Positions 1 to 64,000 of a stretch of DNA of 64,000 nucleotides are shown here, piece by piece. Origin of the DNA: Roseivivax lentus. GTDB taxonomy: Bacteria > Pseudomonadota > Alphaproteobacteria > Rhodobacterales > Rhodobacteraceae. The stretch's first letter is position 1; each line of letters opens with the position of its first letter. Both the position numbers and the translations under genes were made by a program. The stretch lies in NCBI RefSeq assembly GCF_900156805.1, contig NZ_FTOQ01000011.1, positions 1 to 64,000 on the forward strand, written 5' to 3'. The notes beneath the pieces were generated by a model that had not been told where the DNA came from, did not search any database, and was given only the letters and a program-made list of their open reading frames with translations.

Positions 1-119
1 CACCAAGCCGCTGCCGCCTAATCTCAAACACAAGCCGAACCAGAGCCTCCGTAGCGAAACAGATCATACTCTCCGAAAAACTCTGACAACGGACAGTCTA
101 TCTCTTCGACAACGTCACC

Positions 120-3080
120 GTGGATACGGATGGCAACCCGATCGACGTCGTTTTCCAGCTCAACACCGTGAGCGGCCCGACGAACATCCGCTTCACCGAT
201 GCGTCCAACGTGCTCGATGCCAACATGCGCGCGGCCGACAATTCCTGGCTCAGCTTCGACGTGACAATGGTCCGCGACGGCACCGCGACGCCCGCGAACC
301 CGCAGGGCACGCCGATCGATCTCAGCCGGATCAACGGCGTCGTCATCCAGCAGGTGGATATCGACAGCAACGGCGTGAACCAGAACAGCTCGGATGTGGC
401 CGGCTTCCTCACGGGCAACCCGGAGGTGAGCTATTTCAACACCGTGCCCTGGCCGTCCTTCCCGGCACCGGGTCAGGCGATCGTCATGGATCCGGCCAAG
501 GTCGGCAGCTCCGCTGACTGGTTCGACGAACCGAACGAGAGCCCGTTCGACAACTACGTCACCTATCGCTACGGCGCGCTCAATACCGGCACGTTCCTTC
601 TGGGCTTCACGGGCACTGAGACGGCCCTCAGCTCGCGCGGCGCGGGCATCCTTCTGTGCACCATCGCCGATACGTCGACGAACCTCGTGGCCACCGATGA
701 CGATTACGGCGCGAGCCCGGTGAATGGCGGGCTGGGCGGCATTGCGGGCAACGTGCTCGACAACGATACGGTGGACCTGTCGCCCATCGATCCGGTACTG
801 GCCGCGATCACCACGATCCAGCCCGCCACGCCCGCAAGCGCCGGTGATCCGGTGCCCTATATCGGGACCGACGGCCTGCTCGAGGGCCAGGTGGTCGTGC
901 CGCTGTTCACCCCGGCCGGGACCTACACCATCGTCTACGAGCTCTGCGAGCTCATCGACCCGTCCAATTGCGACCGCGCCACGGTCACGGTCGCGGTGGA
1001 TCCCGCGCTGATCGACCGGGGCGATGCGCCCGCAAGCTACGGCGATGCCGCGCATCTGATCGTGCCCGAGATCTTCCTCGGCGCCGATCTGCCCGACAGC
1101 GAACCGAGTGCCAGCTATTCCTCCGATGCCTCGGGCGACGACACGTCGGGCATCGACGACGAGGACGGCATCGCGCAGATGCCCGACCTGATCGCGGGCG
1201 AGACCGCGGAGCTGGTCGTCAGCGTCCGCGAATCGCTGAACTTCGATCCCCTGCCGCCGCTCTTCGGCATGACCTTTCTGAACCTCTGGATCGATTTCGA
1301 CGGGAACGGCGTGTTCGGCATCGGCGAGCATGTGGCCGCCGACGTGGTCAATGGCGGGCCCTTGGACCTCGATGGCAGCTTCAACACCGAAATCCGGCTC
1401 GCCGTTCCGGTGCCCGCAGGGGCCGTGGCCGGCCCGACCATCGCCCGGCTGCGCTGGTCGACGACGAGCGGGCTCGTCTCGGACGACCTGCTGGGCTTCG
1501 CTCTCGACGGCGAGGTCGAGGATTACGAAGTCACCATCTTCACGATCCCGCCCGAGGCCGATCTTGCGCTGAACAAGGCCGTCCAGGACACCGCGGGCGC
1601 GCCGATCTCGGAGGCGCTTGCGGGTACCGCGCTCGACTTCGTGCTCCGCGTGGACAATGCCGGTCCCGGCCAGGCGGACGGGGTGGTCGTTCACGACCGC
1701 CTGCCCTCGGGCTATGCCTATGTCTCCGATGACGCCGCCGCACAGGGGATGAGCTACGATGCCGCGACGGGTCTCTGGCAGGTTGGCGCCGTGCCCTCCG
1801 GCGCGAGCCGCAGCCTGACCATCCGCGCGACGCTTCTGGCGGCGGGCAAGCACCTGAACGAGGCCGAGATCATCGAGTCTTCGGTCGTCGATCCCGACAG
1901 CGATCCGGGCGTCGGCGCCGCGGCGGACGATCTGGGCGACGGCCTTGCCGATGACGACGAGGCCAGTGCGGGTGTGACCGTGCTGCCCGGCGCGGCGACG
2001 CTGTCGGGCACGGTCTTCCTCGATACCGGGACGGGCGGCGCCGTGGCCCATGACGGCCTTCAGGCCGGCACCGAGGCCGGGACCGGCGCGGCCATCGTCA
2101 CCATCTTCGACGCTGCGGGCACGATCCTCGGAACCGCAACGCCGGGCGCCGACGGCACCTGGTCCTTCACCCTGCCCGATGGCTATGCCGACGCGGTCAC
2201 GCTGAGCGCCGAGGCTCCGCTCGATCATCGCGTCATCTCCGAAACCGGCGCAGCCCTGCCGGGCCGGTCCCTGCCCGACGCCATCGACGGCGCGATCACC
2301 TTCCTGCCGGACCCGGGGACGGATTACGCGGGCCTCGATATCGGCCTCATCCGCGAAGCCGGGCTGAGCGAGGGCCAGGAGGCCACGATCGCGCCGGGCC
2401 AGATCGTCCAGCTGCAGCACGAATATCTCGGCCACAGCGCGGGCAGCGTGGCATTCTCGGTCGTCGATATCAGCCAGACGCCGGCAAGCAGCTTCTCCGC
2501 GACGCTCTATCTCGATCCGGCCTGCGACGGCACGCCTAGCCTGCCCGTGACGGCACCCATGGCCGTGACTGAGGGCACCCGCATCTGCCTCGTCGCCCGC
2601 GTCGCATCGGATTCGGGCATTGGCGAAGGCGCGGTGCATGTCTTCGAGGTCCATGCCGAGACCAGCTATACCGGCACGACATTCTCGGAGGTCGACATCA
2701 ATACCGACCGGCTCACCAGCCTCTCGGGTGTATCGCGGCTCGAACTCAGCAAGACCGTCGAGAACATCACCAGCGCCTCGGGCGAGGGATCGCGGAACGC
2801 CGCGGCTGTGGGCGACGTGCTGGAATACCGCATCTACCTGCGCAACACCTCGACCACCTCCGCGCGCGACGTGACGATCTATGACCGGACGCCCGCCTAC
2901 ACGCGTCTCGCCGCACCGGTGCCGTCACCGATCCCGGTCGGCGCGGCGCTGCTGTGCAGCCTGGCCGAGCCCGCGATCAACGCGGCGGGCTATGCCGGAG
3001 ACCTGCGCTGGGAATGCACGGGCAGCTACGCGCCGGGCGAAAGCGGCGCCGTGAGCTTCCGCGTCGAGATCGCGCCCTGA
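120..3080 (+). CDS. Large surface/exported protein with GEVED and DUF11-like domains, possibly 5'-truncated
   Basis: The 986-residue product is Asp/Gly/Thr-rich and beta-strand-like. Residues 1-160 form a domain with many Asn/Asp pairs (DSNGVNQNSSD). Around residue 300-470 a GEVED-type domain is visible (RGDAPASYGDA, then DGEVEDYEV). A DUF11-like repeat follows (ADLALNKAVQDTAG), then an SdrD/Cna-like carrier region, and a second DUF11-like repeat near the C-terminus (LELSKTVENI). Such proteins are usually exported adhesins or envelope proteins. No signal peptide is present at the GTG start at 120. Reading upstream in frame gives protein-like sequence (VYLFDNVTV) back to a TGA at 84-86, so the natural N-terminus seems lost by truncation, frameshift or insertion. 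No sortase or other C-terminal anchor was seen. Domain calls are fairly sure; intactness is not. Confidence 0.75.
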   Translation: MDTDGNPIDVVFQLNTVSGPTNIRFTDASNVLDANMRAADNSWLSFDVTMVRDGTATPANPQGTPIDLSRINGVVIQQVDIDSNGVNQNSSDVAGFLTGNPEVSYFNTVPWPSFPAPGQAIVMDPAKVGSSADWFDEPNESPFDNYVTYRYGALNTGTFLLGFTGTETALSSRGAGILLCTIADTSTNLVATDDDYGASPVNGGLGGIAGNVLDNDTVDLSPIDPVLAAITTIQPATPASAGDPVPYIGTDGLLEGQVVVPLFTPAGTYTIVYELCELIDPSNCDRATVTVAVDPALIDRGDAPASYGDAAHLIVPEIFLGADLPDSEPSASYSSDASGDDTSGIDDEDGIAQMPDLIAGETAELVVSVRESLNFDPLPPLFGMTFLNLWIDFDGNGVFGIGEHVAADVVNGGPLDLDGSFNTEIRLAVPVPAGAVAGPTIARLRWSTTSGLVSDDLLGFALDGEVEDYEVTIFTIPPEADLALNKAVQDTAGAPISEALAGTALDFVLRVDNAGPGQADGVVVHDRLPSGYAYVSDDAAAQGMSYDAATGLWQVGAVPSGASRSLTIRATLLAAGKHLNEAEIIESSVVDPDSDPGVGAAADDLGDGLADDDEASAGVTVLPGAATLSGTVFLDTGTGGAVAHDGLQAGTEAGTGAAIVTIFDAAGTILGTATPGADGTWSFTLPDGYADAVTLSAEAPLDHRVISETGAALPGRSLPDAIDGAITFLPDPGTDYAGLDIGLIREAGLSEGQEATIAPGQIVQLQHEYLGHSAGSVAFSVVDISQTPASSFSATLYLDPACDGTPSLPVTAPMAVTEGTRICLVARVASDSGIGEGAVHVFEVHAETSYTGTTFSEVDINTDRLTSLSGVSRLELSKTVENITSASGEGSRNAAAVGDVLEYRIYLRNTSTTSARDVTIYDRTPAYTRLAAPVPSPIPVGAALLCSLAEPAINAAGYAGDLRWECTGSYAPGESGAVSFRVEIAP

Positions 3081-3090
3081 CCACCGCGTG

Positions 3091-3110
3091 GCCCGCCAGA
3101 AAGCGGGCCG
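3091..3110 (+). terminator. Hairpin after the surface-protein gene
   Basis: GGCCCGC and GCGGGCC form a 7-bp perfect stem around a 6-base loop, 11 bases after the stop codon. No T-run follows, so it may be a 3'-end stabilising or terminating hairpin rather than a strong intrinsic terminator. Confidence 0.5.
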
Positions 3111-3307
3111 CCCGCCCAGCGCGGAACAACCCGCGCCGGGATGTCTCAAAAGTATAGTCGGGTATGCCGATGCACAAATTCTCAATCCTTCGATTGTGAT
3201 AGTTTGTCTTTCAGTCAAAGCGGCCATCCGCATTGTCGCTCATCCATTGCGGCGACGGATGGCCCCGCGTTCTGGTTTTTTCGATCTGCGAGTATGGGGA
3301 CGAACAA

Positions 3308-3781
3308 ATGCGCCTTGGATTTCTGAAGAAACTGTCCGACCGCGACCGTCCTGCCGCGACGCCGGCGGCCGAGGCCGCGCCTGCGCCGGACGCGCCCGAT
3401 GCGATAGCGGTCATCGACGACGCCGACGCGTTGGTGGTGATCGACCTTTCACGGCTGGGCGAACTGATGCAGGTCCTGTCGACAGATGCCGTCCGGCAAT
3501 TGATCCTGATTTTCTTGTCGGAAACGGAGGCGGAACTGCCCGCCGCACCCGTCGCGCCCGAAGAGACCGCGGCGACGGCCCGCCGCGTGCACAAGCTCGC
3601 AGGCACCGCCGCCGTGCTTGGGGCGCAACGCTTTCATGCCGCGCTCGGCACCGCCGAAACTGCGCTGAAAAGCGGCGAATGCGGCCCGATCGAGGCCGCC
3701 ATCGCCGACGTCCATCGCGTCTGGGCGGCCACCAAGGCGCGGCTCGAAATGCTCGACCTCGACACCGGTGTCGTGACGTGA
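3308..3781 (+). CDS. Histidine phosphotransfer (HPt) domain protein
   Basis: The product has 157 residues: an Ala/Pro-rich linker of about 40 residues, then a helical HPt domain of about 100 residues. The phospho-accepting histidine sits in the motif HKLAGTAAVLGA, which matches the HPt consensus HxLKGxxxxxG well. HPt proteins relay phosphate between the receiver of a hybrid kinase and a final response regulator. The ATG at 3308 was chosen because upstream codons in this frame look non-coding. The stop overlaps the GTG start of the next gene (GTGA), and a hybrid kinase lies two genes on, so the three probably form one phosphorelay module. The final response regulator is not in the window. Confidence 0.85.
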   Translation: MRLGFLKKLSDRDRPAATPAAEAAPAPDAPDAIAVIDDADALVVIDLSRLGELMQVLSTDAVRQLILIFLSETEAELPAAPVAPEETAATARRVHKLAGTAAVLGAQRFHAALGTAETALKSGECGPIEAAIADVHRVWAATKARLEMLDLDTGVVT

Positions 3782-4632
3782 CGCGGTCGGATGCCGGGCG
3801 GGCCGGTCTGCATGCCGCGCGCCGCGGCCTCGCCGCCGCGCTGGCGCTGCTGACGCTGTCGGGCGGAGCCGCGGCGGAGACATTCGGGGTCGGCGTCGTG
3901 CCGCAATTCGAGCCGCGGATGCTGTCCGAGATCTGGTCGCCGATCCTCGAGGAACTGGGCGAGCGGACGGGCCACGAATTCGTTCTTGTGGGCTCGCCCG
4001 ATATCGCCGGTTTCGAGCAATCCTTCATCGAGGGCGCCTTCGATTTCGCCTATATGAACCCCTATCACGGGCTAAAGGCCGCCGAGGCGCAGGGCTATGC
4101 GCCGATCCTGCGCGATGGCGGCCGGTCGCTGTTCGGGGTGCTGGTGGTGGCCGAGGCCTCGGAGTATCGCAGCGTCGGTGATCTCGAGGGCAAGACCATC
4201 GCCTTTCCGTCGCCCAACGCGCTCGGCGCCGCGCTGCTCATGCGCGCCGATCTCGACCGCGTCCACGGGCTCGACTACCAGGCCGAATACGTCTCCACCC
4301 ATTCCTCCGCCTATCTCAATGTCGCGCTCGGCGTGATGGATGCCGCGGGCGGGGTGATGGCGACGCTCAACCGGCTCGAGCCGGAGATCCGGGACGGATT
4401 GCGTATTATCTACGAGACCAGCAAGCTGCCCCCGCATCCGGTCGTCGTGCATCCCCGTGTCGATGCCGAGATCGCCGCGAACGTGCAGGCGGCGTTCCTC
4501 GACATGGCGGAAACCCCGCAGGGACAGGCGCTGCTGGAGCGGGTGCCGTTTCGTGACATCATCGCCGCCACGGCCGACGATTACGAAGTGCTGAGGACCT
4601 TTCGCTTGCAGGATTACTGGGTCGAGCATTAA
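3778..4632 (+). CDS. PhnD-like periplasmic phosphate/phosphonate-type substrate-binding protein
   Basis: The product has 284 residues, with a signal peptide at about 1-36 (Arg-rich start, hydrophobic core LAAALALLTLSGGAAA). The mature part has features of the PhnD family (PF12974): a start like FGVGVVPQFEP, the segment DFAYMNPYHGLKA, and the hinge/ligand segment LEGKTIAFPSPNALGA. These proteins bind phosphonate, phosphite or related oxyanions, either for ABC import or as input to sensor kinases. No permease or ATPase gene is adjacent. The gene overlaps the HPt gene upstream, and a membrane hybrid kinase starts 29 bases downstream, so a sensory role is more likely than transport. The GTG start at 3778 is in the right frame and gives a complete signal peptide. 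Confidence 0.8.
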   Translation: MTRSDAGRAGLHAARRGLAAALALLTLSGGAAAETFGVGVVPQFEPRMLSEIWSPILEELGERTGHEFVLVGSPDIAGFEQSFIEGAFDFAYMNPYHGLKAAEAQGYAPILRDGGRSLFGVLVVAEASEYRSVGDLEGKTIAFPSPNALGAALLMRADLDRVHGLDYQAEYVSTHSSAYLNVALGVMDAAGGVMATLNRLEPEIRDGLRIIYETSKLPPHPVVVHPRVDAEIAANVQAAFLDMAETPQGQALLERVPFRDIIAATADDYEVLRTFRLQDYWVEH

Positions 4633-4661
4633 CGCCATCACAACCGAGCCGGGTCCCCGCC

Positions 4662-6524
4662 ATGCCGTCCAGATCGATCCGTTTCAGGCTCACCGCCGTG
4701 ATCCTCGCGGGCAGCGCCATCATCGCGCTGCTCTTCGAGATCGCGTGGCTGCCACGGTTGAACGATCTTCTGGTCGAGGCCCAGTCCCGGGAAGCGCAGC
4801 GCGAGGTGCAGATCCTCGCCGATGGCATCGCGCCCTATCTTCTGAGCAATCAGCTCGGCGCCATCCACGAGACGCTCGGCACGGTCGAGGCGCGCTATGA
4901 CAACTGGTCCGCGCTGACACTCGAGACCCCGGGCGGCCGGCGCCTGTACCCCTTCGTGGCCCCGCCGCCTCTCACCGCTCCCGACATCATCGTCGAGACC
5001 GTTCCGGTCACCGCCAACGGCGAAACGCTCGGCCGGCTGACCGCGGCCATCGATCTCGGCCCTGAGATCCAACGTTTCCAGGGCGCACAGCGCCGGATGA
5101 TCCTTCTCGGAGCCGGGATCGTGGCGCTGATCCTGGGCGCGGTGATCTACATCATCGACCGGCTGCTGACCCGGCGGCTCGTGCAGGTGGCCCGTGCCGC
5201 CGACGCGATGGCGCTCGGCAATTTCGACGTCAAACTGCCCGATGGCGCGGACGAGGTGGGCGCCCTGGCGCGCAGTTTCGGCGCGATGCGCGCGCAGATC
5301 GAGGATCAGACCGCCCGGCTCGAACAGGCCCGGGCGCGCTCCGAACGGGCGCTGGAGGCGCGGTCGCGGTTCGTCGCCACCATGAGCCACGAGATCCGCA
5401 CGCCGCTGAACGGCATCGTCCCGGTCGCCGAAATGCTCCGCGACACCGAGCTGACCGCCGAGCAGCGCCAGAAGGTCGACACGATCGTCAAGTCCAGCAA
5501 CGCGCTGTCCTCCATCGTCAACGACATCCTCGATGTGTCGATGCTGGAAAGCGTAAAGCTGACCATCGCGCCGCGCAGGATGTCGCCCGCCGCGCTGGTG
5601 GGCGAGGCGCTCGACATCGTCCGCCCCGCCGCCGAGGCCAAGGGCCTCGCGCTGGTCAACCGCTTCAACGCCCCCGTCGACCTTGTCTGCAACGGCGACG
5701 AGGACCGGCTGCGGCAGATCCTCATCAACCTTCTGGGCAACGCGGTGAAATTCACCGAGACCGGCGCGGTCACGCTGGGCGGCGGTGCCACGCGGCAGGC
5801 CGATGGCACGGTGCGCCTCGAGGTCGAGGTGCGCGATACCGGCATCGGCATTCCGAAGGAGGCCCTGTCGCGGATCTTCGACCGGTTCGAGCAGGTGGAC
5901 GACACCTCGATGCGCCGCTTCGGCGGCACTGGCCTCGGCCTCTCGATCGTGCGCGGCCTGACAGCCGCGATGGACGGCGAGGTGACGGTCGACAGCGCAC
6001 CGGGCGCCGGCAGCCGCTTCAAGGTGCGCCTGACGCTTGCGCCGCCGGACGCCCCCCTACCCGATACCGGGCAGGATCCACTGGCGGCGGCGCGGGGCCA
6101 TCCCCCCACCTCCGTGCTCGTGGTGGACGACAACGAGATCAATCGCACCGTGGCCGCAGCGATGCTGGGCAAACTCGGCCACGGCGTCGATCTCGCCGAG
6201 GACGGGCATCGCGCCGTGTCGAAAGCGGATGCGCGGAAATACGACGTCATCCTGATGGACATGCACATGCCCGATCTCGACGGGCTCGAAGCGACGCGCG
6301 CGATCCGACAGGGCAGCGGACCCAATGCCGCGACCTGGATCATCGCCCTCACCGCCAGCGTCCAGTCGAGCGATGTCGAGAAGTGCCGGGATGCTGGCAT
6401 GGACGATTTCATGGCAAAGCCGCTGACCATCCAGACGCTCGCCCAGGCCTTCGACACGCGGGCCACTTCCGGCCCCGGGCATTCCGGCGCAGAGATGCCC
6501 GCGCCGAGCCCGTCCGAAGCCTGA
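4662..6524 (+). CDS. Membrane hybrid sensor histidine kinase (HAMP-HisKA-HATPase-REC)
   Basis: The product has 620 residues. Two membrane segments, at about residues 10-30 and 146-167, bracket a periplasmic region of about 115 residues. A HAMP-like linker follows (170-225), then a HisKA domain with the phospho-accepting H243 in MSHEIRTPLNG. The HATPase_c domain shows N-box NLLGNAVKF, G1 DTGIGIP and G2 GGTGLGLSIV. A C-terminal receiver domain (about 485-605) begins VLVVDDNE, with the phospho-acceptor Asp near residue 533 (MDMHMPDLDG). It probably receives its signal from the PhnD-like protein and passes phosphate through its receiver to the HPt protein. The target regulator is not visible. The gene ends inside a 4 x 7-bp repeat that spans the stop codon. 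Confidence 0.92.
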   Translation: MPSRSIRFRLTAVILAGSAIIALLFEIAWLPRLNDLLVEAQSREAQREVQILADGIAPYLLSNQLGAIHETLGTVEARYDNWSALTLETPGGRRLYPFVAPPPLTAPDIIVETVPVTANGETLGRLTAAIDLGPEIQRFQGAQRRMILLGAGIVALILGAVIYIIDRLLTRRLVQVARAADAMALGNFDVKLPDGADEVGALARSFGAMRAQIEDQTARLEQARARSERALEARSRFVATMSHEIRTPLNGIVPVAEMLRDTELTAEQRQKVDTIVKSSNALSSIVNDILDVSMLESVKLTIAPRRMSPAALVGEALDIVRPAAEAKGLALVNRFNAPVDLVCNGDEDRLRQILINLLGNAVKFTETGAVTLGGGATRQADGTVRLEVEVRDTGIGIPKEALSRIFDRFEQVDDTSMRRFGGTGLGLSIVRGLTAAMDGEVTVDSAPGAGSRFKVRLTLAPPDAPLPDTGQDPLAAARGHPPTSVLVVDDNEINRTVAAAMLGKLGHGVDLAEDGHRAVSKADARKYDVILMDMHMPDLDGLEATRAIRQGSGPNAATWIIALTASVQSSDVEKCRDAGMDDFMAKPLTIQTLAQAFDTRATSGPGHSGAEMPAPSPSEA

Positions 6525-6546
6525 GGCCTGAGGCCTGAGGCCTGAG
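6519..6546. repeat. Four tandem copies of GCCTGAG across the kinase stop codon
   Basis: Four perfect 7-bp copies run from 6519 to 6546. The kinase stop TGA (6522-6524) lies in the first copy. Because the unit is not a multiple of three, slippage within the coding part would shift the C-terminus by a few residues only. It is probably a simple replication-slippage product. Confidence 0.9.
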
Positions 6547-6672
6547 CCCCGACATGCGCAGGGCCGCAACGCATGTCAGCGCCCTTCGAGTCAGCCCGAC
6601 CCTGCGATCCTGCCCTGATCGCATCGCGGGACCCGCTTCCAGGCGCCTCGCGCCCCGGCGAGATCCCTGCTG

Positions 6673-7575
6673 CTAGTCCGGTTTGTATTCCGCGCGCGCA
6701 TGGGAGCGCAGCCAATGGGCGAAACGCTCGGTCGCCTCGCCGGTCCTCTTTGCACGCAGCGCGAGGTAGAAGGCGTCCTTGGGGCGCAGAACCGCAAGGC
6801 CCGCCGAGACCAGCGCGCCCGAGGCCACCAGCGCGCCGGTGATCGAGCGCCATCCTAGCATCATGCCGTGTCCCTCCAATGCCGCCTGGGTGGTCTGCAC
6901 GTAATTGGTGAAGGACTGGCCGCCGCCGTGCATGCGGGGCTGTCCCGTTCGCGCGAGGTACTCGGCCCAGCTCAGCCACGACGCGTCCGAGGTCCGCACA
7001 TGCAGGAGCGGAGCGGCCTCCCGCGGCACCGGCCCCTCGAAGCGAGCGCGCAAGGACGGCGCGCAGACCGGCTCCACCGCCTCGTCGAAGAGATGATGCA
7101 CGTCGCCATCGCTCCAGCGCCCATGCCCGTAGCGGATCGCCACGTCGGCCCCGTCCGCCAGCGCCGGGGCCCCGGACTGGGTGGTGACCACGTTGACCAG
7201 AAGATCGGGATGGGCGCGGTAGAAGAGCGACAGCCGCGGCATCAGCCAGTAGGTCGCGACCCCGACCGAACAGGCAACGGTCACGGTCTGGGCCCGTGCG
7301 CCCTCCGCCTGGCGCATCCGGTCGAGCAGATCGGCGATCTTCGACAGGCTTTCGGTCGTGGTCGCGGCAAGCGCGATCCCCGCCTCCGTCGGCCGGGCCG
7401 GCCGGCTGCCGCGATCGAGCAGCGCGAGGCCGATATGGTCCTCAAGTTTGCGAACCGCCTGGCTGATCGCGGGCTGGGTGACGTTGAGCTCCGCCGCCGC
7501 GGCCTGAACCGATCCCGTACGCACCACGGCGGCGAAGGCGGTCAGCAGGCGCAGGGGCGGCAGATCGTGATCCAT
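6673..7575 (-). CDS. LysR-family transcriptional regulator (GcvA-like)
   Basis: The product has 300 residues. The N-terminal winged helix-turn-helix is clear: LLTAFAAVVRTGSVQAAAAELNV, then TQPAISQAVRKLE. The C-terminal periplasmic-binding-like effector domain includes VACSVGVATYWLMPRL and ADVAIRYGHGRW, as in the GcvA/AmpR group. It is divergent from the dioxygenase gene at 7682, with 106 bases between the starts and an inverted repeat in the gap. It is therefore the likely activator of the catabolic operon 7682-12036. The inducer is unknown. Confidence 0.9.
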   Translation of the reverse strand: MDHDLPPLRLLTAFAAVVRTGSVQAAAAELNVTQPAISQAVRKLEDHIGLALLDRGSRPARPTEAGIALAATTTESLSKIADLLDRMRQAEGARAQTVTVACSVGVATYWLMPRLSLFYRAHPDLLVNVVTTQSGAPALADGADVAIRYGHGRWSDGDVHHLFDEAVEPVCAPSLRARFEGPVPREAAPLLHVRTSDASWLSWAEYLARTGQPRMHGGGQSFTNYVQTTQAALEGHGMMLGWRSITGALVASGALVSAGLAVLRPKDAFYLALRAKRTGEATERFAHWLRSHARAEYKPD

Positions 7576-7588
7576 AGCATAACCATTC

Positions 7589-7606
7589 GCTAATATTTCC
7601 TTTAGC
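7589..7606. promoter_or_regulatory. Inverted repeat GCTAA-N8-TTAGC in the LysR/dioxygenase divergent region
   Basis: The perfect 5-bp arms GCTAA and TTAGC, eight bases apart, lie 14 bases upstream of the LysR start and about 75 upstream of the dioxygenase start. An AT-rich dyad containing a T-N11-A core is typical of LysR autoregulatory/activator sites, so this is the probable operator. Confidence 0.55.
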
Positions 7607-7681
7607 GCAATCGCCGTATCGCGCCGGCCGGTCCGGGCATAGCGTCATTGCCGAGACAACGATGAAACGCGAGGGAAACCC

Positions 7682-8812
7682 ATGGACGGCGCACAGATCG
7701 ACGCGGTTGTGGCAGAGGAGAACGGGCTCACGGTGACCCTTCCCGAAACCGGGCCCGCTTATTTCAACGCTTGGTGGTTGCGCGATAATTGCCCGACCTC
7801 CTTCGACCCCGAAACGCGCGAGCGCGGGTTCGATGTCTTTCACCTGAAGGCGGCGCCGCGCCCGGCCGAGGCCCGGATCGAGGGTGACGCCCTGATGATC
7901 CGCTGGGCCGACGAGGACCACGTCTCGCGCTATCCGCTGGCCATGCTGCAGGTTTATGCCCACGGCGCCCGCCGGCCGGACCCGGCCGATCTGCCGCGGC
8001 GGCCCTGGTTCGCGGATCATTATCCCTCGATCACACGGGTCTCGCATCCCGTGCTGCTCGAGGATGCGCAAGAGCGGCAGCGCTGGATGGAGGCGCTGTT
8101 GGTCGAGGGCATCGCGATCGTCACCGACATGCCCGACACCGACGCGGCCCTGACCGAGACCGCGGGGCTTCTGGGCACGATCCGGCCCAGCTTCTTCGGG
8201 GATTATTTCGACGTGCGCCTGCATATCCGGCCCACCAACCTCGCCTACACGTCGAAGGCGCTGGAACTGCACACCGATGTTCCCGCCGAGGAGCTGGCGC
8301 CCGGCATCCAGTACCTGCATTGCCGCCGCAACAGCGTCGTGGGCGGCCAGAACCTGTTTCTCGACGGCACCGCCGTCGCCAACGACCTGCGCGCGTCCGA
8401 CCCCGAGGCGTTCCGGCTACTGTCTGAAACCGAGGTGCCGTTCTACAAGGAACACGACCATATCGACATGCGCGCGCGCCAGCGGGTGATCGAGCTCGAT
8501 CACAACGACGAGGTGTCGGGTGTCACGATCAGCCAGCACCTGGCCGACATCTTCGATCTGCCGCAGCGGCTGATGGACCAATATTACCCGGCCTTCGTCA
8601 AGTTCGGGCGGATGCTGCAGGACGACAAATACCTCATGCGGTTCTCCCTTGCGGAAGGCGAATGCATCTCCTTCGACAACCACCGGATCGTGCATGGCCG
8701 CGCCGCTTTCTCGGCCACCAGCGGAGAGCGCTACCTGCGCGGCACCTATACCGACCGGGGCGAATTGCGCGGCCTTTACCGGGCGATGGTGTCCGAGGGC
8801 CGCTTCAAATGA
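7682..8812 (+). CDS. Fe(II)/2-oxoglutarate dioxygenase, gamma-butyrobetaine-hydroxylase-like (TauD/TfdA family)
   Basis: The product has 376 residues. The first ~95 resemble the GBBH-like N-terminal domain (WWLRDNCPTSFDPETRER), followed by a TauD-type double-stranded beta helix. The iron triad is visible: H197-x-D199 (ELHTDVPAEE) and distal H338 (NHRIVHGR), with the 2-oxoglutarate-binding Arg in the following RYLRGTYTD. Known relatives hydroxylate gamma-butyrobetaine or trimethyllysine and similar compounds; the substrate here is inferred only. It has a good ribosome site (GAGGGAAACCC before ATG). It is the first gene of the operon and overlaps the aldolase gene by ATGA. Confidence 0.88.
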   Translation: MDGAQIDAVVAEENGLTVTLPETGPAYFNAWWLRDNCPTSFDPETRERGFDVFHLKAAPRPAEARIEGDALMIRWADEDHVSRYPLAMLQVYAHGARRPDPADLPRRPWFADHYPSITRVSHPVLLEDAQERQRWMEALLVEGIAIVTDMPDTDAALTETAGLLGTIRPSFFGDYFDVRLHIRPTNLAYTSKALELHTDVPAEELAPGIQYLHCRRNSVVGGQNLFLDGTAVANDLRASDPEAFRLLSETEVPFYKEHDHIDMRARQRVIELDHNDEVSGVTISQHLADIFDLPQRLMDQYYPAFVKFGRMLQDDKYLMRFSLAEGECISFDNHRIVHGRAAFSATSGERYLRGTYTDRGELRGLYRAMVSEGRFK

Positions 8813-9555
8813 AAGACGGCGCGCCGGAGGCCGGGCTGCAGGCGCTGCGCGCCGATCTGGCCGCGGCCTTCCGGCTGGCCGCCCGGTTCGACTGGCACGA
8901 ATCCGTCGGCAACCATTTCAGCGTCGCGGTCTCCGAGGACGGACGGCAGTTCCTGATGAACCCGAAATGGCGGCATTTCGCATCGATCCGCGCGCGCGAT
9001 CTTCTGCTGCTCGACGCGGACGACCCCGGGGTGATGGAGGGCCCGGACGCGCCCGACGCCTCCGCCTGGACGATCCACGGCGCGCTGCACCGGGCGCGTC
9101 CGGATATCCGCGTGGTGCTGCATTGCCACCCGCCGCACGCGACGGCGCTGGCCGGGCTGAAACTGCCCTCCCTGCCGCCCATCGACATGAACACCGCGCG
9201 CTTCTACGGCGACCTCGCCGTGGACCTCGATTGCGGCGGCATCGCCGACGACGCAACCGAGGGTGCGCGGATCGCCTCGGCGCTCGGCTCCTGCTCCACG
9301 CTGCTGATGGCAAATCACGGGCTGACCTGCACCGGCGCGACCGTCGCGCAGGCCTTCGAGCAGCTCTATTTCTTCGAGAAGGCGGCCCGCACGGTCCTGC
9401 TCGCCCGCGCATCGGGTCAGGACCTCGCGGTGATGAGCGACGCGGTGGCGCGGAACACGGCAGAGGGCTGGAAAGCCTATGCGGGGATGGCCGATGCGCA
9501 TTTCGCACATCTCAAATCCGTGCTCGACCGCGAAGAGCCGGACTATTGCGAGTGA
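8809..9555 (+). CDS. Class II aldolase/adducin family protein
   Basis: The product has 248 residues and belongs to the zinc-dependent class II aldolase/adducin family (fuculose-phosphate aldolase, ribulose-phosphate epimerase and decarboxylase relatives). Metal ligands are seen in VVLHCHPPHATALAG, with an ANHG segment further on (LLMANHGLTCTG). Family members cleave or decarboxylate beta-hydroxy carbonyl compounds. The ATG at 8809 overlaps the stop of the dioxygenase, implying translational coupling and a shared pathway. The enzyme could act on the hydroxylated product of the dioxygenase. The exact reaction cannot be read from the sequence. Confidence 0.85.
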   Translation: MKDGAPEAGLQALRADLAAAFRLAARFDWHESVGNHFSVAVSEDGRQFLMNPKWRHFASIRARDLLLLDADDPGVMEGPDAPDASAWTIHGALHRARPDIRVVLHCHPPHATALAGLKLPSLPPIDMNTARFYGDLAVDLDCGGIADDATEGARIASALGSCSTLLMANHGLTCTGATVAQAFEQLYFFEKAARTVLLARASGQDLAVMSDAVARNTAEGWKAYAGMADAHFAHLKSVLDREEPDYCE

Positions 9556-9640
9556 TCCGAATCCGGCAATGATCGAACCACCACCCGCGGGATGCGGGCG
9601 GTCGGCGAAGGAACAGGCACCGGACAGGGCGGGACAGGAC

Positions 9641-10606
9641 ATGCAGACAGGCTTCATCGGATTGGGCAATGTGGGCGGCAAGCTCGCGGGTAGCCTTCTG
9701 CGCAACGGCATCTCCCTCATGGTGCACGATCTCGACGCCGATCTCGTGGCGGATTTCGTGGCGCGCGGCGCGACGGATGGCGCAGCACCCGCCGACATGA
9801 TGCGCGCCTGCGACGTGGTCATCACATGCCTGCCCTCGCCCGCCGCCTCCGCAGCCGTGATGGCGCAGATGCTGCCCCTAATGGGACCGGGCAAGACGTG
9901 GATGGAGATGTCCACCACCGATGCCGACGAGATCCTGCGCCTCGGCGCGGAGGTCGCGGCAACCGGCGGGGTCGCGGTCGAGTGCCCGGTCTCTGGCGGC
10001 TGCCACCGGGCCGATACCGGCAATATCTCGATCTTCGCCGGCGGTCCCCGACCCGCCGTCGAGGCGGTGATGCCGCTTCTGAAGCATCTGGGCCGGCGCA
10101 TCCTGCATACCGGCGAGTTGGGCACCGCGTCCAAGCTGAAGGTGATGACCAATTACCTCGCCACGGTGCATCTGGTCGCGCTTTGCGAGGCGCTGACCAC
10201 GATGAAGGCCGCGGGCCTCGACCTTGCGACCACCTATGAGGCGATCCGCATCAGCTCCGGCACCTCCTTCGTCCACGAGACCGAAAGCCAGCTGATCCTT
10301 TCGGGATCGCGCGACGTGAACTTCACCATGGATCTCATCATGAAGGATATCGGCCTCTTCCAGAAACTCGCCGAGCAGGGCGGCGTGCCGCTGGAGGTCT
10401 CGCCGCTCCTGATCGACATCATGGCCGACGGGCAGCGCCGCTATGGCGCGCGCGCGCAATCGGACCGCATCATCGAGCGGCTGGAGGATGCGACCGGGCT
10501 ATCCATCCGAGCGGACGGCTTCCCGACCGTGCTGGTCGATGACGAACCCGAGGAGGAAGGCTACGAGGTGCGGCGCAGGACGCCTGTAGCGGCGGCCGCG
10601 GAATGA
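9641..10606 (+). CDS. NAD(P)-dependent 3-hydroxyisobutyrate-dehydrogenase-like oxidoreductase
   Basis: The product has 321 residues and fits the beta-hydroxyacid dehydrogenase family. It starts with the Rossmann motif GFIGLGNVGGKLAG. The substrate motif ECPVSGGCHRADTGNISIF corresponds to the family's D-x-PVSGG-x-x-A-x-x-G. The catalytic-lysine region is TASKLKVMTNYL. Relatives oxidise 3-hydroxyisobutyrate, tartronate semialdehyde or other short beta-hydroxyacids. The C-terminal ~35 residues are acidic and extra to the family. The ATG at 9641 starts exactly at the Rossmann strand. The stop overlaps the aldehyde dehydrogenase start, so the product may feed that enzyme. Confidence 0.88.
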   Translation: MQTGFIGLGNVGGKLAGSLLRNGISLMVHDLDADLVADFVARGATDGAAPADMMRACDVVITCLPSPAASAAVMAQMLPLMGPGKTWMEMSTTDADEILRLGAEVAATGGVAVECPVSGGCHRADTGNISIFAGGPRPAVEAVMPLLKHLGRRILHTGELGTASKLKVMTNYLATVHLVALCEALTTMKAAGLDLATTYEAIRISSGTSFVHETESQLILSGSRDVNFTMDLIMKDIGLFQKLAEQGGVPLEVSPLLIDIMADGQRRYGARAQSDRIIERLEDATGLSIRADGFPTVLVDDEPEEEGYEVRRRTPVAAAAE

Positions 10607-12036
10607 CCATGGACGTGCTGCGCATCTATGTCGGCGGCACCTGGATCGCGCCGTCGGGCGACGCGACGATGCCGATCACCGACCCCGCGACCGAAGAGCG
10701 GATCGGCACGGTCGCGCTGGCATCCCCGGCGGATGTGGATCACGCGGTCAACGCCGCCACCGAGGCGTTCCGCAGCTTCGGCACATGGTCCAAGGCCGAA
10801 CGCCTCGCCCTTCTCCGGCGTATCCGGGCGCTGACCGCCGAACGCATCAAGGACCTCGCCCAGGCCATGTCCCGCGAGATGGGTGCCCCCATCACCATGG
10901 CGCGCGAGATGCAGGCCGAAGCGGGCGTCGGGCATGCCGACGGGTTCATCGAGGCGCTCGAGGCGCAGGAGGAAAGCTGGACCCTCTCCAACGGCGACAC
11001 GCTGCTGCGCGAGCCGATCGGGCCCGCGGGCCTCATCACGCCGTGGAACTGGCCGATCAACCAGATCGCGCTGAAGGTCCTGCCCGCGCTCGCGACCGGA
11101 TGCCCGGCGATCCTGAAACCGTCCGAATACACGCCGCTCTCCGCCGCGATCTATGCCGAAATCCTGCACGAGGCGGGCGTGCCCCCCGGGGCCTTCGCGC
11201 TCATCAACGGCACTGGGCCGGTGGTCGGCGACGCGCTGGCGCGGCATCCCGGCCTCGCGATGGTGTCCTTCACCGGCTCAACCCGTGCGGGCATCTCGGT
11301 GTCGAAATCCGCCGCCGACAGCGTGAAGCGCGTCACGCTGGAGCTCGGCGGCAAGTCCCCGAACCTCGTTTTCGCCGATTGCGGCCCCGATCTCGAGACG
11401 CGGGTGCGCGCCTCGGTCGCTGAATGCTTCCTCAATAGCGGGCAGTCCTGCGACGCGCCCACGCGCCTCGTGGTGGAGCGCGCCTGTTATGACGACGTGG
11501 TCGAGATCGCCCGCATGGCCGCGGAGGAGACCCGGATCGGCGATCCCCGCGCCGAGGGGGACCATATCGGCCCGCTCTTCGACCGCCTGCAATGGGACAG
11601 GGTGCAGGAGCGGATCGCGCAAGGCATCGCCGAGGGCGCACGCCTCGTCGCGGGCGGTCCGGGCCGGCCCGAGGGGATCAACCGCGGATGGTATGCCCGG
11701 CCCACAATCTTCGCCGATGTCCGCAACGACATGACCATCGCGCGTGAGGAGATCTTCGGCCCGGTCCTGTCGATCCTTGCCGCCTGCGACGAAGAAGACG
11801 CCATCGCCATCGCCAACGACACGCTCTACGGCCTTGCCGCCTACATCCAGACCGGCGATCCGGAGCGTGCCCGGCGCGTCGCCGCGCGGCTGCGCGCAGG
11901 CGCGGTGCACGTGAATGGCGGCGGCCTCGGCTGCGGAACGCCGTTCGGCGGCTACAAGGCGTCCGGCAATGGCCGCGAAGGCGGAACGATGGGCCTCGAG
12001 GATTACCAGGAAGTGAAGAGCCTGCATTTCGGGTGA
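10603..12036 (+). CDS. Aldehyde dehydrogenase family protein
   Basis: The product has 477 residues, a normal length for NAD(P)+-dependent aldehyde dehydrogenases. Visible motifs are the cofactor segment TPWNWPINQIALKVLPAL, VSFTGSTRAG, the general-base Glu in VTLELGGKSPNLVF, the catalytic Cys in NSGQSCDAPTRLVV, and EEIFGPVLSI. It is the last gene of the operon that begins at 7682 and overlaps the preceding gene by four bases. Together the four enzymes (hydroxylation, carbon-carbon cleavage, alcohol oxidation, aldehyde oxidation) look like a degradation route for a hydroxylatable amine or acid, but the substrate is not determined. Confidence 0.92.
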   Translation: MTMDVLRIYVGGTWIAPSGDATMPITDPATEERIGTVALASPADVDHAVNAATEAFRSFGTWSKAERLALLRRIRALTAERIKDLAQAMSREMGAPITMAREMQAEAGVGHADGFIEALEAQEESWTLSNGDTLLREPIGPAGLITPWNWPINQIALKVLPALATGCPAILKPSEYTPLSAAIYAEILHEAGVPPGAFALINGTGPVVGDALARHPGLAMVSFTGSTRAGISVSKSAADSVKRVTLELGGKSPNLVFADCGPDLETRVRASVAECFLNSGQSCDAPTRLVVERACYDDVVEIARMAAEETRIGDPRAEGDHIGPLFDRLQWDRVQERIAQGIAEGARLVAGGPGRPEGINRGWYARPTIFADVRNDMTIAREEIFGPVLSILAACDEEDAIAIANDTLYGLAAYIQTGDPERARRVAARLRAGAVHVNGGGLGCGTPFGGYKASGNGREGGTMGLEDYQEVKSLHFG

Positions 12037-12148
12037 TTGGCCCCGCTCGCATGCGACGCCGCGCAAAGGGCTGGCGCATGGCGGTTATCGCGGTTGGGGT
12101 GGATTGACCCGCCCTGCCCGCCTCGACCTCAGCCCTTGGGCAAACGCG

Positions 12149-12568
12149 CTACCGGGCGAGACGCAGGCCGAGGAATTCTTCATCCGTCGCCGGCCGCTCG
12201 CCCGTTTCGGTCTGAATCCAGACGGTCAGGCGCAGCTTGCCGTCCGAAACCATCGCCCGGTCGATGACGACGAGTTGCGACAGGACACGCGGCGCATTGG
12301 CGCCAAGACCGAATTGCGCGACGCTGCCGGCGATCTCGCCGGTCTCTGAACGCAGGACAAGCGCGGCGGACGGCATCAGGCGGCCCGTCAGGACTTCGAC
12401 GATCACGTCGCCCTCCGAAGCCGGTGCCGCCAATTCGACGCTGGGTGCGGACACCGAATGCTCCGGCATCGTCCCCTCCTTCCCAACCGGGGGCGTGACA
12501 TCGGCCCCGGCCGCTGCGGCCGGGACTGACATCAGGACCGAAACGGCCAAGGGGAGAAAGCCTGTCAT
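12149..12568 (-). CDS. Small exported protein coupled to the tyrosinase
   Basis: The product has 139 residues, with a signal peptide at about 1-20 (MTGFLPLAVSVLMSVPAAAAG). The mature part is predicted beta-rich and acidic, with no motif I recognise. Its start overlaps the tyrosinase stop (ATGA), so the two are co-translated and both exported. Known streptomycete tyrosinases need a small helper (MelC1) for copper loading and export; a helper role here is only an analogy, as no MelC1 histidine cluster is seen. Confidence 0.7.
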   Translation of the reverse strand: MTGFLPLAVSVLMSVPAAAAGADVTPPVGKEGTMPEHSVSAPSVELAAPASEGDVIVEVLTGRLMPSAALVLRSETGEIAGSVAQFGLGANAPRVLSQLVVIDRAMVSDGKLRLTVWIQTETGERPATDEEFLGLRLAR

Positions 12569-14250
12569 CCCGTAACGATGGTTTCGACGGACACCGATTT
12601 CAAGATCGCGCCGCGCCCCATGCCGGCGTCCGCTCCGTCCGTGTCCTCGCGACCGACGGTGACGACGGCCACGTCAAACGACGCGCCCGGGTCGAGGATG
12701 CCCTGCGCGTGCAAGCGGTCGAGCGCCTCGGTGATGTCGATGCTGAACCCGAGGTCTCCGCCGTGGTGGACGCCCATCCCGAAGAACTCGGCCGAGCCCG
12801 CGAACTCGGCGCTGTCACGCGACGTGTCCGGCGCCTGGCCCTCGGGCACCACGAAGACGTCAAAGCTAACACCGCGCAGAACCGTCGGAGGCATGATCAC
12901 GATATGAGCCACCTGGCGGTTTTCGGGCGCGGGCACGCGCTCGGCAAGGGCGCCGGGAACCGCCAGCGTCAGGGTCCCGAATTGCTGGTTGCCGAACGGC
13001 GCGTTGCCGCGCGCCGTGGATTGCGCGGCGAAGACCGTGCTTGTGCCGGTATCCGGCGCCACGAGTTCCGAGCCCGTGCCGTCGGCATAGCTGTAGCCCC
13101 AGGTCGGGTCGATATCCATGGACTGGCCCGCCGTCGAGGGCGCGGGGTTCTTGGCCTCGTCGATGTAGAACAGGAAGGCTTCGCGATTGAAAAGCTCGGC
13201 CTGCAGCCCCTCGGCGGGATAGGGGCTGCGGTTGTTCGCCTGCTGACGGCGCGTCCAGATATCCCACAGCCGGTCGACGTTGCAGTGATGCATGAAGAAG
13301 ATCGGGTCGATGGGGGACAGAAGGCTGGGCATCCAGCCCATGTTGGTGTCAGTCGGAAACCCGAGATTGTTGTGCACGAGGTTGTGCGGCTGCCCCTCGA
13401 CCAGGGAGCCGAAGGACGAACTGCCGTCATGGGTCAGCGTCTGGGCGGTATTCAGCCCGCCCACCGTGGCCGGAGCGCCGCCGACCATCTGGCGGGTGGT
13501 GAGGAAATTCGGCGTCGTCAGACCGGCCTTGTAGCTTCCGTATTGCACCGCGCTGAGGCCCGTGCCGGTGAGGTCCGGGGCCTCGGCGGTCTTGGACCGC
13601 GCCCGCGTGCGATCATCGGTGAAGTTGGGCTTCACGCCCAGGTAGAGGGTCGGATCGCCGGTCCAGAAACTGTCGAAATCCGGGTATCCGCGTGTATCGA
13701 GCTGCAGGCGCTGCGCATCGTCAAACCCGTTCCACACCGCCTCGAACGCGTCGTGAAACGTGTTCTCGAAGGTGGACCAGTCGGGGTACTTGGCGCTGCG
13801 CGGATCGAGCGGATTGTCCGGATCGGCGTCCGACATCAGCATCGTGTCGGGCACGCGCTGGTCCTTGGTCCAGTCCCAGAACGGCAGCGCGAAGGTGTCG
13901 TCCTCGCCGTAGATCCGGATGATCCGCTCGAAATACCCGGTGTAGGGACGATGCCACACGAAAAACCACCAGTTCATGTGCGGGCAGTCCATCAGGTGGA
14001 TCAACGCATAGCGATGCCAGTTATGCGGATCCGTCGCATCGAGCGACAGCATCGTATCGACCGCGCGCCGGTAGGTCATCATATGCTCCAGCCCCTCGGG
14101 AGAGGTCATGGAATGCCGCACCACCCCCTGATGGCTGGCAGCGCGCGCGATATGTGGGGCGGCAAGCACGGCCGCGCCCAGCGTCGCGCCCTGCAAGAGC
14201 GTGCGTCGGGAAAGTGTGGCTGTGCCATGAGCTGGTCGGTTTGCGGTCAT
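12565..14250 (-). CDS. Tat-exported tyrosinase-family copper oxidase
   Basis: The product has 561 residues from the ATG at 14250. The N-terminus carries a twin-arginine signal (LSRRTLLQGATLGAAV, then APHIARA). The CuA site is read in HRYALIH, CPHMNWWFFVWHRPY and YFERI. The CuB site is read in GQPHNLVHNNLG and SPIDPIFFMHHCNVDRLW. A C-terminal beta domain of about 200 residues resembles the lid domains of larger polyphenol oxidases. Tyrosinases hydroxylate monophenols and oxidise catechols to quinones; oxidation of other phenols (for example N-acetyl-hexosamine-like or dopamine-type substrates in related families) is possible. Export by Tat fits folded cofactor-loaded proteins. A farther upstream in-frame start would add a poor N-terminus before the Tat signal, so it was rejected. 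Confidence 0.9.
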   Translation of the reverse strand: MTANRPAHGTATLSRRTLLQGATLGAAVLAAPHIARAASHQGVVRHSMTSPEGLEHMMTYRRAVDTMLSLDATDPHNWHRYALIHLMDCPHMNWWFFVWHRPYTGYFERIIRIYGEDDTFALPFWDWTKDQRVPDTMLMSDADPDNPLDPRSAKYPDWSTFENTFHDAFEAVWNGFDDAQRLQLDTRGYPDFDSFWTGDPTLYLGVKPNFTDDRTRARSKTAEAPDLTGTGLSAVQYGSYKAGLTTPNFLTTRQMVGGAPATVGGLNTAQTLTHDGSSSFGSLVEGQPHNLVHNNLGFPTDTNMGWMPSLLSPIDPIFFMHHCNVDRLWDIWTRRQQANNRSPYPAEGLQAELFNREAFLFYIDEAKNPAPSTAGQSMDIDPTWGYSYADGTGSELVAPDTGTSTVFAAQSTARGNAPFGNQQFGTLTLAVPGALAERVPAPENRQVAHIVIMPPTVLRGVSFDVFVVPEGQAPDTSRDSAEFAGSAEFFGMGVHHGGDLGFSIDITEALDRLHAQGILDPGASFDVAVVTVGREDTDGADAGMGRGAILKSVSVETIVTG

Positions 14251-14359
14251 GATGCGGGCTCCCAATTGGATGTTGAAAACGATTCGCCAAATAATTGTTT
14301 GCAACCATAGCACTTCGCGCCTTGTTTGAGCGCATGCGACGATTGCCGGAAGCCACGCC

Positions 14360-14775
14360 CCGGTGGTGAGAGACAGATCTCCAGAACTTCCCCCTATGGC
14401 CGGAAGCGCGCTGCACCTCCCGCATCTCTTCCTTGATCTTCACGACCATCTTCTCGAGGTGCCATCGCCACCGGCCGGATCGCAGGCCCTCGAACCGGCC
14501 TTTCCTGATCTCGGCGGCGAAGATCGGACCGAAGCTGTGCCACCAATGCCGGTTCGTTTCATGTCCGACATCGACGCCGCGGTCATGCCGCAGACCTTCG
14601 ATCGTGCGCCCCGGCTGCGGGAACCGAGCATCCGCCATGATGGCAACACGGATGCTGTCGGGCGACGCCTTGAAGCACTTGAAGGGGTAACGTTCGGCCA
14701 TGCGTAGCCTCGGGCCAGATCCCTGCCCCGCCACAAAAAAGCTCTTCTGACAGCACCTTGCGGGGCCTTTGTCCT
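14360..14775 (-). mobile_element. IS6-family element relic 1 (N-terminal transposase fragment)
   Basis: Read on the minus strand from 14701, the segment begins YPFKCFKASP and continues through DRGVDVGHETNRHWWHSFGP and SGRWRWHLEKMVVKI. It matches the zinc-finger/HTH start and first catalytic-core strand of IS6-family (IS26/IS240-like) transposases, in which the residues equivalent to HETVRFWWHRFGP and WHLDEMFVKI are conserved. The DDE core and C-terminus are missing. The sequence around 14736-14770 (CTCTTCTGACAGCACC) resembles the terminal region of the other relics in this window. Non-functional. Confidence 0.75.
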
Positions 14776-14851
14776 GATCTCAACGCGCAGCGCGAACACC
14801 CGCGATGCACAATTCGCTTCGTTCTCCGACAAGTCCCGGCGACCGATACGT

Positions 14852-15340
14852 CTATATGTCGTTTCGCGGAATGCGAAGTTCCTGACCCGGGAAGATCACG
14901 TCCGGATCCGTGATGATGTGCTGGTTGGCCTGGAATATCGGCTGGAAATCGTTGTTTCCGTATTCCTGCTGGGCGATCCCGGTCAGCGTGTCTCCGGGCT
15001 GCACGGTATAGGGCCTCCAACCGCCGTAGCCTGTCAGGATCTTCGGCCCATAGAGGATCGGAACAACGACCGACGGGCCGTTTTCGTTGCCGGTATCGTC
15101 GGCAAGCGTGAGAAACAGCCGGTTGAGCTTGAACGCGTTCTGGTTCGGGATCTCGATCGACCCTTGGAACTGCCGTAACCCGAGCGATCCGACGCTGGTG
15201 AAGGAACTGTACTCGTCGTGGCCCTCGGACACGCGGATGCTGAGCGTGCCCTCAAATGCTGTCGCGTTTCCTGCTATCAGGATCGTTGAACCAACGAGGT
15301 CAAAGGGTTGGGGTTGCTGAATATCAAGTGTCGGCGGCAT
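14852..15340 (-). CDS. LysM protein with a Gmad2 immunoglobulin-like domain
   Basis: The product has 162 residues. Residues 1-95 look like a Gmad2 Ig-like domain (LDIQQPQPFDLVGSTILIAG, then TLSIRVSEG). Residues 108-160 are a LysM domain (YTVQPGDTLTGIAQQEYG, ending DVIFPGQELRIP). LysM binds peptidoglycan or chitin-like glycans. No signal peptide is visible, so it may be exported by another route or act inside the cell. The ATG at 15340 was chosen because it has an AGGA ribosome site and begins directly before the first strand. The gene is alone between two IS6 relics on the same strand, so it may have been carried in. Confidence 0.85.
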   Translation of the reverse strand: MPPTLDIQQPQPFDLVGSTILIAGNATAFEGTLSIRVSEGHDEYSSFTSVGSLGLRQFQGSIEIPNQNAFKLNRLFLTLADDTGNENGPSVVVPILYGPKILTGYGGWRPYTVQPGDTLTGIAQQEYGNNDFQPIFQANQHIITDPDVIFPGQELRIPRNDI

Positions 15341-15417
15341 TCTGAAAAATCCTTTCGATGAAATCGTGGGCGCGGGTCCCGATGAGTCATGGAGTCTACA
15401 CCAAAAGGCGCTGCCAG

Positions 15418-15955
15418 ACGAATTCGAACCGGTCTCTCCACGGACAGGATGGCTGTCCCCTATGCCGCGCAGAGACCGCGCCACTCGGTACGCGCGGCGG
15501 CGCGGTTGGCCTGGAAGAGGCGTCTGCTGGAGAGGGCAAGTTCCTGATCGAAGCGGTTCGAGACGCAGGCGAACGTCTGAAGACTGACACGCGTAAATCG
15601 AGGGATTGTCCGCCCTCGCGGCCTGAAAGGGAGGTGTTGGTTTCTTCCGCAGACTGTTAAGCTTGCGGCTGCGGCTCATAAGTCGCTGCACTGCTTGCGT
15701 CGGCTCGTGGCCAGCTCAGGTCCACACTTGCGCCACCAGAACCATACCGTCTCGTGGCTGTTCTCTACGCTTTTCTCCTGCAACAGGTCTTTGACATTTC
15801 GGAGCGACAAAGAGAACCCGCCGTATAATACCACGGCACGTCGGATGATCTTGGGCAACGTCTCGAAATACTTGAGCGGCGGACGTTTTGTCATGCAACG
15901 ATGCTAGCCAACCCGTCGCCCCGCCCAAAAAGCGAGTTCCTCTGACAAGACCTTC
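15418..15955 (-). mobile_element. IS6-family element relic 2, internally deleted
   Basis: On the minus strand an N-terminal transposase fragment runs 15894-15676, with LKYFETLPKIIRRAVVLYGG and NSHETVWFWWRKCGPELA, as in IS6-family transposases. The catalytic centre is missing. The remainder (15660-15418) resembles the C-terminal end shared with relics 3 and 4, including the block GAATTCGAACCGGTCTC. The segment CCTCTGACAAGACC at about 15941-15955 matches the N-terminal end of the other relics. Both ends appear present with the middle deleted. Confidence 0.7.
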
Positions 15956-16116
15956 TGCAAATATGTTACATTAAGAGAAGTGTAGCGGCCGTGGTAATCT
16001 GCCAACCGATGATCTGCGAGACGGCCAGCGCCCTCGGGTTCGGCTGTAGTGGACAGCTTTCAAACGCCGTCGATTCCTCCGGCAACAGGGCGCGCTGCCT
16101 TTCTGACCCAGGTGAC

Positions 16117-16653
16117 ATGATGACTTCGGACGAGACTTGCATCGCAGCGCCTTTCCAGCCTGGCGATACGCTAGCCTATCTGGATGCGGTCGCCCGTTCT
16201 TTTCCGGACTTGGCTCGCACGACGGCCTGGGCGGGCAGCGCTTTCGATGCGCAGCCGCGGTTGGTCTGGGCACAGTCGCGCGCGGGGGCCTGGGCCGCCG
16301 GATCGGAGTTCAGTTTTGCGCTGAAATCCCGTGACGGACACGCATTCCTTGGCGTTTGCGGTCTTGGTCGGATCGACTGGACACACCGCTGTGGCAACCT
16401 GTCCTTTTGGACCGCCACGGGGCAGACCCGACGCGGTGTCGCCACCTGCGGGGCGCGGGCGGTGATCAGTTTTGGTTTCACTCAACTGGGTCTGGCGCGG
16501 ATCGAGATTCTGACGGCGGTCGACAACATCGCGACCTGCCGCGTGGCCGAGAAGCTGGGAGCGACGAAAGAGGGTGTTCTGGCGGCCCGTCTGATGATCT
16601 CGGGCAAGCGCCGAGATGCCGCTCTATACGCAATGACGGCTCCACCAGCCTGA
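16117..16653 (+). CDS. GNAT-family N-acetyltransferase (RimJ/RimL-like)
   Basis: The product has 178 residues. The GNAT fold is indicated by the strand FLGVCGLGRIDWTHRCGNLSFW, the acetyl-CoA-binding region TRRGVATCGARAVISFGF, and the RimJ-type segment LGLARIEILTAVDNIATCRVAEKLGATKEG. The family acetylates the N-terminus of ribosomal or other proteins or small amines. It stands alone between IS6 relic 2 and the convergent RiPP-type operon. ATGs at 16117 and 16120 are equally possible starts. Confidence 0.85.
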   Translation: MMTSDETCIAAPFQPGDTLAYLDAVARSFPDLARTTAWAGSAFDAQPRLVWAQSRAGAWAAGSEFSFALKSRDGHAFLGVCGLGRIDWTHRCGNLSFWTATGQTRRGVATCGARAVISFGFTQLGLARIEILTAVDNIATCRVAEKLGATKEGVLAARLMISGKRRDAALYAMTAPPA

Positions 16654-16729
16654 CTCCCTGGCTGGCGACAGCTCCGCATTTTCGAATGCGCAGGCGAGCA
16701 AACTTCCACCTTCGGGCGCAGCCCCGCGC

Positions 16730-16936
16730 TCAGATCTCGCGATTGATGGCTTGTTCGACCAAAATATCGGGACCAAGCTTCGATTGCAGCGCTTCTAGAT
16801 TCATCCCTTCGGCCTCCACCTGCATGATCCTGCGCGTCGCACCAACGACGCGGACCCCGCGCGTTTCGGCGACCCGTTCCTGCCATGTGTCGTCTCTCAC
16901 GCCCCTTCGCAGCGCGATCACAAATCGCTCCGACAT
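16730..16936 (-). CDS. Small protein resembling an I9-type protease inhibitor/propeptide
   Basis: The product has 68 residues from the ATG at 16936. The pattern ERFVIALRRGVRD at the start, a helix (TWQERVAETRGVRVVG), and a closing strand/helix (RRIMQVEAEGMNLEALQSKL) fits a small ferredoxin-like domain of the inhibitor I9 kind. Such domains are the propeptides of subtilisins or stand-alone subtilisin inhibitors. It lies 55 bases downstream of, and on the same strand as, a subtilisin-like protease that lacks a clear standard propeptide. A chaperone or inhibitor of that protease is a sensible inference. The short length makes the family call tentative. Confidence 0.6.
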   Translation of the reverse strand: MSERFVIALRRGVRDDTWQERVAETRGVRVVGATRRIMQVEAEGMNLEALQSKLGPDILVEQAINREI

Positions 16937-16991
16937 GCCCAGTCGCCTTGTATGACGCGCGCAGGGAAATCCGCCCGCAAGGGAGCGTCCC

Positions 16992-18533
16992 TCAATGCAT
17001 TGCACGGCACAAGCCGAAACCCTGGAACGGGCGCGCCATGCCGAGATTGATCGCTGTCTGCGCTAGAAGCGTCGATGCATAGGCGGCACGCTCACGCTCC
17101 CGCGGGAGCTGCTTGTACCGCGCATCCTCGCCCAGCAAGCTGGCAAGCGCTGCGGTGACCAGGGGCGTTGCCATCGAGGTTCCGCTCATGGCGGCATAGG
17201 GTGCTTCGAGCCCTTCGCGCGCAGGCACGGTCGAGATTATCCCGACACCGGGCCCGGTCACGGTGACCTCCTTGCCGACATTCGAGAAGCTGCCGAGAAA
17301 GACCCCGTTCGGCCCTTCCTTGAGGCTGGAATCGGCGCCTGTCGGAACATTCATCGAGGCGAGCGTGCCCGGCACGAGCGCGCTGCGGATTCCGATGGCC
17401 GACACCGCAACCGCCTCGGGGTACGCCGCCGGATAGTTGACCGGCCCGCCGTAATCGTTGCCCGCCGCGCAGATGCACAATGTCCCGGCGTTGACCATGT
17501 CGGCGACGGCATCGCGTTCGATTTGCGACGGCTGAGACGCGCCGAGGCTGAGGTTGATCAGGTCGGCGTTGTCGTCAAGCGACAACCTTTCGATCGCCGC
17601 GGCGATATCACCCTGGTTGCCGCCGCCGTTTGCCGTAAAGACACGCGCGCACAGGATTTCAGCCGCTTGCGCGGCACCGGCGTAATCCGTTGACGCGTCG
17701 GGCGGTGTGGCACCGATCAGGCCGCACACATGCGTGCCGTGATCGCGCGCGTCTGACCCGGCGCTGCTACCGGACTTGAAACTGCCGTCGATGAAGGCTC
17801 CAACGACCTTGACCGCGGACAAGTACGGATGCGGCCCGCACCCTGTGTCTACGACACCCACGCGAATGCCGTCGCCGACGCGGCTGTCGGTCGTGCGGCC
17901 CATGATCTCATGCCACCATCCAAGCGGTCCGGTCATCGGCAAAGCTGTCAACTCGATCGGCGTGGCGGAGATCGGTGCGGGTATCACCGTACTGAACCAG
18001 CTTGCTACAGGATCGACCAGCATCGAGATCGGTGTGTAATCGGGGTCGAAATTGAAGCTCGCAGCGCCAGTCTCGTCCGTCGTGGCCTTAGCCGATGAAT
18101 GGCTGCCGCGGGTGGCGTCCTGCAGGAACAATGTGAGGTGCGCACCCGGCACAGGATTGCCAGCGCCCCGCAGCGTGACGGTCAGTGTCGTTCCCGCTCC
18201 CGGCGTCAGGGAGAATGGCACATTGCGCAACAGGCTTTCGATTTCCGCCGGATGGGACCTCATCGGGCGACGCAGCAACTCGGGTTCGATGATGACATCG
18301 GCCGCCGCGGACGCCGCCTTCGCCTCGATTTCATGGGGATCGGCCTCAAAGACCGAGATGAAGCGCCGATCCTTGGCGGACTTGCCTCGCCCGCTTCCGC
18401 CGGACTTGCTGACGGTATCGACATTCTTTTCCAGATGCGTGCCGAAGAACTCCTGCGCGGCGTTCAGTGATGCCGTGCGTTCCGAGCCTTCGGTCATTCC
18501 GGAAAGCCGGTGAGAAATTACGTAACGAGCCAT
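16992..18533 (-). CDS. Subtilisin-like (S8) serine protease of the lanthipeptide-type operon
   Basis: The product has 513 residues. The catalytic triad is complete: D229 (VGVVDTGCG), H265 (RDHGTHVCGL) and S453 (SGTSMATP), with oxyanion N359 (CAAGND). Residues 1-90 are an unusual N-terminal region with a Gly/Ser/Lys linker (SKSGGSGRGKSAK). Residues 105-185 form an Ig/transthyretin-like insert (GTTLTVTLRGAGNPVPGAHL). There is no signal peptide, so it probably acts in the cytoplasm or is exported without one. In several lanthipeptide systems a subtilisin (LanP) removes the leader; here the substrate may be the linkers of the multi-core protein encoded upstream. The start has an AGGAGA site eight bases before ATG. 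Confidence 0.88.
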   Translation of the reverse strand: MARYVISHRLSGMTEGSERTASLNAAQEFFGTHLEKNVDTVSKSGGSGRGKSAKDRRFISVFEADPHEIEAKAASAAADVIIEPELLRRPMRSHPAEIESLLRNVPFSLTPGAGTTLTVTLRGAGNPVPGAHLTLFLQDATRGSHSSAKATTDETGAASFNFDPDYTPISMLVDPVASWFSTVIPAPISATPIELTALPMTGPLGWWHEIMGRTTDSRVGDGIRVGVVDTGCGPHPYLSAVKVVGAFIDGSFKSGSSAGSDARDHGTHVCGLIGATPPDASTDYAGAAQAAEILCARVFTANGGGNQGDIAAAIERLSLDDNADLINLSLGASQPSQIERDAVADMVNAGTLCICAAGNDYGGPVNYPAAYPEAVAVSAIGIRSALVPGTLASMNVPTGADSSLKEGPNGVFLGSFSNVGKEVTVTGPGVGIISTVPAREGLEAPYAAMSGTSMATPLVTAALASLLGEDARYKQLPRERERAAYASTLLAQTAINLGMARPFQGFGLCRAMH

Positions 18534-18555
18534 GGTGATAAATCTCCTTGGTTTT

Positions 18556-21102
18556 TTATTCTTTTTTTCGCGTCTGTGCCTTTCGCGTGGCTTTCGGTTT
18601 TTGCTCCGTGGCGGGCTTCGACCGGGGCGGACGGAGGATCAACGCCGAGGGTGTTGCAGCCGGGTCGGCGAGGCGCAGCAGGAAATGGCCGATCCCGGAC
18701 AGCCCCATCATCAGTCCCGGTGCTTCCCCGGTTTGCTGGACGCCGCATGGCAGAGGAATATCGGGATTAATGTAGCTGTCGATCACCCAGCGCCCGACCT
18801 GGTGCGCAACAAGCGCCACATCGTCCCGTTTCAAGATCTCTCCGGCGAGCAGGACCGTTTCCGCAGCACCAACGGTGCCGTGACACAGACAGAAGTCGCG
18901 GGCGTTGGACGGGATCGGCCCGGTAAGATAGGCCGACATGTGTTGCAGCCCGGCGTTGACCTCCTGCAGCAGCTGCGGATCGTCGGGAAGCAGCTCCAGC
19001 AGGCGGAGACGGGATGCCGCGATGCCGACCGATCCGTTGCACCAAGTGGGCGCATAGACAGGGACGTGGTTCTCGCGCGTCTGACCTTGCGTCGTGTCGA
19101 TGCGGAAATCTGGCCACGCCTGCTGGGCCGGGTCGAACCACGCGCGTTCATAGGCAAGCGCAGCTTCCCCCGCCGCTCTCAGGCTGGTGTCACCGTCGAT
19201 CCCGGCGGCCTCTATCAATGCCGCGGCGGGGCCTGCAGCGCCATGGCCAAGACCCAGAAGGTTATTGGCGCTCGGGATCGCGGATTGCCAGGACAGGCCG
19301 TGCACGTCGCGCACGCCGTCAGCAGCGAGGGTCCGGGCTATGGCCAGCGCGGTCTCGGCGAGGTCCGGCCGATCGTAGCGACGGGCCACATCTATCAGCG
19401 CAACGATCACTCCAGCGCGCCCGCCGAGATAGTCGAAGTCGAGCGGTTCGAAATCGGCGTCGGTGACGCGGCCGATCAGCGAGATGCCGTCCTCCACCAG
19501 CTCGGGCATGTCCAGCCGCTCACCCCCATGGATCATCGCAAGGCCCATGCCGGTCGTTCCGGTATAAAGTCCGCGCCCCTCGAAGTTCTCGGCGCTTGCT
19601 GCCACGGACCGGATCGCACCGCGTGCGGCGTCTGCAATGATCGCGTCACCGCCGCGCGCGGCAAGTTCGGCGAGAAAGAAGGCGACCCCTGCGGTGCCAT
19701 CGTAGAGCAACGGACCCATGCCACGCTGCGCCGGTCGAAATCCGCCATCCACGAAGCTCATCGCCCAACCGGTCCACCCTGCCCTGTCGCCGTCCCAAAT
19801 CGCGTCGCGTGCAAGCTGACGGCCAATCACACCCGCTGCCTCGATATAGGCGTCGGCCGCCGATTTAGGGTCGGTGGCGGGCGGGATCGAACCGGGTCTG
19901 GCAACGAGGCGGATTGTGCCGGATGTCGCCGTAAAAGCCGGCCTGACCTCGGCATCCGCGCTTCGGCCCCTGCCAAGATGTGGCACGGCGATATCAAGAC
20001 CGGCCATCGCGAAACGCCGCGCGACGGCGGTCAGCCGGGCCTCGGGGTCGGTTAGACCCTTCATCCAGGCATCGAGAACACCGGCGGCCATCAGACGGCA
20101 ACGGGACTGGCCGAAGCTCTGCCCATCGGCCGGGTCGTCGGCAAGCCCGATCCCGGGCGCGAGTTCACGCGTGAAAAGCGGGGTCGCCGCATCGGCGCCA
20201 AGCAAGTCGGCGGCGGCTCCGATCACCAGATGCTGCACGAGCGCAGCGTAGCGCCGTGGGCTGTAGAGAACCGTGCAGTCGGTACGGTCATACCCGGCAG
20301 GGTCGGCCAGCGTCTTGATCCGGAACGGAATTCCGTATCCATCGAGCGATGCGATGATGGCTGCGACAAGAGTCGGCGCCGCATCGGCGGTTGGGTTGAA
20401 ATAGATCCGAAGCAGCGAGGCGCTGTCGTAATCGCTGAGCGGGCGCCCGCCGTTCCAGTAAAGGAACCCCGGCTGCCAGGCGGAAGAAAACAGGTCGGTT
20501 ATGATGTCCACGGTCGCGCCAACGGTCATCTGGGCGCCGTCACGTAGGGTGAACCGCCCGGGCGCGACTTGGATGTAACATTCGCCCTTGCGAACATGCA
20601 CCGCGCCATTGGCGTCGGCCTGGAAAATCGTCCAGCCCTGATTCCATCCCTGCTGTGGCGTCAGGCTTGCCCCGAACCGGCCTATGAACTCCGTGTTGGG
20701 CTGGGTGACATGGGTGGGGCGTTGCGCCGTGCCGCCAAACACGCGAGCATATCCTTCGTTGTAATAGACCCCCCACAGCGCATCGGCCAGCGGATGAGCA
20801 CTTGCTGTGGGGTCGGGCGGAGAAGTGCGGCCGACCCACGGCTTCGGCGCGGCCCAGTCGGGCCCGCCGCGAGGCGTGGCGCCGGTGCGGCCTCCGTTCG
20901 GCTGTGCCGCTGTCGCGGCATCGGCCTCGGTCACGGCAGCCGGGACGGTCATGTCGGCGAAGCGCGCCTGCATCGGGGTGACGATCTCCGTCGCCTCGAA
21001 AAGCCGCGTTAGGCGCGCGCGCATATCGGGGTCGATGGCTGCCGTGCGGGCCGCGAGGGATGCAGCGTCAGGGGCACGCGGGAGTGGGTCGAGGTCAGCC
21101 AT
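18556..21102 (-). CDS. HopA1-like/LanC-like fusion, putative lanthipeptide lyase-cyclase
   Basis: The product has 848 residues from the ATG at 21102 (site AGGTGA; a GTG at 21114 is possible). Residues about 105-345 match the HopA1 family seen in class V lanthipeptide clusters (LADALWGVYYNEGY, LLRIYFNPTADAAP, YDRTDCTVLYSPRRYAALVQ). The C-terminal ~400 residues are a LanC-type alpha/alpha toroid with seven Gly-rich turns, including DGTAGVAFFL, YTGTTGMGLAM, LGGRAGVIVAL, GLGHGAAGPAAAL and MMGLSGIGHFLL. The zinc ligands are conserved: C688 (TWCNGSVG) and C740-H741 (CLCHGTVG). LanC domains add Cys thiols to dehydrated Ser/Thr; HopA1-like proteins are proposed to eliminate phosphate. The tail (RSKPATEQKPKATRKAQTRK) is Lys-rich. 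Fusion of the two domains is unusual. Confidence 0.85.
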   Translation of the reverse strand: MADLDPLPRAPDAASLAARTAAIDPDMRARLTRLFEATEIVTPMQARFADMTVPAAVTEADAATAAQPNGGRTGATPRGGPDWAAPKPWVGRTSPPDPTASAHPLADALWGVYYNEGYARVFGGTAQRPTHVTQPNTEFIGRFGASLTPQQGWNQGWTIFQADANGAVHVRKGECYIQVAPGRFTLRDGAQMTVGATVDIITDLFSSAWQPGFLYWNGGRPLSDYDSASLLRIYFNPTADAAPTLVAAIIASLDGYGIPFRIKTLADPAGYDRTDCTVLYSPRRYAALVQHLVIGAAADLLGADAATPLFTRELAPGIGLADDPADGQSFGQSRCRLMAAGVLDAWMKGLTDPEARLTAVARRFAMAGLDIAVPHLGRGRSADAEVRPAFTATSGTIRLVARPGSIPPATDPKSAADAYIEAAGVIGRQLARDAIWDGDRAGWTGWAMSFVDGGFRPAQRGMGPLLYDGTAGVAFFLAELAARGGDAIIADAARGAIRSVAASAENFEGRGLYTGTTGMGLAMIHGGERLDMPELVEDGISLIGRVTDADFEPLDFDYLGGRAGVIVALIDVARRYDRPDLAETALAIARTLAADGVRDVHGLSWQSAIPSANNLLGLGHGAAGPAAALIEAAGIDGDTSLRAAGEAALAYERAWFDPAQQAWPDFRIDTTQGQTRENHVPVYAPTWCNGSVGIAASRLRLLELLPDDPQLLQEVNAGLQHMSAYLTGPIPSNARDFCLCHGTVGAAETVLLAGEILKRDDVALVAHQVGRWVIDSYINPDIPLPCGVQQTGEAPGLMMGLSGIGHFLLRLADPAATPSALILRPPRSKPATEQKPKATRKAQTRKKE

Positions 21103-21162
21103 ATGTGTTGTCACCTGTTTCTTGTGTCCGATCAGAGGTCAGAGCGGTCATCTGAGAGATGG

Positions 21163-22296
21163 TCATGCGGCGATCTCTGGCAGAAGCGTGTTGCGCCCGG
21201 CGCGGTCGGGATCGGCGAAGATCGCGGCGGCCGCCTGCATCAGACCGGTCACATGCGGCGCCTCGGCGGACGCGGCGGCCGCCATCTCGAACGCCGAGAG
21301 GACCAGGCGCACCGCGGCGAACCGCATCACGCGCTGGCGGGCGAGATCCGCGTGGGGGCCGTCCAGCACACCAAAGGCACTGGCGTATCCGTGCCAGAAC
21401 GCGGCGAGCGCCCTGCGCGCGCTATCGGTCTCCTGGGTAATCAGGTCGGGCTCTGCGGCAAACCAGGCAAGGCCCGGCGTCTTGGCGGCTCCGGTGGCGG
21501 TCAGGGACAGACGCTGCAGATATCCCGCGACGATGCAGCCGACGTCCCAGCCGGCGTCGCCGATATCGCAAAGTTCCCAATCCACCAGCTTTACGGTAAA
21601 ATCGGCTTCGGCCCCTTCACCTGTATTGGCCACGATGACGATATTTTCCCATTTTAGATCGCCGTGATTGAAGGTGTTCAGCCGCCATTCCGCGGCGACG
21701 GTATCAAGAAGCTGGATCAGCAAGGGATTGGCCCTGATTTGGGCGACGAGGCCCGTTTGACCCGCGCTTGCCGCGGGCATGATCGTCTCGGCGTTGCGCG
21801 GAAGGTGCAGCACCCAGGGTTGGCGGTGCGGAAAATGCGCCGTCGAGTCGGTATCGGCAAGGATCGCGGCGGTTGCGGAATGCAGCGTCACCAGATGCTG
21901 CGCCAGTTGCTGCGCGACCTGGGGGTGGTCCGGACCGGCTTGCGCCAGAAATTCATTCAGGGACCGCCCCGTCGCCGCCAATTCCAGCGTCAGCGTACCT
22001 CGGCTCCGGTCGTAATCGCGCATTGAAAAACACATGCCCGAAAGTGGAGCAAAGGCCGGGCGGTTCGCCACGAGGGCGTGAAAGATCGCTTCGCGGTTCA
22101 GGGTTTCGTGCACCTCGGCCATGGCCATGGGCGCCTGCTTGACGAAAAGCCCGTCGCCGTCCTTGAGATAGACTTTGAAATTCCGGTTGCGCCGTCCGGC
22201 CTCGACCACTTGGTAATCGCCCGAAAGGATCAGCCCCGGCTCAACTGTGGCGCGGTCCAGCAGGTAAGTGGCGAGCGTGCCGCTCGTGAGGTACAT
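21163..22296 (-). CDS. Aminoglycoside-phosphotransferase-fold kinase, putative lanthipeptide kinase (LanK type)
   Basis: The product has 377 residues. An APH-type kinase fold is clear: a possible ATP-contacting Lys in LFVKQAP (K53), the catalytic loop NHGDLKWENIV (D213, N218), and the metal-binding VDWELCDIGDAGWDVG (D239). In class V lanthipeptide systems a stand-alone APH-like kinase phosphorylates Ser/Thr of the precursor before elimination. The gene sits between the Cys/Thr-rich precursor-like gene (70 bases upstream) and the HopA1-LanC fusion (60 bases downstream), which argues for that role over antibiotic resistance or small-molecule phosphorylation. The protein substrate remains to be shown. 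Confidence 0.85.
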   Translation of the reverse strand: MYLTSGTLATYLLDRATVEPGLILSGDYQVVEAGRRNRNFKVYLKDGDGLFVKQAPMAMAEVHETLNREAIFHALVANRPAFAPLSGMCFSMRDYDRSRGTLTLELAATGRSLNEFLAQAGPDHPQVAQQLAQHLVTLHSATAAILADTDSTAHFPHRQPWVLHLPRNAETIMPAASAGQTGLVAQIRANPLLIQLLDTVAAEWRLNTFNHGDLKWENIVIVANTGEGAEADFTVKLVDWELCDIGDAGWDVGCIVAGYLQRLSLTATGAAKTPGLAWFAAEPDLITQETDSARRALAAFWHGYASAFGVLDGPHADLARQRVMRFAAVRLVLSAFEMAAAASAEAPHVTGLMQAAAAIFADPDRAGRNTLLPEIAA

Positions 22297-22366
22297 GGCG
22301 TGGCCTCCGGATTGGACTGGACAAGGGACAGCCGGGCGCCGAGGCGCCCAGCCCTTCGGTCACGGA

Positions 22367-23815
22367 TCAGCAGACGACCGGGATCCCGGTGCAGCCAATC
22401 ACGTTCGAGGCGGCACAGACGACCGGGTTGATCGTCCCGGTGACGGCTTGCGGTGCCGCCGCGCCTCCACCCGGTGCGGGATTCGGGCAGGTCAAGGTGA
22501 CCGGCGGGACCCCGCAGGTGTGGAACCACGTCTGGATCGGGCCGCCCTGTGGTGCCGCCACAGCGCCACCATTGCAGCCGATCTGGGTGCAGACCGTTGC
22601 CATCGTGGTGCCCGCGCAGACCGCCGGCTGAGTACAGAGGGTCGCGGCTGTATGCATACCGACCGCTTGCGGAGCCGCCGCCGCCATTCCTTGTCCGCAG
22701 GCGAATGTCGGTTGCACCGTGGTCGTCATGGTCGGGTGTTGCGGGCAGAACGCCGGATGGGTCATCACGGTCGTATTGATGGTGAGAGTCTGCGGCGCAG
22801 CCACAGCACCATTATTGCAGATCGCGGCGACGCCCGTGCACTGGGCAAGCTGCGAAATAGTGGCAACCGGACAGACGATGGGTAGGGTCACTCCACAAAT
22901 GCCCAGCACTGTAATGCCTTGTGGCGCCGCTCCGCCCGGAGCAGGAGCGCAGCATTGCGTCTGTACACCGCTGCAATGGGTGACGGGTTGCGTAAACATG
23001 GTCTGGCACACCTGCACCGTTTGTCCACCGCATTTTCCCATCGCGGTCAGCGTCGGATGCAGGGCTGCATTTGCACCGCCGACTGCCTGAGGCGCTGCCG
23101 CAGCACCACCGTTGCAGATGACCGGAACGCCAGTGCATCCGATTGCCTGCGATGCGACGGTGACGCCGCAGACCGCTGGAATAAAGGTCTTGTCGCACAG
23201 GCCGAGGGCGGTGATCCCTTGCGGCGCCCCGGCCTGCGGACAGCACTGGGTCTGAACGCCGCTGCACGGAGGATGCGTGAGCGGCGACTGACAGCCGCCC
23301 TGAATGCCGCTGCAGCCGCCCGGGGCAGGCGCCGTCGGCGCAGGGCAAACCTGTACGGTGGGTGCGCACATCGGCAGTGTCGTGATGGTCGGATGTACCG
23401 TAGCCTGCGCGCATCCGACTGCCTGAGGCGCTGCCGCGGCACCGCCGCAGATGACGGGGACATTGGTCACATTGTGATCGCAGATTGGCGTGATGCCGGT
23501 TTGACCGCAAATCGGTGTAATCGTGATGCCCTGCGGCGCTGCCGCCGCGCCGCCGCAGATGACCGGGATGCTGGTCACTTTGGGATCGCAGACTGGCGTG
23601 ATGCCCGTTTGACCGCAAATCGGTGTAATTGTGATTCCCTGCGGCGCTGCCGCTGCACCGCCACAAATGACGGGAATGCTGGTCACATTGGGATCGCAGA
23701 CTGGCGTGATGCCCGTTTGACCGCAAATCGGTGTAATCGTGATTCCCTGCGGCACTGCTGCGCCGCAAATTTGGGGAATATAAGTCATCATGATAGTTGC
23801 AGTGCCGTAAGACAT
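22367..23815 (-). CDS. Modular Cys/Thr-rich protein, candidate multi-core lanthipeptide precursor
   Basis: The product has 482 residues. It contains about 42 Cys (my count), many Thr, Pro and Ile, and very few charged residues. It divides into about 12 modules, most closed by a spacer such as GGAAAAPQ, GGAVAAPQ or GGAAPQ. Three consecutive 36-residue modules are nearly identical (GITITPICGQTGITPVC, then V/N-containing and VTSIPVICGG segments). Later modules diverge but keep Cys and Thr spacing (VQVCPAP, SGVQTQCC, IGCTGIPVVC). No recognisable leader is present: only about 17 residues (MSYGTATIMMTYIPQIC) precede the first spacer. The ATG at 23815 has a strong AGGAGGG site; longer starts lack one. 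It heads an operon with kinase, lyase/cyclase and protease genes, so Thr/Cys thioether formation is the leading hypothesis. A structural or metal-binding Cys-rich protein is the alternative. Confidence 0.8.
   Translation of the reverse strand: MSYGTATIMMTYIPQICGAAVPQGITITPICGQTGITPVCDPNVTSIPVICGGAAAAPQGITITPICGQTGITPVCDPKVTSIPVICGGAAAAPQGITITPICGQTGITPICDHNVTNVPVICGGAAAAPQAVGCAQATVHPTITTLPMCAPTVQVCPAPTAPAPGGCSGIQGGCQSPLTHPPCSGVQTQCCPQAGAPQGITALGLCDKTFIPAVCGVTVASQAIGCTGVPVICNGGAAAAPQAVGGANAALHPTLTAMGKCGGQTVQVCQTMFTQPVTHCSGVQTQCCAPAPGGAAPQGITVLGICGVTLPIVCPVATISQLAQCTGVAAICNNGAVAAPQTLTINTTVMTHPAFCPQHPTMTTTVQPTFACGQGMAAAAPQAVGMHTAATLCTQPAVCAGTTMATVCTQIGCNGGAVAAPQGGPIQTWFHTCGVPPVTLTCPNPAPGGGAAAPQAVTGTINPVVCAASNVIGCTGIPVVC
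23423..23746 (-). repeat. Three tandem 108-bp coding repeats in the precursor gene
   Basis: The units 23746-23639, 23638-23531 and 23530-23423 each encode one 36-residue module. They differ at only a few codons (DPN, DPK and DHN; TSI versus TNV), implying recent unit duplication. Confidence 0.9.
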
Positions 23816-23820
23816 GACTA

Positions 23821-23836
23821 CCCTCCTGATATCAGG
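23821..23836 (-). promoter_or_regulatory. Strong Shine-Dalgarno overlapped by a 12-bp perfect palindrome
   Basis: On the minus strand AGGAGGG lies five bases before the precursor ATG at 23815. It overlaps the palindrome CCTGATATCAGG (23825-23836). The dyad could be an operator or an RNA hairpin that hides the ribosome site. No matching -10/-35 pair was clear upstream. Confidence 0.55.
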
Positions 23837-24042
23837 TGATAAATGTTCTGAAGACGAAAAATCGGAAATGAGATCGCTGAATTCTCCCTTGTTGTTTCGG
23901 GAAGACGGCTTGTTATGACGCCATCGTGTCACGAAGAGCGTCAGTCACATGTCGCCGGTACTCTCAGAAGAGGCGCAGTCTCGGCACCTGAAGAAATGAA
24001 AAATTCATACCTATTTTTATTGAGTTTCAGGAGGAATACTTT

Positions 24043-24135
24043 TTGCAATCACCCCAAGAGCACAAATTTAAAAAACAGAAAAAATACACCTATCGCATTC
24101 CAAAAGGAATAACGGTACGAAATCAACGCGGTTAA
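24043..24135 (+). CDS. Possible small basic peptide ORF (TTG start)
   Basis: A TTG codon nine bases after AGGAGG opens a 30-codon frame with the composition of a basic peptide (KFKKQKKYTYRIPKGITV). It lies in an unusually AT-rich stretch divergent from the precursor gene. There is no homology that I recognise, and the AT-rich context makes chance frames common, so this is only a candidate. Confidence 0.25.
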   Translation: MQSPQEHKFKKQKKYTYRIPKGITVRNQRG

Positions 24136-24261
24136 TTTTTAAAAGAAGACGCACTCACAAAGGCTATGAATCATGTTGACGGTTGTGTGACGTTGGGTCA
24201 AGGCCTATTGGCGGTTGCGTCTGACCTCAGCTCCTATGGGGCAGCGTCAAGATGGTGTCAG

Positions 24262-24600
24262 ACGAATGCGAACCAGTCTCAGCTTGGGCAATCAGACCGT
24301 CCCCTATTCCGCGCGGAAGCCGCGCCATGGATCGCGGGCAACATTGCGGCTCAGCTCGAAGAGTTTACGGGAGGAGCGGCTGCGTTCGTGCGTGAAATGC
24401 CTCGCGACATAGGCGTGTACGACGGCAAATTCTGAAGACTTCACGGTGATCGAAACCGCAGCATCGCCCTCGCGCGTCGTCGAAAGGGAAGGTGTGAATT
24501 CTCCGCCCGATCGTTGCGCCGAGGAGCGGTTTCCAGGCGGGCGCCGACGCCGAATTCCCGCAGCGCCGCACCTAAGATCCTGAGCCTGTCTGCCACACAC
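24262..24600 (-). mobile_element. IS6-family element relic 4 (C-terminal end only)
   Basis: Minus-strand sequence at about 24530-24265 reads, across frameshifts, like the IS6 transposase C-terminus: an NSHLPFRRRE-type stretch followed by remnants of the RSLQKFA region. It ends with the block GAATGCGAACCAGTCTC that also closes relics 2 and 3. The N-terminal half is absent. Confidence 0.6.
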
Positions 24601-24930
24601 TTCCCGCCGGCCGTGCTTTTTTACGTCTTTTCTCAGGAAGTTAATCGCGGCCTGCTACTTGCGGGTGACCTGCTCCCCGTGCTTGGCTGGCGGAAAGGCG
24701 CATCAATGTTTGGCTCGCGGAGCGTGAGGGCTTAGGCTTCCGGCGATGTCCCTTTTCCGGCGGAGACGCCAGAATGCCCGAAGGTGCCGATCCATTGCTC
24801 CGCCCCGATGCTCCACCACCGGCCCCGCGCCCCTGCACGCAGAGCGTACCACCCGCAACGGTGCCGACCTCCGCGCGACCGAGGACCGTGGCAGCTTTCA
24901 ATTTCCGCCCCGCGGGTGAGATGATCCGAC
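24601..24930. other. Gene-free stretch before the GTPase pair
   Basis: No convincing gene, RNA or repeat was seen. Frames here have no family motifs. It presumably contains the promoter of the GTPase genes and degraded insertion-sequence material. Confidence 0.5.
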
Positions 24931-26031
24931 ATGCGTAACCCGTTCGACCGCTTCAAAGGCAAAGACCCTGAAAGCACCGCTGGCGACCCCGACGGCGCGG
25001 TTGCCATGCCGCGCGATATTCCGATCGTCTGGCTGCTGGGCCGAACCGGTGCGGGAAAAAGCTCGCTCATTCGGGTGCTGACGGGCCTCGGCGCGATCGA
25101 GGTCGGCAACGGCTACGCCCCGTGTACGCGCACGTCTCAGAGCTTCGACTTCCCCGCAGAACAGCCGCTGGTGCGGTTTCTCGACACCCGGGGCCTCGGC
25201 GAAGCGGGCTATGATCCCGGCGAGGATCTGGCCGCTTGCGAAGGGCACAGCCACGCGGTGATGATCGTGGCCCGTCTGGACGATCCGGTCCAGGGCGAGG
25301 TTGCAGAGGCGTTGCAGACCGTGGTGCAGCGCCGGCCCGGAATGGAGATCCTTCTGGTCCATACGGGCGCCGACCTGCTGGCCGACCGGTCGATGCAGGA
25401 GCGCGCGCGCGCCGCTAACCAGAAGCGCTTCGAGGGTGCGGCGGGCCGTGCGATCCCCGACGTGATCATCAGCTTGCCACAAGGGGCCAACCCGCAGGAG
25501 GACGAGCTTGCCGCCTTGAAGGATGCGCTGGTCGAGACCCTGCCGAACGCCGGACTGGCCTTGCGCCAAGAGGCGGTGACGGATGCGGAATCCCGCGCCT
25601 TCAGCGAGGTCCGTCAGACCGTTCTTCTCTATTCCGGGATGGCGGGCGGGTCCGATGCGCTGCCCATTCTCGGCCTCTTCTCGTCGACGGGGCTGCAATT
25701 CACCATGCTCAAGAAGCTCGGCGATCATTACGATGTGCCCGTGACGCTGGCGCTGGCCCGGAATTTCCTGTCCCTGCTGGGCGTGGGGGTCGGAGGGCGC
25801 CTTCTGGGCAGCGTGGCCCTGCGGCAAGGCGGCAAGCTGATCCCTGGATACGGACAGACCGCGGGCGCGGTGGCCGCCGGTGCCTTCACCTTCGTTGCGA
25901 CCTATGCGCTCGGGCGGACGGCATGCCGCTATCTCTATACGCTCTCGATCGGTGGCACGCCGTCGCGCGAGGACATTCAGGCGACCTTTCGCGACGCCCT
26001 GAAGCGGGCCGGGCAGCAGCATGATCATTGA
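24931..26031 (+). CDS. GTPase with membrane-associated C-terminal domain (DUF697-like)
   Basis: The product has 366 residues. The G-domain shows P-loop GRTGAGKSS (37-45), G3 FLDTRGLGE (84-91) and a G4-like VHTGADLL. The C-terminal ~140 residues are hydrophobic helices (LPILGLFSSTGLQF, LGVGVGGRLLGSVAL, and later hydrophobic stretches), as in YcjF/DUF697-type GTPases that sit on membranes. The start at 24931 is preceded by a weak purine-rich site. It overlaps the next GTPase gene by 11 bases, so the two are likely partners, possibly in stress or membrane remodelling. The function is not known. Confidence 0.82.
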   Translation: MRNPFDRFKGKDPESTAGDPDGAVAMPRDIPIVWLLGRTGAGKSSLIRVLTGLGAIEVGNGYAPCTRTSQSFDFPAEQPLVRFLDTRGLGEAGYDPGEDLAACEGHSHAVMIVARLDDPVQGEVAEALQTVVQRRPGMEILLVHTGADLLADRSMQERARAANQKRFEGAAGRAIPDVIISLPQGANPQEDELAALKDALVETLPNAGLALRQEAVTDAESRAFSEVRQTVLLYSGMAGGSDALPILGLFSSTGLQFTMLKKLGDHYDVPVTLALARNFLSLLGVGVGGRLLGSVALRQGGKLIPGYGQTAGAVAAGAFTFVATYALGRTACRYLYTLSIGGTPSREDIQATFRDALKRAGQQHDH

Positions 26032-27577
26032 TCGCGCACGGGGATTCCTGCTCAGATGGCGCATCCTCGTGCGGGCGGGCGCGGTCGCCCTTCCCGTCAT
26101 CGTGTCCTGCCTTCTGGGCCTCCTGTGGCTGCGCGAGCACGGGTACCTTCTGGAATTCACGATCACCTGTCTGGTCGTGGGCCTCATGGCTTACCTCGCG
26201 CTGAAACTGCCCCTGTGGCTCGGCAAGGCGGAACCGTCCGAGCCGCTTGATCTGGCAGAGGGCTACCATGTGGAGGCCGATCCCGATTGGTCGCCCTCGG
26301 AACAGAAGGCCTTCGGCGCTGCCCGCAAGCTGATCGACACGCGTCTGCGCCAGCCCTTGCCGGTGGACGAAATCCAGAACTTCGCCCTTGAGGTGATCCG
26401 CCAGGTGGCCGAGGCTTCCGGAGATCAGGGCAAACGCGAGCTGGACTTCACGATCCCCGAAGCGCTGCTTCTGGTCGAACGCGTCTCCTCGAGGCTGCGC
26501 GCGGATCTCAGGGCGCATATCTCGATCTCGGACCGGATTTCGGTCGGAACGCTCGTGTGGCTCTGGCAGAACCAGGACCGGGCAAAGCGGCTCTACGGGC
26601 TCGGGCACGGGGCCTACCGCGTCTACCGGCTGACCGCCGGGCTGCCCGTCGCGGTGATGCGCGAGACGCTGGATCTGGTCACCAGCGGCAATTCCAAGAT
26701 GCTGACCGGCGAGTTGCAGGTCATCGGCCAGCGCATCCTCTTCGAGGAGATCGCGCGCGCCGCGACGGAGCTTTACTCCGGACGCTTGCGCATGTCCGAT
26801 GCGGAGCTTCTCGAAAGCATCCTGCAGGAGGCCGATATCGACCGTCAGCGTCTGGCCGCGCCGGACGCACCGCTCAGGATCGCCGTCGCCGGTCAGGTCA
26901 GCGCGGGCAAGTCCAGCCTGGTGAATGCCTTGCTCGGCTATGACTTCGCGGAGACCGATATGCCGCCGACCACCGATCGCGACACGATGCATGAAGGCGA
27001 AATCGCCGGGCTACCCTGCAACCTGATCGACCTTCCGGGCCTCGATGGCAGTGCTGCGGCCACGGAAGCCACCCTGCGCGAGGCGGATCGTTGCGACATC
27101 CTGCTTTGGGTGACGGCGGCAAACCGGCCGGGACGCGAACTCGACCGCGCGACAATCGCGAAGATGAAGGCGCAATTCGCCAAGGCACCGAGCCGCCGTG
27201 TGCCGCCCTTCATCGGGGTCGCCACGTTCTGCGACAAGCTCGCCGGTCCCGACTGGCCCTATCCGGAACACAACATCCCGCAAGAGGTCCAGACCCGCAT
27301 CGGCGCCGCCGTGACCGCCATCGCACAAGAGACCGGGATGGATGCCCCCGTGCCTGTCGCCCTTGGCGATCACCCGTGGAACGTTTCTGCCGTGCGGCAG
27401 CAGATCTCGGCTCGGCTGCCCGAGGCAATAGGGGTCCAGCGCAATCGCACCCGGCTGATGCGCGGAGAGAAATCCTTCGGACGCGAGGCGCTCGACACGG
27501 TGCAGGGCGTCACGAAGAGCCTCAGATCGCTGTCCAGACATGCGGCTGCGCGTTACCGGCGTTCCGACAAGGAATGA
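26021..27577 (+). CDS. Membrane-anchored Era/YeeP-like GTPase
   Basis: The product has 518 residues. Two N-terminal membrane segments (about 17-35 and 45-64) are followed by a helical region of about 200 residues. A G-domain then starts near residue 290 with P-loop GQVSAGKSSLVNALLG, G2 threonines in PPTTDRD, G3 LIDLPGLDG and a G4-like TFCDKLAG. GTPases of this build relate to dynamin-like or Era-like proteins acting at membranes. It follows a second GTPase with an 11-base overlap. Paired GTPases with hydrophobic domains suggest a two-component membrane machine, but no partner in the window explains its target. Confidence 0.82.
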   Translation: MIIDRARGFLLRWRILVRAGAVALPVIVSCLLGLLWLREHGYLLEFTITCLVVGLMAYLALKLPLWLGKAEPSEPLDLAEGYHVEADPDWSPSEQKAFGAARKLIDTRLRQPLPVDEIQNFALEVIRQVAEASGDQGKRELDFTIPEALLLVERVSSRLRADLRAHISISDRISVGTLVWLWQNQDRAKRLYGLGHGAYRVYRLTAGLPVAVMRETLDLVTSGNSKMLTGELQVIGQRILFEEIARAATELYSGRLRMSDAELLESILQEADIDRQRLAAPDAPLRIAVAGQVSAGKSSLVNALLGYDFAETDMPPTTDRDTMHEGEIAGLPCNLIDLPGLDGSAAATEATLREADRCDILLWVTAANRPGRELDRATIAKMKAQFAKAPSRRVPPFIGVATFCDKLAGPDWPYPEHNIPQEVQTRIGAAVTAIAQETGMDAPVPVALGDHPWNVSAVRQQISARLPEAIGVQRNRTRLMRGEKSFGREALDTVQGVTKSLRSLSRHAAARYRRSDKE

Positions 27578-27616
27578 GGCGGCGGCGCCCGGTTCCGGCC
27601 GAACCGGCCGCCGCCC
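27578..27616. terminator. Bidirectional hairpin terminator between convergent genes
   Basis: A long GC-rich dyad (GGCGGCGGC to CCGGTTC, pairing with GAACCGG to CCGCCGCC) with a small bulge sits directly after the GTPase stop and before the stop of the convergent hydrolase gene. The position and symmetry suggest it serves both. Confidence 0.65.
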
Positions 27617-27637
27617 TTCGATCCCGTGCGCCGCCCT

Positions 27638-28528
27638 CTAATTCGACGGCATCACACCGGTGATGCTGTCGCTCACCGCGCGCGGGTCGCGCAGGGGCCA
27701 CCGACCGGCATCGACCTGCGCAAAGAATTTCTCGAGCGCCGTGTTGAACAGGTCCGGCTCCTCGAGGTTGACTGTATGCCCGGTGCCCGGCACGACCTGC
27801 AGCTGCGCGCTGGGAACGACCGCCTTCATGAACACGCCCGGCAGAGAGCAGGGCCAATCCTCATCCCCGTTCAGGATCAGGCAGGGCGTCGTCATCGCCC
27901 TGAGGCCGTCCTCGAGATCATAGATGGAAGGCCGTTCGCGCTGCACCTGCTGCTGCGTACGGGCCGAGCCTGCTGCGGAATGTTCTGCCATCCGGTCCGC
28001 GAATTCGCGCCAGCCGCGCGGGTCCTTGTTCTGGAACTGCACCCGGGTCGGCCCCTGCGCGTAGTCCTCCGCGAAGGCCTTCATCCCGGCGCTGCGCAGG
28101 CGGTTGGCACTAGCATCCGCCTCGGCCCGCCAAAGCGCCTGCCGTTCCCGCTCGGCCCCGTACCCCACGCCGGAGACGACCAGCGACAGCGCCCGCTCCG
28201 GCGCGGTCAGGCCCAGATGCAGCGTCGCATAGCCGCCCATGGACAGGCCCACCACATGCGCCCGGTCGATCCCGAGCCCGTCGAGGATCGCCACCACATC
28301 TGCCGTCGCACGGGCCTGCGAATATTTCGCGGGATCCTCCGGCACCTCGGAGGGCGGCCAGCCCCGCGCATTGAACGCGATGCAGCGGTACCGGCGGGAG
28401 AAATACCGCATCTGCGGCTCCCAGCTGCGGCAATCCCCGGCAAATTCATGTACGAAAAGGACGGGCGTGCCCTGCCCGACCTCCTCGTAATACAGCGTCA
28501 CAGCGTCGTCGGTCGTGAGTGTCGGCAT
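27638..28528 (-). CDS. Alpha/beta-fold hydrolase
   Basis: The product has 296 residues. The alpha/beta hydrolase fold is indicated by the oxyanion segment VLFVHEFAGDCRSWEPQM, the nucleophile elbow VGLSMGGYATL (Ser), the acid in LILNGDEDWPC, and the catalytic His in GTGHTVNLEEP. The family includes esterases, C-C hydrolases and haloperoxidase-like enzymes, so the substrate is open. It is the last gene of a minus-strand set that begins with trxC, though the 132-base gap before it could allow its own promoter. Confidence 0.85.
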   Translation of the reverse strand: MPTLTTDDAVTLYYEEVGQGTPVLFVHEFAGDCRSWEPQMRYFSRRYRCIAFNARGWPPSEVPEDPAKYSQARATADVVAILDGLGIDRAHVVGLSMGGYATLHLGLTAPERALSLVVSGVGYGAERERQALWRAEADASANRLRSAGMKAFAEDYAQGPTRVQFQNKDPRGWREFADRMAEHSAAGSARTQQQVQRERPSIYDLEDGLRAMTTPCLILNGDEDWPCSLPGVFMKAVVPSAQLQVVPGTGHTVNLEEPDLFNTALEKFFAQVDAGRWPLRDPRAVSDSITGVMPSN

Positions 28529-28660
28529 CGTGTGTCTGCTCCGCCTGCTGTTCGGGGCCAGCCCCGATAACCATTCCTCGCACAGGCTAGTGCAGATGAT
28601 GCCGGTGATCCATCGCGGGAAGCGGCTCTGGCACAGCCGCTTCGGCGCTGCGCCGGACGC

Positions 28661-28948
28661 TCAGGCGGACGGCAGGGCCAGCACCGTGATCCTGAGCGCA
28701 TGCCGATGCCGGGCCTCGTCGAACTTGCGCTGCGCCGCCTCGAGTTGCGACCGCGCGCGGTCGCGCTGCTCATAGAGCCTGCGCAGCTTCGAGCCGGGCG
28801 CGCCGATCAGCAGGCCCTTCGGTCGCGCACCCGATGGAAACCATGACAACGCGTCCCGTTGCGCCCGTTGCCATGCGCGATCCAATTCCTGGTATCTCTG
28901 GTAGAAGATGAACACCGCCCGGCGACGCGGATCGAGATCAGGTCTCAT
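28661..28948 (-). CDS. Small helical protein of unknown function
   Basis: The product has 95 residues and is rich in Arg, Ala and Gln, with a likely coiled-coil or helical hairpin at the C-terminus (KLRRLYEQRDRARSQLEAAQ). It starts with ATG at 28948 after a good GGAGG site. It is 48 bases downstream of the cbpM-like gene on the same strand. No family was recognised; the context suggests a link to the DnaJ/CbpM chaperone pair. Confidence 0.6.
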   Translation of the reverse strand: MRPDLDPRRRAVFIFYQRYQELDRAWQRAQRDALSWFPSGARPKGLLIGAPGSKLRRLYEQRDRARSQLEAAQRKFDEARHRHALRITVLALPSA

Positions 28949-28996
28949 TTTATCCCACCTCCCTGTGGTTGCCTTGCCGAAAATCCGCGGATCGTC

Positions 28997-29335
28997 CTAA
29001 TCCGCGCTGGCCATCCGCGCCTCCAGCGATGCCAGGATGGCCTGGCGAATTTCGGACGGCTGATCGTTGATTGCCGCGCTCAGAAGGCGCAGTTCGCGCC
29101 GTGTCCGGTGCAGATTGTCCAGCAGCGAAAGAAGCGTCGGCATCGCGTCTTCCGGCAGCGCCATGTCCTTGGACAGATCGCACAGCAATCTCAGGCGCGC
29201 CACGTCCACCTCGTCAAAGACCGGGCCGGTCTCGCTTTCGGCGGGACGCACCCAGCCTTCGCTGACCCAGAGGCGCAGATCATGCACGGTCAGACGCTCG
29301 ATGCGCGCCAGAACCATGTGTTCATCGAGGCTCAT
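28997..29335 (-). CDS. cbpM: CbpM-like modulator of the DnaJ-type co-chaperone
   Basis: The product has 112 residues. The length and the pattern of a short MerR-like helix-turn-helix (LTVHDLRLWVSEGWVRP, DVARLRLLCDL) followed by helices fit CbpM/YccD, which binds the J-domain of CbpA and inhibits it. Its ATG overlaps the stop of the DnaJ-like gene (ATGA), the usual cbpA-cbpM order. Confidence 0.75.
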   Translation of the reverse strand: MSLDEHMVLARIERLTVHDLRLWVSEGWVRPAESETGPVFDEVDVARLRLLCDLSKDMALPEDAMPTLLSLLDNLHRTRRELRLLSAAINDQPSEIRQAILASLEARMASAD

Positions 29336-30294
29336 AGGCTTCTCCTCAGCTCCGAGCGCGGATCGAAGGCCGCATGATCCCGCACGCGCTCGGCCATTTT
29401 GCGCGTCTCGTCGTCGATCTTCGGGGGCAGCACGATTTTCAGCCGGACGGTCTGATCGCCCGCCTTGCCGTCGCGCTTGATCCCCCTGCCCTTGAGGCGC
29501 ATGCGCCGCCCCGAGGACACGCCGGGCGGGATCGTCATCGCGACCGTCCCGGAGATTGTGGGCACGTCCACCTTCGCGCCGAGGACCGCTTCATCGAGCG
29601 TGATGGGCAATTCCATCTCGATATCGTCGCCATCGCGGCTGAAGACGGGATGCTCGCCCACGGCGATCGTGATCAGCGCGTCCCCGGGCGGCCCGGCGCC
29701 CAGCCCCGGCTGCCCCTTCCCCTTCAGCCGCAAGGTCTGGCCATCCCGCACCCCGGGCGGAATCGCGATTTCGATGCCTTTGCCATCCGGCATGGTCACG
29801 GACCGTTTGGCGCCCTTCGCGGCATCGAGGAAATCGACCGCGAGATGATAGCGCGCATCCTGACCGCGGGCCTGAAAGCCACCATAGGCCCCGGCCCCGC
29901 CCGCGCCCTGCGGACGCCGTCCGAAGAGGTCGGAGAAGGCCCAGGCGAAGTCTTCCTCGTCGCCCGCGGAATAGCCGCGTCCGAACCTCGCCCCCCCCGG
30001 TCCGCCGTCGTAGCGCGCGCCGGCATCCTGATCCGCATATTGGTGGTAATATTGCCGCTGCGGCCGCTCTTGTCCGCTGGCGTCGATTTCGCCCGCATCG
30101 AAGCGGCGGCGCTTTTCGGGATCGCGCAGCAGATCGTTCGCCGCGGACACAGCCTGGAAACGTGCCTGTTTGTCGGGATCGTCCGGATTGAGATCCGGAT
30201 GCAGGGACTTGGCCAGCTTGCGATAGGCCTTTTTGATCTCGTCCTGCGACGCCGTCTTCGCGACACCCAGAACCTTGTAGGGATCGTCGATCAT
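29332..30294 (-). CDS. cbpA: DnaJ-class co-chaperone, CbpA-like
   Basis: The product has 320 residues. The J-domain (1-70) carries the HPD motif in LAKSLHPDLNPDDPDK. A Gly/Tyr-rich linker follows, then two C-terminal substrate-binding domains (VTMPDGKGIEIAIPPGVRDG, VDVPTISGTVAMTIPPGV). There is no cysteine-rich zinc domain, so it is type II (CbpA) rather than canonical DnaJ. It stimulates DnaK ATPase and binds unfolded proteins. It is overlapped by trxC upstream and cbpM downstream. Confidence 0.9.
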   Translation of the reverse strand: MIDDPYKVLGVAKTASQDEIKKAYRKLAKSLHPDLNPDDPDKQARFQAVSAANDLLRDPEKRRRFDAGEIDASGQERPQRQYYHQYADQDAGARYDGGPGGARFGRGYSAGDEEDFAWAFSDLFGRRPQGAGGAGAYGGFQARGQDARYHLAVDFLDAAKGAKRSVTMPDGKGIEIAIPPGVRDGQTLRLKGKGQPGLGAGPPGDALITIAVGEHPVFSRDGDDIEMELPITLDEAVLGAKVDVPTISGTVAMTIPPGVSSGRRMRLKGRGIKRDGKAGDQTVRLKIVLPPKIDDETRKMAERVRDHAAFDPRSELRRSL

Positions 30295-30725
30295 GTCCGC
30301 GCCTCGGCAGCGACCCAGGCCGCGATCTCGCCCGCCGGGGTCACGCCGGCGCGGCGTCCGATCTCGCGCCCCTTGCGAAAGGCGATCAGGAGCGGAATGC
30401 CCCGAATGCCGTAGCGCGCACCGGCGGCCGGGTATGCCTCCGTATCCAGCTTGGCAAAGCGGACACGGCCCTTGAGCATCTCCGCGGCCTTCGCGAATTC
30501 CGGCGCCATCATCCGGCACGGCCCGCACCACGCGGCCCAGAAATCCACGATCAGCGGAACCTCGTCGGTCGCCTGGGCTTTCCTGAGAATGTCCAGGGAG
30601 ATCTCGACGGGTTTGGCCGCCATCAGAGACGCCTCGCAGGTTCCGCATTTCGGACCCGCGCTCAGCCGCTCTTCCGGCACCCTGTTGGTTTGTCCGCAAT
30701 GAAGGCAGGTCAGTTTCAGGCCCAT
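30291..30725 (-). CDS. trxC: Thioredoxin 2 (zinc-containing)
   Basis: The product has 144 residues from the ATG at 30725, which has GGAG at a normal distance; the ATG at 30743 does not. The N-terminal zinc module has two Cys pairs (TCLHCGQTN, PKCGTCEA). The thioredoxin domain has the active site AAWCGPCRMM and the cis-Pro loop GIRGIPLLIAF. Thioredoxin 2 reduces cytoplasmic disulfides and is often induced by oxidative or heat stress. It leads the chaperone operon, and its stop overlaps the cbpA start. Confidence 0.92.
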   Translation of the reverse strand: MGLKLTCLHCGQTNRVPEERLSAGPKCGTCEASLMAAKPVEISLDILRKAQATDEVPLIVDFWAAWCGPCRMMAPEFAKAAEMLKGRVRFAKLDTEAYPAAGARYGIRGIPLLIAFRKGREIGRRAGVTPAGEIAAWVAAEART

Positions 30726-30751
30726 CCGCGCAGCTCCACTCATTCCCGCTT

Positions 30752-30779
30752 TTGAATATATAATGACCGTCGGGCCAAG
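30752..30779 (-). promoter_or_regulatory. trxC: Possible heat-shock (RpoH-type) promoter for trxC-cbpA-cbpM
   Basis: On the minus strand CTTGGC (30779-30774) and an AT-rich -10 region around 30765-30755 are about 13 bases apart, 30-50 bases upstream of the trxC start. This approximates the RpoH pattern CTTG-N13-15-CATnTA. The chaperone content of the operon supports it. Confidence 0.35.
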
Positions 30780-31104
30780 CCTAAGGGAAAACGCACGGCT
30801 CAGCTTGATTTCCGTCAGGGTCCGCGAAGATCAGGATTGCCCTGGCCGGTCTGTGCCGGGCAGAGAGCACCGGCACAATCTGCGCGCACGAGGGTATCTC
30901 GGAGAGCCTGTTATGGACTTCTTCGAAGGAATTTCTCGCGGCCGGCAAAGCCACGCTAACAAGCGATAAGCGCAGGCGTTTGTCCGTTCCGGTCGGTGAT
31001 GCCGCGCGGGCCGATTGATTTGAGTCAAGCCCGCTTGGACGATTCGTCCGAAAAATGTCGTGGGAGACTTGCACGACGCGCTCTCAATGACGGGAGGAGA
31101 CATC
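30780..31104. other. Divergent intergenic region trxC / E1-alpha
   Basis: No clear gene was seen. It contains the FNR-type box at 31015-31028 and a short frame at 30913-30969 (18 codons, GGAGAG before ATG) that has no recognised homology and is probably chance. Confidence 0.5.
31015..31028 (+). promoter_or_regulatory. FNR/FixK-type box TTGAT-N4-GTCAA
   Basis: The 14-base dyad TTGATTTGAGTCAA matches TTGA-N6-TCAA and the FnrL form found in Rhodobacterales. It is centred about 83 bases upstream of the E1-alpha ATG, which would place a class II start site near 31063. This suggests oxygen-responsive control of the E1/cytochrome operon. Confidence 0.6.
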
Positions 31105-32322
31105 ATGGAGTACGAGACCAAGGCCCGGGCCGCCGCGCCCGACGAGTTCGATGTTCCGGTATCCGAGTCCAGACGCACATTCCTGAAAATGGCCGCCGTG
31201 ACGGGTGCCGTGGCGGTGTCCGCCCGCAAGGCGCTGGCCGACGGCGATATCGGATTTTACGCCAAGGATCTGTCCGACGAGAAGCTCGTCGACATGTACC
31301 GCACGATCCTCAAGATCCGCTGGCACGAGCGGACCCAGGCCGACCAGATGCTGACCAATCCCGGCTATCGTGGCTACAACCACTTCTATGCCGGCCAGGA
31401 AGCCGTGGCGACCGGTGTCTGCGCGGCGCTGCGCAATACCGGACCGTTCGAGCAGATCGACCTCGCCTATTCGTCGCACCGCCCGTCGGGCCACGCCATC
31501 GCCAAGGGTGTGGATATCCCCAAGATGGTCGCCGAGAACGATTTCCGCGCCACCGGCCTGAACGGCGGCTACGCGGCCGAGATGCATCTCTCCGATCCCT
31601 CGGTGGGCTTCATCGGCGCGGACGGGATGATCGGCCCCTCGATGCCCATCGCCTCGGGCTCGGCCTTTGCCTTCCGCGCCCGCGGTTCGGACCAGGTGGC
31701 GGTGGTCTTCGGCGGCGACGGCACCTATGCGACGCCGCATTTCCACTCGACGCTGAACAACGCCAAGCTCCTGGACCTGCCGCTGATCTACGTGCTGGAG
31801 AACAACCTCTACCACCAGTACGCGCATTACTCCTATTCGTGCCCGCACACGAACATCGCCGACGCCGCCGCGGCCTACGGCATTCCGTCCCGCGTGGTGG
31901 ATGGCCAGGACGTGGTGCAGGTCTTCAACGCGGCGAAGGAGGCCGTGGATCGCGCCCGCGCAGGCGGGGGCCCCAGCTTCATCGAAGCCAAGACCTACCG
32001 CTACTACAACCACTGGGGCGCACCCGGCGCGACCGCGGGCGAGCTCGGAGCCTTCGGCTACGACCCGCTGGCGATCACCTCGTTCCGTCCCGAACGGGAG
32101 GTCCGGGCATGGATGCAGCGCGACCCGGTCGATATCGCCCGCAACATCCTGGTGAACTGGCAGGTGCTCGACGAGACCGCCGCACAGGACATGGAGACCG
32201 AAATCAAGGCTGAGATCGAACAGGCCTTCGTCTGGGCCAGCGACCAGCCGCTTTGCAACCCCGAAGACGGCCTGAAGAACGTCTTCGCAGACGGTGCCGT
32301 CCCGGCGCGTCAGTTCGGCTGA
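31105..32322 (+). CDS. Tat-exported TPP-dependent 2-oxoacid dehydrogenase E1, alpha subunit
   Basis: The product has 405 residues. Residues 22-46 form a textbook twin-arginine signal (SRRTFLKMAAVTGAVAVSA, then RKALAD). The mature part is E1-alpha of the pyruvate/acetoin dehydrogenase type: HFYAGQEAVATGVCAALR, the TPP pyrophosphate motif from GGDGTYA to VLENN, and the S-P-type phosphorylation-loop region reduced to HYSYSCPHTNIA. These enzymes decarboxylate pyruvate or similar oxoacids and are normally cytoplasmic. The ATG at 31105 has GGGAGGAGA upstream, so the Tat signal is translated. E1-beta follows 31 bases on. No E2 or E3 genes are present; two c-type cytochromes follow instead. Confidence 0.88.
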   Translation: MEYETKARAAAPDEFDVPVSESRRTFLKMAAVTGAVAVSARKALADGDIGFYAKDLSDEKLVDMYRTILKIRWHERTQADQMLTNPGYRGYNHFYAGQEAVATGVCAALRNTGPFEQIDLAYSSHRPSGHAIAKGVDIPKMVAENDFRATGLNGGYAAEMHLSDPSVGFIGADGMIGPSMPIASGSAFAFRARGSDQVAVVFGGDGTYATPHFHSTLNNAKLLDLPLIYVLENNLYHQYAHYSYSCPHTNIADAAAAYGIPSRVVDGQDVVQVFNAAKEAVDRARAGGGPSFIEAKTYRYYNHWGAPGATAGELGAFGYDPLAITSFRPEREVRAWMQRDPVDIARNILVNWQVLDETAAQDMETEIKAEIEQAFVWASDQPLCNPEDGLKNVFADGAVPARQFG

Positions 32323-32353
32323 CCCCAACGCACCCTTCTGAAAGGACAAAACG

Positions 32354-33322
32354 ATGGCACAGAAAAGCTGGATGTACTCGGTCCTTGAGGCCGTGCAGTA
32401 CGAAATGGAGCAGGATCCGAACATGATCTGGATCTTCGAGCTCACCCCGCCGGTGGCCTCGAACCCCGGCCAGCCGGTAATCAACCTCGAAACCGCCTTC
32501 GGCCGCAAGAGAGTCTGCAACACCGGCATCGACGAGAACTGGATGGCGTCCTGCTGTCTGGGCGCCAGCCTCGCCGGGTCGAAGGCCGCGACGTATATCC
32601 CCTACCAGGGCGCGCTGATGCCCTTCCAGGTGATCCAGAACGTCGCCGGCAAGCTGCGGCACATGACCGGTGGCAGGGCCTCGATGCCGGTGGTCTGGAT
32701 CATCGAGATGACGGGCCAGACGCCGGGCTTCGCCGGGCAGCATTCCTGCTACGAGGAGGACAGCTACTACGCGCACATTCCCGGCGTGCGCACCATAATC
32801 CCGTCGACGCCCTATGACGCCAAGGGGATGATGCACGCCGCGCTGCGCTCGCCCGACCCGGTGGTGTACCTCTACCCTGCGGGCCTCAGGACGCTGACCG
32901 AGGACGTGCCGGACGAGCCCTACGAGGTGCCGCTCGACAAGGCCGCGGTGCGGCAGGAGGGCAGCGATCTCACCATCGTCAGCTCGGGCGGCGGCATGCC
33001 GGGCGTGCTCGAGGCCGCGGCCACGCTGACCGCCGAAGGCGCCAGCGTCGAGGTGATCGACCTGCGCGTCCTGAAGGAGATGGACACCGAGACGCTGGTG
33101 AACTCGGTCGCCAAGACCAAGCGGCTGCTGACGGTCGACCAGTCCTACTACACGCTGGGTCCCGGTGCCGAGGTGGTCGCGCGCGTGGCCGAGAATGTCG
33201 AGGGCGCCCGCTACAAGCGCGTCGCGTTCCCCGATGCACCGCCGCCGGCCTCGCCCGAGATGTTCACCTGGATGCGACCCGACGCCGAGAAGATCGCCGG
33301 AGCGGCCCGTGCCCTTCTCTGA
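32354..33322 (+). CDS. 2-oxoacid dehydrogenase E1, beta subunit
   Basis: The product has 322 residues, normal for E1-beta. Visible family segments are VCNTGIDENWMASCCLGASL, the active-site segment FAGQHSCYEEDSYYAHIPG, VIDLRVLKEMD (C-terminal transketolase domain) and LLTVDQSYYTLGPGAEV. It has no signal peptide of its own. If the complex is periplasmic it would have to be carried through Tat bound to the alpha subunit, as happens in other two-subunit Tat enzymes. It is in tight operon order with E1-alpha and the cytochromes. Confidence 0.9.
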   Translation: MAQKSWMYSVLEAVQYEMEQDPNMIWIFELTPPVASNPGQPVINLETAFGRKRVCNTGIDENWMASCCLGASLAGSKAATYIPYQGALMPFQVIQNVAGKLRHMTGGRASMPVVWIIEMTGQTPGFAGQHSCYEEDSYYAHIPGVRTIIPSTPYDAKGMMHAALRSPDPVVYLYPAGLRTLTEDVPDEPYEVPLDKAAVRQEGSDLTIVSSGGGMPGVLEAAATLTAEGASVEVIDLRVLKEMDTETLVNSVAKTKRLLTVDQSYYTLGPGAEVVARVAENVEGARYKRVAFPDAPPPASPEMFTWMRPDAEKIAGAARALL

Positions 33323-33335
33323 CCGGGACACCGGC

Positions 33336-33665
33336 ATGCAGGTGCCCGCCGCGGCGCCTGCAGGCAGCGCGGCGGTCATGCCGGCGCGCTGCACGAGTTG
33401 CGCGGGCGGCACGCTGTCCCGCGACGAGGTCAAGACGGCCTTCTGGGAGGGCGAGACGCTGGTCGTCGTCGAAGGCATCCCGGCGCTTGTCTGCGCGCGC
33501 TGCGGCGAGCGGTACTACGAGGACGAGGTCGCGATGAAGCTCGACCTGATGCGCGGCGCGGGCTTTCCGCGCGACCGGGCCGTCCGTATGCAATCGGTTC
33601 CGGTCTTCGCCTTCGGCGCGGGCGGCCCGGACCCGGGCGTGGAGACCTCCGATGCGACGGCGTGA
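33336..33665 (+). CDS. YgiT/MqsA-type zinc-ribbon protein
   Basis: The product has 109 residues. It has a YgiT-type zinc finger with two CxxC pairs (ARCTSCAGGTL, LVCARCGERYYEDE). In MqsA this domain is joined to a helix-turn-helix; here the C-terminal part is short and lacks one. No partner toxin gene is next to it. Its place inside the E1/cytochrome operon, overlapping the next gene by 14 bases, suggests a role in maturation or regulation of that system rather than a toxin-antitoxin pair. Confidence 0.75.
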   Translation: MQVPAAAPAGSAAVMPARCTSCAGGTLSRDEVKTAFWEGETLVVVEGIPALVCARCGERYYEDEVAMKLDLMRGAGFPRDRAVRMQSVPVFAFGAGGPDPGVETSDATA

Positions 33666-34203
33666 CTGGGGCACCATCGGCCTGATGCTCGCAACGGCCG
33701 GCGCGGCGCTCGCACTGGACGCGCAGTTCGACTTCATGCCGGCGGGCGGGCGCACGCTGCTCGCGGACCTCGCGGCTCAGACGGGCGGCGCGGGCCTCGC
33801 CGAAATCGCCGCCAAGGATCTTTCCGCCGAGGGTTGGCGAGACTGGGCCGCGTCGCAAGAGACCGGGCTGACCGACGCCGCGCTCGACACGGTCGCGGCT
33901 TACGCGGCGCTGAACCTGCCCGCGGGCGAGGACATCATCGCCGCGCTTGCAGAGAGCGGCGATGCCATGCTCCTGCCGCCCGACGGCAAGGACCTCGCCA
34001 TCGCGCAGTGCCAGTTCTGCCACTCGCTGTTTTCCGGATACCTCATGCATGACCGCGACGAGGTCGGCTGGAAAGGCACCTTCAAGGCCCCGTTTCATGC
34101 CGAGATCCCGATGAGCGAGGTCGAGCGCGATACCTTCGCCATCTACTCGGCGATCAACATGCCGATGAAATTCGACGACGTCCCACCGGAGCTGCGGTTC
34201 TGA
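33652..34203 (+). CDS. Exported mono-heme c-type cytochrome 1
   Basis: The product has 183 residues, with a signal peptide at 1-22 (MRRRDWGTIGLMLATAGAAL). One heme-binding motif, CQFCH, is near residue 122. The conserved Met in EIPMSEVE, shared with the next protein, is a possible axial ligand. The N-terminal start of the mature part (FDFMPAGGRTLLADL) is repeated in the neighbour, so the two are paralogues. It is probably a periplasmic electron acceptor for the E1 pair encoded upstream. Confidence 0.85.
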   Translation: MRRRDWGTIGLMLATAGAALALDAQFDFMPAGGRTLLADLAAQTGGAGLAEIAAKDLSAEGWRDWAASQETGLTDAALDTVAAYAALNLPAGEDIIAALAESGDAMLLPPDGKDLAIAQCQFCHSLFSGYLMHDRDEVGWKGTFKAPFHAEIPMSEVERDTFAIYSAINMPMKFDDVPPELRF

Positions 34204-34240
34204 CCCTGCCCGGCCGGCGCGACAAAGGGGAGGATTGAGA

Positions 34241-34810
34241 ATGAAACGCCTGGTCCCGCTCGGTCTGCCGTTGCTTGCGGCTCTGGCCCTGCCGATCAAC
34301 GGCACCGCACGGGCGCAGGACGTGGACGCGGTCTTCGACTTCATCCCGGCCGGCGGACGCACGTTGCTGGAGAAGCTCCGTGCCGGCGGTCTGCCCGAGA
34401 GCTTGTCCGCCGCCATTGCGGGGCCCGGCGCCGATGTCGCCGCCTGGCAGGAGACGCTCGAGACCGCCCGCGCAGAGGCTCCCGCGATCGCGGCGCTGGA
34501 TAGCTGGGAGGCCGACACGCTGGCCCATTACCTCGCCTGGCGAGCGCCGTTCGACGCCGGGGGCGGGCTGCCCCGCGACGGCCGCGACCTGTCGCTCCAG
34601 CTCTGTCAATCCTGCCACATCATCACCGTGGTCGTGACCCAGGACCGGACCCGGGAGGCCTGGCTCGGCACGATGAATTCGCCCAGCCATGTCGAGATCG
34701 AGATGAGCGATGCGGAACGCCAGTTGCTCGCGGATTACCTGGTGCTCAACGCCGCCATCCCGATCGACCTCGTGCCGCCAGAGCTGCGGGCCGGGGGTGC
34801 ATCCTACTGA
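34241..34810 (+). CDS. Exported mono-heme c-type cytochrome 2
   Basis: The product has 189 residues, with a signal peptide at 1-25 (LGLPLLAALALPINGTARAQ). It has one CQSCH motif near residue 125 and an EIEMSDAE segment matching the EIPMSEVE of the preceding protein. The start motif FDFIPAGGRTLLEKL is also shared, so this is a tandem duplication with divergence. The site GGGGAGGA precedes ATG at 34241. A duplicated heme carrier beside a TPP E1 fits transfer of electrons out of the decarboxylation. Confidence 0.85.
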   Translation: MKRLVPLGLPLLAALALPINGTARAQDVDAVFDFIPAGGRTLLEKLRAGGLPESLSAAIAGPGADVAAWQETLETARAEAPAIAALDSWEADTLAHYLAWRAPFDAGGGLPRDGRDLSLQLCQSCHIITVVVTQDRTREAWLGTMNSPSHVEIEMSDAERQLLADYLVLNAAIPIDLVPPELRAGGASY

Positions 34811-34843
34811 TCGCGGCCGGCCCATCGCCGGCGGAGGCGACCG

Positions 34844-36274
34844 ATGCTGTTCACGTCGCTGGAATTTCTGCTCTTTCTGCCTGTCGCCGTGGCGCTGTTC
34901 TGGGTCTTGCCGGGCGGGCTGAGGCTGCACTGGCTGATGCTGGCGAGCCTCGTATTCTATGCCAGCTTCGGCATCGGGAACCTCGCCTATCTGGCCGCGG
35001 TGGCCGGGCTGACACTGGCGGCGTCGGCTGCGATCCGGCGGGCGCAAAACCGCCGGACCCGACGCCTGGCGCTCAGCCTCGGCCTGACCGCGGTGCTGGG
35101 ACTTCTGGTCTTCCTGAAATTCTACGACCCGATCGCGGCCGCCACGGGCGCCCTGCCCGCCTCGGGCCTGCGCAACCCCGCGGGGTTCTCCTTCTACGCC
35201 TTCATGGCGGCGAGCCTGCTGATCGACCGCTACCGCCGACCGGCCCCCGGTGCGACGCCCTATCGCGACGGGCTCTATCTCGCGTGGTTTCCCAAGATCC
35301 TCGCCGGCCCGATCACGCGCGCCGGCGATTTCCTGTTCGAGATCCGGCGCAATCGCCGCGCCCATGCCGCGCTCTTCGTGCTGGGCGCGCAGCTGATCCT
35401 GTGGGGCCTCCTGAAGAAGGTCGTGGTCGCCGACAACCTCGCGCCCTTCGTCGACCGGACCTATGCCATCCCGGCCTACGCGGTGCCGATGGAGCTGATG
35501 ATCGCCAGCTACTTCTTCGCCTTCCAGATCTATTGCGACTTTTCGGGCTACACCGACATCGCCCGCGGTGTGTCCTTCCTCTTCGGCATCCGGCTCGCCG
35601 AGAATTTCCGGCGGCCCTATTTCGCCCGCTCGGTCGGCGAGTTCTGGTCCGAGCGCTGGCACATCACGCTCGCGCATTGGTTCCGCGACTATCTCTACAT
35701 CCCGCTTGGCGGGAGCCGGGTGGGCAGACCAAGGTTTTACCTCAACATCATGGTGGTCTTCGTCATCAGCGGGCTGTGGCATGCGGGGCTCGGTTACGGC
35801 GTCGGCTGGGGGTTTCTGGTCTGGGGGGCGCTGAACGGCGCCTATATCTGGGGGGAACGCGCGCTGGCGCCGCTCGGCGCGGCCCTGCGCCGACACGCCA
35901 AAGGTTGGTTCGCGCGCGCCATCGGGCGGTGTCTTGCGGCCCTCGTGGTCTTCCACCTCGTGCTGATCAGCTGGGTCTTCTTCCGCGCCGCCTCGCTTTC
36001 CGACGGCTGGACCGTGCTCACCCGCATCTTCGCCGCCCTGCCGGAGCTGCCGGCGCTTCTGCTGCGCTATCCGTTTACCGCCGAACACGCCTTTCTCGCC
36101 TGCCTCATCCTCGGTCTCCTTGTCATCGAGTTCCTCGACGAGCGGCGCCCGCTCTGGCGGCGCCTTGCGCGGATGCCGCGTCCCCTGCGCTGGGGCGCGG
36201 TCTATGCCGGGATCTTCGCGCTCCTGCTGCTTGGCCGCTGGCAGAGCGAGGCCTTCGTCTACATGCAGTTCTAG
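34844..36274 (+). CDS. MBOAT-family membrane O-acyltransferase (AlgI/DltB-like)
   Basis: The product has 476 residues and about ten hydrophobic segments, as in AlgI/DltB. MBOAT hallmarks are IYCDFSGYTDIARG, RRPYFARSVGEFWSERWHIT, WFRDYLYIPLGGSR and the active-site histidine in SGLWHAGLG. Such proteins move acyl groups across the membrane to O-acylate polysaccharides or other envelope polymers. It is 33 bases after the second cytochrome, followed by an SGNH partner, and probably in the E1 operon. Confidence 0.9.
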   Translation: MLFTSLEFLLFLPVAVALFWVLPGGLRLHWLMLASLVFYASFGIGNLAYLAAVAGLTLAASAAIRRAQNRRTRRLALSLGLTAVLGLLVFLKFYDPIAAATGALPASGLRNPAGFSFYAFMAASLLIDRYRRPAPGATPYRDGLYLAWFPKILAGPITRAGDFLFEIRRNRRAHAALFVLGAQLILWGLLKKVVVADNLAPFVDRTYAIPAYAVPMELMIASYFFAFQIYCDFSGYTDIARGVSFLFGIRLAENFRRPYFARSVGEFWSERWHITLAHWFRDYLYIPLGGSRVGRPRFYLNIMVVFVISGLWHAGLGYGVGWGFLVWGALNGAYIWGERALAPLGAALRRHAKGWFARAIGRCLAALVVFHLVLISWVFFRAASLSDGWTVLTRIFAALPELPALLLRYPFTAEHAFLACLILGLLVIEFLDERRPLWRRLARMPRPLRWGAVYAGIFALLLLGRWQSEAFVYMQF

Positions 36275-36284
36275 GAGCGCGCAC

Positions 36285-37250
36285 ATGGACACCGCCTTTC
36301 GACCTTCGACCAGAGCGCCGCTTCGGTCGCTCCTCGTCTTCGCGGCGGTCTTCGCCCTTCTGTACGGCCTGGCGCTCGCCACCGCAGAGCGCGTGGTGGC
36401 GCGCGGCGCGACCGAGACCGCCTTCCAGAAACTCCTCGCCGCCAGGGGACAGCATGTCGACTGGCTGGTGCTCGGTGCCTCCCATGCGCTGCCCCTCGAT
36501 TACGGAGACGTGCCGCAGCGCCTGCGCGACGAGACCGGTCAGACGATGCTGGTTGCGGCCGAGATCGGGGCGGGCCCGCTCTACAACCGGGCCGTCTTCG
36601 AGCAGGCGCTTGAAGACCTCTCGATCGGCCGGATGATCTACGTGGTCGATGCCTTTGCCTTCGGCAGCCGTGAATGGAACGAGGCGCGCCTTTCGGATCG
36701 CGGCTTACTGCGCCGCACCCCGCTTCGCCTGTCCACCGCGCGCATCCTTGCAAGCACGGCGCTCCGCCACCGGCTCGACCCGCGCGGTCTCATCGACTAC
36801 CTGAGCGGGTTTTCCAAGCTCAACCCCGCCGACCGCTTCCCGCAGGCCGGCTGGCGCGGCGCCGAGACATTCGACCGCCGGTTTCGCCCGTCGCGGCACG
36901 CTGTGTCGGCGCGGATCGACTACCTCTACCCGGACGGCGCCCCGCAGGCGGAGGATCTGGGCCGCTATCTCGGGATGCTCGACGCCATGATCGCGGGGGC
37001 GGCGACGGCCGGGATCGAGGTGCTGGTCATCAAGCCGCCGTTGCCGGAGGCCTTCGGCGACAGCCTGCCCGAGGAGGCGACCTTCGACGCGGCCCTGCGA
37101 GCGCGGCTTGCGCGGCGCGACGTCGACTTTCTCGACCTGAGCGCTGCGATCCCCGGCGCCGAGAATTACTTCGATACCGATCACCTGAACCGCGCCGGCG
37201 TCGATACGCTCTACCGCGACTACCTGCGACCGCGCCTTGCCGGCGACTGA
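36285..37250 (+). CDS. SGNH/DltD-AlgX-like periplasmic protein partner of the MBOAT
   Basis: The product has 321 residues, with one N-terminal membrane anchor at about 16-35 (LLVFAAVFALLYGLALATA). The SGNH-type catalytic residues appear as Ser in VLGASHALPL and Asp/His in YFDTDHLNRAG, the order seen in DltD, AlgJ and AlgX. Such proteins complete O-acyl transfer from an MBOAT to the extracellular polymer. It starts ten bases after the MBOAT stop. Confidence 0.82.
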   Translation: MDTAFRPSTRAPLRSLLVFAAVFALLYGLALATAERVVARGATETAFQKLLAARGQHVDWLVLGASHALPLDYGDVPQRLRDETGQTMLVAAEIGAGPLYNRAVFEQALEDLSIGRMIYVVDAFAFGSREWNEARLSDRGLLRRTPLRLSTARILASTALRHRLDPRGLIDYLSGFSKLNPADRFPQAGWRGAETFDRRFRPSRHAVSARIDYLYPDGAPQAEDLGRYLGMLDAMIAGAATAGIEVLVIKPPLPEAFGDSLPEEATFDAALRARLARRDVDFLDLSAAIPGAENYFDTDHLNRAGVDTLYRDYLRPRLAGD

Positions 37251-37682
37251 CGCGGCGCGCGGGCCTCTTACGGAAGGCCACCTGTCCGATGGCCGCCGCG
37301 TCGGGGCGCCCTGCGGGATCGAAAACCTCAGCAGGGAATGCCTGGCGAGCATCACCGACACCGCGCTCTCCGACCACCGCGTCGCCCAAGGGATGGACCC
37401 GATCGCCGAGATCAGGGAGCTCTCTGTCTTCAGGCCACTTCCGAGCCCCCGCCACCTGCGCAGACGGGACAGGCCGCAAGACGCCCGAGTCGCCGTTTCG
37501 AGCTTTGATCTTGCTCAAAACGCCTCCGCGCAAAGTGGATGAGACTTCGTGCAGCACAGCTGAAATGACGGCGCGCGCGGCGACGAACAGGTGCTTGGCC
37601 CAAGATCAGGGACCGCGTGACGATCAGGCATCATCCATGGCCCGATGCGGCCGCGAACATCCGAAGTGGAGGAGGGTCGAAC
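37251..37682. other. Gene-free stretch before the three-enzyme fusion gene
   Basis: No convincing gene or element was found. A second TTGA-N6-TCAA dyad lies at 37505-37518, and a GGAGGAGGG ribosome site precedes the next gene. Confidence 0.5.
37505..37518 (+). promoter_or_regulatory. Possible FNR/FixK box TTGATCTTGCTCAA
   Basis: The dyad fits TTGA-N6-TCAA with one mismatch to the full FNR consensus and lies about 170 bases upstream of the fusion-protein gene. With one other such site in the window, oxygen control is possible, but the distance is long. Confidence 0.35.
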
Positions 37683-40334
37683 ATGGCGGAGGGGCGCTTT
37701 CCATTCGCGAATCGCGACGATGCCGGGCGCAGGCTCGCGGCGGAACTCGTCAAACGCAACTTCAGTGCCTCGGTGGTCTTCGCCCTTCCGCGGGGTGGAG
37801 TCCCTGTGGCCGCGGAGATCGCCGAAGCTCTGGGCGCTCCGCTAGACCTGATCCTCGTGCGCAAGATCGGCGCGCCTCGCCAACCGGAGGTGGCGCTGGC
37901 CGCCATCGTTGAGGGCGAGCCGCCCGAGCGGGTGCTGAACGAAGAGGTGATGCGCCACTCGAGCGCCGACGAGGCCTATCTGGAAAGGGGAACCGCGCTG
38001 CAAGCCGCGGAAATGCAGCGCCGGCGCGAACGTTATCTCGGCGACCGGCGCCGGGTCGATGCGAAGGGCAGAACGGCCATCGTGGTCGATGACGGCCTTG
38101 CAACCGGCGCGACGATGAAGGCGGCGCTGATTGCGCTCAGGCGCTGGGGTGCTGCGCAAATCGTCGTGGCGATTCCGGTGGCGCCGGCCTCCGCGATACC
38201 GGCTCTCCAGGACCTTGCGGACGAGGTCATTTGCCTCGTCGCCGACCCGCATTTCCGCGGCGTCGGCGGGGCCTATGCCGATTTTCACCAGCTCACCGAC
38301 GAGGAGACCATCGGATATCTGCGCCGGGCATGGACGGTGGCGGACACGGCCGAGACGGGTCCGACGCTCAGTCGCACTGTGGCGATCCCGCCCCTTGGGC
38401 TGCAGGGCGACCTCGTCGTGCCGCCCGATCCGCGGGGCGTGATCCTCTTCGCGCATGGCAGCGGGTCGAGCCGCCTGAGCCCGCGCAACCGCAAGGTTGC
38501 CGCGCAGTTGAACGACATGGGCTTCGCCACGCTGCTGATGGATCTTCTGACGGAACGGGAAGCTGCCGATCGCCGCAATGTCTTCGACATCCCGCTGCTG
38601 GCGGAGCGGCTGCTTGAAGCCGATCTGTGGATCGCCTCCGAACCGGAACTGGCACATCTGCCGCTCGGGCTTTTCGGGGCGAGCACGGGGGCCGGTGCCG
38701 CCCTTCTGGCGGCCGCGGAACTCGGCTCGCGGATCTCGGCGGTGGTCTCGCGAGGCGGACGCCCCGATCTGGCCGGCCCGCGGCTGTCCGAGGTGACGGC
38801 GCCCACGCTTCTGATCGTGGGCGGTGACGATCCGCAGGTCCTGGACCTCAACCGCGGCGCCCTCGCGGAGTTGCGCTGCGAAAAGCTGCTGCGGATCGTT
38901 CCGGGCGCCGGCCACCTGTTCGAAGGGCCGGGCGAACTCGAGACCGTCACCGAGATGGCCGGCGCCTGGTTCCAGCATTACTCGATCCGGGAAGAGACGT
39001 CGCTGGCTCGCCCCCTGATCCGCGAGAAGGCGCCCGCCACGCCGGAAGAGACCATCCGCGCGGCGGCCGAGCCCTTGCCGGATCCCGACGACCTGGATTT
39101 CGGCGCGGCTTTCGACCGGTATGGAACGGCGCGCGTGGTTCTTCTCGGCGAGGCGTCGCACGGCACATCCGAGTTCTATCGAGCCCGCGCCGCCATCACC
39201 CGCAGGCTGATCGAGAAGCACGGTTTCAACATCGTCGCCGTGGAGGCGGACTGGCCCGATGCGGCTGTCCTCGATCGCCGGGCACGCGGGCTGCCGGAAG
39301 GTCGTCGCAACGTGGCAGCATTCTCGCGGTTCCCGACCTGGATGTGGCGCAACCGCGATGTCGACGACTTCATCGCATGGTTGCGCGATCACAATTCAGC
39401 CCTGCCCATGGAGAAGCGTGTCCGGTTCCAGGGGCTGGACATCTACAGCATGTTCAACTCGATCTCCGAGGTCCTGGCCTATCTCGATGCGCATGATCCA
39501 ACCGCGGCGATGGCGGCGCGCCGCCATTATGGATGCCTCGCGCCCTGGGCGAACGAGCCCGCCGCCTATGGCCGTGCGGCGCTGACCCGCGGACATGCGC
39601 TTTGCGAAGAGGCTGCCACGCGCGTGCTGGTCGATCTGCTGACGCGGGAACTGTCGCAGGCCCGGCGCGATGGCGACCGCTTTTTCGATGCCGTCCAGAA
39701 TGCCCGAGTGGTCGCCGGCGCGGAACGTTACTACCGCGTGATGTATTTCGGATCCGCCGAAAGCTGGAACCTGCGCGACACGCATATGTTCGAGACCCTC
39801 AAGCAGGTCATGGAGCATGCCGGTTCCTCCGCAAAGGCCGTGGTCTGGGCGCATAATTCCCACATCGGCGACGCCCGCGTCACCGACATGGGCGTGAACC
39901 GGGGCGAGCTGAACATCGGTCAGCTCTGCCGTGAGGAATGGGGAGACGACGCCGCCTTGATCGGGTTCGGTACCCATGCCGGCACCGTTGCCTGCGCCTC
40001 GGACTGGGACGGACCGATGGAGATCAAGGCCGTGCGTCCGTCGCGGGCAGACAGCCACGAGGCCATCTTCCACGGGGCGGGGGGGGAACGCTTCCTGCTC
40101 GACCTTCGGCCCGGGGTCGATGACGCGCTCCGGGCCGCGCTGTCCGAACCGCGGCTCGAGCGATACATCGGCGTCATCTACCGGCCGGAAACCGAACGTT
40201 GGAGCCATTACAGCAATGCGATCCTGTCGGATCAATACGACGGATATGTCTGGTTCGACCGCACGCAGGCAGTGGTCCCGATACCCATCAGGCCCGTCCC
40301 GGGAGAGGACGAAACCTATCCTTTCGGGCTTTGA
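37683..40334 (+). CDS. Three-domain fusion: phosphoribosyltransferase, dienelactone-hydrolase-like, erythromycin-esterase-like
   Basis: The product has 883 residues from the ATG at 37683, which has a strong GGAGGAGGG site. Residues about 1-215 are a phosphoribosyltransferase domain with the PRPP loop AIVVDDGLATGATMKAAL. Residues about 225-430 are a dienelactone-hydrolase-like alpha/beta domain (GVILFAHGSGSSRLSPRN, nucleophile GASTGAGAA, His in PGAGHLFEGPGE). Residues about 465-880 are an erythromycin-esterase-type domain (VVLLGEASHGTSEFYRARA, VVWAHNSHIGDAR). In bacteria the three are often neighbours and sometimes fused. Whether it inactivates macrolides is unknown; a stress or metabolite-repair role is equally possible. 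Confidence 0.88.
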   Translation: MAEGRFPFANRDDAGRRLAAELVKRNFSASVVFALPRGGVPVAAEIAEALGAPLDLILVRKIGAPRQPEVALAAIVEGEPPERVLNEEVMRHSSADEAYLERGTALQAAEMQRRRERYLGDRRRVDAKGRTAIVVDDGLATGATMKAALIALRRWGAAQIVVAIPVAPASAIPALQDLADEVICLVADPHFRGVGGAYADFHQLTDEETIGYLRRAWTVADTAETGPTLSRTVAIPPLGLQGDLVVPPDPRGVILFAHGSGSSRLSPRNRKVAAQLNDMGFATLLMDLLTEREAADRRNVFDIPLLAERLLEADLWIASEPELAHLPLGLFGASTGAGAALLAAAELGSRISAVVSRGGRPDLAGPRLSEVTAPTLLIVGGDDPQVLDLNRGALAELRCEKLLRIVPGAGHLFEGPGELETVTEMAGAWFQHYSIREETSLARPLIREKAPATPEETIRAAAEPLPDPDDLDFGAAFDRYGTARVVLLGEASHGTSEFYRARAAITRRLIEKHGFNIVAVEADWPDAAVLDRRARGLPEGRRNVAAFSRFPTWMWRNRDVDDFIAWLRDHNSALPMEKRVRFQGLDIYSMFNSISEVLAYLDAHDPTAAMAARRHYGCLAPWANEPAAYGRAALTRGHALCEEAATRVLVDLLTRELSQARRDGDRFFDAVQNARVVAGAERYYRVMYFGSAESWNLRDTHMFETLKQVMEHAGSSAKAVVWAHNSHIGDARVTDMGVNRGELNIGQLCREEWGDDAALIGFGTHAGTVACASDWDGPMEIKAVRPSRADSHEAIFHGAGGERFLLDLRPGVDDALRAALSEPRLERYIGVIYRPETERWSHYSNAILSDQYDGYVWFDRTQAVVPIPIRPVPGEDETYPFGL

Positions 40335-40440
40335 GCCGCTGCTATGGCGTCCCGCGAAGCGCAGTCCCGGTGCGCGGAACGCAGGATCGGTTCGGCTCGG
40401 ACAGGCCGCGGAGCGACGTGAGATCGTGTCGGTGCTGGCA

Positions 40441-40760
40441 GACTAATTCGAACCAGTCTCTACTGATACCATCGCATTGGCCCTTGCGCAGCGTAGAGAC
40501 CGCGCCGTCGGCGAGAGCGGCGGCGCATTTGGCCTTGAGGAGCGGTCTAGTGAATAGCCTGCGCGCTTGGTTGAAGCGGTTAGCGACGGAGGCATGGTCG
40601 GCGGCGAACTTCTGAAGACTTCGCATACGCCGAAACCGAGGCATCGCCCGCTCGCGTCGTCGGAAGGGCAGGTGTGACTTCTGGGCGCGATTGTTCTTCG
40701 AACAGCCTGTGTCTTGAAGACTTTCGGACCCAAGCTGCTCTGACAAGACCGCACATGGTC
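40441..40760 (-). mobile_element. IS6-family element relic 3, internally deleted
   Basis: The minus strand reads the IS6 transposase C-terminus clearly: KSHLPFRRRERAMPRFRRMR, SLQKFAADHASVANRFN, then LKAKCAAALADG. The N-terminal and catalytic parts are missing. The sequence CTCTGACAAGACC at 40738-40750 matches the N-terminal ends of relics 1 and 2, and TAATTCGAACCAGTCTC at about 40444-40460 matches the C-terminal ends of relics 2 and 4, so both ends survive. Confidence 0.75.
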
Positions 40761-41026
40761 GTCGGCACAGTACGTCGCGGGGGAAAATTCTTCATTCGCG
40801 TCGACACGGGGAGTTCGTACACCCCGACAATTCCCCCGAAAAACAGAGCCTAACGGAATTCTGTGCCCCCGGTCGGCGGTTTTCCGACCGCGCCCCTTCG
40901 ATCTCGGGACAGGCCCGGCTTTTCGTGATACAATTCTAGGGCGAATAGATTTTTTGACGCACCCATTTTTCAACTGCGCTCTCGTGCGCCTTGTCCCCGT
41001 GCGAGGACCTGAAGGCGTGTTTGCAC
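40761..41026. other. Structured intergenic region before the giant-protein operon
   Basis: Nested inverted repeats are visible. An outer pair (CGGGGGAAAATT at 40778 with AATTCCCCCG at 40829-40838) encloses CGGGG/CCCCG at 40807-40826. A separate 7-bp hairpin CGGTCGG/CCGACCG lies at 40870-40890. The stretch after 40940 is AT-rich (TTTTTTGACG) and may be the promoter for the 41027 gene. Confidence 0.5.
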
Positions 41027-44000
41027 ATGACGGAACGGATACCTTTCTCCGCGATCTCTTCCATCTCTGGCACGGACTCGGATGGCATCCATCTGTTGTG
41101 GGGTCTGCCGGGCTATGCTCCGGCATCGCTCAGGGGATTCAGCATTCAGCGTCGCGATGCCCGGGATCGGCAGGAGAGGTTCACCTGCCACGACCTGAAC
41201 CCCGTCGAGTTGAATATCCTGCATGCCACGCACCGGTTGTCCGTCCCGGTTGCGGAAATCGGTTACCGCCAGACGCAATGTCCGACGGGTCCGCGCAGCG
41301 TGCCGGACGAGCCCTCGGCCGATATGCCGGACGGGCGCATCTGTGCGGAGTTCCGGAAAGACCCGCCGGGCCTCGTCCGGGACCGCATCGAGCGGGCGGG
41401 ATTCCGCTTCGATCCTGACGGATCATCCACCAATCGGCTGGAAATCGCGGGTGTCGATGCCGGTCAGGGGCTGCTCTTCGAGGAAGAGTTCACCTTCGAT
41501 CTCGATGCCCCTGCCGGCCTGATCGAACTGGACATCTGGGCCTCGGGTGACGCGGTCTGGATCGCGGCCATCTCGGATGCAGGTGAAACGGTGTTTTCCG
41601 ACACGCGGCCACTGCCGCGCGAGGCCCGATTCAGTCTTTCGATCCTCGCGGAAAACATCGTTCAGGTGCGCCTGAGTGTCGAGGGCGGCAAGGCGGTGAT
41701 CCTGCGCGTCTGTCGCAGCGATCCCGGCAAACGCGCGACCGTTTTCGAAACGCTCGCAGGCAGGCGCCTCAAGAACCCCGTGACGCTTGACGACGTGACC
41801 TATTCGTCCTTCGACCGACAAGGTCAGGCGCTGGCCAGGAACGCCATCGCGCCCTTGGGTGCCGTGCGAGGTCTTGCTGTGGCGCAACGCATGGCCATCG
41901 ACCTGCCGCCGGGTGCACGCGGGGTGGCATTGCGGATCCTGCACACTTCGCGCAGCCCGAAACTCCGGGGGCTGGACGCCGCCGGCCGTGAACTTTTCTC
42001 GTCGGTTTCGCGGATCCCGACCAATACCCCGACCACGCTGACATTCACACAGACCGGGCTCGCCCGGATCGAAATCACCGCGCCCCAGGCCGAAACGATC
42101 CTGCTGGAGACCTGCATCATCGGGGCGGGCGCATTGGCACTGCCGCGTCTGGCTTCGCCCGAGCGGTTCGCATTTGTCGGCGCGCCGGACGCGCTGACCG
42201 CCGTAACCTCGGTGGCTGCGATAAGAGGCGTACCGCAGGGGTGCGCGCGCTATGACATAGACCTGCGCCGGTTGGTTCCGGCCGCGCGTATCAGCGTCGG
42301 CGCAGCGGGCGCGCTGCTGATTACCTTCAGCGAAGGCAAAGCGGTGCATTCCCGCATTCTCACGGATCCAGGCGGTCTTCAGAACGCCGAAGTCCGACTG
42401 GATGGCGCCGGGCTGGACCGCGTCGTGCTCTATCTCGGCGCGCCCGCAAACTCGCTGCGAATTTGCAGCGTGGATTTCGCCGACAGGAAGGCCGAGGAGG
42501 CCGAATGGTCCGGTGTGCCCTTCATCGTCCGCAACCTCCAGATGCCCTTTCGGCGCATTGATCCGGCATTGAGCAACCTCGCCGACGAACGAAACCGCGC
42601 CGAACCGCGCCTCATCGATCCCGAAACGTTCGAACCGAACCGTTTCGAAGAGGTGTCGGGCTATGCCAACGCCGTCGCACAAGCGGCCCATGACTGGCCC
42701 GGCACGTTGGCGACCGTCCGCACCCGGTCCGACCCGCAGGAGGATCATGTCGAGGTGTCCGCCTGGCCGTTTCTGATGTCTCTGTCCACGGATGCCGGCT
42801 GGCGCCGGATGCTGGCGCTCGGGCATCTCGACAAGGACGGCCTTGTCGAGGGCAACCGCTACGATTACCGCATCACCGCGGAGTTTCGTCGCGCCGATAT
42901 CGACGAGACGATCTACAGCTTTCATACCGTGCCCACGGGTTTGAAAGTTCCCGGCGCGTTTGCGTTGGATGACCTGGAATGCAGCCTGCTCGGCCGCGGT
43001 GAGGTGGTCTGGCGAAGCGATGCACCGGGCGGCGCGGTCGAGCCCGGGCGGCGCGGGCTGCGCTTCCGTCCCCTGATCCCGCACCTGCCGACATTGCGTA
43101 TGACCTTGCCTGTCCCCGCAGACCGGATCGCACTCGAATTCGCGCCCGGCGAGATGCAGAATGTCGAGATCATCACCGACTCAGACGCGGCGGACGCGGC
43201 GGGCCAGCCGCGCACCAAGCGGCAGAACCTCGGCGCAAGTCGTCGTATCGATCTGGAGTTCGACTTCCCGATCGACAGTTTCATGCTCACCGGTTCAGCG
43301 GTGCTCTATGCGGTGCGCCTGCCCCGCTACGCCAAGGGCATCGATCCCGAAGAGGCCGTGCTGCGATCCTCCACGCTCAGCGGCATCCGGTTCGAGGCAG
43401 GCACGCCCACTGCCGCGCCATCCGCCTTGGGCACGGTGAACCTGCAGACCGCGCCGGTGGTGACCGATACCAATCTCGGGTCACGGGATGCACCGCAAGA
43501 CCTCGGCTTTCGACTGCATTGGCCGGCGCCGCCGCCCGCGGGCGGAATTGAAGCACTCTGGCCGGCGGACCTTGCGGCCGCACCGCCGACGGAGGCGCTG
43601 TTTTACTGGATCGAACGGCGCGAGTTGGGTGGTGCCGACTGGAAGCGGCTATCGGATGATGAGGGGCCGATCCGCTTCTTCCGTTCCAGCGGCGTCCAGA
43701 CCGATCCGCCCCAGGTGCATTGGGGCGCCGATCTGCTGGCTCTTTTCCCCGCCAGCTCCGCCCCCGTGCCCCCTGTCGATCCCTTGGTGAGTGCCTCGGA
43801 CGTGCTGACCGCCCCGCAGCAGCCCGGACCCGCGCCCGGAACGCTCTTCCAATACAGGGTCCAGAGCGTCGACGTGATCGGTCGGACCTCGAGCCCGCGC
43901 ACAGGCTCCGTCGTCCGGCTGGAGAAGCGCCGTCCGCCGCCCATGCCGGCCGGGCCGGTCATGGCATCGCCGCTGAACACCGAACAGGAAGCGCGCGGCG

Positions 44001-45883
44001 TGACCGTGCGCGTGATCCAGGCCGGGGAGCCGGGCCTGAGCGACGGCGACCTGGTCCTGCTTGGCCCGTCCTCCAATATCGTCGTGATCGAATGGGGCTG
44101 GCACGACAATCAAAGGTCGGAGGATCCGTGGGTCACGGAATTCAGGATTTACTGGGAACCGAAACCCTTCGACCTGGTGAACGGCAACATCACCGGTCCG
44201 CATGCGATGTCAGGCGGCCAGATTCTGGTGCCCGTGCAATTCGATCGTTCCGTTCCTGTCGATTTCATGAAGAACCGGCGATTGCGCATGGGCGATACGA
44301 CCTACAAGGTCGTGTCGCATCCGGCGGGCAGCACCGTGACCATGCGGTTGAACCCGTCTCCGACGCGGCCCGGTGCGCGTCCGCAACCCGGACCGTTCCG
44401 CTTTCGCCCCATGCTGGACGGCAGTGAATTGCGCCCCAGCCGGTGGCAAGAGCGCGTGGCCATCGTGCCGCTGACCGCGGAAACACGCTACCGACACGTG
44501 ATCCGCGATCGGCTGACCTTCAGCGAGGCCAACCCGATCCAGCGCATCTGGGCGGGCGTGACGGCGGCGGACAACCAGTCCTACATTCCCGATGAACGCA
44601 TCTCCGGGCCCCTGTCGGGCCGCTCGGGAAACGAATCGAGCGTGGCCGCGGTTTCCGCGGATGCGCGCCGCTATGGGCGCCCGGCCTTCACGCCGCCGCC
44701 TTTGTTGCCGGCGGCACCGGTCATCCTGACCTCGGAGCCGATCCGCGGCGAGGTGGCGCATGTGCTGGACCTCGCGGCCGATATCGCGGCGGGCGCCATC
44801 ACCCCGGGCGATCTGGTTGTGGTCGAACGGCTGAACCTCGTCGAGATCACGGCCCGGCTTACAGCCACCGCCACGGGCGCGACGCTCAGCGCGCCGGACG
44901 GGTCCGCGCGCGCATACACGCCCGCCGCCCCCGCCGATCAGGCGGAGTTGACGGGCCAGCTGGCCAAGGGCCCGCCCGGACGGGTGGCCGGCAAGTTCCT
45001 GCGAGACATTCTCGGCCAGTTCGAAACCGACTTCGATACCCTTTGGGAGCGGACGACGCCACAGCCGGTGCCGTTCGGCGCGCTCAACATCACCCTGCCG
45101 TCGGATGCCGCGCGCTATGTCTTCCGGGTGCGGCGCGCCGATGCGACCGGGCGGGTGTCTGCGCGCGGGGCTGTCACCGATCACATCTATCGCGTGCCCG
45201 ACCTGCGTCCCCCGTCGACGCCGGAGATCCGGTTCGTCGCATCGGCAGGAGCCATGGCGCAGACCAGGGCACGACTCACGGATCGCTTCGACATCGACGC
45301 TGTCGCCTTTTTCGTCCTGGCAACGCCTGTGGGGGCCGATTTCGGTCCTGCCACCCGCACACCGCCTCAAGTGCTCCGGGTGCCCAACCTTCAAGGCCAA
45401 TACCCGGATGCCGGTATCAGGCTGCGTCTGGCCACAGGCCGGATTCTGAACCCGATAAAGGCCACGCGGGCCCAATCCGTCACCGACGGCCCCGAGCGGG
45501 AATTCTCTGCTGACCTCCCCGTTGGTCTCGACGCGCAGGGCGCCGTCTGGGCGGTGGCCCTCAACCGCGACGGAGCCCCGTCGCGCCCGGGCGGGCCCGT
45601 CCTCGTTCTGGGCGATCCCGCACCGCTGAGCGTGCCGACGCTTGTCGTGACCGCGAATGGCGCCGAAGACCTGCTGAGCTGGTCCGATGCTCCCGCGGCC
45701 ACGGAGATCGCCTTCGAACGCTCCACCGATGCGGGGGCGACATGGACAAGGGTCACGGGCTGGCGCCGCCCGGGCGCCGGGACGTTGAGTGTCGATGCCG
45801 GCGGGGGCGGCGCCCGGACCTACCGCATCGTATTGCGCAGCGCACGCACGACCGCGGACGGCACAGCCGTGAGCCCGAGCTAG
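41027..45883 (+). CDS. Giant protein with fibronectin-III-like segments, function unknown
   Basis: The product has 1618 residues. It is predicted beta-rich throughout, with many Pro/Arg/Asp and several segments that read like fibronectin type III strands (FQYRVQSVDVIGRTSSPRTG, YVFRVRRADATGRVSARG, GFRLHWPAPPPAG). No signal peptide, membrane segment or catalytic motif was seen. ATG at 41027 was preferred to an upstream TTG. It leads an operon with a phospholipase-D-like protein (15 bases on) and a 2116-residue protein. I do not recognise the family; an extracellular or injected scaffold is possible but unsupported by a secretion signal. Confidence 0.75.
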   Translation: MTERIPFSAISSISGTDSDGIHLLWGLPGYAPASLRGFSIQRRDARDRQERFTCHDLNPVELNILHATHRLSVPVAEIGYRQTQCPTGPRSVPDEPSADMPDGRICAEFRKDPPGLVRDRIERAGFRFDPDGSSTNRLEIAGVDAGQGLLFEEEFTFDLDAPAGLIELDIWASGDAVWIAAISDAGETVFSDTRPLPREARFSLSILAENIVQVRLSVEGGKAVILRVCRSDPGKRATVFETLAGRRLKNPVTLDDVTYSSFDRQGQALARNAIAPLGAVRGLAVAQRMAIDLPPGARGVALRILHTSRSPKLRGLDAAGRELFSSVSRIPTNTPTTLTFTQTGLARIEITAPQAETILLETCIIGAGALALPRLASPERFAFVGAPDALTAVTSVAAIRGVPQGCARYDIDLRRLVPAARISVGAAGALLITFSEGKAVHSRILTDPGGLQNAEVRLDGAGLDRVVLYLGAPANSLRICSVDFADRKAEEAEWSGVPFIVRNLQMPFRRIDPALSNLADERNRAEPRLIDPETFEPNRFEEVSGYANAVAQAAHDWPGTLATVRTRSDPQEDHVEVSAWPFLMSLSTDAGWRRMLALGHLDKDGLVEGNRYDYRITAEFRRADIDETIYSFHTVPTGLKVPGAFALDDLECSLLGRGEVVWRSDAPGGAVEPGRRGLRFRPLIPHLPTLRMTLPVPADRIALEFAPGEMQNVEIITDSDAADAAGQPRTKRQNLGASRRIDLEFDFPIDSFMLTGSAVLYAVRLPRYAKGIDPEEAVLRSSTLSGIRFEAGTPTAAPSALGTVNLQTAPVVTDTNLGSRDAPQDLGFRLHWPAPPPAGGIEALWPADLAAAPPTEALFYWIERRELGGADWKRLSDDEGPIRFFRSSGVQTDPPQVHWGADLLALFPASSAPVPPVDPLVSASDVLTAPQQPGPAPGTLFQYRVQSVDVIGRTSSPRTGSVVRLEKRRPPPMPAGPVMASPLNTEQEARGVTVRVIQAGEPGLSDGDLVLLGPSSNIVVIEWGWHDNQRSEDPWVTEFRIYWEPKPFDLVNGNITGPHAMSGGQILVPVQFDRSVPVDFMKNRRLRMGDTTYKVVSHPAGSTVTMRLNPSPTRPGARPQPGPFRFRPMLDGSELRPSRWQERVAIVPLTAETRYRHVIRDRLTFSEANPIQRIWAGVTAADNQSYIPDERISGPLSGRSGNESSVAAVSADARRYGRPAFTPPPLLPAAPVILTSEPIRGEVAHVLDLAADIAAGAITPGDLVVVERLNLVEITARLTATATGATLSAPDGSARAYTPAAPADQAELTGQLAKGPPGRVAGKFLRDILGQFETDFDTLWERTTPQPVPFGALNITLPSDAARYVFRVRRADATGRVSARGAVTDHIYRVPDLRPPSTPEIRFVASAGAMAQTRARLTDRFDIDAVAFFVLATPVGADFGPATRTPPQVLRVPNLQGQYPDAGIRLRLATGRILNPIKATRAQSVTDGPEREFSADLPVGLDAQGAVWAVALNRDGAPSRPGGPVLVLGDPAPLSVPTLVVTANGAEDLLSWSDAPAATEIAFERSTDAGATWTRVTGWRRPGAGTLSVDAGGGGARTYRIVLRSARTTADGTAVSPS

Positions 45884-45897
45884 GGAAAGGACAGACG

Positions 45898-48876
45898 ATG
45901 CCCACATTCATCTCGCCCTTTGCCGACCCTACGCGATGGAACTTCGCGCGCGCGCCATCGGTCACGATGCCGGTCGGCACGCGCTATGCCGGCCATGTCA
46001 TGCCCGTGGTCCGCGCCACGGCAGCCGCCGCGGAGGCCCTCGTCTGTCCGACCCGCGCCATGTTGCGGATAACGGATGTGACAGGCCCGCCCGCCCTGCG
46101 CTTTGCGGAATTGGAACCGATGGCCTTCGGCGCACCGGCTGTGGCGCGCCGGCTGACCGGCGGTATCCCGACCCTGTACCTGATCCTCGACGGTGCCCCC
46201 ACCCTTACCCCGGGCACAGGAGACCCGCTATCGGCTGGCGACGCGCTGCTGACGGCGACGGCCGTGTCCTTCGGTCTGTTCGATCAGGGTCGGGCGGAAC
46301 TTGACACGGCCGCGGCGTTGCAAAACCTCGTCGATGCGATGACGGCCGCAGGCGATACCGCAGCGCCGACGGCCGGCACCTCTGCGGTCGCGGACCTGAT
46401 CACTGCCATCGCAGGCGACATCACCCCGTCCCCGATGCTGGTGCTGGACACGGCAGGCCGTCGCGTCCGCGCAGGAAGCTTCCGCATCAACCGAACCGGC
46501 GGAGCGGCGGCCATCGACCTGAGCCTCGATCCGGCCGATGACGGTGATCTGCAACAGGCGCTGAGCCGGGCGCGCGCTGGCGATCCGACCCTGCCGGCCG
46601 ATCTGACGGGGCTGGGTGCCGGTGCGAGCATCGAGCAGATCGCACCGGTGCCCGGCGCGGCGCAATGGGCGGCATTCGCAAACCCTGCGCGCACCGGTGC
46701 GGCACCGTTCGACATGGGCTCCAACCGCCATTTCACGACTACCGACCTTCATGACTGGTTTCCCGCGCAAGACGCCGTTCCCACGGGTGCTGCGGCCTCT
46801 CCTCTCCAGCGTTTCACCAAGGGCAACCGGATCACCACGTTCCTGAACGGCCCGCCCTATTTCGACGACCTTTTCGCGGCATTGCACGCGGCGGATGCTG
46901 CAGGTGGCGGGGTGCACCTGGCGGGGTACTCCATGTATCCCGGCGCGCCGCTGATCAAGCGCCGCTGGAACGACGATCTCGGGACGGACCTGTCGATCTC
47001 GGCCGCGGACAACCGGGCAGGCGCGGGTGACGTGCCCGTGACGCTCGAACAGGCCAATGCGCGGATCTCGAGCGCGGGCCAGGGGGGGCGCTTCCTGCCG
47101 CTGCGGTTCATCAATTCCGACGATCTCTCGGCGGTGACGGCGGTCGAGATCCTGGTCGTCCACGTGCTTGGCATGACATTGATGATCCTCAACATCTTCG
47201 GGGTCCGGTTTGCGCGCATGAACACGGCGGGGATCATCGTGCTGATGGCCGTGATCCTGACCAATGCGATCATCATCTCCATCCTCACGGCGAACGGCGC
47301 CGCGGCGCTGGAACCGAGCAAGGATGCGGTCGACCGTCTGGACGGCCAGGGCGGCGTCTCGGAGGCGCGCCTGGACGGCCTGCCCGTCAGCAAGGATGAC
47401 AACCCGCTGGTCGACGGGTTCGACGGGGCACTGAACAGTCTTGTCTTCGGCGCGGTCTTCGGCGCGCTCGAGCGGTTCGGCGCGTTTCACCAGAAGATCG
47501 CGATCGTGAAGACACCGGCTGATGTGATCGCCTATTGCGGCGGGATCGATCTGAACCCTGACCGCATCGACGACGAACGCCACCTCGCGGCCTCACCTTA
47601 TCAGGACACCCAGATCCGCATCGACGGTCCCGCCGTGCGCGACATCGCTCTCACCTTCGAGCAGCGCTGGACCCGCGAGGCCGGCGCGGCCTCCCCCGCC
47701 ATCGCCACCCCTGCCCTTGCCGACCTGCCGACCTCGGGCACCATGATCGCGCAGGTGGCGCGCACCTATCCGCAGGCCCGCGCTGCGGCGCGCGGCCTCG
47801 ATTTCGCGCCACAGGGCGACGCGACGCTGGTGCGGGGGGTGCTCGCCGCCATCGCCGCCGCGCGCGAATACATCTTCATCGAAGACCAATACATGACGCC
47901 CCCACCCGTGTATCGCGCGGCAATGGTTCAGAAGGTCGCCAATCGCGAGATCAAGTCGATGATCATCTGCGTGCCGAACGTAACGGACCAGCCGTTCGGC
48001 GAGGAAAAGCGCAACGCGTTCATCGCCGATCTGATCGCGGCCGATGCCGGAGCGGGCATCGTGAAGGTCGGCTATCCCCGTCAGCAAATCGTCATGCCCA
48101 GCGCCGAAACCGGGGCGATGCAGGGAAAGCTGCGCCTCACGAAAGACGTGGATGTCGGCGACACAGAGATCTTCGTGACCCCGCAGACACGGGTGCCCGC
48201 GACGCCGTTCTGGCTGTCCGTCGGTGGCGAGATCATGCGCGCCTATGACGATGTCGCGGTACCTTTGCCGGACCCCGGGGATGTGAACGGCGCAAAGGGA
48301 TTACAGGTCGACCGCGGAGCCGATACCCGGATCACGGCCGGACCGCCCACACCTGCCGGGGCATCGCCGAGAAAGCACAAGGAGGGGGATGCCGCATCCA
48401 TCGTGAACCTGGCCGGGATCTACGTTCATTCCAAGCTGATGATCATCGACGACGTGTATCTCAACATCGGCTCGGCCAACGTGAACCGCCGGGGGTACTT
48501 CCACGATGCGGAATGCAACGTGCTGACCCTGCCCGAAGCCTTGCGATCCGATCCGCGCAACACGGTCGCCAAGTTCCGCACCCAGCTCTGGGCCGAAATG
48601 CTCGATCTGCCCTACCCGATGAGCGAACCCATCCTGCGCGACCCGGTCGCATCTTCTGCGCTATTCGACCGCAACCAGTTCCTTGGCAACAGGTTCGTGC
48701 CGCTCGAGGCGATGCCACACCATCTGGTTTTCGGCGCGGTCACCGGGGACAGCGTCGCGGGCGCGTTACTGACCTCGGTCACCGGTCTGGGCGTGTTCAC
48801 GCTCGGGACGCTGGAACGTGAAGCGTTCTTCGACGCCGTGGTCGATCCGACAACCGATCTGGAAGACAGGGTGTAA
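45898..48876 (+). CDS. Phospholipase-D-like protein with an internal membrane hairpin
   Basis: The product has 992 residues. The first ~300 residues are Ala/Thr-rich and unrecognised. Two HKD-type motifs follow: a degenerate one at about H531 (FHQKIAIVK, where the usual Asp is Lys, then YCGGIDLNPDRID) and a good one at H844 (VHSKLMIIDDVYLNIGSANVNRRG is the region; HxK-x4-D is intact). Between residues about 411 and 470, ahead of the first HKD, lie two hydrophobic segments (LVVHVLGMTLMILNIFGV, IIVLMAVILTNAIIISIL), which is unusual for this family. PLD enzymes hydrolyse or transfer phosphatidyl groups or nucleic-acid phosphodiesters. GGGAAAGGA precedes the ATG. Confidence 0.8.
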   Translation: MPTFISPFADPTRWNFARAPSVTMPVGTRYAGHVMPVVRATAAAAEALVCPTRAMLRITDVTGPPALRFAELEPMAFGAPAVARRLTGGIPTLYLILDGAPTLTPGTGDPLSAGDALLTATAVSFGLFDQGRAELDTAAALQNLVDAMTAAGDTAAPTAGTSAVADLITAIAGDITPSPMLVLDTAGRRVRAGSFRINRTGGAAAIDLSLDPADDGDLQQALSRARAGDPTLPADLTGLGAGASIEQIAPVPGAAQWAAFANPARTGAAPFDMGSNRHFTTTDLHDWFPAQDAVPTGAAASPLQRFTKGNRITTFLNGPPYFDDLFAALHAADAAGGGVHLAGYSMYPGAPLIKRRWNDDLGTDLSISAADNRAGAGDVPVTLEQANARISSAGQGGRFLPLRFINSDDLSAVTAVEILVVHVLGMTLMILNIFGVRFARMNTAGIIVLMAVILTNAIIISILTANGAAALEPSKDAVDRLDGQGGVSEARLDGLPVSKDDNPLVDGFDGALNSLVFGAVFGALERFGAFHQKIAIVKTPADVIAYCGGIDLNPDRIDDERHLAASPYQDTQIRIDGPAVRDIALTFEQRWTREAGAASPAIATPALADLPTSGTMIAQVARTYPQARAAARGLDFAPQGDATLVRGVLAAIAAAREYIFIEDQYMTPPPVYRAAMVQKVANREIKSMIICVPNVTDQPFGEEKRNAFIADLIAADAGAGIVKVGYPRQQIVMPSAETGAMQGKLRLTKDVDVGDTEIFVTPQTRVPATPFWLSVGGEIMRAYDDVAVPLPDPGDVNGAKGLQVDRGADTRITAGPPTPAGASPRKHKEGDAASIVNLAGIYVHSKLMIIDDVYLNIGSANVNRRGYFHDAECNVLTLPEALRSDPRNTVAKFRTQLWAEMLDLPYPMSEPILRDPVASSALFDRNQFLGNRFVPLEAMPHHLVFGAVTGDSVAGALLTSVTGLGVFTLGTLEREAFFDAVVDPTTDLEDRV

Positions 48877-48891
48877 AGGGGGTGCACGGCC

Positions 48892-51800
48892 ATGGCCATG
48901 AAGCTGAGTGAACTCCTCTCGCTCCCCGGGGCTGCGGATTTCCTGGAAGGGTGGCCGCCGCGCATCCAACCCAATGCCGGATTGGAAGCGACGTCGGATG
49001 CCGATTACCTCAGCTGGCTTGCCTTCCTCGACATGGCGGTATCGGTCGAGGATGTCCGTTTCGGCGCCGATGCGAATGGCGTCGGGGTCGAGGCGACGCT
49101 GACCGCCAACATGGAGCAAGGCGCGTTTTCCGACGGTTTTCCCTTTGCGATCTTCACCCTGTCGGATGTGCAGTTCCGCATCCTCAACATCTCCAGCTCA
49201 CAGCCGGTCAGGCTGATTGCCCGGCTGACGGATGCCGGGCCGGAAGTCTTGCTGGAGGGTCTGCCCGTCGAGATCGGTCTGCCCGAGGGATTGGTGATCC
49301 CCCCGGACCCGGAAGAGGGCACCAGCGACGTTGCCGAAATCGAGAAGAAATCCGGAAAGTTTATATCCGGCTCGGCGAAACCCGACGACCAGGAAATCAT
49401 CATTCGGCGGTCCGGGCGCACGACCATCCGCACCCATATCCGGCTGCACATGGATGCGGCGGGCGATTTCACGATGCGCTTCGCCGTGCCGGTCAATTTC
49501 TCCAAATGCAAGCTTTCGGGTATCCCCTGCCTTGCGGTTCACGGGTTCACGCTGATCCCGTCACCCACCCGCGCCACCGACGAGCTGGGCTGGATACACC
49601 ATGGCCTGGAGCCTTGGGACGCGGATGCCAACCCGATACAGGGGCAGTTCGCGGTTCGCGCGCTCGAGATCGACCCGATGGCCGAACCGATCCGGGATGC
49701 GGCCAGGGCGCTGACCGATACGAACGACACCGATCCCACGGCGGTGTTGGTGATCGAAGACCTCGTCGTGCCGTTCTATTCCCTTTGGGTCCTGCCGATC
49801 CCCCGGCATATCACCATCGGCGTGCGGCGACGGAACGTGGACCCCTTCGACATCGAGGAAGTCTTCGATTTCAACAAGGCACCGGTCAAGGGACAGATTT
49901 CGAGCGATCCCAACCTTCAGCTCATACTCGAATCCTTCTTTTTCCGATCCATGCCCATCGAAGAGCTGGATCGTGACCTCGGCCTGACCTTCAAGGCCGG
50001 GTTGGTCATCGGCTCGAGCGCGGCGCCGGGCGAAAGCGGCGAAACCATCGACCACAACACGATCCTGTTGGAGCTGGGCGAAAATTACACCGTGCGCGCA
50101 GGCTACAAGCGCGAGTTTTCCGCAGGCGGTCTGCCCGAGGCGGGCACGGGCGGCGCGCGCACGATCAACGACTTGCTGCACTGGGAAATCGCCAATACCG
50201 AACTGGACGTGATGGCGCTTCGGGCAGGCTATGCCATCGGCAAGGCCGTCTCCGATGGCGCGGGTTTTGCCGATTGTTTCGAACTCACCATCGATTTGTG
50301 GGTGACCATCGCCAATACCGATGCGGGCGTCGTACAGATCCGGGGCCTTTCGGGCAACGAGACCACCTTCGCCGTCACCGATCTGGGATGGAAACAAGGC
50401 AGCTTGAGCCTGAAGACACTCGCCTTTCCGGACGGGGTCATGATCGTGATTGCCAGAGTGGCCTACGTGATCCTGGAGGAACTGGGCCTCGCCGTGGAGA
50501 ACGGCGCCACCTATTTCACGATCACGGGCGGGCTGGGCTTCGAATTGCCTTCCGGTTTCAAAGGCTCGGCATCGGTCAAACGCCTTCGCTTCAATATCGC
50601 GGGAAATCCCGACGCGCCCACACCATTGCTGGACGGTGCCTTCGCACGTTTCGAGGCGCCACAGGTCAAGATCGAGTTTGGCGGTTACTACACCAAGAAG
50701 ACCGTCGATCAGAACGAGATCGAGGAATTCGCGATGTCGGGCAAGGTCGCCGTCGATCTCGGCGCCGACAATTTCTCCATCGGGCTCGACATGATCCTCG
50801 GCAAGGTGCGTGGCCCGGTCGACGACTTCAATTACCAGCTGTTCTTTCTTTTCGCGCGCGCCTCCATTCCGGCCGCGGCCTTTGAATTTCGCGGGGCGCG
50901 TTTGCTGTTTGCAAACAACATGCAGCCGAAGCTGGACGAGCAGAAGCCGGGGCAGCTTCGATATTACACCTGGTACAAATCGTCTCTCGATACCCTCTCC
51001 GTTCCGGCTGAGAGGCGGCTTGCGAAATGGCAGGCGCAGAACGATGCCTGGGCATTCGGCGTCGGTCTCAACGCCTCCATCGCGAGCTTGGGCAAGATCC
51101 TCGAACTGGGCGTGTTCGTCATGGGGCTCGATGGGCCAGAGGAAGGCGGATTGCTCATCGTCGGCGAGGCCTTTCTGGCCTCGAACCCGAAGCCCGTCGC
51201 CTTCCTTGCCATCGAGTGGGACGGCAAGGAGGGCCGCTTCTCGATGCTGCTGGGCATCGATCTGTCCATCGCTCATTTCGTCGACGGCGCGCCGGATTGG
51301 TTGGGCAGCCTGATCACGATCACGGGCTCGCTGTTCATCTCGAATGATCCGGGCACGGTTGCGATCGGACGGATCGCCGATCAGCGCAGCTGGTTCCGGC
51401 TGGTGTGGAACATCGACTTCCTGCTCGGAAAGACCTTCTTCGAGATCGGCTTCTGTTTCGAATGGAGCGAAGGCCCGGACGGAGCCACGGGTTTCGGCCT
51501 GATCGTTCGTGCGGCTGGCGGCATGAACGCGGGCATCATCCGGCTGGAATACAATCTCGGCTTCGGCCTTGTCGTTGCCAGCTTCAACACCGGGTCGTCC
51601 GCATTCGCGGTCGCGGTCTGGATCGAGGGTGGCCTGCGCTTCGTGCTGTTCGGTTTCATCCGGTTCGGAATTTCCGCCAAGATCGAATTTCGCGTCGTCG
51701 GGCCGGACCCGTCACGCGGGGAGCTGACATTCACGATCAAGCTCGAAACGCCCTGGTTTCTGCCCGATATCACCTGGACTTTCGAAAAGGAGTTCGGAGA

Positions 51801-54800
51801 ACTGGAGCCGGAGCGCCTGTCGGTCGCGACCGGCGCGTTGCGGTCCGGAGGCGCACGCCAGGCGGTGACGAATGTCCCCCTTACCCTGTTTGTCACACGG
51901 CTCGATGCGAATTGGGACGGAACGGGCGCCGCGCCTGTCCATTCGATCGAAAGCCTGCGGGGGTTCGTACCACAGGAGGCACAGCGGCTGACGGCCTTCG
52001 CCAATGCCGACATCGACCTGCTGCCGACGGACGCGACCGTGTCCGTCGATTTCACCGTGGCGATCGATGACGGGCTGGGCATCGGCGGCGCCGGGGCCGA
52101 TCAGGGCAAGCAGAAGGCCGGCGACCTCGACCTTCGGTACCGGCTGGTGGGCGTCGAGGTCCGGCGGCGCGCGCGCTTTGGCGCCGATCGCAGCTGGAAG
52201 ACGATCGCCGAGCGGGTCGCACTCGAAGCCGATTTCTCCGATCCGTCAGGCGCTACGCTATCGGGCGAGATTGGGCCGCAGGCCATCACCATGATGTGGG
52301 ACACCGACGTTCGCATCTCGAGCGAAACCGCCGCAAAACGCCTGCTTCTGAACAGCGAAGCACCGTTCGAGTACAACACGCAAAACCCCGAAGCGGATGA
52401 CGAGGTCGTCGAGGGCAATCCGAACTGGCCGTGCTGCGGAGGCCAGACGAAGCGCCGGCAGCGTCGGCGGCATATCATCACCTTCACCGACGAAGTGACC
52501 GGAGACGAGTTGCGGACCCCGCCCGCCGGTGCTCGCCTGTTTTCCGACAGCATGAGCCCGCTGCGCCTGCCGCTGCCGACGACCGCCCGTCCGCCCCTCG
52601 GGATTTCGGGCGCGCCGGCCTCGATGCAGGTGGCTGCGGTCACCCTGCGGCATTCGGCACGAGTCTTCACCGCCGAATTCGACGCGCCCGCCATCGTCTT
52701 CGTCATGCGCTTTGCCTGGATCGGCGCGGATGCGGAACTGGAACTGATCGCGGAAGACGCCCAAGGCGACACGGTCGGCACCGAACGCATGAAACTCAGG
52801 CAGACGGGCGCGCTGCAATCGATCACGCTCGCGGCCACCGGTCCCATGCGGCGCGTAGTCGGCCGCGTGATTCTGGGACAGAGACAGAACGCGCCCAACC
52901 TCACCTTCGGCAACTTCGATCTGCCCAGCGATTTCTTTGCCGCCGCCCTGGAAATCGAACGGCAGGTCTACATCGCGGTGCGCGACTGGATCGACGACGC
53001 AACCGAAGACGCCTGCAACGAAGGCTCCGACGCATTCCGCCGCCAGTATGAAGGCAAGGGCAAGTTCTTCTGGTTGCCGAACCACGACTACGAAGTCGCG
53101 GTGAAAACGCAGGTTTCTGTCGATCATCCGCAGGTCGACGAAGAGCTGACCGATATCACGGAACACCTGATGTTTGCCACAAAGGGGTGGCCGGGCCTGA
53201 ACGCGAGCGAAGAGGTCGGCGACGAGGTCCGGCCCTACGTCGCCAGCAGCTATAACGGCGGGCGCGGGACGTTGTACCGCGAAGAACCCGTCGCCATCGC
53301 GATGACCGAAGAACTCGCGATTGCCGTACCGCTGGCCCATCGCCCGGCAGGTTCGACGGCAGAAGAAACCCAGCTGTTCGCCATGCGTCTGGTGGCAGAG
53401 CCGCAGGCGGCGCTTATCTCGGACACGCCAGGCACCGCCACTTCCGGCGATTGGATCGTCGCCCATCGCACATTCGTCGCGGTGGTCGCACAATTGCCCT
53501 ATGCCTACGGTGTCGGACGCGCGGAAACCGCCGCCGTGAACATGATCTCCACCAATCCGCTGCGGGAACGACTTGCCGGGCTGACCCAGCGGCCCGAGGT
53601 CGATTGCGGCCTTGCCGATCCGCGGGATGTCATCGGATCGGCGCTTCTTGCCTATCCGGAAGGCGCCGCCGATCCCGAAGACCCCGCGCGCAAGCTCTGG
53701 CCCACCAATACACCCTTCCGCGCCGTGGTCCGTCCCGACGGAGCACCTTTCGTGCACCGCGCGGCATTTCAGCCCGCCGATGCCACCGCCTTCGCATACC
53801 GCACGGACGGCAATACCGCCGGCACATCCTGGACTGTCTCCGACGGTCTTCTGGCGCCCGTCGGCACGCCCGCCTTGCAACATGCGCTCTTCGGTGAGCC
53901 CGACTGGCTTCACGCTTCGGTCACCGCGACGCTTCGCCGGGGCACGGGCCGGGTCGGCGTGGGCCTGGCCTGCCCCGCCACCGGGATCGGCGACGGGATC
54001 TTCGTCTTTGTCGACGCGAGCCACTCCCCGGACCGTCTGGTCATTGCCCGCCGCAATGCTGCGGGCGGATATTCGGAGTTGAACGGCGCCACGTTGCAAG
54101 AGGCAGCGGGCGACGATGTCCTCGTGATCACGTCGTTCGACGACAAGGTCCGCGCTCAGGTCGGCGATGTGGTGGTGGACGCGGATCGCGGCGAGCTGCG
54201 CGAAGGCCGGTTCTGCCTGTCCGCGGAAGGCTCCGGGGGCTTCCTGTCGCTGTCGGTGCGCGGGCTCGCGCTCTACGATTTCGACTTCCAGCCCAGCCGC
54301 TACATGGGCTTCGCCGAACATGTCGCAAGCTGGGGAGGCGCCGTCGATCGGCTGACGCCGAACCTCATGGGTACCGGCACGACGACGACCACGGTCTCCG
54401 CCCTCTGTGCCGCGACGCGCGCGGCGATATCCACGGCAATGGACCCGGCCGCACCGGCCCTCGATCGTGCGGCCATGTTCGAGCAATGGACCACGGAGTT
54501 GGGTCTGCCCTTGCGGACCGACCCCGAGCGGCTTGAAATCTCGGCCTTCGACGAGTCGGGAACGACCCGGGCCCTTCTACTGGAAAGCCCCGAACGTCTC
54601 GATTTCACGGAAGAGGTCACCCTGCAACTCACGCGGATCGAGTTCCGCCGCCGCGCGATCACACCCGGGCTTTCGCTGATCGATCCGCCGGTGATCGATA
54701 GGATCATCGACCGGTTTTCGCGTGTTGAGGCGCCGCCGATGCGCACACCGCCGCGACCGTTCCCGCCTCTCGAGCGGTTTGAGACGAGCCTAGGCACGCG

Positions 54801-55242
54801 GTTGACGACGACTGCTGAAATCGCCGCCGGGGCGACGGTCACGGCGCGCATTCTCGCGACCGAAACGGCCAATGGTCAGTTGCTGATCGCCCTCGGCGAT
54901 GACAAGGCCACCTCGGAGACCCGGCGCATCGCGGTCCCGCAGGAACTGCGCGGGACCGAGCTGCGCGTCGGCGACCGGATCGACCTGACCGCGGACTTGG
55001 ATCGCGTGCTGGAACACTGGCGCCTCGAAGTGGTGGAAACCGGCGTCGACGTTGTCGTCCTGCAGAATGCCGAAGCGACCTGCGCGATCGTAATCCCTGT
55101 CTCAGGTGCCAACGCCGTGGCCCTCGACGCCGGGCAGTACCGGATCGATGCCGGGATCGCCCGCGCCCGCTGGGCCACGACCTCCGGCGCGGATGACGCC
55201 AATACCTACGAAAAGAACGCCAGCCTGATCTTGCGGATTTGA
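48892..55242 (+). CDS. Giant beta-rich protein (2116 aa), function unknown
   Basis: The product is 2116 residues long, and its first half has long alternating amphipathic beta-strand blocks of similar design (for example GLGFELPSGFKGSASVKRLR, SGKVAVDLGADNFSIGL, GLRFVLFGFIRFGISAKIEF). This recalls large DUF6603-type or lipid-groove proteins, but I cannot place it firmly. A Cys pair (NWPCCGGQTKRRQRRR) next to a basic stretch lies near residue 1180. The C-terminal third is a mixture of jelly-roll-like and adhesion-like segments. No signal peptide or anchor was seen. It follows the PLD-like gene by 15 bases. Confidence 0.72.
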   Translation: MAMKLSELLSLPGAADFLEGWPPRIQPNAGLEATSDADYLSWLAFLDMAVSVEDVRFGADANGVGVEATLTANMEQGAFSDGFPFAIFTLSDVQFRILNISSSQPVRLIARLTDAGPEVLLEGLPVEIGLPEGLVIPPDPEEGTSDVAEIEKKSGKFISGSAKPDDQEIIIRRSGRTTIRTHIRLHMDAAGDFTMRFAVPVNFSKCKLSGIPCLAVHGFTLIPSPTRATDELGWIHHGLEPWDADANPIQGQFAVRALEIDPMAEPIRDAARALTDTNDTDPTAVLVIEDLVVPFYSLWVLPIPRHITIGVRRRNVDPFDIEEVFDFNKAPVKGQISSDPNLQLILESFFFRSMPIEELDRDLGLTFKAGLVIGSSAAPGESGETIDHNTILLELGENYTVRAGYKREFSAGGLPEAGTGGARTINDLLHWEIANTELDVMALRAGYAIGKAVSDGAGFADCFELTIDLWVTIANTDAGVVQIRGLSGNETTFAVTDLGWKQGSLSLKTLAFPDGVMIVIARVAYVILEELGLAVENGATYFTITGGLGFELPSGFKGSASVKRLRFNIAGNPDAPTPLLDGAFARFEAPQVKIEFGGYYTKKTVDQNEIEEFAMSGKVAVDLGADNFSIGLDMILGKVRGPVDDFNYQLFFLFARASIPAAAFEFRGARLLFANNMQPKLDEQKPGQLRYYTWYKSSLDTLSVPAERRLAKWQAQNDAWAFGVGLNASIASLGKILELGVFVMGLDGPEEGGLLIVGEAFLASNPKPVAFLAIEWDGKEGRFSMLLGIDLSIAHFVDGAPDWLGSLITITGSLFISNDPGTVAIGRIADQRSWFRLVWNIDFLLGKTFFEIGFCFEWSEGPDGATGFGLIVRAAGGMNAGIIRLEYNLGFGLVVASFNTGSSAFAVAVWIEGGLRFVLFGFIRFGISAKIEFRVVGPDPSRGELTFTIKLETPWFLPDITWTFEKEFGELEPERLSVATGALRSGGARQAVTNVPLTLFVTRLDANWDGTGAAPVHSIESLRGFVPQEAQRLTAFANADIDLLPTDATVSVDFTVAIDDGLGIGGAGADQGKQKAGDLDLRYRLVGVEVRRRARFGADRSWKTIAERVALEADFSDPSGATLSGEIGPQAITMMWDTDVRISSETAAKRLLLNSEAPFEYNTQNPEADDEVVEGNPNWPCCGGQTKRRQRRRHIITFTDEVTGDELRTPPAGARLFSDSMSPLRLPLPTTARPPLGISGAPASMQVAAVTLRHSARVFTAEFDAPAIVFVMRFAWIGADAELELIAEDAQGDTVGTERMKLRQTGALQSITLAATGPMRRVVGRVILGQRQNAPNLTFGNFDLPSDFFAAALEIERQVYIAVRDWIDDATEDACNEGSDAFRRQYEGKGKFFWLPNHDYEVAVKTQVSVDHPQVDEELTDITEHLMFATKGWPGLNASEEVGDEVRPYVASSYNGGRGTLYREEPVAIAMTEELAIAVPLAHRPAGSTAEETQLFAMRLVAEPQAALISDTPGTATSGDWIVAHRTFVAVVAQLPYAYGVGRAETAAVNMISTNPLRERLAGLTQRPEVDCGLADPRDVIGSALLAYPEGAADPEDPARKLWPTNTPFRAVVRPDGAPFVHRAAFQPADATAFAYRTDGNTAGTSWTVSDGLLAPVGTPALQHALFGEPDWLHASVTATLRRGTGRVGVGLACPATGIGDGIFVFVDASHSPDRLVIARRNAAGGYSELNGATLQEAAGDDVLVITSFDDKVRAQVGDVVVDADRGELREGRFCLSAEGSGGFLSLSVRGLALYDFDFQPSRYMGFAEHVASWGGAVDRLTPNLMGTGTTTTTVSALCAATRAAISTAMDPAAPALDRAAMFEQWTTELGLPLRTDPERLEISAFDESGTTRALLLESPERLDFTEEVTLQLTRIEFRRRAITPGLSLIDPPVIDRIIDRFSRVEAPPMRTPPRPFPPLERFETSLGTRLTTTAEIAAGATVTARILATETANGQLLIALGDDKATSETRRIAVPQELRGTELRVGDRIDLTADLDRVLEHWRLEVVETGVDVVVLQNAEATCAIVIPVSGANAVALDAGQYRIDAGIARARWATTSGADDANTYEKNASLILRI

Positions 55243-55258
55243 GGGCATGCGTCCGATC

Positions 55259-56029
55259 TCAGCCGGACAGTGGTGCGACGCGCAGGAAAGGCACGCCGCG
55301 GCAGCCGGGGTCGAGCACGGTCGCGGACCTGACGCGCGACATCGCATCAGCTGCGGCATAGGCCTGGCCAAGCAAGAGCGATCCGGTCAGCGGCGGCATC
55401 GCGGCTTCGACGGGAACGGCGCCCGAGCCGTTCACATCGTCCGCTATCGACACATCGAGCAACGCTTCGTCCGGACGCGGTTCCGCGCCAAGGCATATCG
55501 CAACAGCGCCCGCCATGGGCGAAATGCCCGGATAGATGGTGCGCTGTGCGGCAGCGAGGGGCGGCGGTGCATCGGCCGCGGCAATCGCAAGGCCGACATC
55601 GGCCCGGTCGTCTTCGATCAGCCGCACCGCAAGCGAGATCGCTCGCATCCATGCCCCGGCCCCGGCGGCGATCGAGAACGCGCAGGATTTGGACTGAACG
55701 GCTGCCGCAATGGCCGCGGAGACGGCAGAGGGCAGCGTCGCGGGAAACCGCAAAGGGTCGAGGCTTTTCCATCCACCCTGGATTTGCCGTTCGATAAAGG
55801 TCCATTCCGGGCCGGATTGCGGCTGTTCCACCGCCACCACGAGTGCCAGCCGTTCAGGGTCGGTCACTTGCCCGCCGAGCGCCGCTTGCGCGGCCGCCAA
55901 ACCCAGGACAGCCGCGTAGGATTGTCGTGACGCATGGCGCAGACCTGATGCCTTGATGTCCTGCGCGCGCGGCTCGGCGCAATCCGGCCGCGGTGTCAGT
56001 ACGGACAGGCGCGCAACATGGCCGGTCAT
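55259..56029 (-). CDS. Ketosynthase-like protein, short (chain-length-factor-like)
   Basis: The product has 256 residues. It resembles the N-terminal half of a beta-ketoacyl synthase (FPATLPSAVSAAIAAA, then SIAAGAGAWMRAISLAVRLI and DVGLAIAAADA), but the active-site Cys position (KSCAFSIAAGAG) does not align with the usual ACASG motif and the C-terminal catalytic His domain is absent. It may be a chain-length-factor-like or regulatory subunit of the complete ketosynthase encoded by the overlapping upstream gene (ATGA overlap). Confidence 0.7.
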   Translation of the reverse strand: MTGHVARLSVLTPRPDCAEPRAQDIKASGLRHASRQSYAAVLGLAAAQAALGGQVTDPERLALVVAVEQPQSGPEWTFIERQIQGGWKSLDPLRFPATLPSAVSAAIAAAVQSKSCAFSIAAGAGAWMRAISLAVRLIEDDRADVGLAIAAADAPPPLAAAQRTIYPGISPMAGAVAICLGAEPRPDEALLDVSIADDVNGSGAVPVEAAMPPLTGSLLLGQAYAAADAMSRVRSATVLDPGCRGVPFLRVAPLSG

Positions 56030-57183
56030 CGACGGCCCCCGACCAGCACCGCGGCGTTCGCACCGCCGAAGCCGAGCGCGGTCGCCAGTACCGGATGATG
56101 CCGCGGCAAGGTGCGCGCTTGCCCACGCACGACGTCGAGGCCCGCGACATCGCCGGGAACATTCGCGGGCCAGGTCGGCGGCAGCGATCGCCGTCGCCAG
56201 GCCTCTGCCGCGACGGCGAGGTTCAAAAGCCCCGCAGCGCCCATGCAATGCCCGACATGCCCCTTGATGGAGGTCGCGGGCGGCGCGCCCTTCGGCCAGA
56301 TACGCGCGCAGACCTTGGCTTCGGTCGCGTCGTTCGCCACGGTCCCGGTGCCGTGCAAGACAAGGCCTCCGACATCCTCTGCGGTCACGTCCGCCCGCGC
56401 GAGCGCATCGCGAATGGCCGCCTCGAGCCCCCTGCCCTCGGCATCCGGCGCGGTCGGGTGACCGGCATCGCAGGCGACGCCCAATCCCAAGATGCGTGGG
56501 AGACCGTTTTCGCCTTCTGTGTCGAGCCGGATCGCGACCGCACCCTCCCCGATCAAGAGACCGTCGCGGTCATCCGAAAAGGGTCTGCAGCCATCGGCGC
56601 CGATGGCGCCCGCCCGGCGAAACCCGGCAATGCCCATTTGCGCCAACGCATCGGCAGCCGCTACGATACGTGGCCCGGGCGCCGTTTCAAGCAAGGCCAG
56701 GAAGGCCGCGTAAAGGCCCGAGGCGCAAGCGGCATAGGACGTCTCCGCGGGCCACAACCCGGGCAGATGCTGCACAACATCCATGATCGGCTCCGCAAGC
56801 AACGCGGGCGCTTCCCTGCCGATGGAGGGATGGGCGGGATCCGCGGCCGCGCGGTAGACCGCCTCGATCACATCCGTTTCGCTGTGGTTCGTCGCGAGGT
56901 GGACAGGGATCTCGTGGCGCGTAGCCGCATCGAGGGAGACCAGCACCCGTCGCAGCAACCGACCCGCCGGCCCCACGACACCGGCGTCTTTCGGCACGAG
57001 CGAAAGGTCTCTCGCCAGACCGGGCACCGCCGCCACGTGCACATCCTCCGACTGCGTCAGCCCGACCGCGTCAGCCCGCGTGATCGGCCGCGCATCGTCT
57101 TGCAGGACATCCCACAAGGCATCCATGCCCGTGCCCGCCGCCGTCTCGACGGCGATCGCGGTTATGACGGGTTGGCGCGTCAC
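56026..57183 (-). CDS. Beta-ketoacyl-ACP synthase (FabF-like)
   Basis: The product has 385 residues. The Cys-His-His triad is visible: Cys in ETSYAACASGLYAAFLAL, His in VLHGTGTVANDATE, and His in SIKGHVGHCMGAAGLLN. The C-terminal family ending ALGFGGANAAVLVGG is present. It catalyses decarboxylative condensation of acyl units on ACP. It starts with GTG overlapping the dehydratase gene upstream. With the ACP and dehydratase it forms a compact acyl-chain-building set; no ketoreductase gene is in the window. Confidence 0.88.
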   Translation of the reverse strand: MTRQPVITAIAVETAAGTGMDALWDVLQDDARPITRADAVGLTQSEDVHVAAVPGLARDLSLVPKDAGVVGPAGRLLRRVLVSLDAATRHEIPVHLATNHSETDVIEAVYRAAADPAHPSIGREAPALLAEPIMDVVQHLPGLWPAETSYAACASGLYAAFLALLETAPGPRIVAAADALAQMGIAGFRRAGAIGADGCRPFSDDRDGLLIGEGAVAIRLDTEGENGLPRILGLGVACDAGHPTAPDAEGRGLEAAIRDALARADVTAEDVGGLVLHGTGTVANDATEAKVCARIWPKGAPPATSIKGHVGHCMGAAGLLNLAVAAEAWRRRSLPPTWPANVPGDVAGLDVVRGQARTLPRHHPVLATALGFGGANAAVLVGGRR

Positions 57184-57623
57184 CGATCCAGCCTGACCGC
57201 CGCCCCACGCATGCGCGCAAGCTTCTGGTCGCCTGCCATGACACTGGCCTTGAAGCCCGTCATGCGTGGACCGTGAGACGTGTAGTGGACTTCCGTGATG
57301 AGATCGGTGTTCGGCCGTCCGGGCGCGTGGAACCGCGCATCAACAGACGCCATGCGCCAGTCCGCTCCATTGCCGCCGCCCTGCGACAACAACCCGAGAA
57401 GCATCGCGCTTTGACACATCTGTTCGATGAGCAGCGCCCCTGGCACCAAAGGATTTCCGGGGAAATGGGCTGAGATCAGCGGATCGTCCGCCGCATAGCG
57501 CATCCAGGTCACGATACGCGCCCCGGGCTCGACCTCGGTCACACCACGCACGAACAGGAATTCCGGGCCATAGGGCAAGACCACGCCAGGATCGACGGCT
57601 TCGGGATCAAGCAAGCTCGGCAC
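57180..57623 (-). CDS. FabZ/FabA-like 3-hydroxyacyl-ACP dehydratase (hotdog fold)
   Basis: The product has 147 residues. The hotdog dehydratase motif HFPGNPLVPGALLIEQMCQ carries the catalytic His and the downstream Glu seen in FabZ (HFPGxPxxPGVLxxEAMAQ). It would dehydrate beta-hydroxyacyl-ACP. It starts with GTG and overlaps the end of the ACP gene by 17 bases and the ketosynthase start by four. Confidence 0.85.
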   Translation of the reverse strand: MPSLLDPEAVDPGVVLPYGPEFLFVRGVTEVEPGARIVTWMRYAADDPLISAHFPGNPLVPGALLIEQMCQSAMLLGLLSQGGGNGADWRMASVDARFHAPGRPNTDLITEVHYTSHGPRMTGFKASVMAGDQKLARMRGAAVRLDR

Positions 57624-57885
57624 GGACGAAATCGGCGAGTTTACGGGCCGTGTTCAAGCCGCGGATTTCGTCTTCGTCCGTTGGCTCGCGGACGCCGAAA
57701 TCGTCGGCGAGCAACACGAACACGGTCACTGCGCCCAGCGAGTCGACGCCGAGATCGACGAAGATGTCATCGTCCAGTTCTATCCGGGCGGGCTCAAGGT
57801 CGGCAGCGTCCGCGATGGCCGCAATGACGCGGGTCTGGATGTCGTCGCTCTCAATCGATTTTTCGAAATCGGGACCGTCTTTCAT
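57607..57885 (-). CDS. Acyl carrier protein
   Basis: The product has 92 residues from the ATG at 57885, chosen for a GGAG eight bases upstream (an ATG at 57897 is possible). The phosphopantetheine attachment motif VDLGVDSLGAVTVF has the Ser in DSL. The helices are acidic as in ACPs. It is the first gene of a minus-strand operon with dehydratase and ketosynthase genes, and divergent from the radical SAM operon. Confidence 0.88.
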   Translation of the reverse strand: MKDGPDFEKSIESDDIQTRVIAAIADAADLEPARIELDDDIFVDLGVDSLGAVTVFVLLADDFGVREPTDEDEIRGLNTARKLADFVRAELA

Positions 57886-58084
57886 GGCGAGCTCCATGAT
57901 TGAAAATAACCGGATCCCGAAGCGTATCAGGCCTTCCGAAATCGATGCCAGGGAAGGCGGTCCAACGGCGGATTCTTACGTTCAGGATTGAAATTTACCC
58001 GCTGATTTAGTACAATTTAGCAGTTAATTGATGTTCCGTAAACCGTTCAGTTTTCAAGATTTTCAAAACAATCTAGGGGTCATT
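57886..58084. promoter_or_regulatory. Divergent promoter region of the ACP and radical SAM operons
   Basis: A 199-base AT-rich gap separates the two operons (TTAGTACAATTTAGCAGTTAATTG around 58007-58030 in shorter blocks). AGGGGTC precedes the radical SAM ATG at 58085, while a TTG/ATG at 58028/58031 lacks a ribosome site. A shared regulatory region is likely. Confidence 0.5.
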
Positions 58085-59527
58085 ATGCAGCCTTCAGGTG
58101 ATTGGATAACTGCGACCGACGCTCAGTCGAGATATCTGCCATTTCAGGTCGATGATCGCTTCTACCTATACGCTTTCGAGACCCTCAATCTCTTCGAGGT
58201 TCCGGAACCCGTCTACGCCTTCGCGCTGGGTCCCGATCATCCGGATGGCGCAAAACACCCCCCCGATTTGACGCTGGCCGGGCCGGTGGGCGATGCGCTC
58301 GTGACCCTCGAAGCAGAAATTGACGCGGCATTGTCCGAACCCGATGAGGCCCCGCGCGACGGGCTGGGATCGGTCGCCCTGCACGTGGCACATGATTGCA
58401 ACCTGCGCTGCCCTTACTGCTTTGCCCAACAAGGGCATTATGGCGGCCCGCGCGAGATGATGACGCCGGAAACAGCGGCGAAAGCGGTCGATTGGCTGAT
58501 GGGGGAAAGCGGCTCGCGGCCCAGCGTGCGCGTCAAATTCTTCGGCGGCGAGCCGATGATGAATATGAAGACCATGCGGTCGACGGTGGCCCATGCGCAT
58601 GCGCGGTCGGATGAAACCGGTCAGCGGATCGGCTTCCACGTCACCACCAACGGCACCTTTCTCGGCGAGCGCGAAATCGATTTTCTGGAAGACAACGGTG
58701 TCGGCGTTCAGGTGTCCATCGATGGCAGCCCCGAAGAGCATGACAAGCTGCGTGTTTTCGAAAACGGCGCCGGCTCCTACAGCGTGGTGCAACGTGGCCT
58801 GCGGCGGTTGAATGCCCGCAAGGGCGGTACAATCGTCCGGGGCACGATCAGCGCGGACGTCCCGCAGGTCGAGGCCTCGGTCTGGTCCCTGATCGACGAT
58901 GAAGAGGTCACCGACGTCGCGATGGAGCCCGCCCTGACCACGCCCACGGGCGAACACATGACAACCGAGACGGCCGATCGGATCATCGCACAATGGTCCA
59001 GCGTCGCGGATGAGTTCGTGGCCAGAGTACGGCGCGGCAAGAAGCCACCCGTTGGCAACATCCTGAAGTATCTCAAGAAAATCCACAAACGCCAGCGCAC
59101 GCGTTACGGCTGCGGGGCGGGTTTGGCCTACATGGCCGTCGACCCGTCCGGAGACGTCTGGCCCTGCCACAGGTTCGTCGGCGAGGACGGCTGGAAAATG
59201 GGCAACATCCAGTCGCCGGGCGTGGACGAGGACATTCGCGACCGGTTTGCAGGAAACACGGTCGATCAGCGCGAACCCTGCGCCTCCTGCTGGGCACGGT
59301 ATACCTGCGGCGGGAAATGCGCCCACGAGGCGCTGCAGGCCACCGGTGAAATCTCCGACCCCGATCCCTTGCGCTGCCGGATAGAGCGCGGACTCACGGC
59401 CATCTGTGTCGCCACTTACGCGCAGCTTGGGCCCGACCTTGTCGCGCGCCTGTTCGACCCCGACAACGCGCCGCGGGTCTCGCGGGGCGCCCAGGCCGCT
59501 GCCGAAGCGGCGGTGCCGGGCGAATGA
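58085..59527 (+). CDS. SPASM-domain radical SAM enzyme, putative RiPP maturase (SCIFF/Cys-rich-peptide type)
   Basis: The product has 480 residues. The radical SAM cluster motif is HDCNLRCPYCF (C105, C109, C112), followed by FFGGEP, the SAM-binding GGEP. The SPASM region has the seven-Cys pattern: YGCGAGLAYMAVDPSGDVWP is followed by C, then CASCWARYTCGGKC and LRCRIE. Residues 1-60 (FQVDDRFYLYAFETLNLFEV) resemble the PqqD-like recognition domain fused to maturases of Cys-rich peptides. Known relatives form Cys thioethers or C-C bonds in peptides. The three small Cys-rich peptides encoded 1.7 kb on in the same operon are the likely substrates. It overlaps the next gene (ATGA). Confidence 0.88.
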   Translation: MQPSGDWITATDAQSRYLPFQVDDRFYLYAFETLNLFEVPEPVYAFALGPDHPDGAKHPPDLTLAGPVGDALVTLEAEIDAALSEPDEAPRDGLGSVALHVAHDCNLRCPYCFAQQGHYGGPREMMTPETAAKAVDWLMGESGSRPSVRVKFFGGEPMMNMKTMRSTVAHAHARSDETGQRIGFHVTTNGTFLGEREIDFLEDNGVGVQVSIDGSPEEHDKLRVFENGAGSYSVVQRGLRRLNARKGGTIVRGTISADVPQVEASVWSLIDDEEVTDVAMEPALTTPTGEHMTTETADRIIAQWSSVADEFVARVRRGKKPPVGNILKYLKKIHKRQRTRYGCGAGLAYMAVDPSGDVWPCHRFVGEDGWKMGNIQSPGVDEDIRDRFAGNTVDQREPCASCWARYTCGGKCAHEALQATGEISDPDPLRCRIERGLTAICVATYAQLGPDLVARLFDPDNAPRVSRGAQAAAEAAVPGE

Positions 59528-60501
59528 CGACGCTCGCGGATCTCCGCACGCCGCGGGAGGCTGTGCTCGCCGGGACGACCGCCCTCGGCGCCCTTCAACG
59601 AGGCGAGGGAAACTGGAGCGATTTCAAGGTGTTCAACGTTCCAGGGATCGAGTGGATCACGGGTTTCGTGCTGCTCTCCCTCGCGCGGCAGAATTCGGCA
59701 CCCGGATGGAACGCGAAAGGCCTGCCCCGGGCGCGCTCTTTTCTGCACAATAGTCAGCGGGGCAACGGAGGCTGGGGCTACCATCCGACGGCACCTGCCG
59801 ATGCCGATTCCACCGCGACCTGTCTGCGCGCCCTGCTCGCCACGGGCCCCGCGGACGTAGCCACCGACAAGGCCGCCGATCTGTTGGAAAGCTGGATCGA
59901 GGCGGACGGTGTCGCGACCTACCCATCCGGTACGCGCGGCATTCCGACCGGGTCGGGATATGCCAAGCCAAGCGATTGCGTGACGGCGAACGTGGTGCTT
60001 GCGCTGCACGCCGCGGGCCGGGAGACCGGCGCGCTGGTCGCCACCCTGCTGCGCCGAGGCGGCGGCACCGAAGGCTGGTCGAGTTACTGGTGGGAAGGCC
60101 ATACCTATCTGCAGGCCATCGCTGTCCAAGCGCTTGCGACGGCCGCGCCGGATAATCCCGCAGCCCGCGAGATGATCCACCGCACGGCGCGGCGCATAGA
60201 GGAAGAACAACGCCCGAACGGCGCGTGGTGCATCAAGGATTCCAACGGCAACAGCCGCGACAGCGCTTTCGAGACGGCCATGGCCCTTTGCTGTCTGGCG
60301 GCGGCAGGGCTCGACAACGCGGCCAGGCTTGCCGCCCTCGTGTCTTTTCAGGGCGAGAACGGGATTTGGCCGAACGAGGCCGTCATGCGCGTCCCGGCGC
60401 TGTCTGCCAAGGCGGCGGCGGCACATCCCCCTTTGGCATCCGGGCAGACAGGTGTCTTCGCGACAGCCGCCGCATTGATGGGGGTGCAAGACATGTCATG
60501 A
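59524..60501 (+). CDS. Prenyltransferase/squalene-cyclase-repeat protein (class II terpene-cyclase-like)
   Basis: The product has 325 residues. It has QW-type repeats of alpha-alpha barrels (SQRGNGGWGYHPT, EEEQRPNGAWCIKDSNG, FQGENGIWPNEA, also GGTEGWSSYW). A D93-x-D95-S96-T segment (ADADSTATCLRAL) matches the class II cyclase DxDD motif except that the fourth residue is Ser. The fold is shared by squalene-hopene cyclase and protein prenyltransferase beta subunits, so it could cyclise an isoprenoid or hold one for transfer to a peptide. It is in a four-base overlap with both neighbours (maturase and isoprenoid synthase), which argues for common function. Confidence 0.8.
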   Translation: MTTLADLRTPREAVLAGTTALGALQRGEGNWSDFKVFNVPGIEWITGFVLLSLARQNSAPGWNAKGLPRARSFLHNSQRGNGGWGYHPTAPADADSTATCLRALLATGPADVATDKAADLLESWIEADGVATYPSGTRGIPTGSGYAKPSDCVTANVVLALHAAGRETGALVATLLRRGGGTEGWSSYWWEGHTYLQAIAVQALATAAPDNPAAREMIHRTARRIEEEQRPNGAWCIKDSNGNSRDSAFETAMALCCLAAAGLDNAARLAALVSFQGENGIWPNEAVMRVPALSAKAAAAHPPLASGQTGVFATAAALMGVQDMS

Positions 60502-61223
60502 CACCCGACCCCGTCATATGGGCGAGCCGCGAATTCGAAGTGGCACGCGCAGGCTTGCCAGCGCATCTGGCGGCACTCCACCGTTTGCACCGGCGTCGCG
60601 AACGCCACAGATCGGTGGTTACGGAGTTTCCCGGGTGGCTGGCGGATGCGCAAGGCCGACAAGACGATGTCGACGGGATCCGTCTCGTGACGCTGGGCAA
60701 TCTCTTCGGATCATATGCCTGCCTGATGCAGGACGACGTCATCGACGGCGATGCGGTGACGCCCATGCTGGACGCGCTTGCCTCCATCTACATGCTGCGA
60801 TGCACCGAGACCTACCGCGGGCTGATGACGGACACTCCCGCCTTCTGGCCGCTCTTTCACCGGTACTGGACGGAATATTATGCAGCTTTGGCCGCCGAAG
60901 CCGCCGGCGAGCGGAGCAACGAAATCATCGGGCAGAAGCTGTCTCCGCTCAAGATAAGCGCCGCGGCTCTCTGCCTGCGCTGGGACGCGATGCACCAGCT
61001 TCCGACACTCGAAGACATCATCGAAAACTTCCACGTCGTTGTTCAGTTGCTCGACGATCTGGAAGAGCGCAGAACCGTTTCCCCGGCACGCCTGGAACAC
61101 GGCACGCGCACGGCCCACCAGGTGGAAGAGGCCGCCCGCGTGGCGGGCTTGGAAAAGATGGCCGCCGCGGCGCGTGCCATCGCGCAAGCCATCGTAACGC
61201 TGAGTGCCGAACCAGTGCCCTGA
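60498..61223 (+). CDS. Class I isoprenoid-synthase-like protein (polyprenyl synthetase-like)
   Basis: The product has 241 residues, short for a polyprenyl synthetase. The first Asp-rich motif DDVID (79-83, in LMQDDVIDGDAV) and a second DDLEE (186-190, in QLLDDLEER) both fit a metal-diphosphate-binding isoprenoid synthase. Chain-length and IPP-binding segments of full synthetases (for example GKR near the N-terminus) are not clear, so it may be a terpene synthase-like or prenyl-binding variant. It overlaps the cyclase-like gene and is 14 bases before the first peptide gene. Confidence 0.78.
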   Translation: MTPDPVIWASREFEVARAGLPAHLAALHRLHRRRERHRSVVTEFPGWLADAQGRQDDVDGIRLVTLGNLFGSYACLMQDDVIDGDAVTPMLDALASIYMLRCTETYRGLMTDTPAFWPLFHRYWTEYYAALAAEAAGERSNEIIGQKLSPLKISAAALCLRWDAMHQLPTLEDIIENFHVVVQLLDDLEERRTVSPARLEHGTRTAHQVEEAARVAGLEKMAAAARAIAQAIVTLSAEPVP

Positions 61224-61237
61224 GAAAGGAAAACCGC

Positions 61238-61432
61238 ATGCCAGAAGACAAGATGACTGAAGGACACGCGGATACCGCTCATTCGGTGATCGCGGTCAAG
61301 CGCTTGCAACCGGTGCCGGCACGTCCGACCGAAGGTCCCCTGCCGGCCTGCGATTGCGACGAGTATTGCAACATCGACATCTGCGGAATTGACGACGTCG
61401 AGGCAGAGGCCTGCGGCGTCTATGGCGGATAA
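61238..61432 (+). CDS. Cys-rich small peptide A, candidate RiPP precursor
   Basis: The product has 64 residues with a GAGAAAGGA site before the ATG. The N-terminal half is leader-like (VIAVKRLQPVPARP). The core-like C-terminus carries five Cys: PACDCDEYCNIDICG, then EACGVYGG. It shares the KRxQP block, the C-D-C-D-x-x-C core and the CGVYGG ending with peptides B and C. Its location directly after the radical SAM operon genes makes it a likely substrate. Confidence 0.82.
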   Translation: MPEDKMTEGHADTAHSVIAVKRLQPVPARPTEGPLPACDCDEYCNIDICGIDDVEAEACGVYGG

Positions 61433-61463
61433 CCAAGGCATGCATATTGCGATGGAGAATAGG

Positions 61464-61637
61464 ATGAACAATCAAACCGATCAGATATTCGAAATAAAAC
61501 GCATCCAGCCCGAGGCCAAGGCAGAGCCGGTCAAGGGACCGCTCGCAGCCTGTGATTGCGATGATCATTGCGAAGTCGAAGTCTGCGTCGTTGGCGATGA
61601 CGTGGATGTCGATGTTTGCGGCGTATATGGCGGCTAA
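61464..61637 (+). CDS. Cys-rich small peptide B, candidate RiPP precursor
   Basis: The product has 57 residues from the ATG at 61464, which has GGAGAATAGG before it; longer starts lack a site. Leader-like: QIFEIKRIQPEAKAEPVKGP. Core-like: ACDCDDHCEVEVC, then VDVDVCGVYGG. The five Cys are interleaved with Asp/Glu, as in radical SAM thioether (ranthipeptide) precursors where Cys is joined to Asp/Glu/Thr carbons. Its close identity with peptide C points to recent duplication. Confidence 0.85.
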   Translation: MNNQTDQIFEIKRIQPEAKAEPVKGPLAACDCDDHCEVEVCVVGDDVDVDVCGVYGG

Positions 61638-61685
61638 TCTTTGCCGATAATTCGAATAATGGAGATATTTGAAAGGGAATTGCTG

Positions 61686-61856
61686 ATGGATATCCCGGAG
61701 AAAGAGATTTTCGAAATCAAACGCATCCAACCCGAGTCTCATCCGGCTCCGGTCAAAGGGCCGCTCGCCGCCTGTGATTGCGACGATCACTGCGAAGTTG
61801 AAATCTGTGTCGTCGACGATGTGGATATCGAAGCCTGCGGTGTTTACGGCGGCTGA
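61686..61856 (+). CDS. Cys-rich small peptide C, candidate RiPP precursor
   Basis: The product has 56 residues from the ATG at 61686 (AAGGGAAT site). It shares IFEIKRIQPE and VKGPLAACDCDDHCEVE with peptide B and ends IEACGVYGG. It is the third of three tandem paralogues, separated by 31-48 bases. The region between leader and core (about residues 19-27) is the least conserved, as expected for a linker. Confidence 0.85.
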   Translation: MDIPEKEIFEIKRIQPESHPAPVKGPLAACDCDDHCEVEICVVDDVDIEACGVYGG

Positions 61857-61893
61857 GCATTTTCGCGACACATTGAGAAAGAGGAATAGACCA

Positions 61894-62760
61894 ATGATTG
61901 ATACTGATCTGCTTGATGGTTTTGTCGAGGCGGTAAACGGTGTTGTCGGTTCCGGCAAGGAACGTGCATCGGTCCGCATTTCCGAACTTGCCAAGAAGGA
62001 TCCCGGTGAGCCCGCATTTCAGCTGGCATTGGCGATGTTGGCCGGATTTTCGAACGACTTCTACGCCGCGCAGGGAGACGTGGCCCGGCACCTCGATGCG
62101 GCTGAAGCCGATCTTTCGGAAAAGCGTGTCGAGATGACGGAAATGAACGATCCGCATCTTCGCTTCGCCGATGCGATGCTGACGGTCTTGCGGATTCAAA
62201 GCCAGATGATCGCGATGCGCGACAAGGCGGCCCTGGCCTTGCGCGAGATGCGCCGATCTAGCCAGGCCATCCGTGAGGAAAAGGAGTTCTTCGCGACCCT
62301 GTTGGCGATGCTCGAGGCGCTGAACATGATGGGCCTCACCACAACGAGCAAACGCGGCCGCACAGAGCTCGAAAAGCTGATCGACAGCGACGCGATCGGC
62401 GATTTCGCCTCCTTCGCGCTGACATATGCCTATCGACAGGACGGAGAACCCGACCGCGCCCAGGAGGTTGCCGAAAGGTTGTCGCGCAAACATCCCCGCA
62501 GCGTCGTCGTGCACGAACTCCTGGGGTCGATCGCCGCACAACGTGGCGATCGGGATGCGGCCGTCGAACACTATCGCAACGCGGTCGAAGCTGCGCCCAA
62601 CTCCATCGGCGCGCTGATCGGGCTGTCCTTTGCCCTCTCGCGGGCAGGCGACAACGATGCGGGCCGTGAAAGCGCCGAAAAAGCCATCGCGCTCGACAAG
62701 ACGGGTCGATACCATCCCTACACGTCGAACGCGCTATTGCAGAGTACGGCACGGCAATAA
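61894..62760 (+). CDS. TPR-like helical protein in the peptide operon
   Basis: The product has 288 residues with a GAGGAATAG site. The C-terminal half shows TPR-type repeats (LGSIAAQRGDRDAAVEHYRN, AVEAAPNSIGALIGLSFALS, RAGDNDAGRESAEKAIALDK); the N-terminal half is also helical. There is no signal peptide. It is 37 bases after peptide C. TPR proteins in such clusters may hold the peptide or bring enzymes together; an immunity role cannot be excluded. Confidence 0.8.
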   Translation: MIDTDLLDGFVEAVNGVVGSGKERASVRISELAKKDPGEPAFQLALAMLAGFSNDFYAAQGDVARHLDAAEADLSEKRVEMTEMNDPHLRFADAMLTVLRIQSQMIAMRDKAALALREMRRSSQAIREEKEFFATLLAMLEALNMMGLTTTSKRGRTELEKLIDSDAIGDFASFALTYAYRQDGEPDRAQEVAERLSRKHPRSVVVHELLGSIAAQRGDRDAAVEHYRNAVEAAPNSIGALIGLSFALSRAGDNDAGRESAEKAIALDKTGRYHPYTSNALLQSTARQ

Positions 62761-62789
62761 GCGCCAGATCGCGGGCGGGATCGGGTCCT

Positions 62790-63401
62790 GTGAACATCGA
62801 CGCAGACGCCCGGCACGGGCGCCGGGTCCGGCGGCGCTCACCACTACGCCGCGCCGTCGACAACCCCTATCTGCGCAACGCGGTTCTGGCAGCCGCGATC
62901 GTCGTCTCGGGCGCCTGGAAGATGTGGCTGATGCCGGTCAGTGTTCTGGAAGTCGTCGGCGGCTGCGCAATTGGATTGTGCAGTTTCGCTTTTGCCGTCT
63001 GGGTCTTATCCCGCTGCAATACCAGTGCTCTGGTCGTGGAATTCAAAAATCTGCGTCGGGGCCTGTGCCGTCTTCCAAGACGCCGATGTGCGGGTCAGGT
63101 CCTTCGGGCCGCATTCGAGGAAACCGCGTGGCGCGGAGCGTTGCAGACGGCGATATTGGGCGGAGGTCCTCTGGCCCTACTGGCCACAGCGGGCCTTTTC
63201 ACCGCGCGTCATGCCCAAATTTACCAACATCGCGTCGCAACGGCGCAAATTGCGGAGTTTGCCTTGTTCGCCTTCACCCTGGGCGCGCTTGTTGCTGCGA
63301 CGGACGCCCTGCTGCCCGCAGCACTGGCGCATGCGATGCGAAACGTCGCCATCTTCGCAGCCCGGGAAGGTGGAGAAAGGGAACACGGCGACCAAGTGTA
63401 G
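62790..63401 (+). CDS. CPBP-family (Rce1/Abi-like) intramembrane protease
   Basis: The product has 203 residues. It has hydrophobic segments at about 31-75 and 125-175 and the CPBP motifs EETAWRG (E110, E111, R115), FTARH (H141) and AHAMRN (H181). The family includes the CAAX endopeptidase Rce1 and bacteriocin-linked proteases or immunity proteins. It starts with GTG at 62790, 29 bases after the TPR gene, probably in the same operon. A role in cleaving, exporting or giving immunity to the peptide product is likely; CAAX-like cleavage after prenylation is a speculation. Confidence 0.8.
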   Translation: MNIDADARHGRRVRRRSPLRRAVDNPYLRNAVLAAAIVVSGAWKMWLMPVSVLEVVGGCAIGLCSFAFAVWVLSRCNTSALVVEFKNLRRGLCRLPRRRCAGQVLRAAFEETAWRGALQTAILGGGPLALLATAGLFTARHAQIYQHRVATAQIAEFALFAFTLGALVAATDALLPAALAHAMRNVAIFAAREGGEREHGDQV

Positions 63402-63469
63402 CCCGTCCAAGCCGGCCCTCGGTGCGGGCGACCTGACCTGAGCCCCGTTTCCTCTTACATCTTGAGGTA

Positions 63470-64000
63470 GAGTCCGCCTCAACGAAGGAGACGGACGGTG
63501 CAAAGAGATCACGGCTCAGCGATGAGCAGATCTTCGCGATCCTGAAGCAGCAGGAGAGCGGCGTGGAGACGGCAGATATGTGCCGGCAACGCGGGATCAG
63601 TTCGGTGTCTTTCCAAAAGTGGAAGGCCAAGTCCGGGGGGCCGAGGTACCGGACGTCCAACGGCTCACGGCGCTCGAAGACGAGACCGCGAAGCTGAAGA
63701 TGCCGTTGGCCGAACAGATGCCGGAGAATACCGTGCCGCGAGGCGTTGCATCGAAGAAATGGCGACACCCGCGGCCCGCCGCGATGCCATGGCGCATCCG
63801 CGCGAAGCACGTCAGGTGCGCCATCGGTGATGTTTCCCGTCTCAGACGTAAACACGTGCTCGCGCATATGCCCCGGTGTTCAGTCCCCGCATCGGGTCCG
63901 CAAGCGGCATCCGCACATTCTGCTTGAGCGGAGGAGCGGAGCCCCTGTCTACTCGATGCGGGCTGCAAATCGCCTGCCGGACAAAGGGCAAGCCGAAGGA
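63470..64000 (+). mobile_element. Degraded IS3-family element (orfA and start of orfB)
   Basis: The plus strand reads an OrfA-type start, KRSRLSDEQIFAILKQQESG, then TADMCRQRGISSVSFQKWKA. The matching downstream parts (leucine-zipper-like LKALEDENAKLKKLLAE equivalent) appear in another frame, so frameshifts are present. Orf-B-like residues (RKRHPHILLERRSG) are seen near 63900 and run off the window. A GTCCGCCTCAACGAAGGAG segment at about 63471-63489 resembles an IS3 terminal region. Non-functional. Confidence 0.75.

What the first reader, a model, noticed from the sequence alone, without database searches (positions are those of the whole stretch)
22367..23815. A 482-residue modular Cys/Thr protein as a multi-core, leader-poor lanthipeptide precursor
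Seen: about 12 modules, most ending in AAPQ-type spacers, about 42 Cys, many Thr, almost no charge, no typical leader. Context: kinase, HopA1-LanC fusion and S8 protease directly downstream on the same strand. Known lanthipeptide precursors are mostly 40-110 residues with one core. Inference: the modules are repeated cores, cut at the spacers into several ringed peptides, or a single very large thioether-bridged protein.
Basis: partly seen in the sequence, partly recalled or inferred. Interest (0 to 1): 0.95.

Follow-up and report, generated by a model that had tools for sequence, protein, structure and literature searches.

The report
Giant leaderless multi-module lanthipeptide-type precursor
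A bacterium appears to encode a 482-residue, almost uncharged protein made of a dozen cysteine- and threonine-rich modules beside the enzymes that turn such residues into chemical rings, and relatives of the cluster in other bacteria have similar repeat proteins, which suggests a little-known branch of ring-peptide biosynthesis that works on whole repeat proteins without the usual guide segment.

Summary
The 482-aa ORF (22367-23815, -) has a strong ribosome-binding site, 12 segments separated by 11 APQ-type spacers, 42 Cys, 65 Thr, no Glu or Arg, and no leader. Downstream lie an intact LxmK-like kinase, a HopA1 (phospho-Ser/Thr lyase)-LanC (cyclase) fusion and an S8 protease.

Comparison supports the reading that this is the substrate. 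I compared 19 kinase+HopA1+LanC-type loci. Of the 17 with the upstream region held, 11 (seven lineages) have a multi-repeat Ser/Thr-rich precursor immediately before the kinase; six have, by eye, a conventional leader plus one core. Repeat units are under purifying selection in the two lineages tested best. Key kinase and lyase residues are invariant. The LanC zinc ligands are intact in 16 of 17; the one exception is the locus whose precursor (435 aa, 109 Thr) has no Cys.

Best explanation: a class V-like dehydratase/cyclase acting on a leaderless polyprotein, giving many (methyl)lanthionine modules, probably then cut by S8 at the APQ spacers. Dehydration and cyclisation are inferred; cleavage is not shown, and four of the seven multi-repeat lineages show no S8 gene nearby. 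A giant uncut product stays open. New variant of a known kind (class V with LanC). No chemistry has been done.

The parts
22367..23815 (-). 482-aa leaderless multi-module precursor; 42 Cys, 65 Thr, 11 APQ-type spacers
23423..23746 (-). three near-identical 36-aa modules (aa 24-131), GITITPICGQTGITPVCDPNVTSIPVICGGAAAAPQ type
23821..23827 (-). Shine-Dalgarno-like AGGAGGG, 5 nt before the ATG at 23815
   Evidence: sequence
21163..22296 (-). LxmK/LanK-like (APH fold) Ser/Thr kinase; HGDLKWEN and DWE motifs and the conserved Lys intact
18556..21114 (-). 852-aa HopA1-LanC fusion: predicted phospho-Ser/Thr lyase plus lanthionine cyclase
19975..20481 (-). HopA1 (PF17914) domain; Lys and the Tyr 17 residues further on match CaoY K219/Y236 by spacing
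18640..19710 (-). LanC-like domain (aa 469-825); His and zinc ligands Cys, Cys, His present
16992..18533 (-). S8 subtilase, no signal peptide seen by eye, catalytic triad intact; candidate maturation protease
16730..17005 (-). small ORF overlapping the S8 gene by 14 nt; no family hit; a small ORF also follows S8 in the Deinococcus locus; membership uncertain

Best explanation
The 482-aa protein is a leaderless polyprotein substrate of a class V-like lanthipeptide system. The kinase phosphorylates Thr/Ser in the modules, the HopA1 domain eliminates phosphate to give dehydrobutyrine/dehydroalanine, and the zinc LanC domain adds the module Cys thiols to make (methyl)lanthionine rings. Recognition would lie in short repeated elements (the APQ/PQ-type spacers and module starts) rather than in one N-terminal leader. 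The co-encoded S8 protease most likely then cuts between modules and releases a set of different ringed peptides. Shown by sequence: the gene order, the modular precursor, intact catalytic residues, the recurring partnership, the domain fusions, and the Cys/zinc-site correspondence. Inferred: all chemistry, spacer-based recognition and cleavage, export, and biological role (competition or signalling).
For: Operon-like order precursor-kinase-HopA1/LanC-S8 with gaps of 70, 48 and 22 nt. Kinase+HopA1 was shown to be the class V dehydratase for cacaoidin (CaoK/CaoY, PMC9486802; passages and section 6 seen). Of 17 loci with the upstream region held, 11 have a multi-repeat Ser/Thr-rich ORF directly before the kinase, in seven lineages: window; g449 (5 genomes); g345; Acidobacteria MAG; f208; f13; Aliiroseovarius. 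Repeat units are conserved as protein: g449 octads differ by 273:14, 276:14, 355:36, 48:0 and 371:17 synonymous:non-synonymous codon differences, L048 modules by 88:23 and 61:10, the window's 36-aa copies by 20:10. Rosetta-stone fusions: kinase-HopA1 fused in genus g449; HopA1-LanC fused in the window, Deinococcus, Rhizobium, Pseudonocardia, L018 and L019. Kinase Lys, Asp, Asn and DWE and HopA1 Arg, Lys, Arg, Tyr are invariant in 19 of 19; LanC His in 17 of 17. Zinc ligands are intact in 16 of 17 LanC; the exception (g345, L040: C to V, C to A, H to S) is the only locus whose precursor has 0 Cys (435 aa). S8 triad intact in 8 of 8 aligned.
Against: No chemistry. The Cys-free/zinc-less pairing is one evolutionary event. 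No S8 gene was found near four of the seven multi-repeat lineages (L012, L017, L046, L048), though only roughly 6-9 kb each side was held. The APQ spacers do not track S8 strictly: L017 and L048 have some PQ elements without S8, PQ in L017 is no more than its shuffled mean (3 against 4.4), f208 (L046) has one PQ, and [AG]PQ in L048 is not clearly significant (reached in 117 of 5000 shuffles). g449 precursors have only 3-4 Cys for 37-61 Ser/Thr, so rings would be minor there. No transporter was seen among the ten window proteins scanned with Pfam; I did not search the genome for an exporter. The kinase misses the NCBIfam LxmK cut-off. The multi-repeat relatives are distant (enzymes about 27-42% identical to the window's), and among 389 relatives of the window's genome only that genome itself has HopA1. 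Single-core, leader-bearing loci share the same enzymes, and five of the six HopA1-LanC fusions are of that kind, so the enzymes alone do not imply a multi-core substrate.
Confidence: 0.62

Rival explanations
1. The protein is modified along its length but not cut into units: the product is one very large thioether-cross-linked, dehydro-rich protein (a material, matrix or surface protein); S8 only trims ends or is a quality-control protease.
For: Uncharged low-complexity composition (1.5% charged here, 0% in five g449 precursors, 0.9% in g345); no S8 found near four of seven multi-repeat lineages; strong conservation of short octads without Cys looks polymer-like.
Against: Distinct, diverged module types in the window look like a polyprotein; the L048/Aliiroseovarius modules are compact 12-residue cores in variable linkers; an intact S8 sits in the operon-like run in the window and g449.
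Confidence: 0.25
2. The repeat protein is an unmodified or disulfide-bonded protein, and the kinase/HopA1-LanC enzymes act on something else.
For: Cys-rich repeat proteins exist in other contexts (general knowledge); no direct chemistry.
Against: No signal peptide seen at the N-terminus (by eye); the repeat ORF is the gene immediately before the kinase in seven lineages; single-core relatives have a leader-core precursor at the same position; loss of the LanC zinc site in the one Cys-free locus.
Confidence: 0.1
3. The 482-aa frame is not a gene: a high-GC repeat that happens to be open.
For: Other long ORFs overlap it, among them one of 318 aa and one of 306 aa, and codon-position GC bias is weak.
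Against: Strong ribosome-binding site; synonymous bias in repeats, modest here (20:10) and very strong in g449 relatives; same position and similar features in other lineages.
Confidence: 0.03

Closest known systems
Class V lanthipeptides, cacaoidin CaoK/CaoY type (PMC9486802: passages and section 6 seen)
   Same: APH-type kinase plus HopA1-type lyase next to the precursor; catalytic Lys and Tyr spacing of the lyase. That paper already reports wide co-occurrence of the two enzyme types in diverse genome contexts
   Different: CaoA has a leader and one core; here the precursor is leaderless and 482 aa with many modules, and LanC is fused to HopA1
Class Vb lanthipeptides with a LanC cyclase (SmoA/SmoC; known here only from the review PMC12328550, section 7 read; the original paper was not held)
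   Same: Kinase, lyase and LanC together
   Different: The review says class V was found only in actinobacteria (another paper, PMC7794033, passages seen, mentions homologs in Actinobacteria and Firmicutes); here in proteobacteria, Acidobacteria, Deinococcus and others, with fusions, S8 protease and multi-module substrates
Multi-core RiPPs such as microviridins (PMC5934393: start of abstract in a search listing only) and cyanobactins (recalled)
   Same: Several cores in one polypeptide; cyanobactins use S8 proteases between cores (recalled)
   Different: Different chemistry; their precursors have leaders (recalled for cyanobactins); the S8 here matches the PatA/PatG model only weakly (27.1 bits against a cut-off of 421)

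Membership tests
Class V lanthipeptide system | APH-fold LanK kinase with intact catalytic residues | tested here: met
   Pfam APH 38.6 bits; motifs intact
Class V lanthipeptide system | NCBIfam LxmK equivalog cut-off (315 bits) | tested here: not met
   66.9 bits: related, not an equivalog
Class V lanthipeptide system | HopA1-type LanY lyase with catalytic Lys/Tyr | tested here: met
   PF17914 107.5 bits; Lys and the Tyr invariant in 19 of 19; the mapping to CaoY is by spacing, not by alignment to CaoY
Class V lanthipeptide system | Precursor with N-terminal leader and a single core | tested here: not met
   No leader by inspection; 12 segments; leader-domain profile A2 has no hit in the own genome at E <= 1
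Class V lanthipeptide system | (Methyl)lanthionine in the product | not testable with these tools
   needs mass spectrometry or NMR
LanC zinc cyclase | Cys, Cys-His zinc ligands and conserved His | tested here: met
   present in the window; 16 of 17 aligned
Class II LanM synthetase | Curated LanM cut-off (304 bits) and N-terminal dehydratase | tested here: not met
   231.5 bits over residues 415-818 only; HopA1 lies where a LanM would have its dehydratase

The most novel reading that the evidence does not exclude
There is a branch of class V-like RiPP biosynthesis in which whole leaderless repeat proteins of 160-480 residues are modified along their length, with recognition carried by the repeats themselves. 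Ring content is tuned by Cys content: thioether-dense in the window and f208, sparse in g449, and in g345 none at all, giving a giant Dhb/Dha-rich 'dehydroprotein' made with a LanC that has lost its zinc site.
Probability: 0.5. Interest if true: 0.93.

Novelty: new variant of a known kind. Interest (0 to 1): 0.86.

Why it matters
RiPP enzymes are generally guided by a leader peptide. A lineage that processes leaderless proteins of up to 482 residues with tens of Cys/Thr sites would be a natural test of leader-free recognition, and would give one-gene access to many ringed peptides or to a new protein-based material. The Cys-free, zinc-less relative is a ready-made control that separates dehydration from cyclisation. 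Genome-mining filters for small ORFs could miss such precursors (inference).

Tried and rejected
Precursor searched by tblastn in plasmids: no match (the low-complexity filter is on). In the own genome only itself, E up to 10. Fusion in viral contigs: 3 stretches matched a pattern, none confirmed. Genome-contig scan with the HopA1 alignment: 5 of 219 stretches confirmed; the patterns were narrow, so coverage of relatives is incomplete. Kinase and LanC queries in plasmids brought no further HopA1-kinase locus. In one search, 7 genomes of the family besides the own one matched; five matched mainly in the LanC part and were not examined further; G139 and G078 (HopA1 part) were fetched (L023, L024) and gave no match to the cluster's proteins (a weak HopA1-region match in L009, from G078, lies in a long ORF that looks unrelated by eye). 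HopA1 loci without LanC were used as contrast: L057-L061 (no LanC match), L015 and L016 (LanC not annotated); none has a charge-poor ORF before the kinase, and no precursor was identified in L057-L061. L041 and L047 had no match to the queries. One search used a LanC query in a wrong frame; redone. Precursor matches were made with the low-complexity filter off and are not used as evidence. Leader-domain model (pLDDT 73) had no PDB match at E <= 0.001; the leader profile gave weak hits in two g449 genomes (E 0.45 and 0.49), taken as chance. The Pfam CDGSH hit to the precursor (17.2 bits, cut-off 29.5) is spurious. Tree supports printed after midpoint rerooting, and copied into my note as 98 for the multi-repeat group, are misplaced; the supports given here are read from the raw Newick string. 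A test of a shared leader/spacer recognition motif was considered too weak to run. Aliiroseovarius precursors from three plasmids carry the same protein accession, so gave no variation. Loci left out of the 19: L020 and the other Aliiroseovarius plasmids (same species as L012), a second Rhizobium and a second Pseudonocardia plasmid.

Full report
What is there. The ORF at 22367-23815 (-) encodes 482 aa starting MSYGTATIMMTYIPQICGAAVPQGITITPICG. It has 42 Cys, 65 Thr, 10 Ser and 7 charged residues (4 Asp, 3 Lys, no Glu, no Arg). Eleven APQ-type spacers divide it into 12 segments; the spacer is far above chance (11 [AGV]PQ; 0 of 5000 shuffles). Segments fall into a few related kinds: 2-4; 5 and 7; 6, 8 and 12, with 6 also related to 2-4; segments 9, 10 and 11 match none of segments 2-12 above z 5, and segment 1 was not compared. 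A clear Shine-Dalgarno site precedes the ATG. There is no leader by inspection, and a profile of the leader domain seen in relatives finds nothing in the own genome at E <= 1.

Neighbours. On the same strand follow a kinase (APH fold; LxmK-like at 66.9 bits, below the 315-bit cut-off), an 852-aa HopA1-LanC fusion and an S8 protease, with gaps of 70, 48 and 22 nt. The catalytic residues looked at are intact in all. No transporter is among the ten window proteins scanned. CaoK and CaoY, the same two enzyme types, were shown to phosphorylate and eliminate Ser/Thr of cacaoidin's precursor (PMC9486802; passages and section 6 seen).

Relatives. Seven further kinase-HopA1 loci without a LanC match or annotation (L015, L016, L057-L061) were kept as contrast. 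The system is rare: HopA1 in 2 of 385 genomes drawn from the class, 4 of 398 of the phylum, 6 of 296 of the order of G955 (five of the six show no LanC match), 1 of 389 relatives, the own genome, 1 of 5 of one family, but 9 of 82 in the order of G475 (seven in genus g449). Counts include the window's or the centre's genome where drawn, and the samples overlap.

Precursors. Upstream sequence is held for 17 of the 19 (two g449 contigs, L037 and L038, end before it). Eleven are multi-repeat: the window; five g449 genomes with (AQPQTISF)n or (AQPGTISF)n proteins of 164-252 aa, from the starts I chose, without a charged residue; g345 (L040), 435 aa, 109 Thr, no Cys, APQ spacers; an Acidobacteria MAG (L017), 456 aa, N-terminal leader domain then Cys/Thr repeats with AAPQAAAQA spacers; f208 (L046), 459 aa, 47 Cys, with the leader domain in a separate gene before it (the ORF spans a 100-N gap, so its length is uncertain); f13 (L048), 390 aa with 13 matches to one 12-residue module pattern; Aliiroseovarius, 80 aa with three modules of similar type. 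Six have, read by eye, a conventional leader with one core (Deinococcus, Rhizobium, Pseudonocardia, Latescibacterota, Blastocatellia, and the Centralia MAG, which has two small candidate precursors). Synonymous changes far outnumber non-synonymous ones among repeat units in g449 and L048 (for example 273:14 and 88:23), so these repeats are translated and their protein sequence is selected; in the window the ratio is 20:10. The other lineages were not tested this way.

A natural control. Aligning 17 LanC domains (Pseudonocardia gave no envelope, L039 is cut off), the zinc ligands Cys, Cys, His are present in 16. The exception is g345 (C to V, C to A, H to S), exactly the locus whose precursor has no Cys, while the kinase and lyase residues compared are intact. 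It is one event, but it ties the cyclase to the cysteines of this kind of precursor. Fusions of kinase to HopA1 (g449) and of HopA1 to LanC (window and five others) also tie the three enzymes together. Against a simple rule, the five other HopA1-LanC fusions all sit with single-core precursors.

Phylogeny. In a tree of concatenated domains (17 taxa, 1074 columns, no outgroup) the split between single-core and multi-repeat loci has support 79; the group window+g449+g345+Acidobacteria+f208 has 98; window with g449 has 96 (read from the Newick string). This agrees with, but does not prove, one origin of multi-repeat precursors.

Mechanism and limits. Phosphorylation, elimination and Cys addition follow from the enzyme families; none is measured. 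Cleavage at APQ by S8 is the likeliest use of the protease in the window and g449/g345 lineages, but S8 was not found near four other multi-repeat lineages within the sequence held, so a giant uncut product remains possible. Recognition by repeated short elements instead of a leader is an inference; the APQ-type element also appears once in the Deinococcus leader (NGQAPQGVMIAGY).

Known or new. A review (PMC12328550; section 7 and passages seen) describes class V as found only in actinobacteria, with subgroup Vb using a LanC cyclase; PMC7794033 (passages) mentions homologs in Actinobacteria and Firmicutes, and PMC9486802 reports kinase-HopA1 co-occurrence in diverse genome contexts, in a supplementary figure I did not see. 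My searches for class V with HopA1, LanC fusion, multi-core, leaderless or Proteobacteria (open-licence PMC only) listed no report of HopA1-LanC fusions with giant leaderless multi-module precursors; most hits were judged from the listing alone, and subscription papers were not searched. I therefore call it a new variant of a known kind.

Noticed in passing
L040:5964-7271 and 9589-11118: Cys-free, Thr-rich 435-aa repeat precursor paired with a LanC that has lost all three zinc ligands; kinase and lyase residues intact.
   Followed up: partly
L036:8454-12411, L035:9238-13189, L022:13113-17107: In g449 the S8 gene is followed at once by a peptide-type solute-binding protein (SBP_bac_5 by Pfam in L036; similar by eye in the others) and a large membrane-type protein, a GAF/histidine kinase by Pfam in L022: possible sensing of the product.
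   Followed up: partly
L022:8097-10274: Kinase and HopA1 lyase fused in one 725-aa ORF; the same layout in the seven g449 loci.
   Followed up: partly
L046:13176-13766 (-): Leader domain encoded as a separate 196-aa gene before a leaderless Cys/Thr repeat ORF: a possible leader acting in trans.
   Followed up: partly
L011:7024-7593: Deinococcus sp. QL22 leader-core precursor at a place with no gene in the PLSDB table (which is incomplete), before kinase, fusion, S8 and a small ORF in the same order as the window.
   Followed up: yes
L013:13224-16418: A lantibiotic dehydratase gene lies close to the kinase/HopA1-LanC locus on a Rhizobium plasmid.
   Followed up: no
L057-L061: Kinase+HopA1 loci without a LanC match in family f181 of another alphaproteobacterial order, with an S8 match about 3.5-4 kb from the kinase; precursor not identified.
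   Followed up: partly
window 12565-14313 and 14852-15691 (-): A tyrosinase and a LysM/Gmad2 protein lie downstream of the cluster; neither has a good match in the relatives' loci compared (one weak LysM-protein match in L018, E 0.002 with the low-complexity filter off).
   Followed up: partly
window 24931-27577 (+): A MMR_HSR1 GTPase gene at 24931-26031 and a second ORF at 26021-27577, which looks GTPase-like by eye, lie on the other side of the precursor, divergently transcribed.
   Followed up: no
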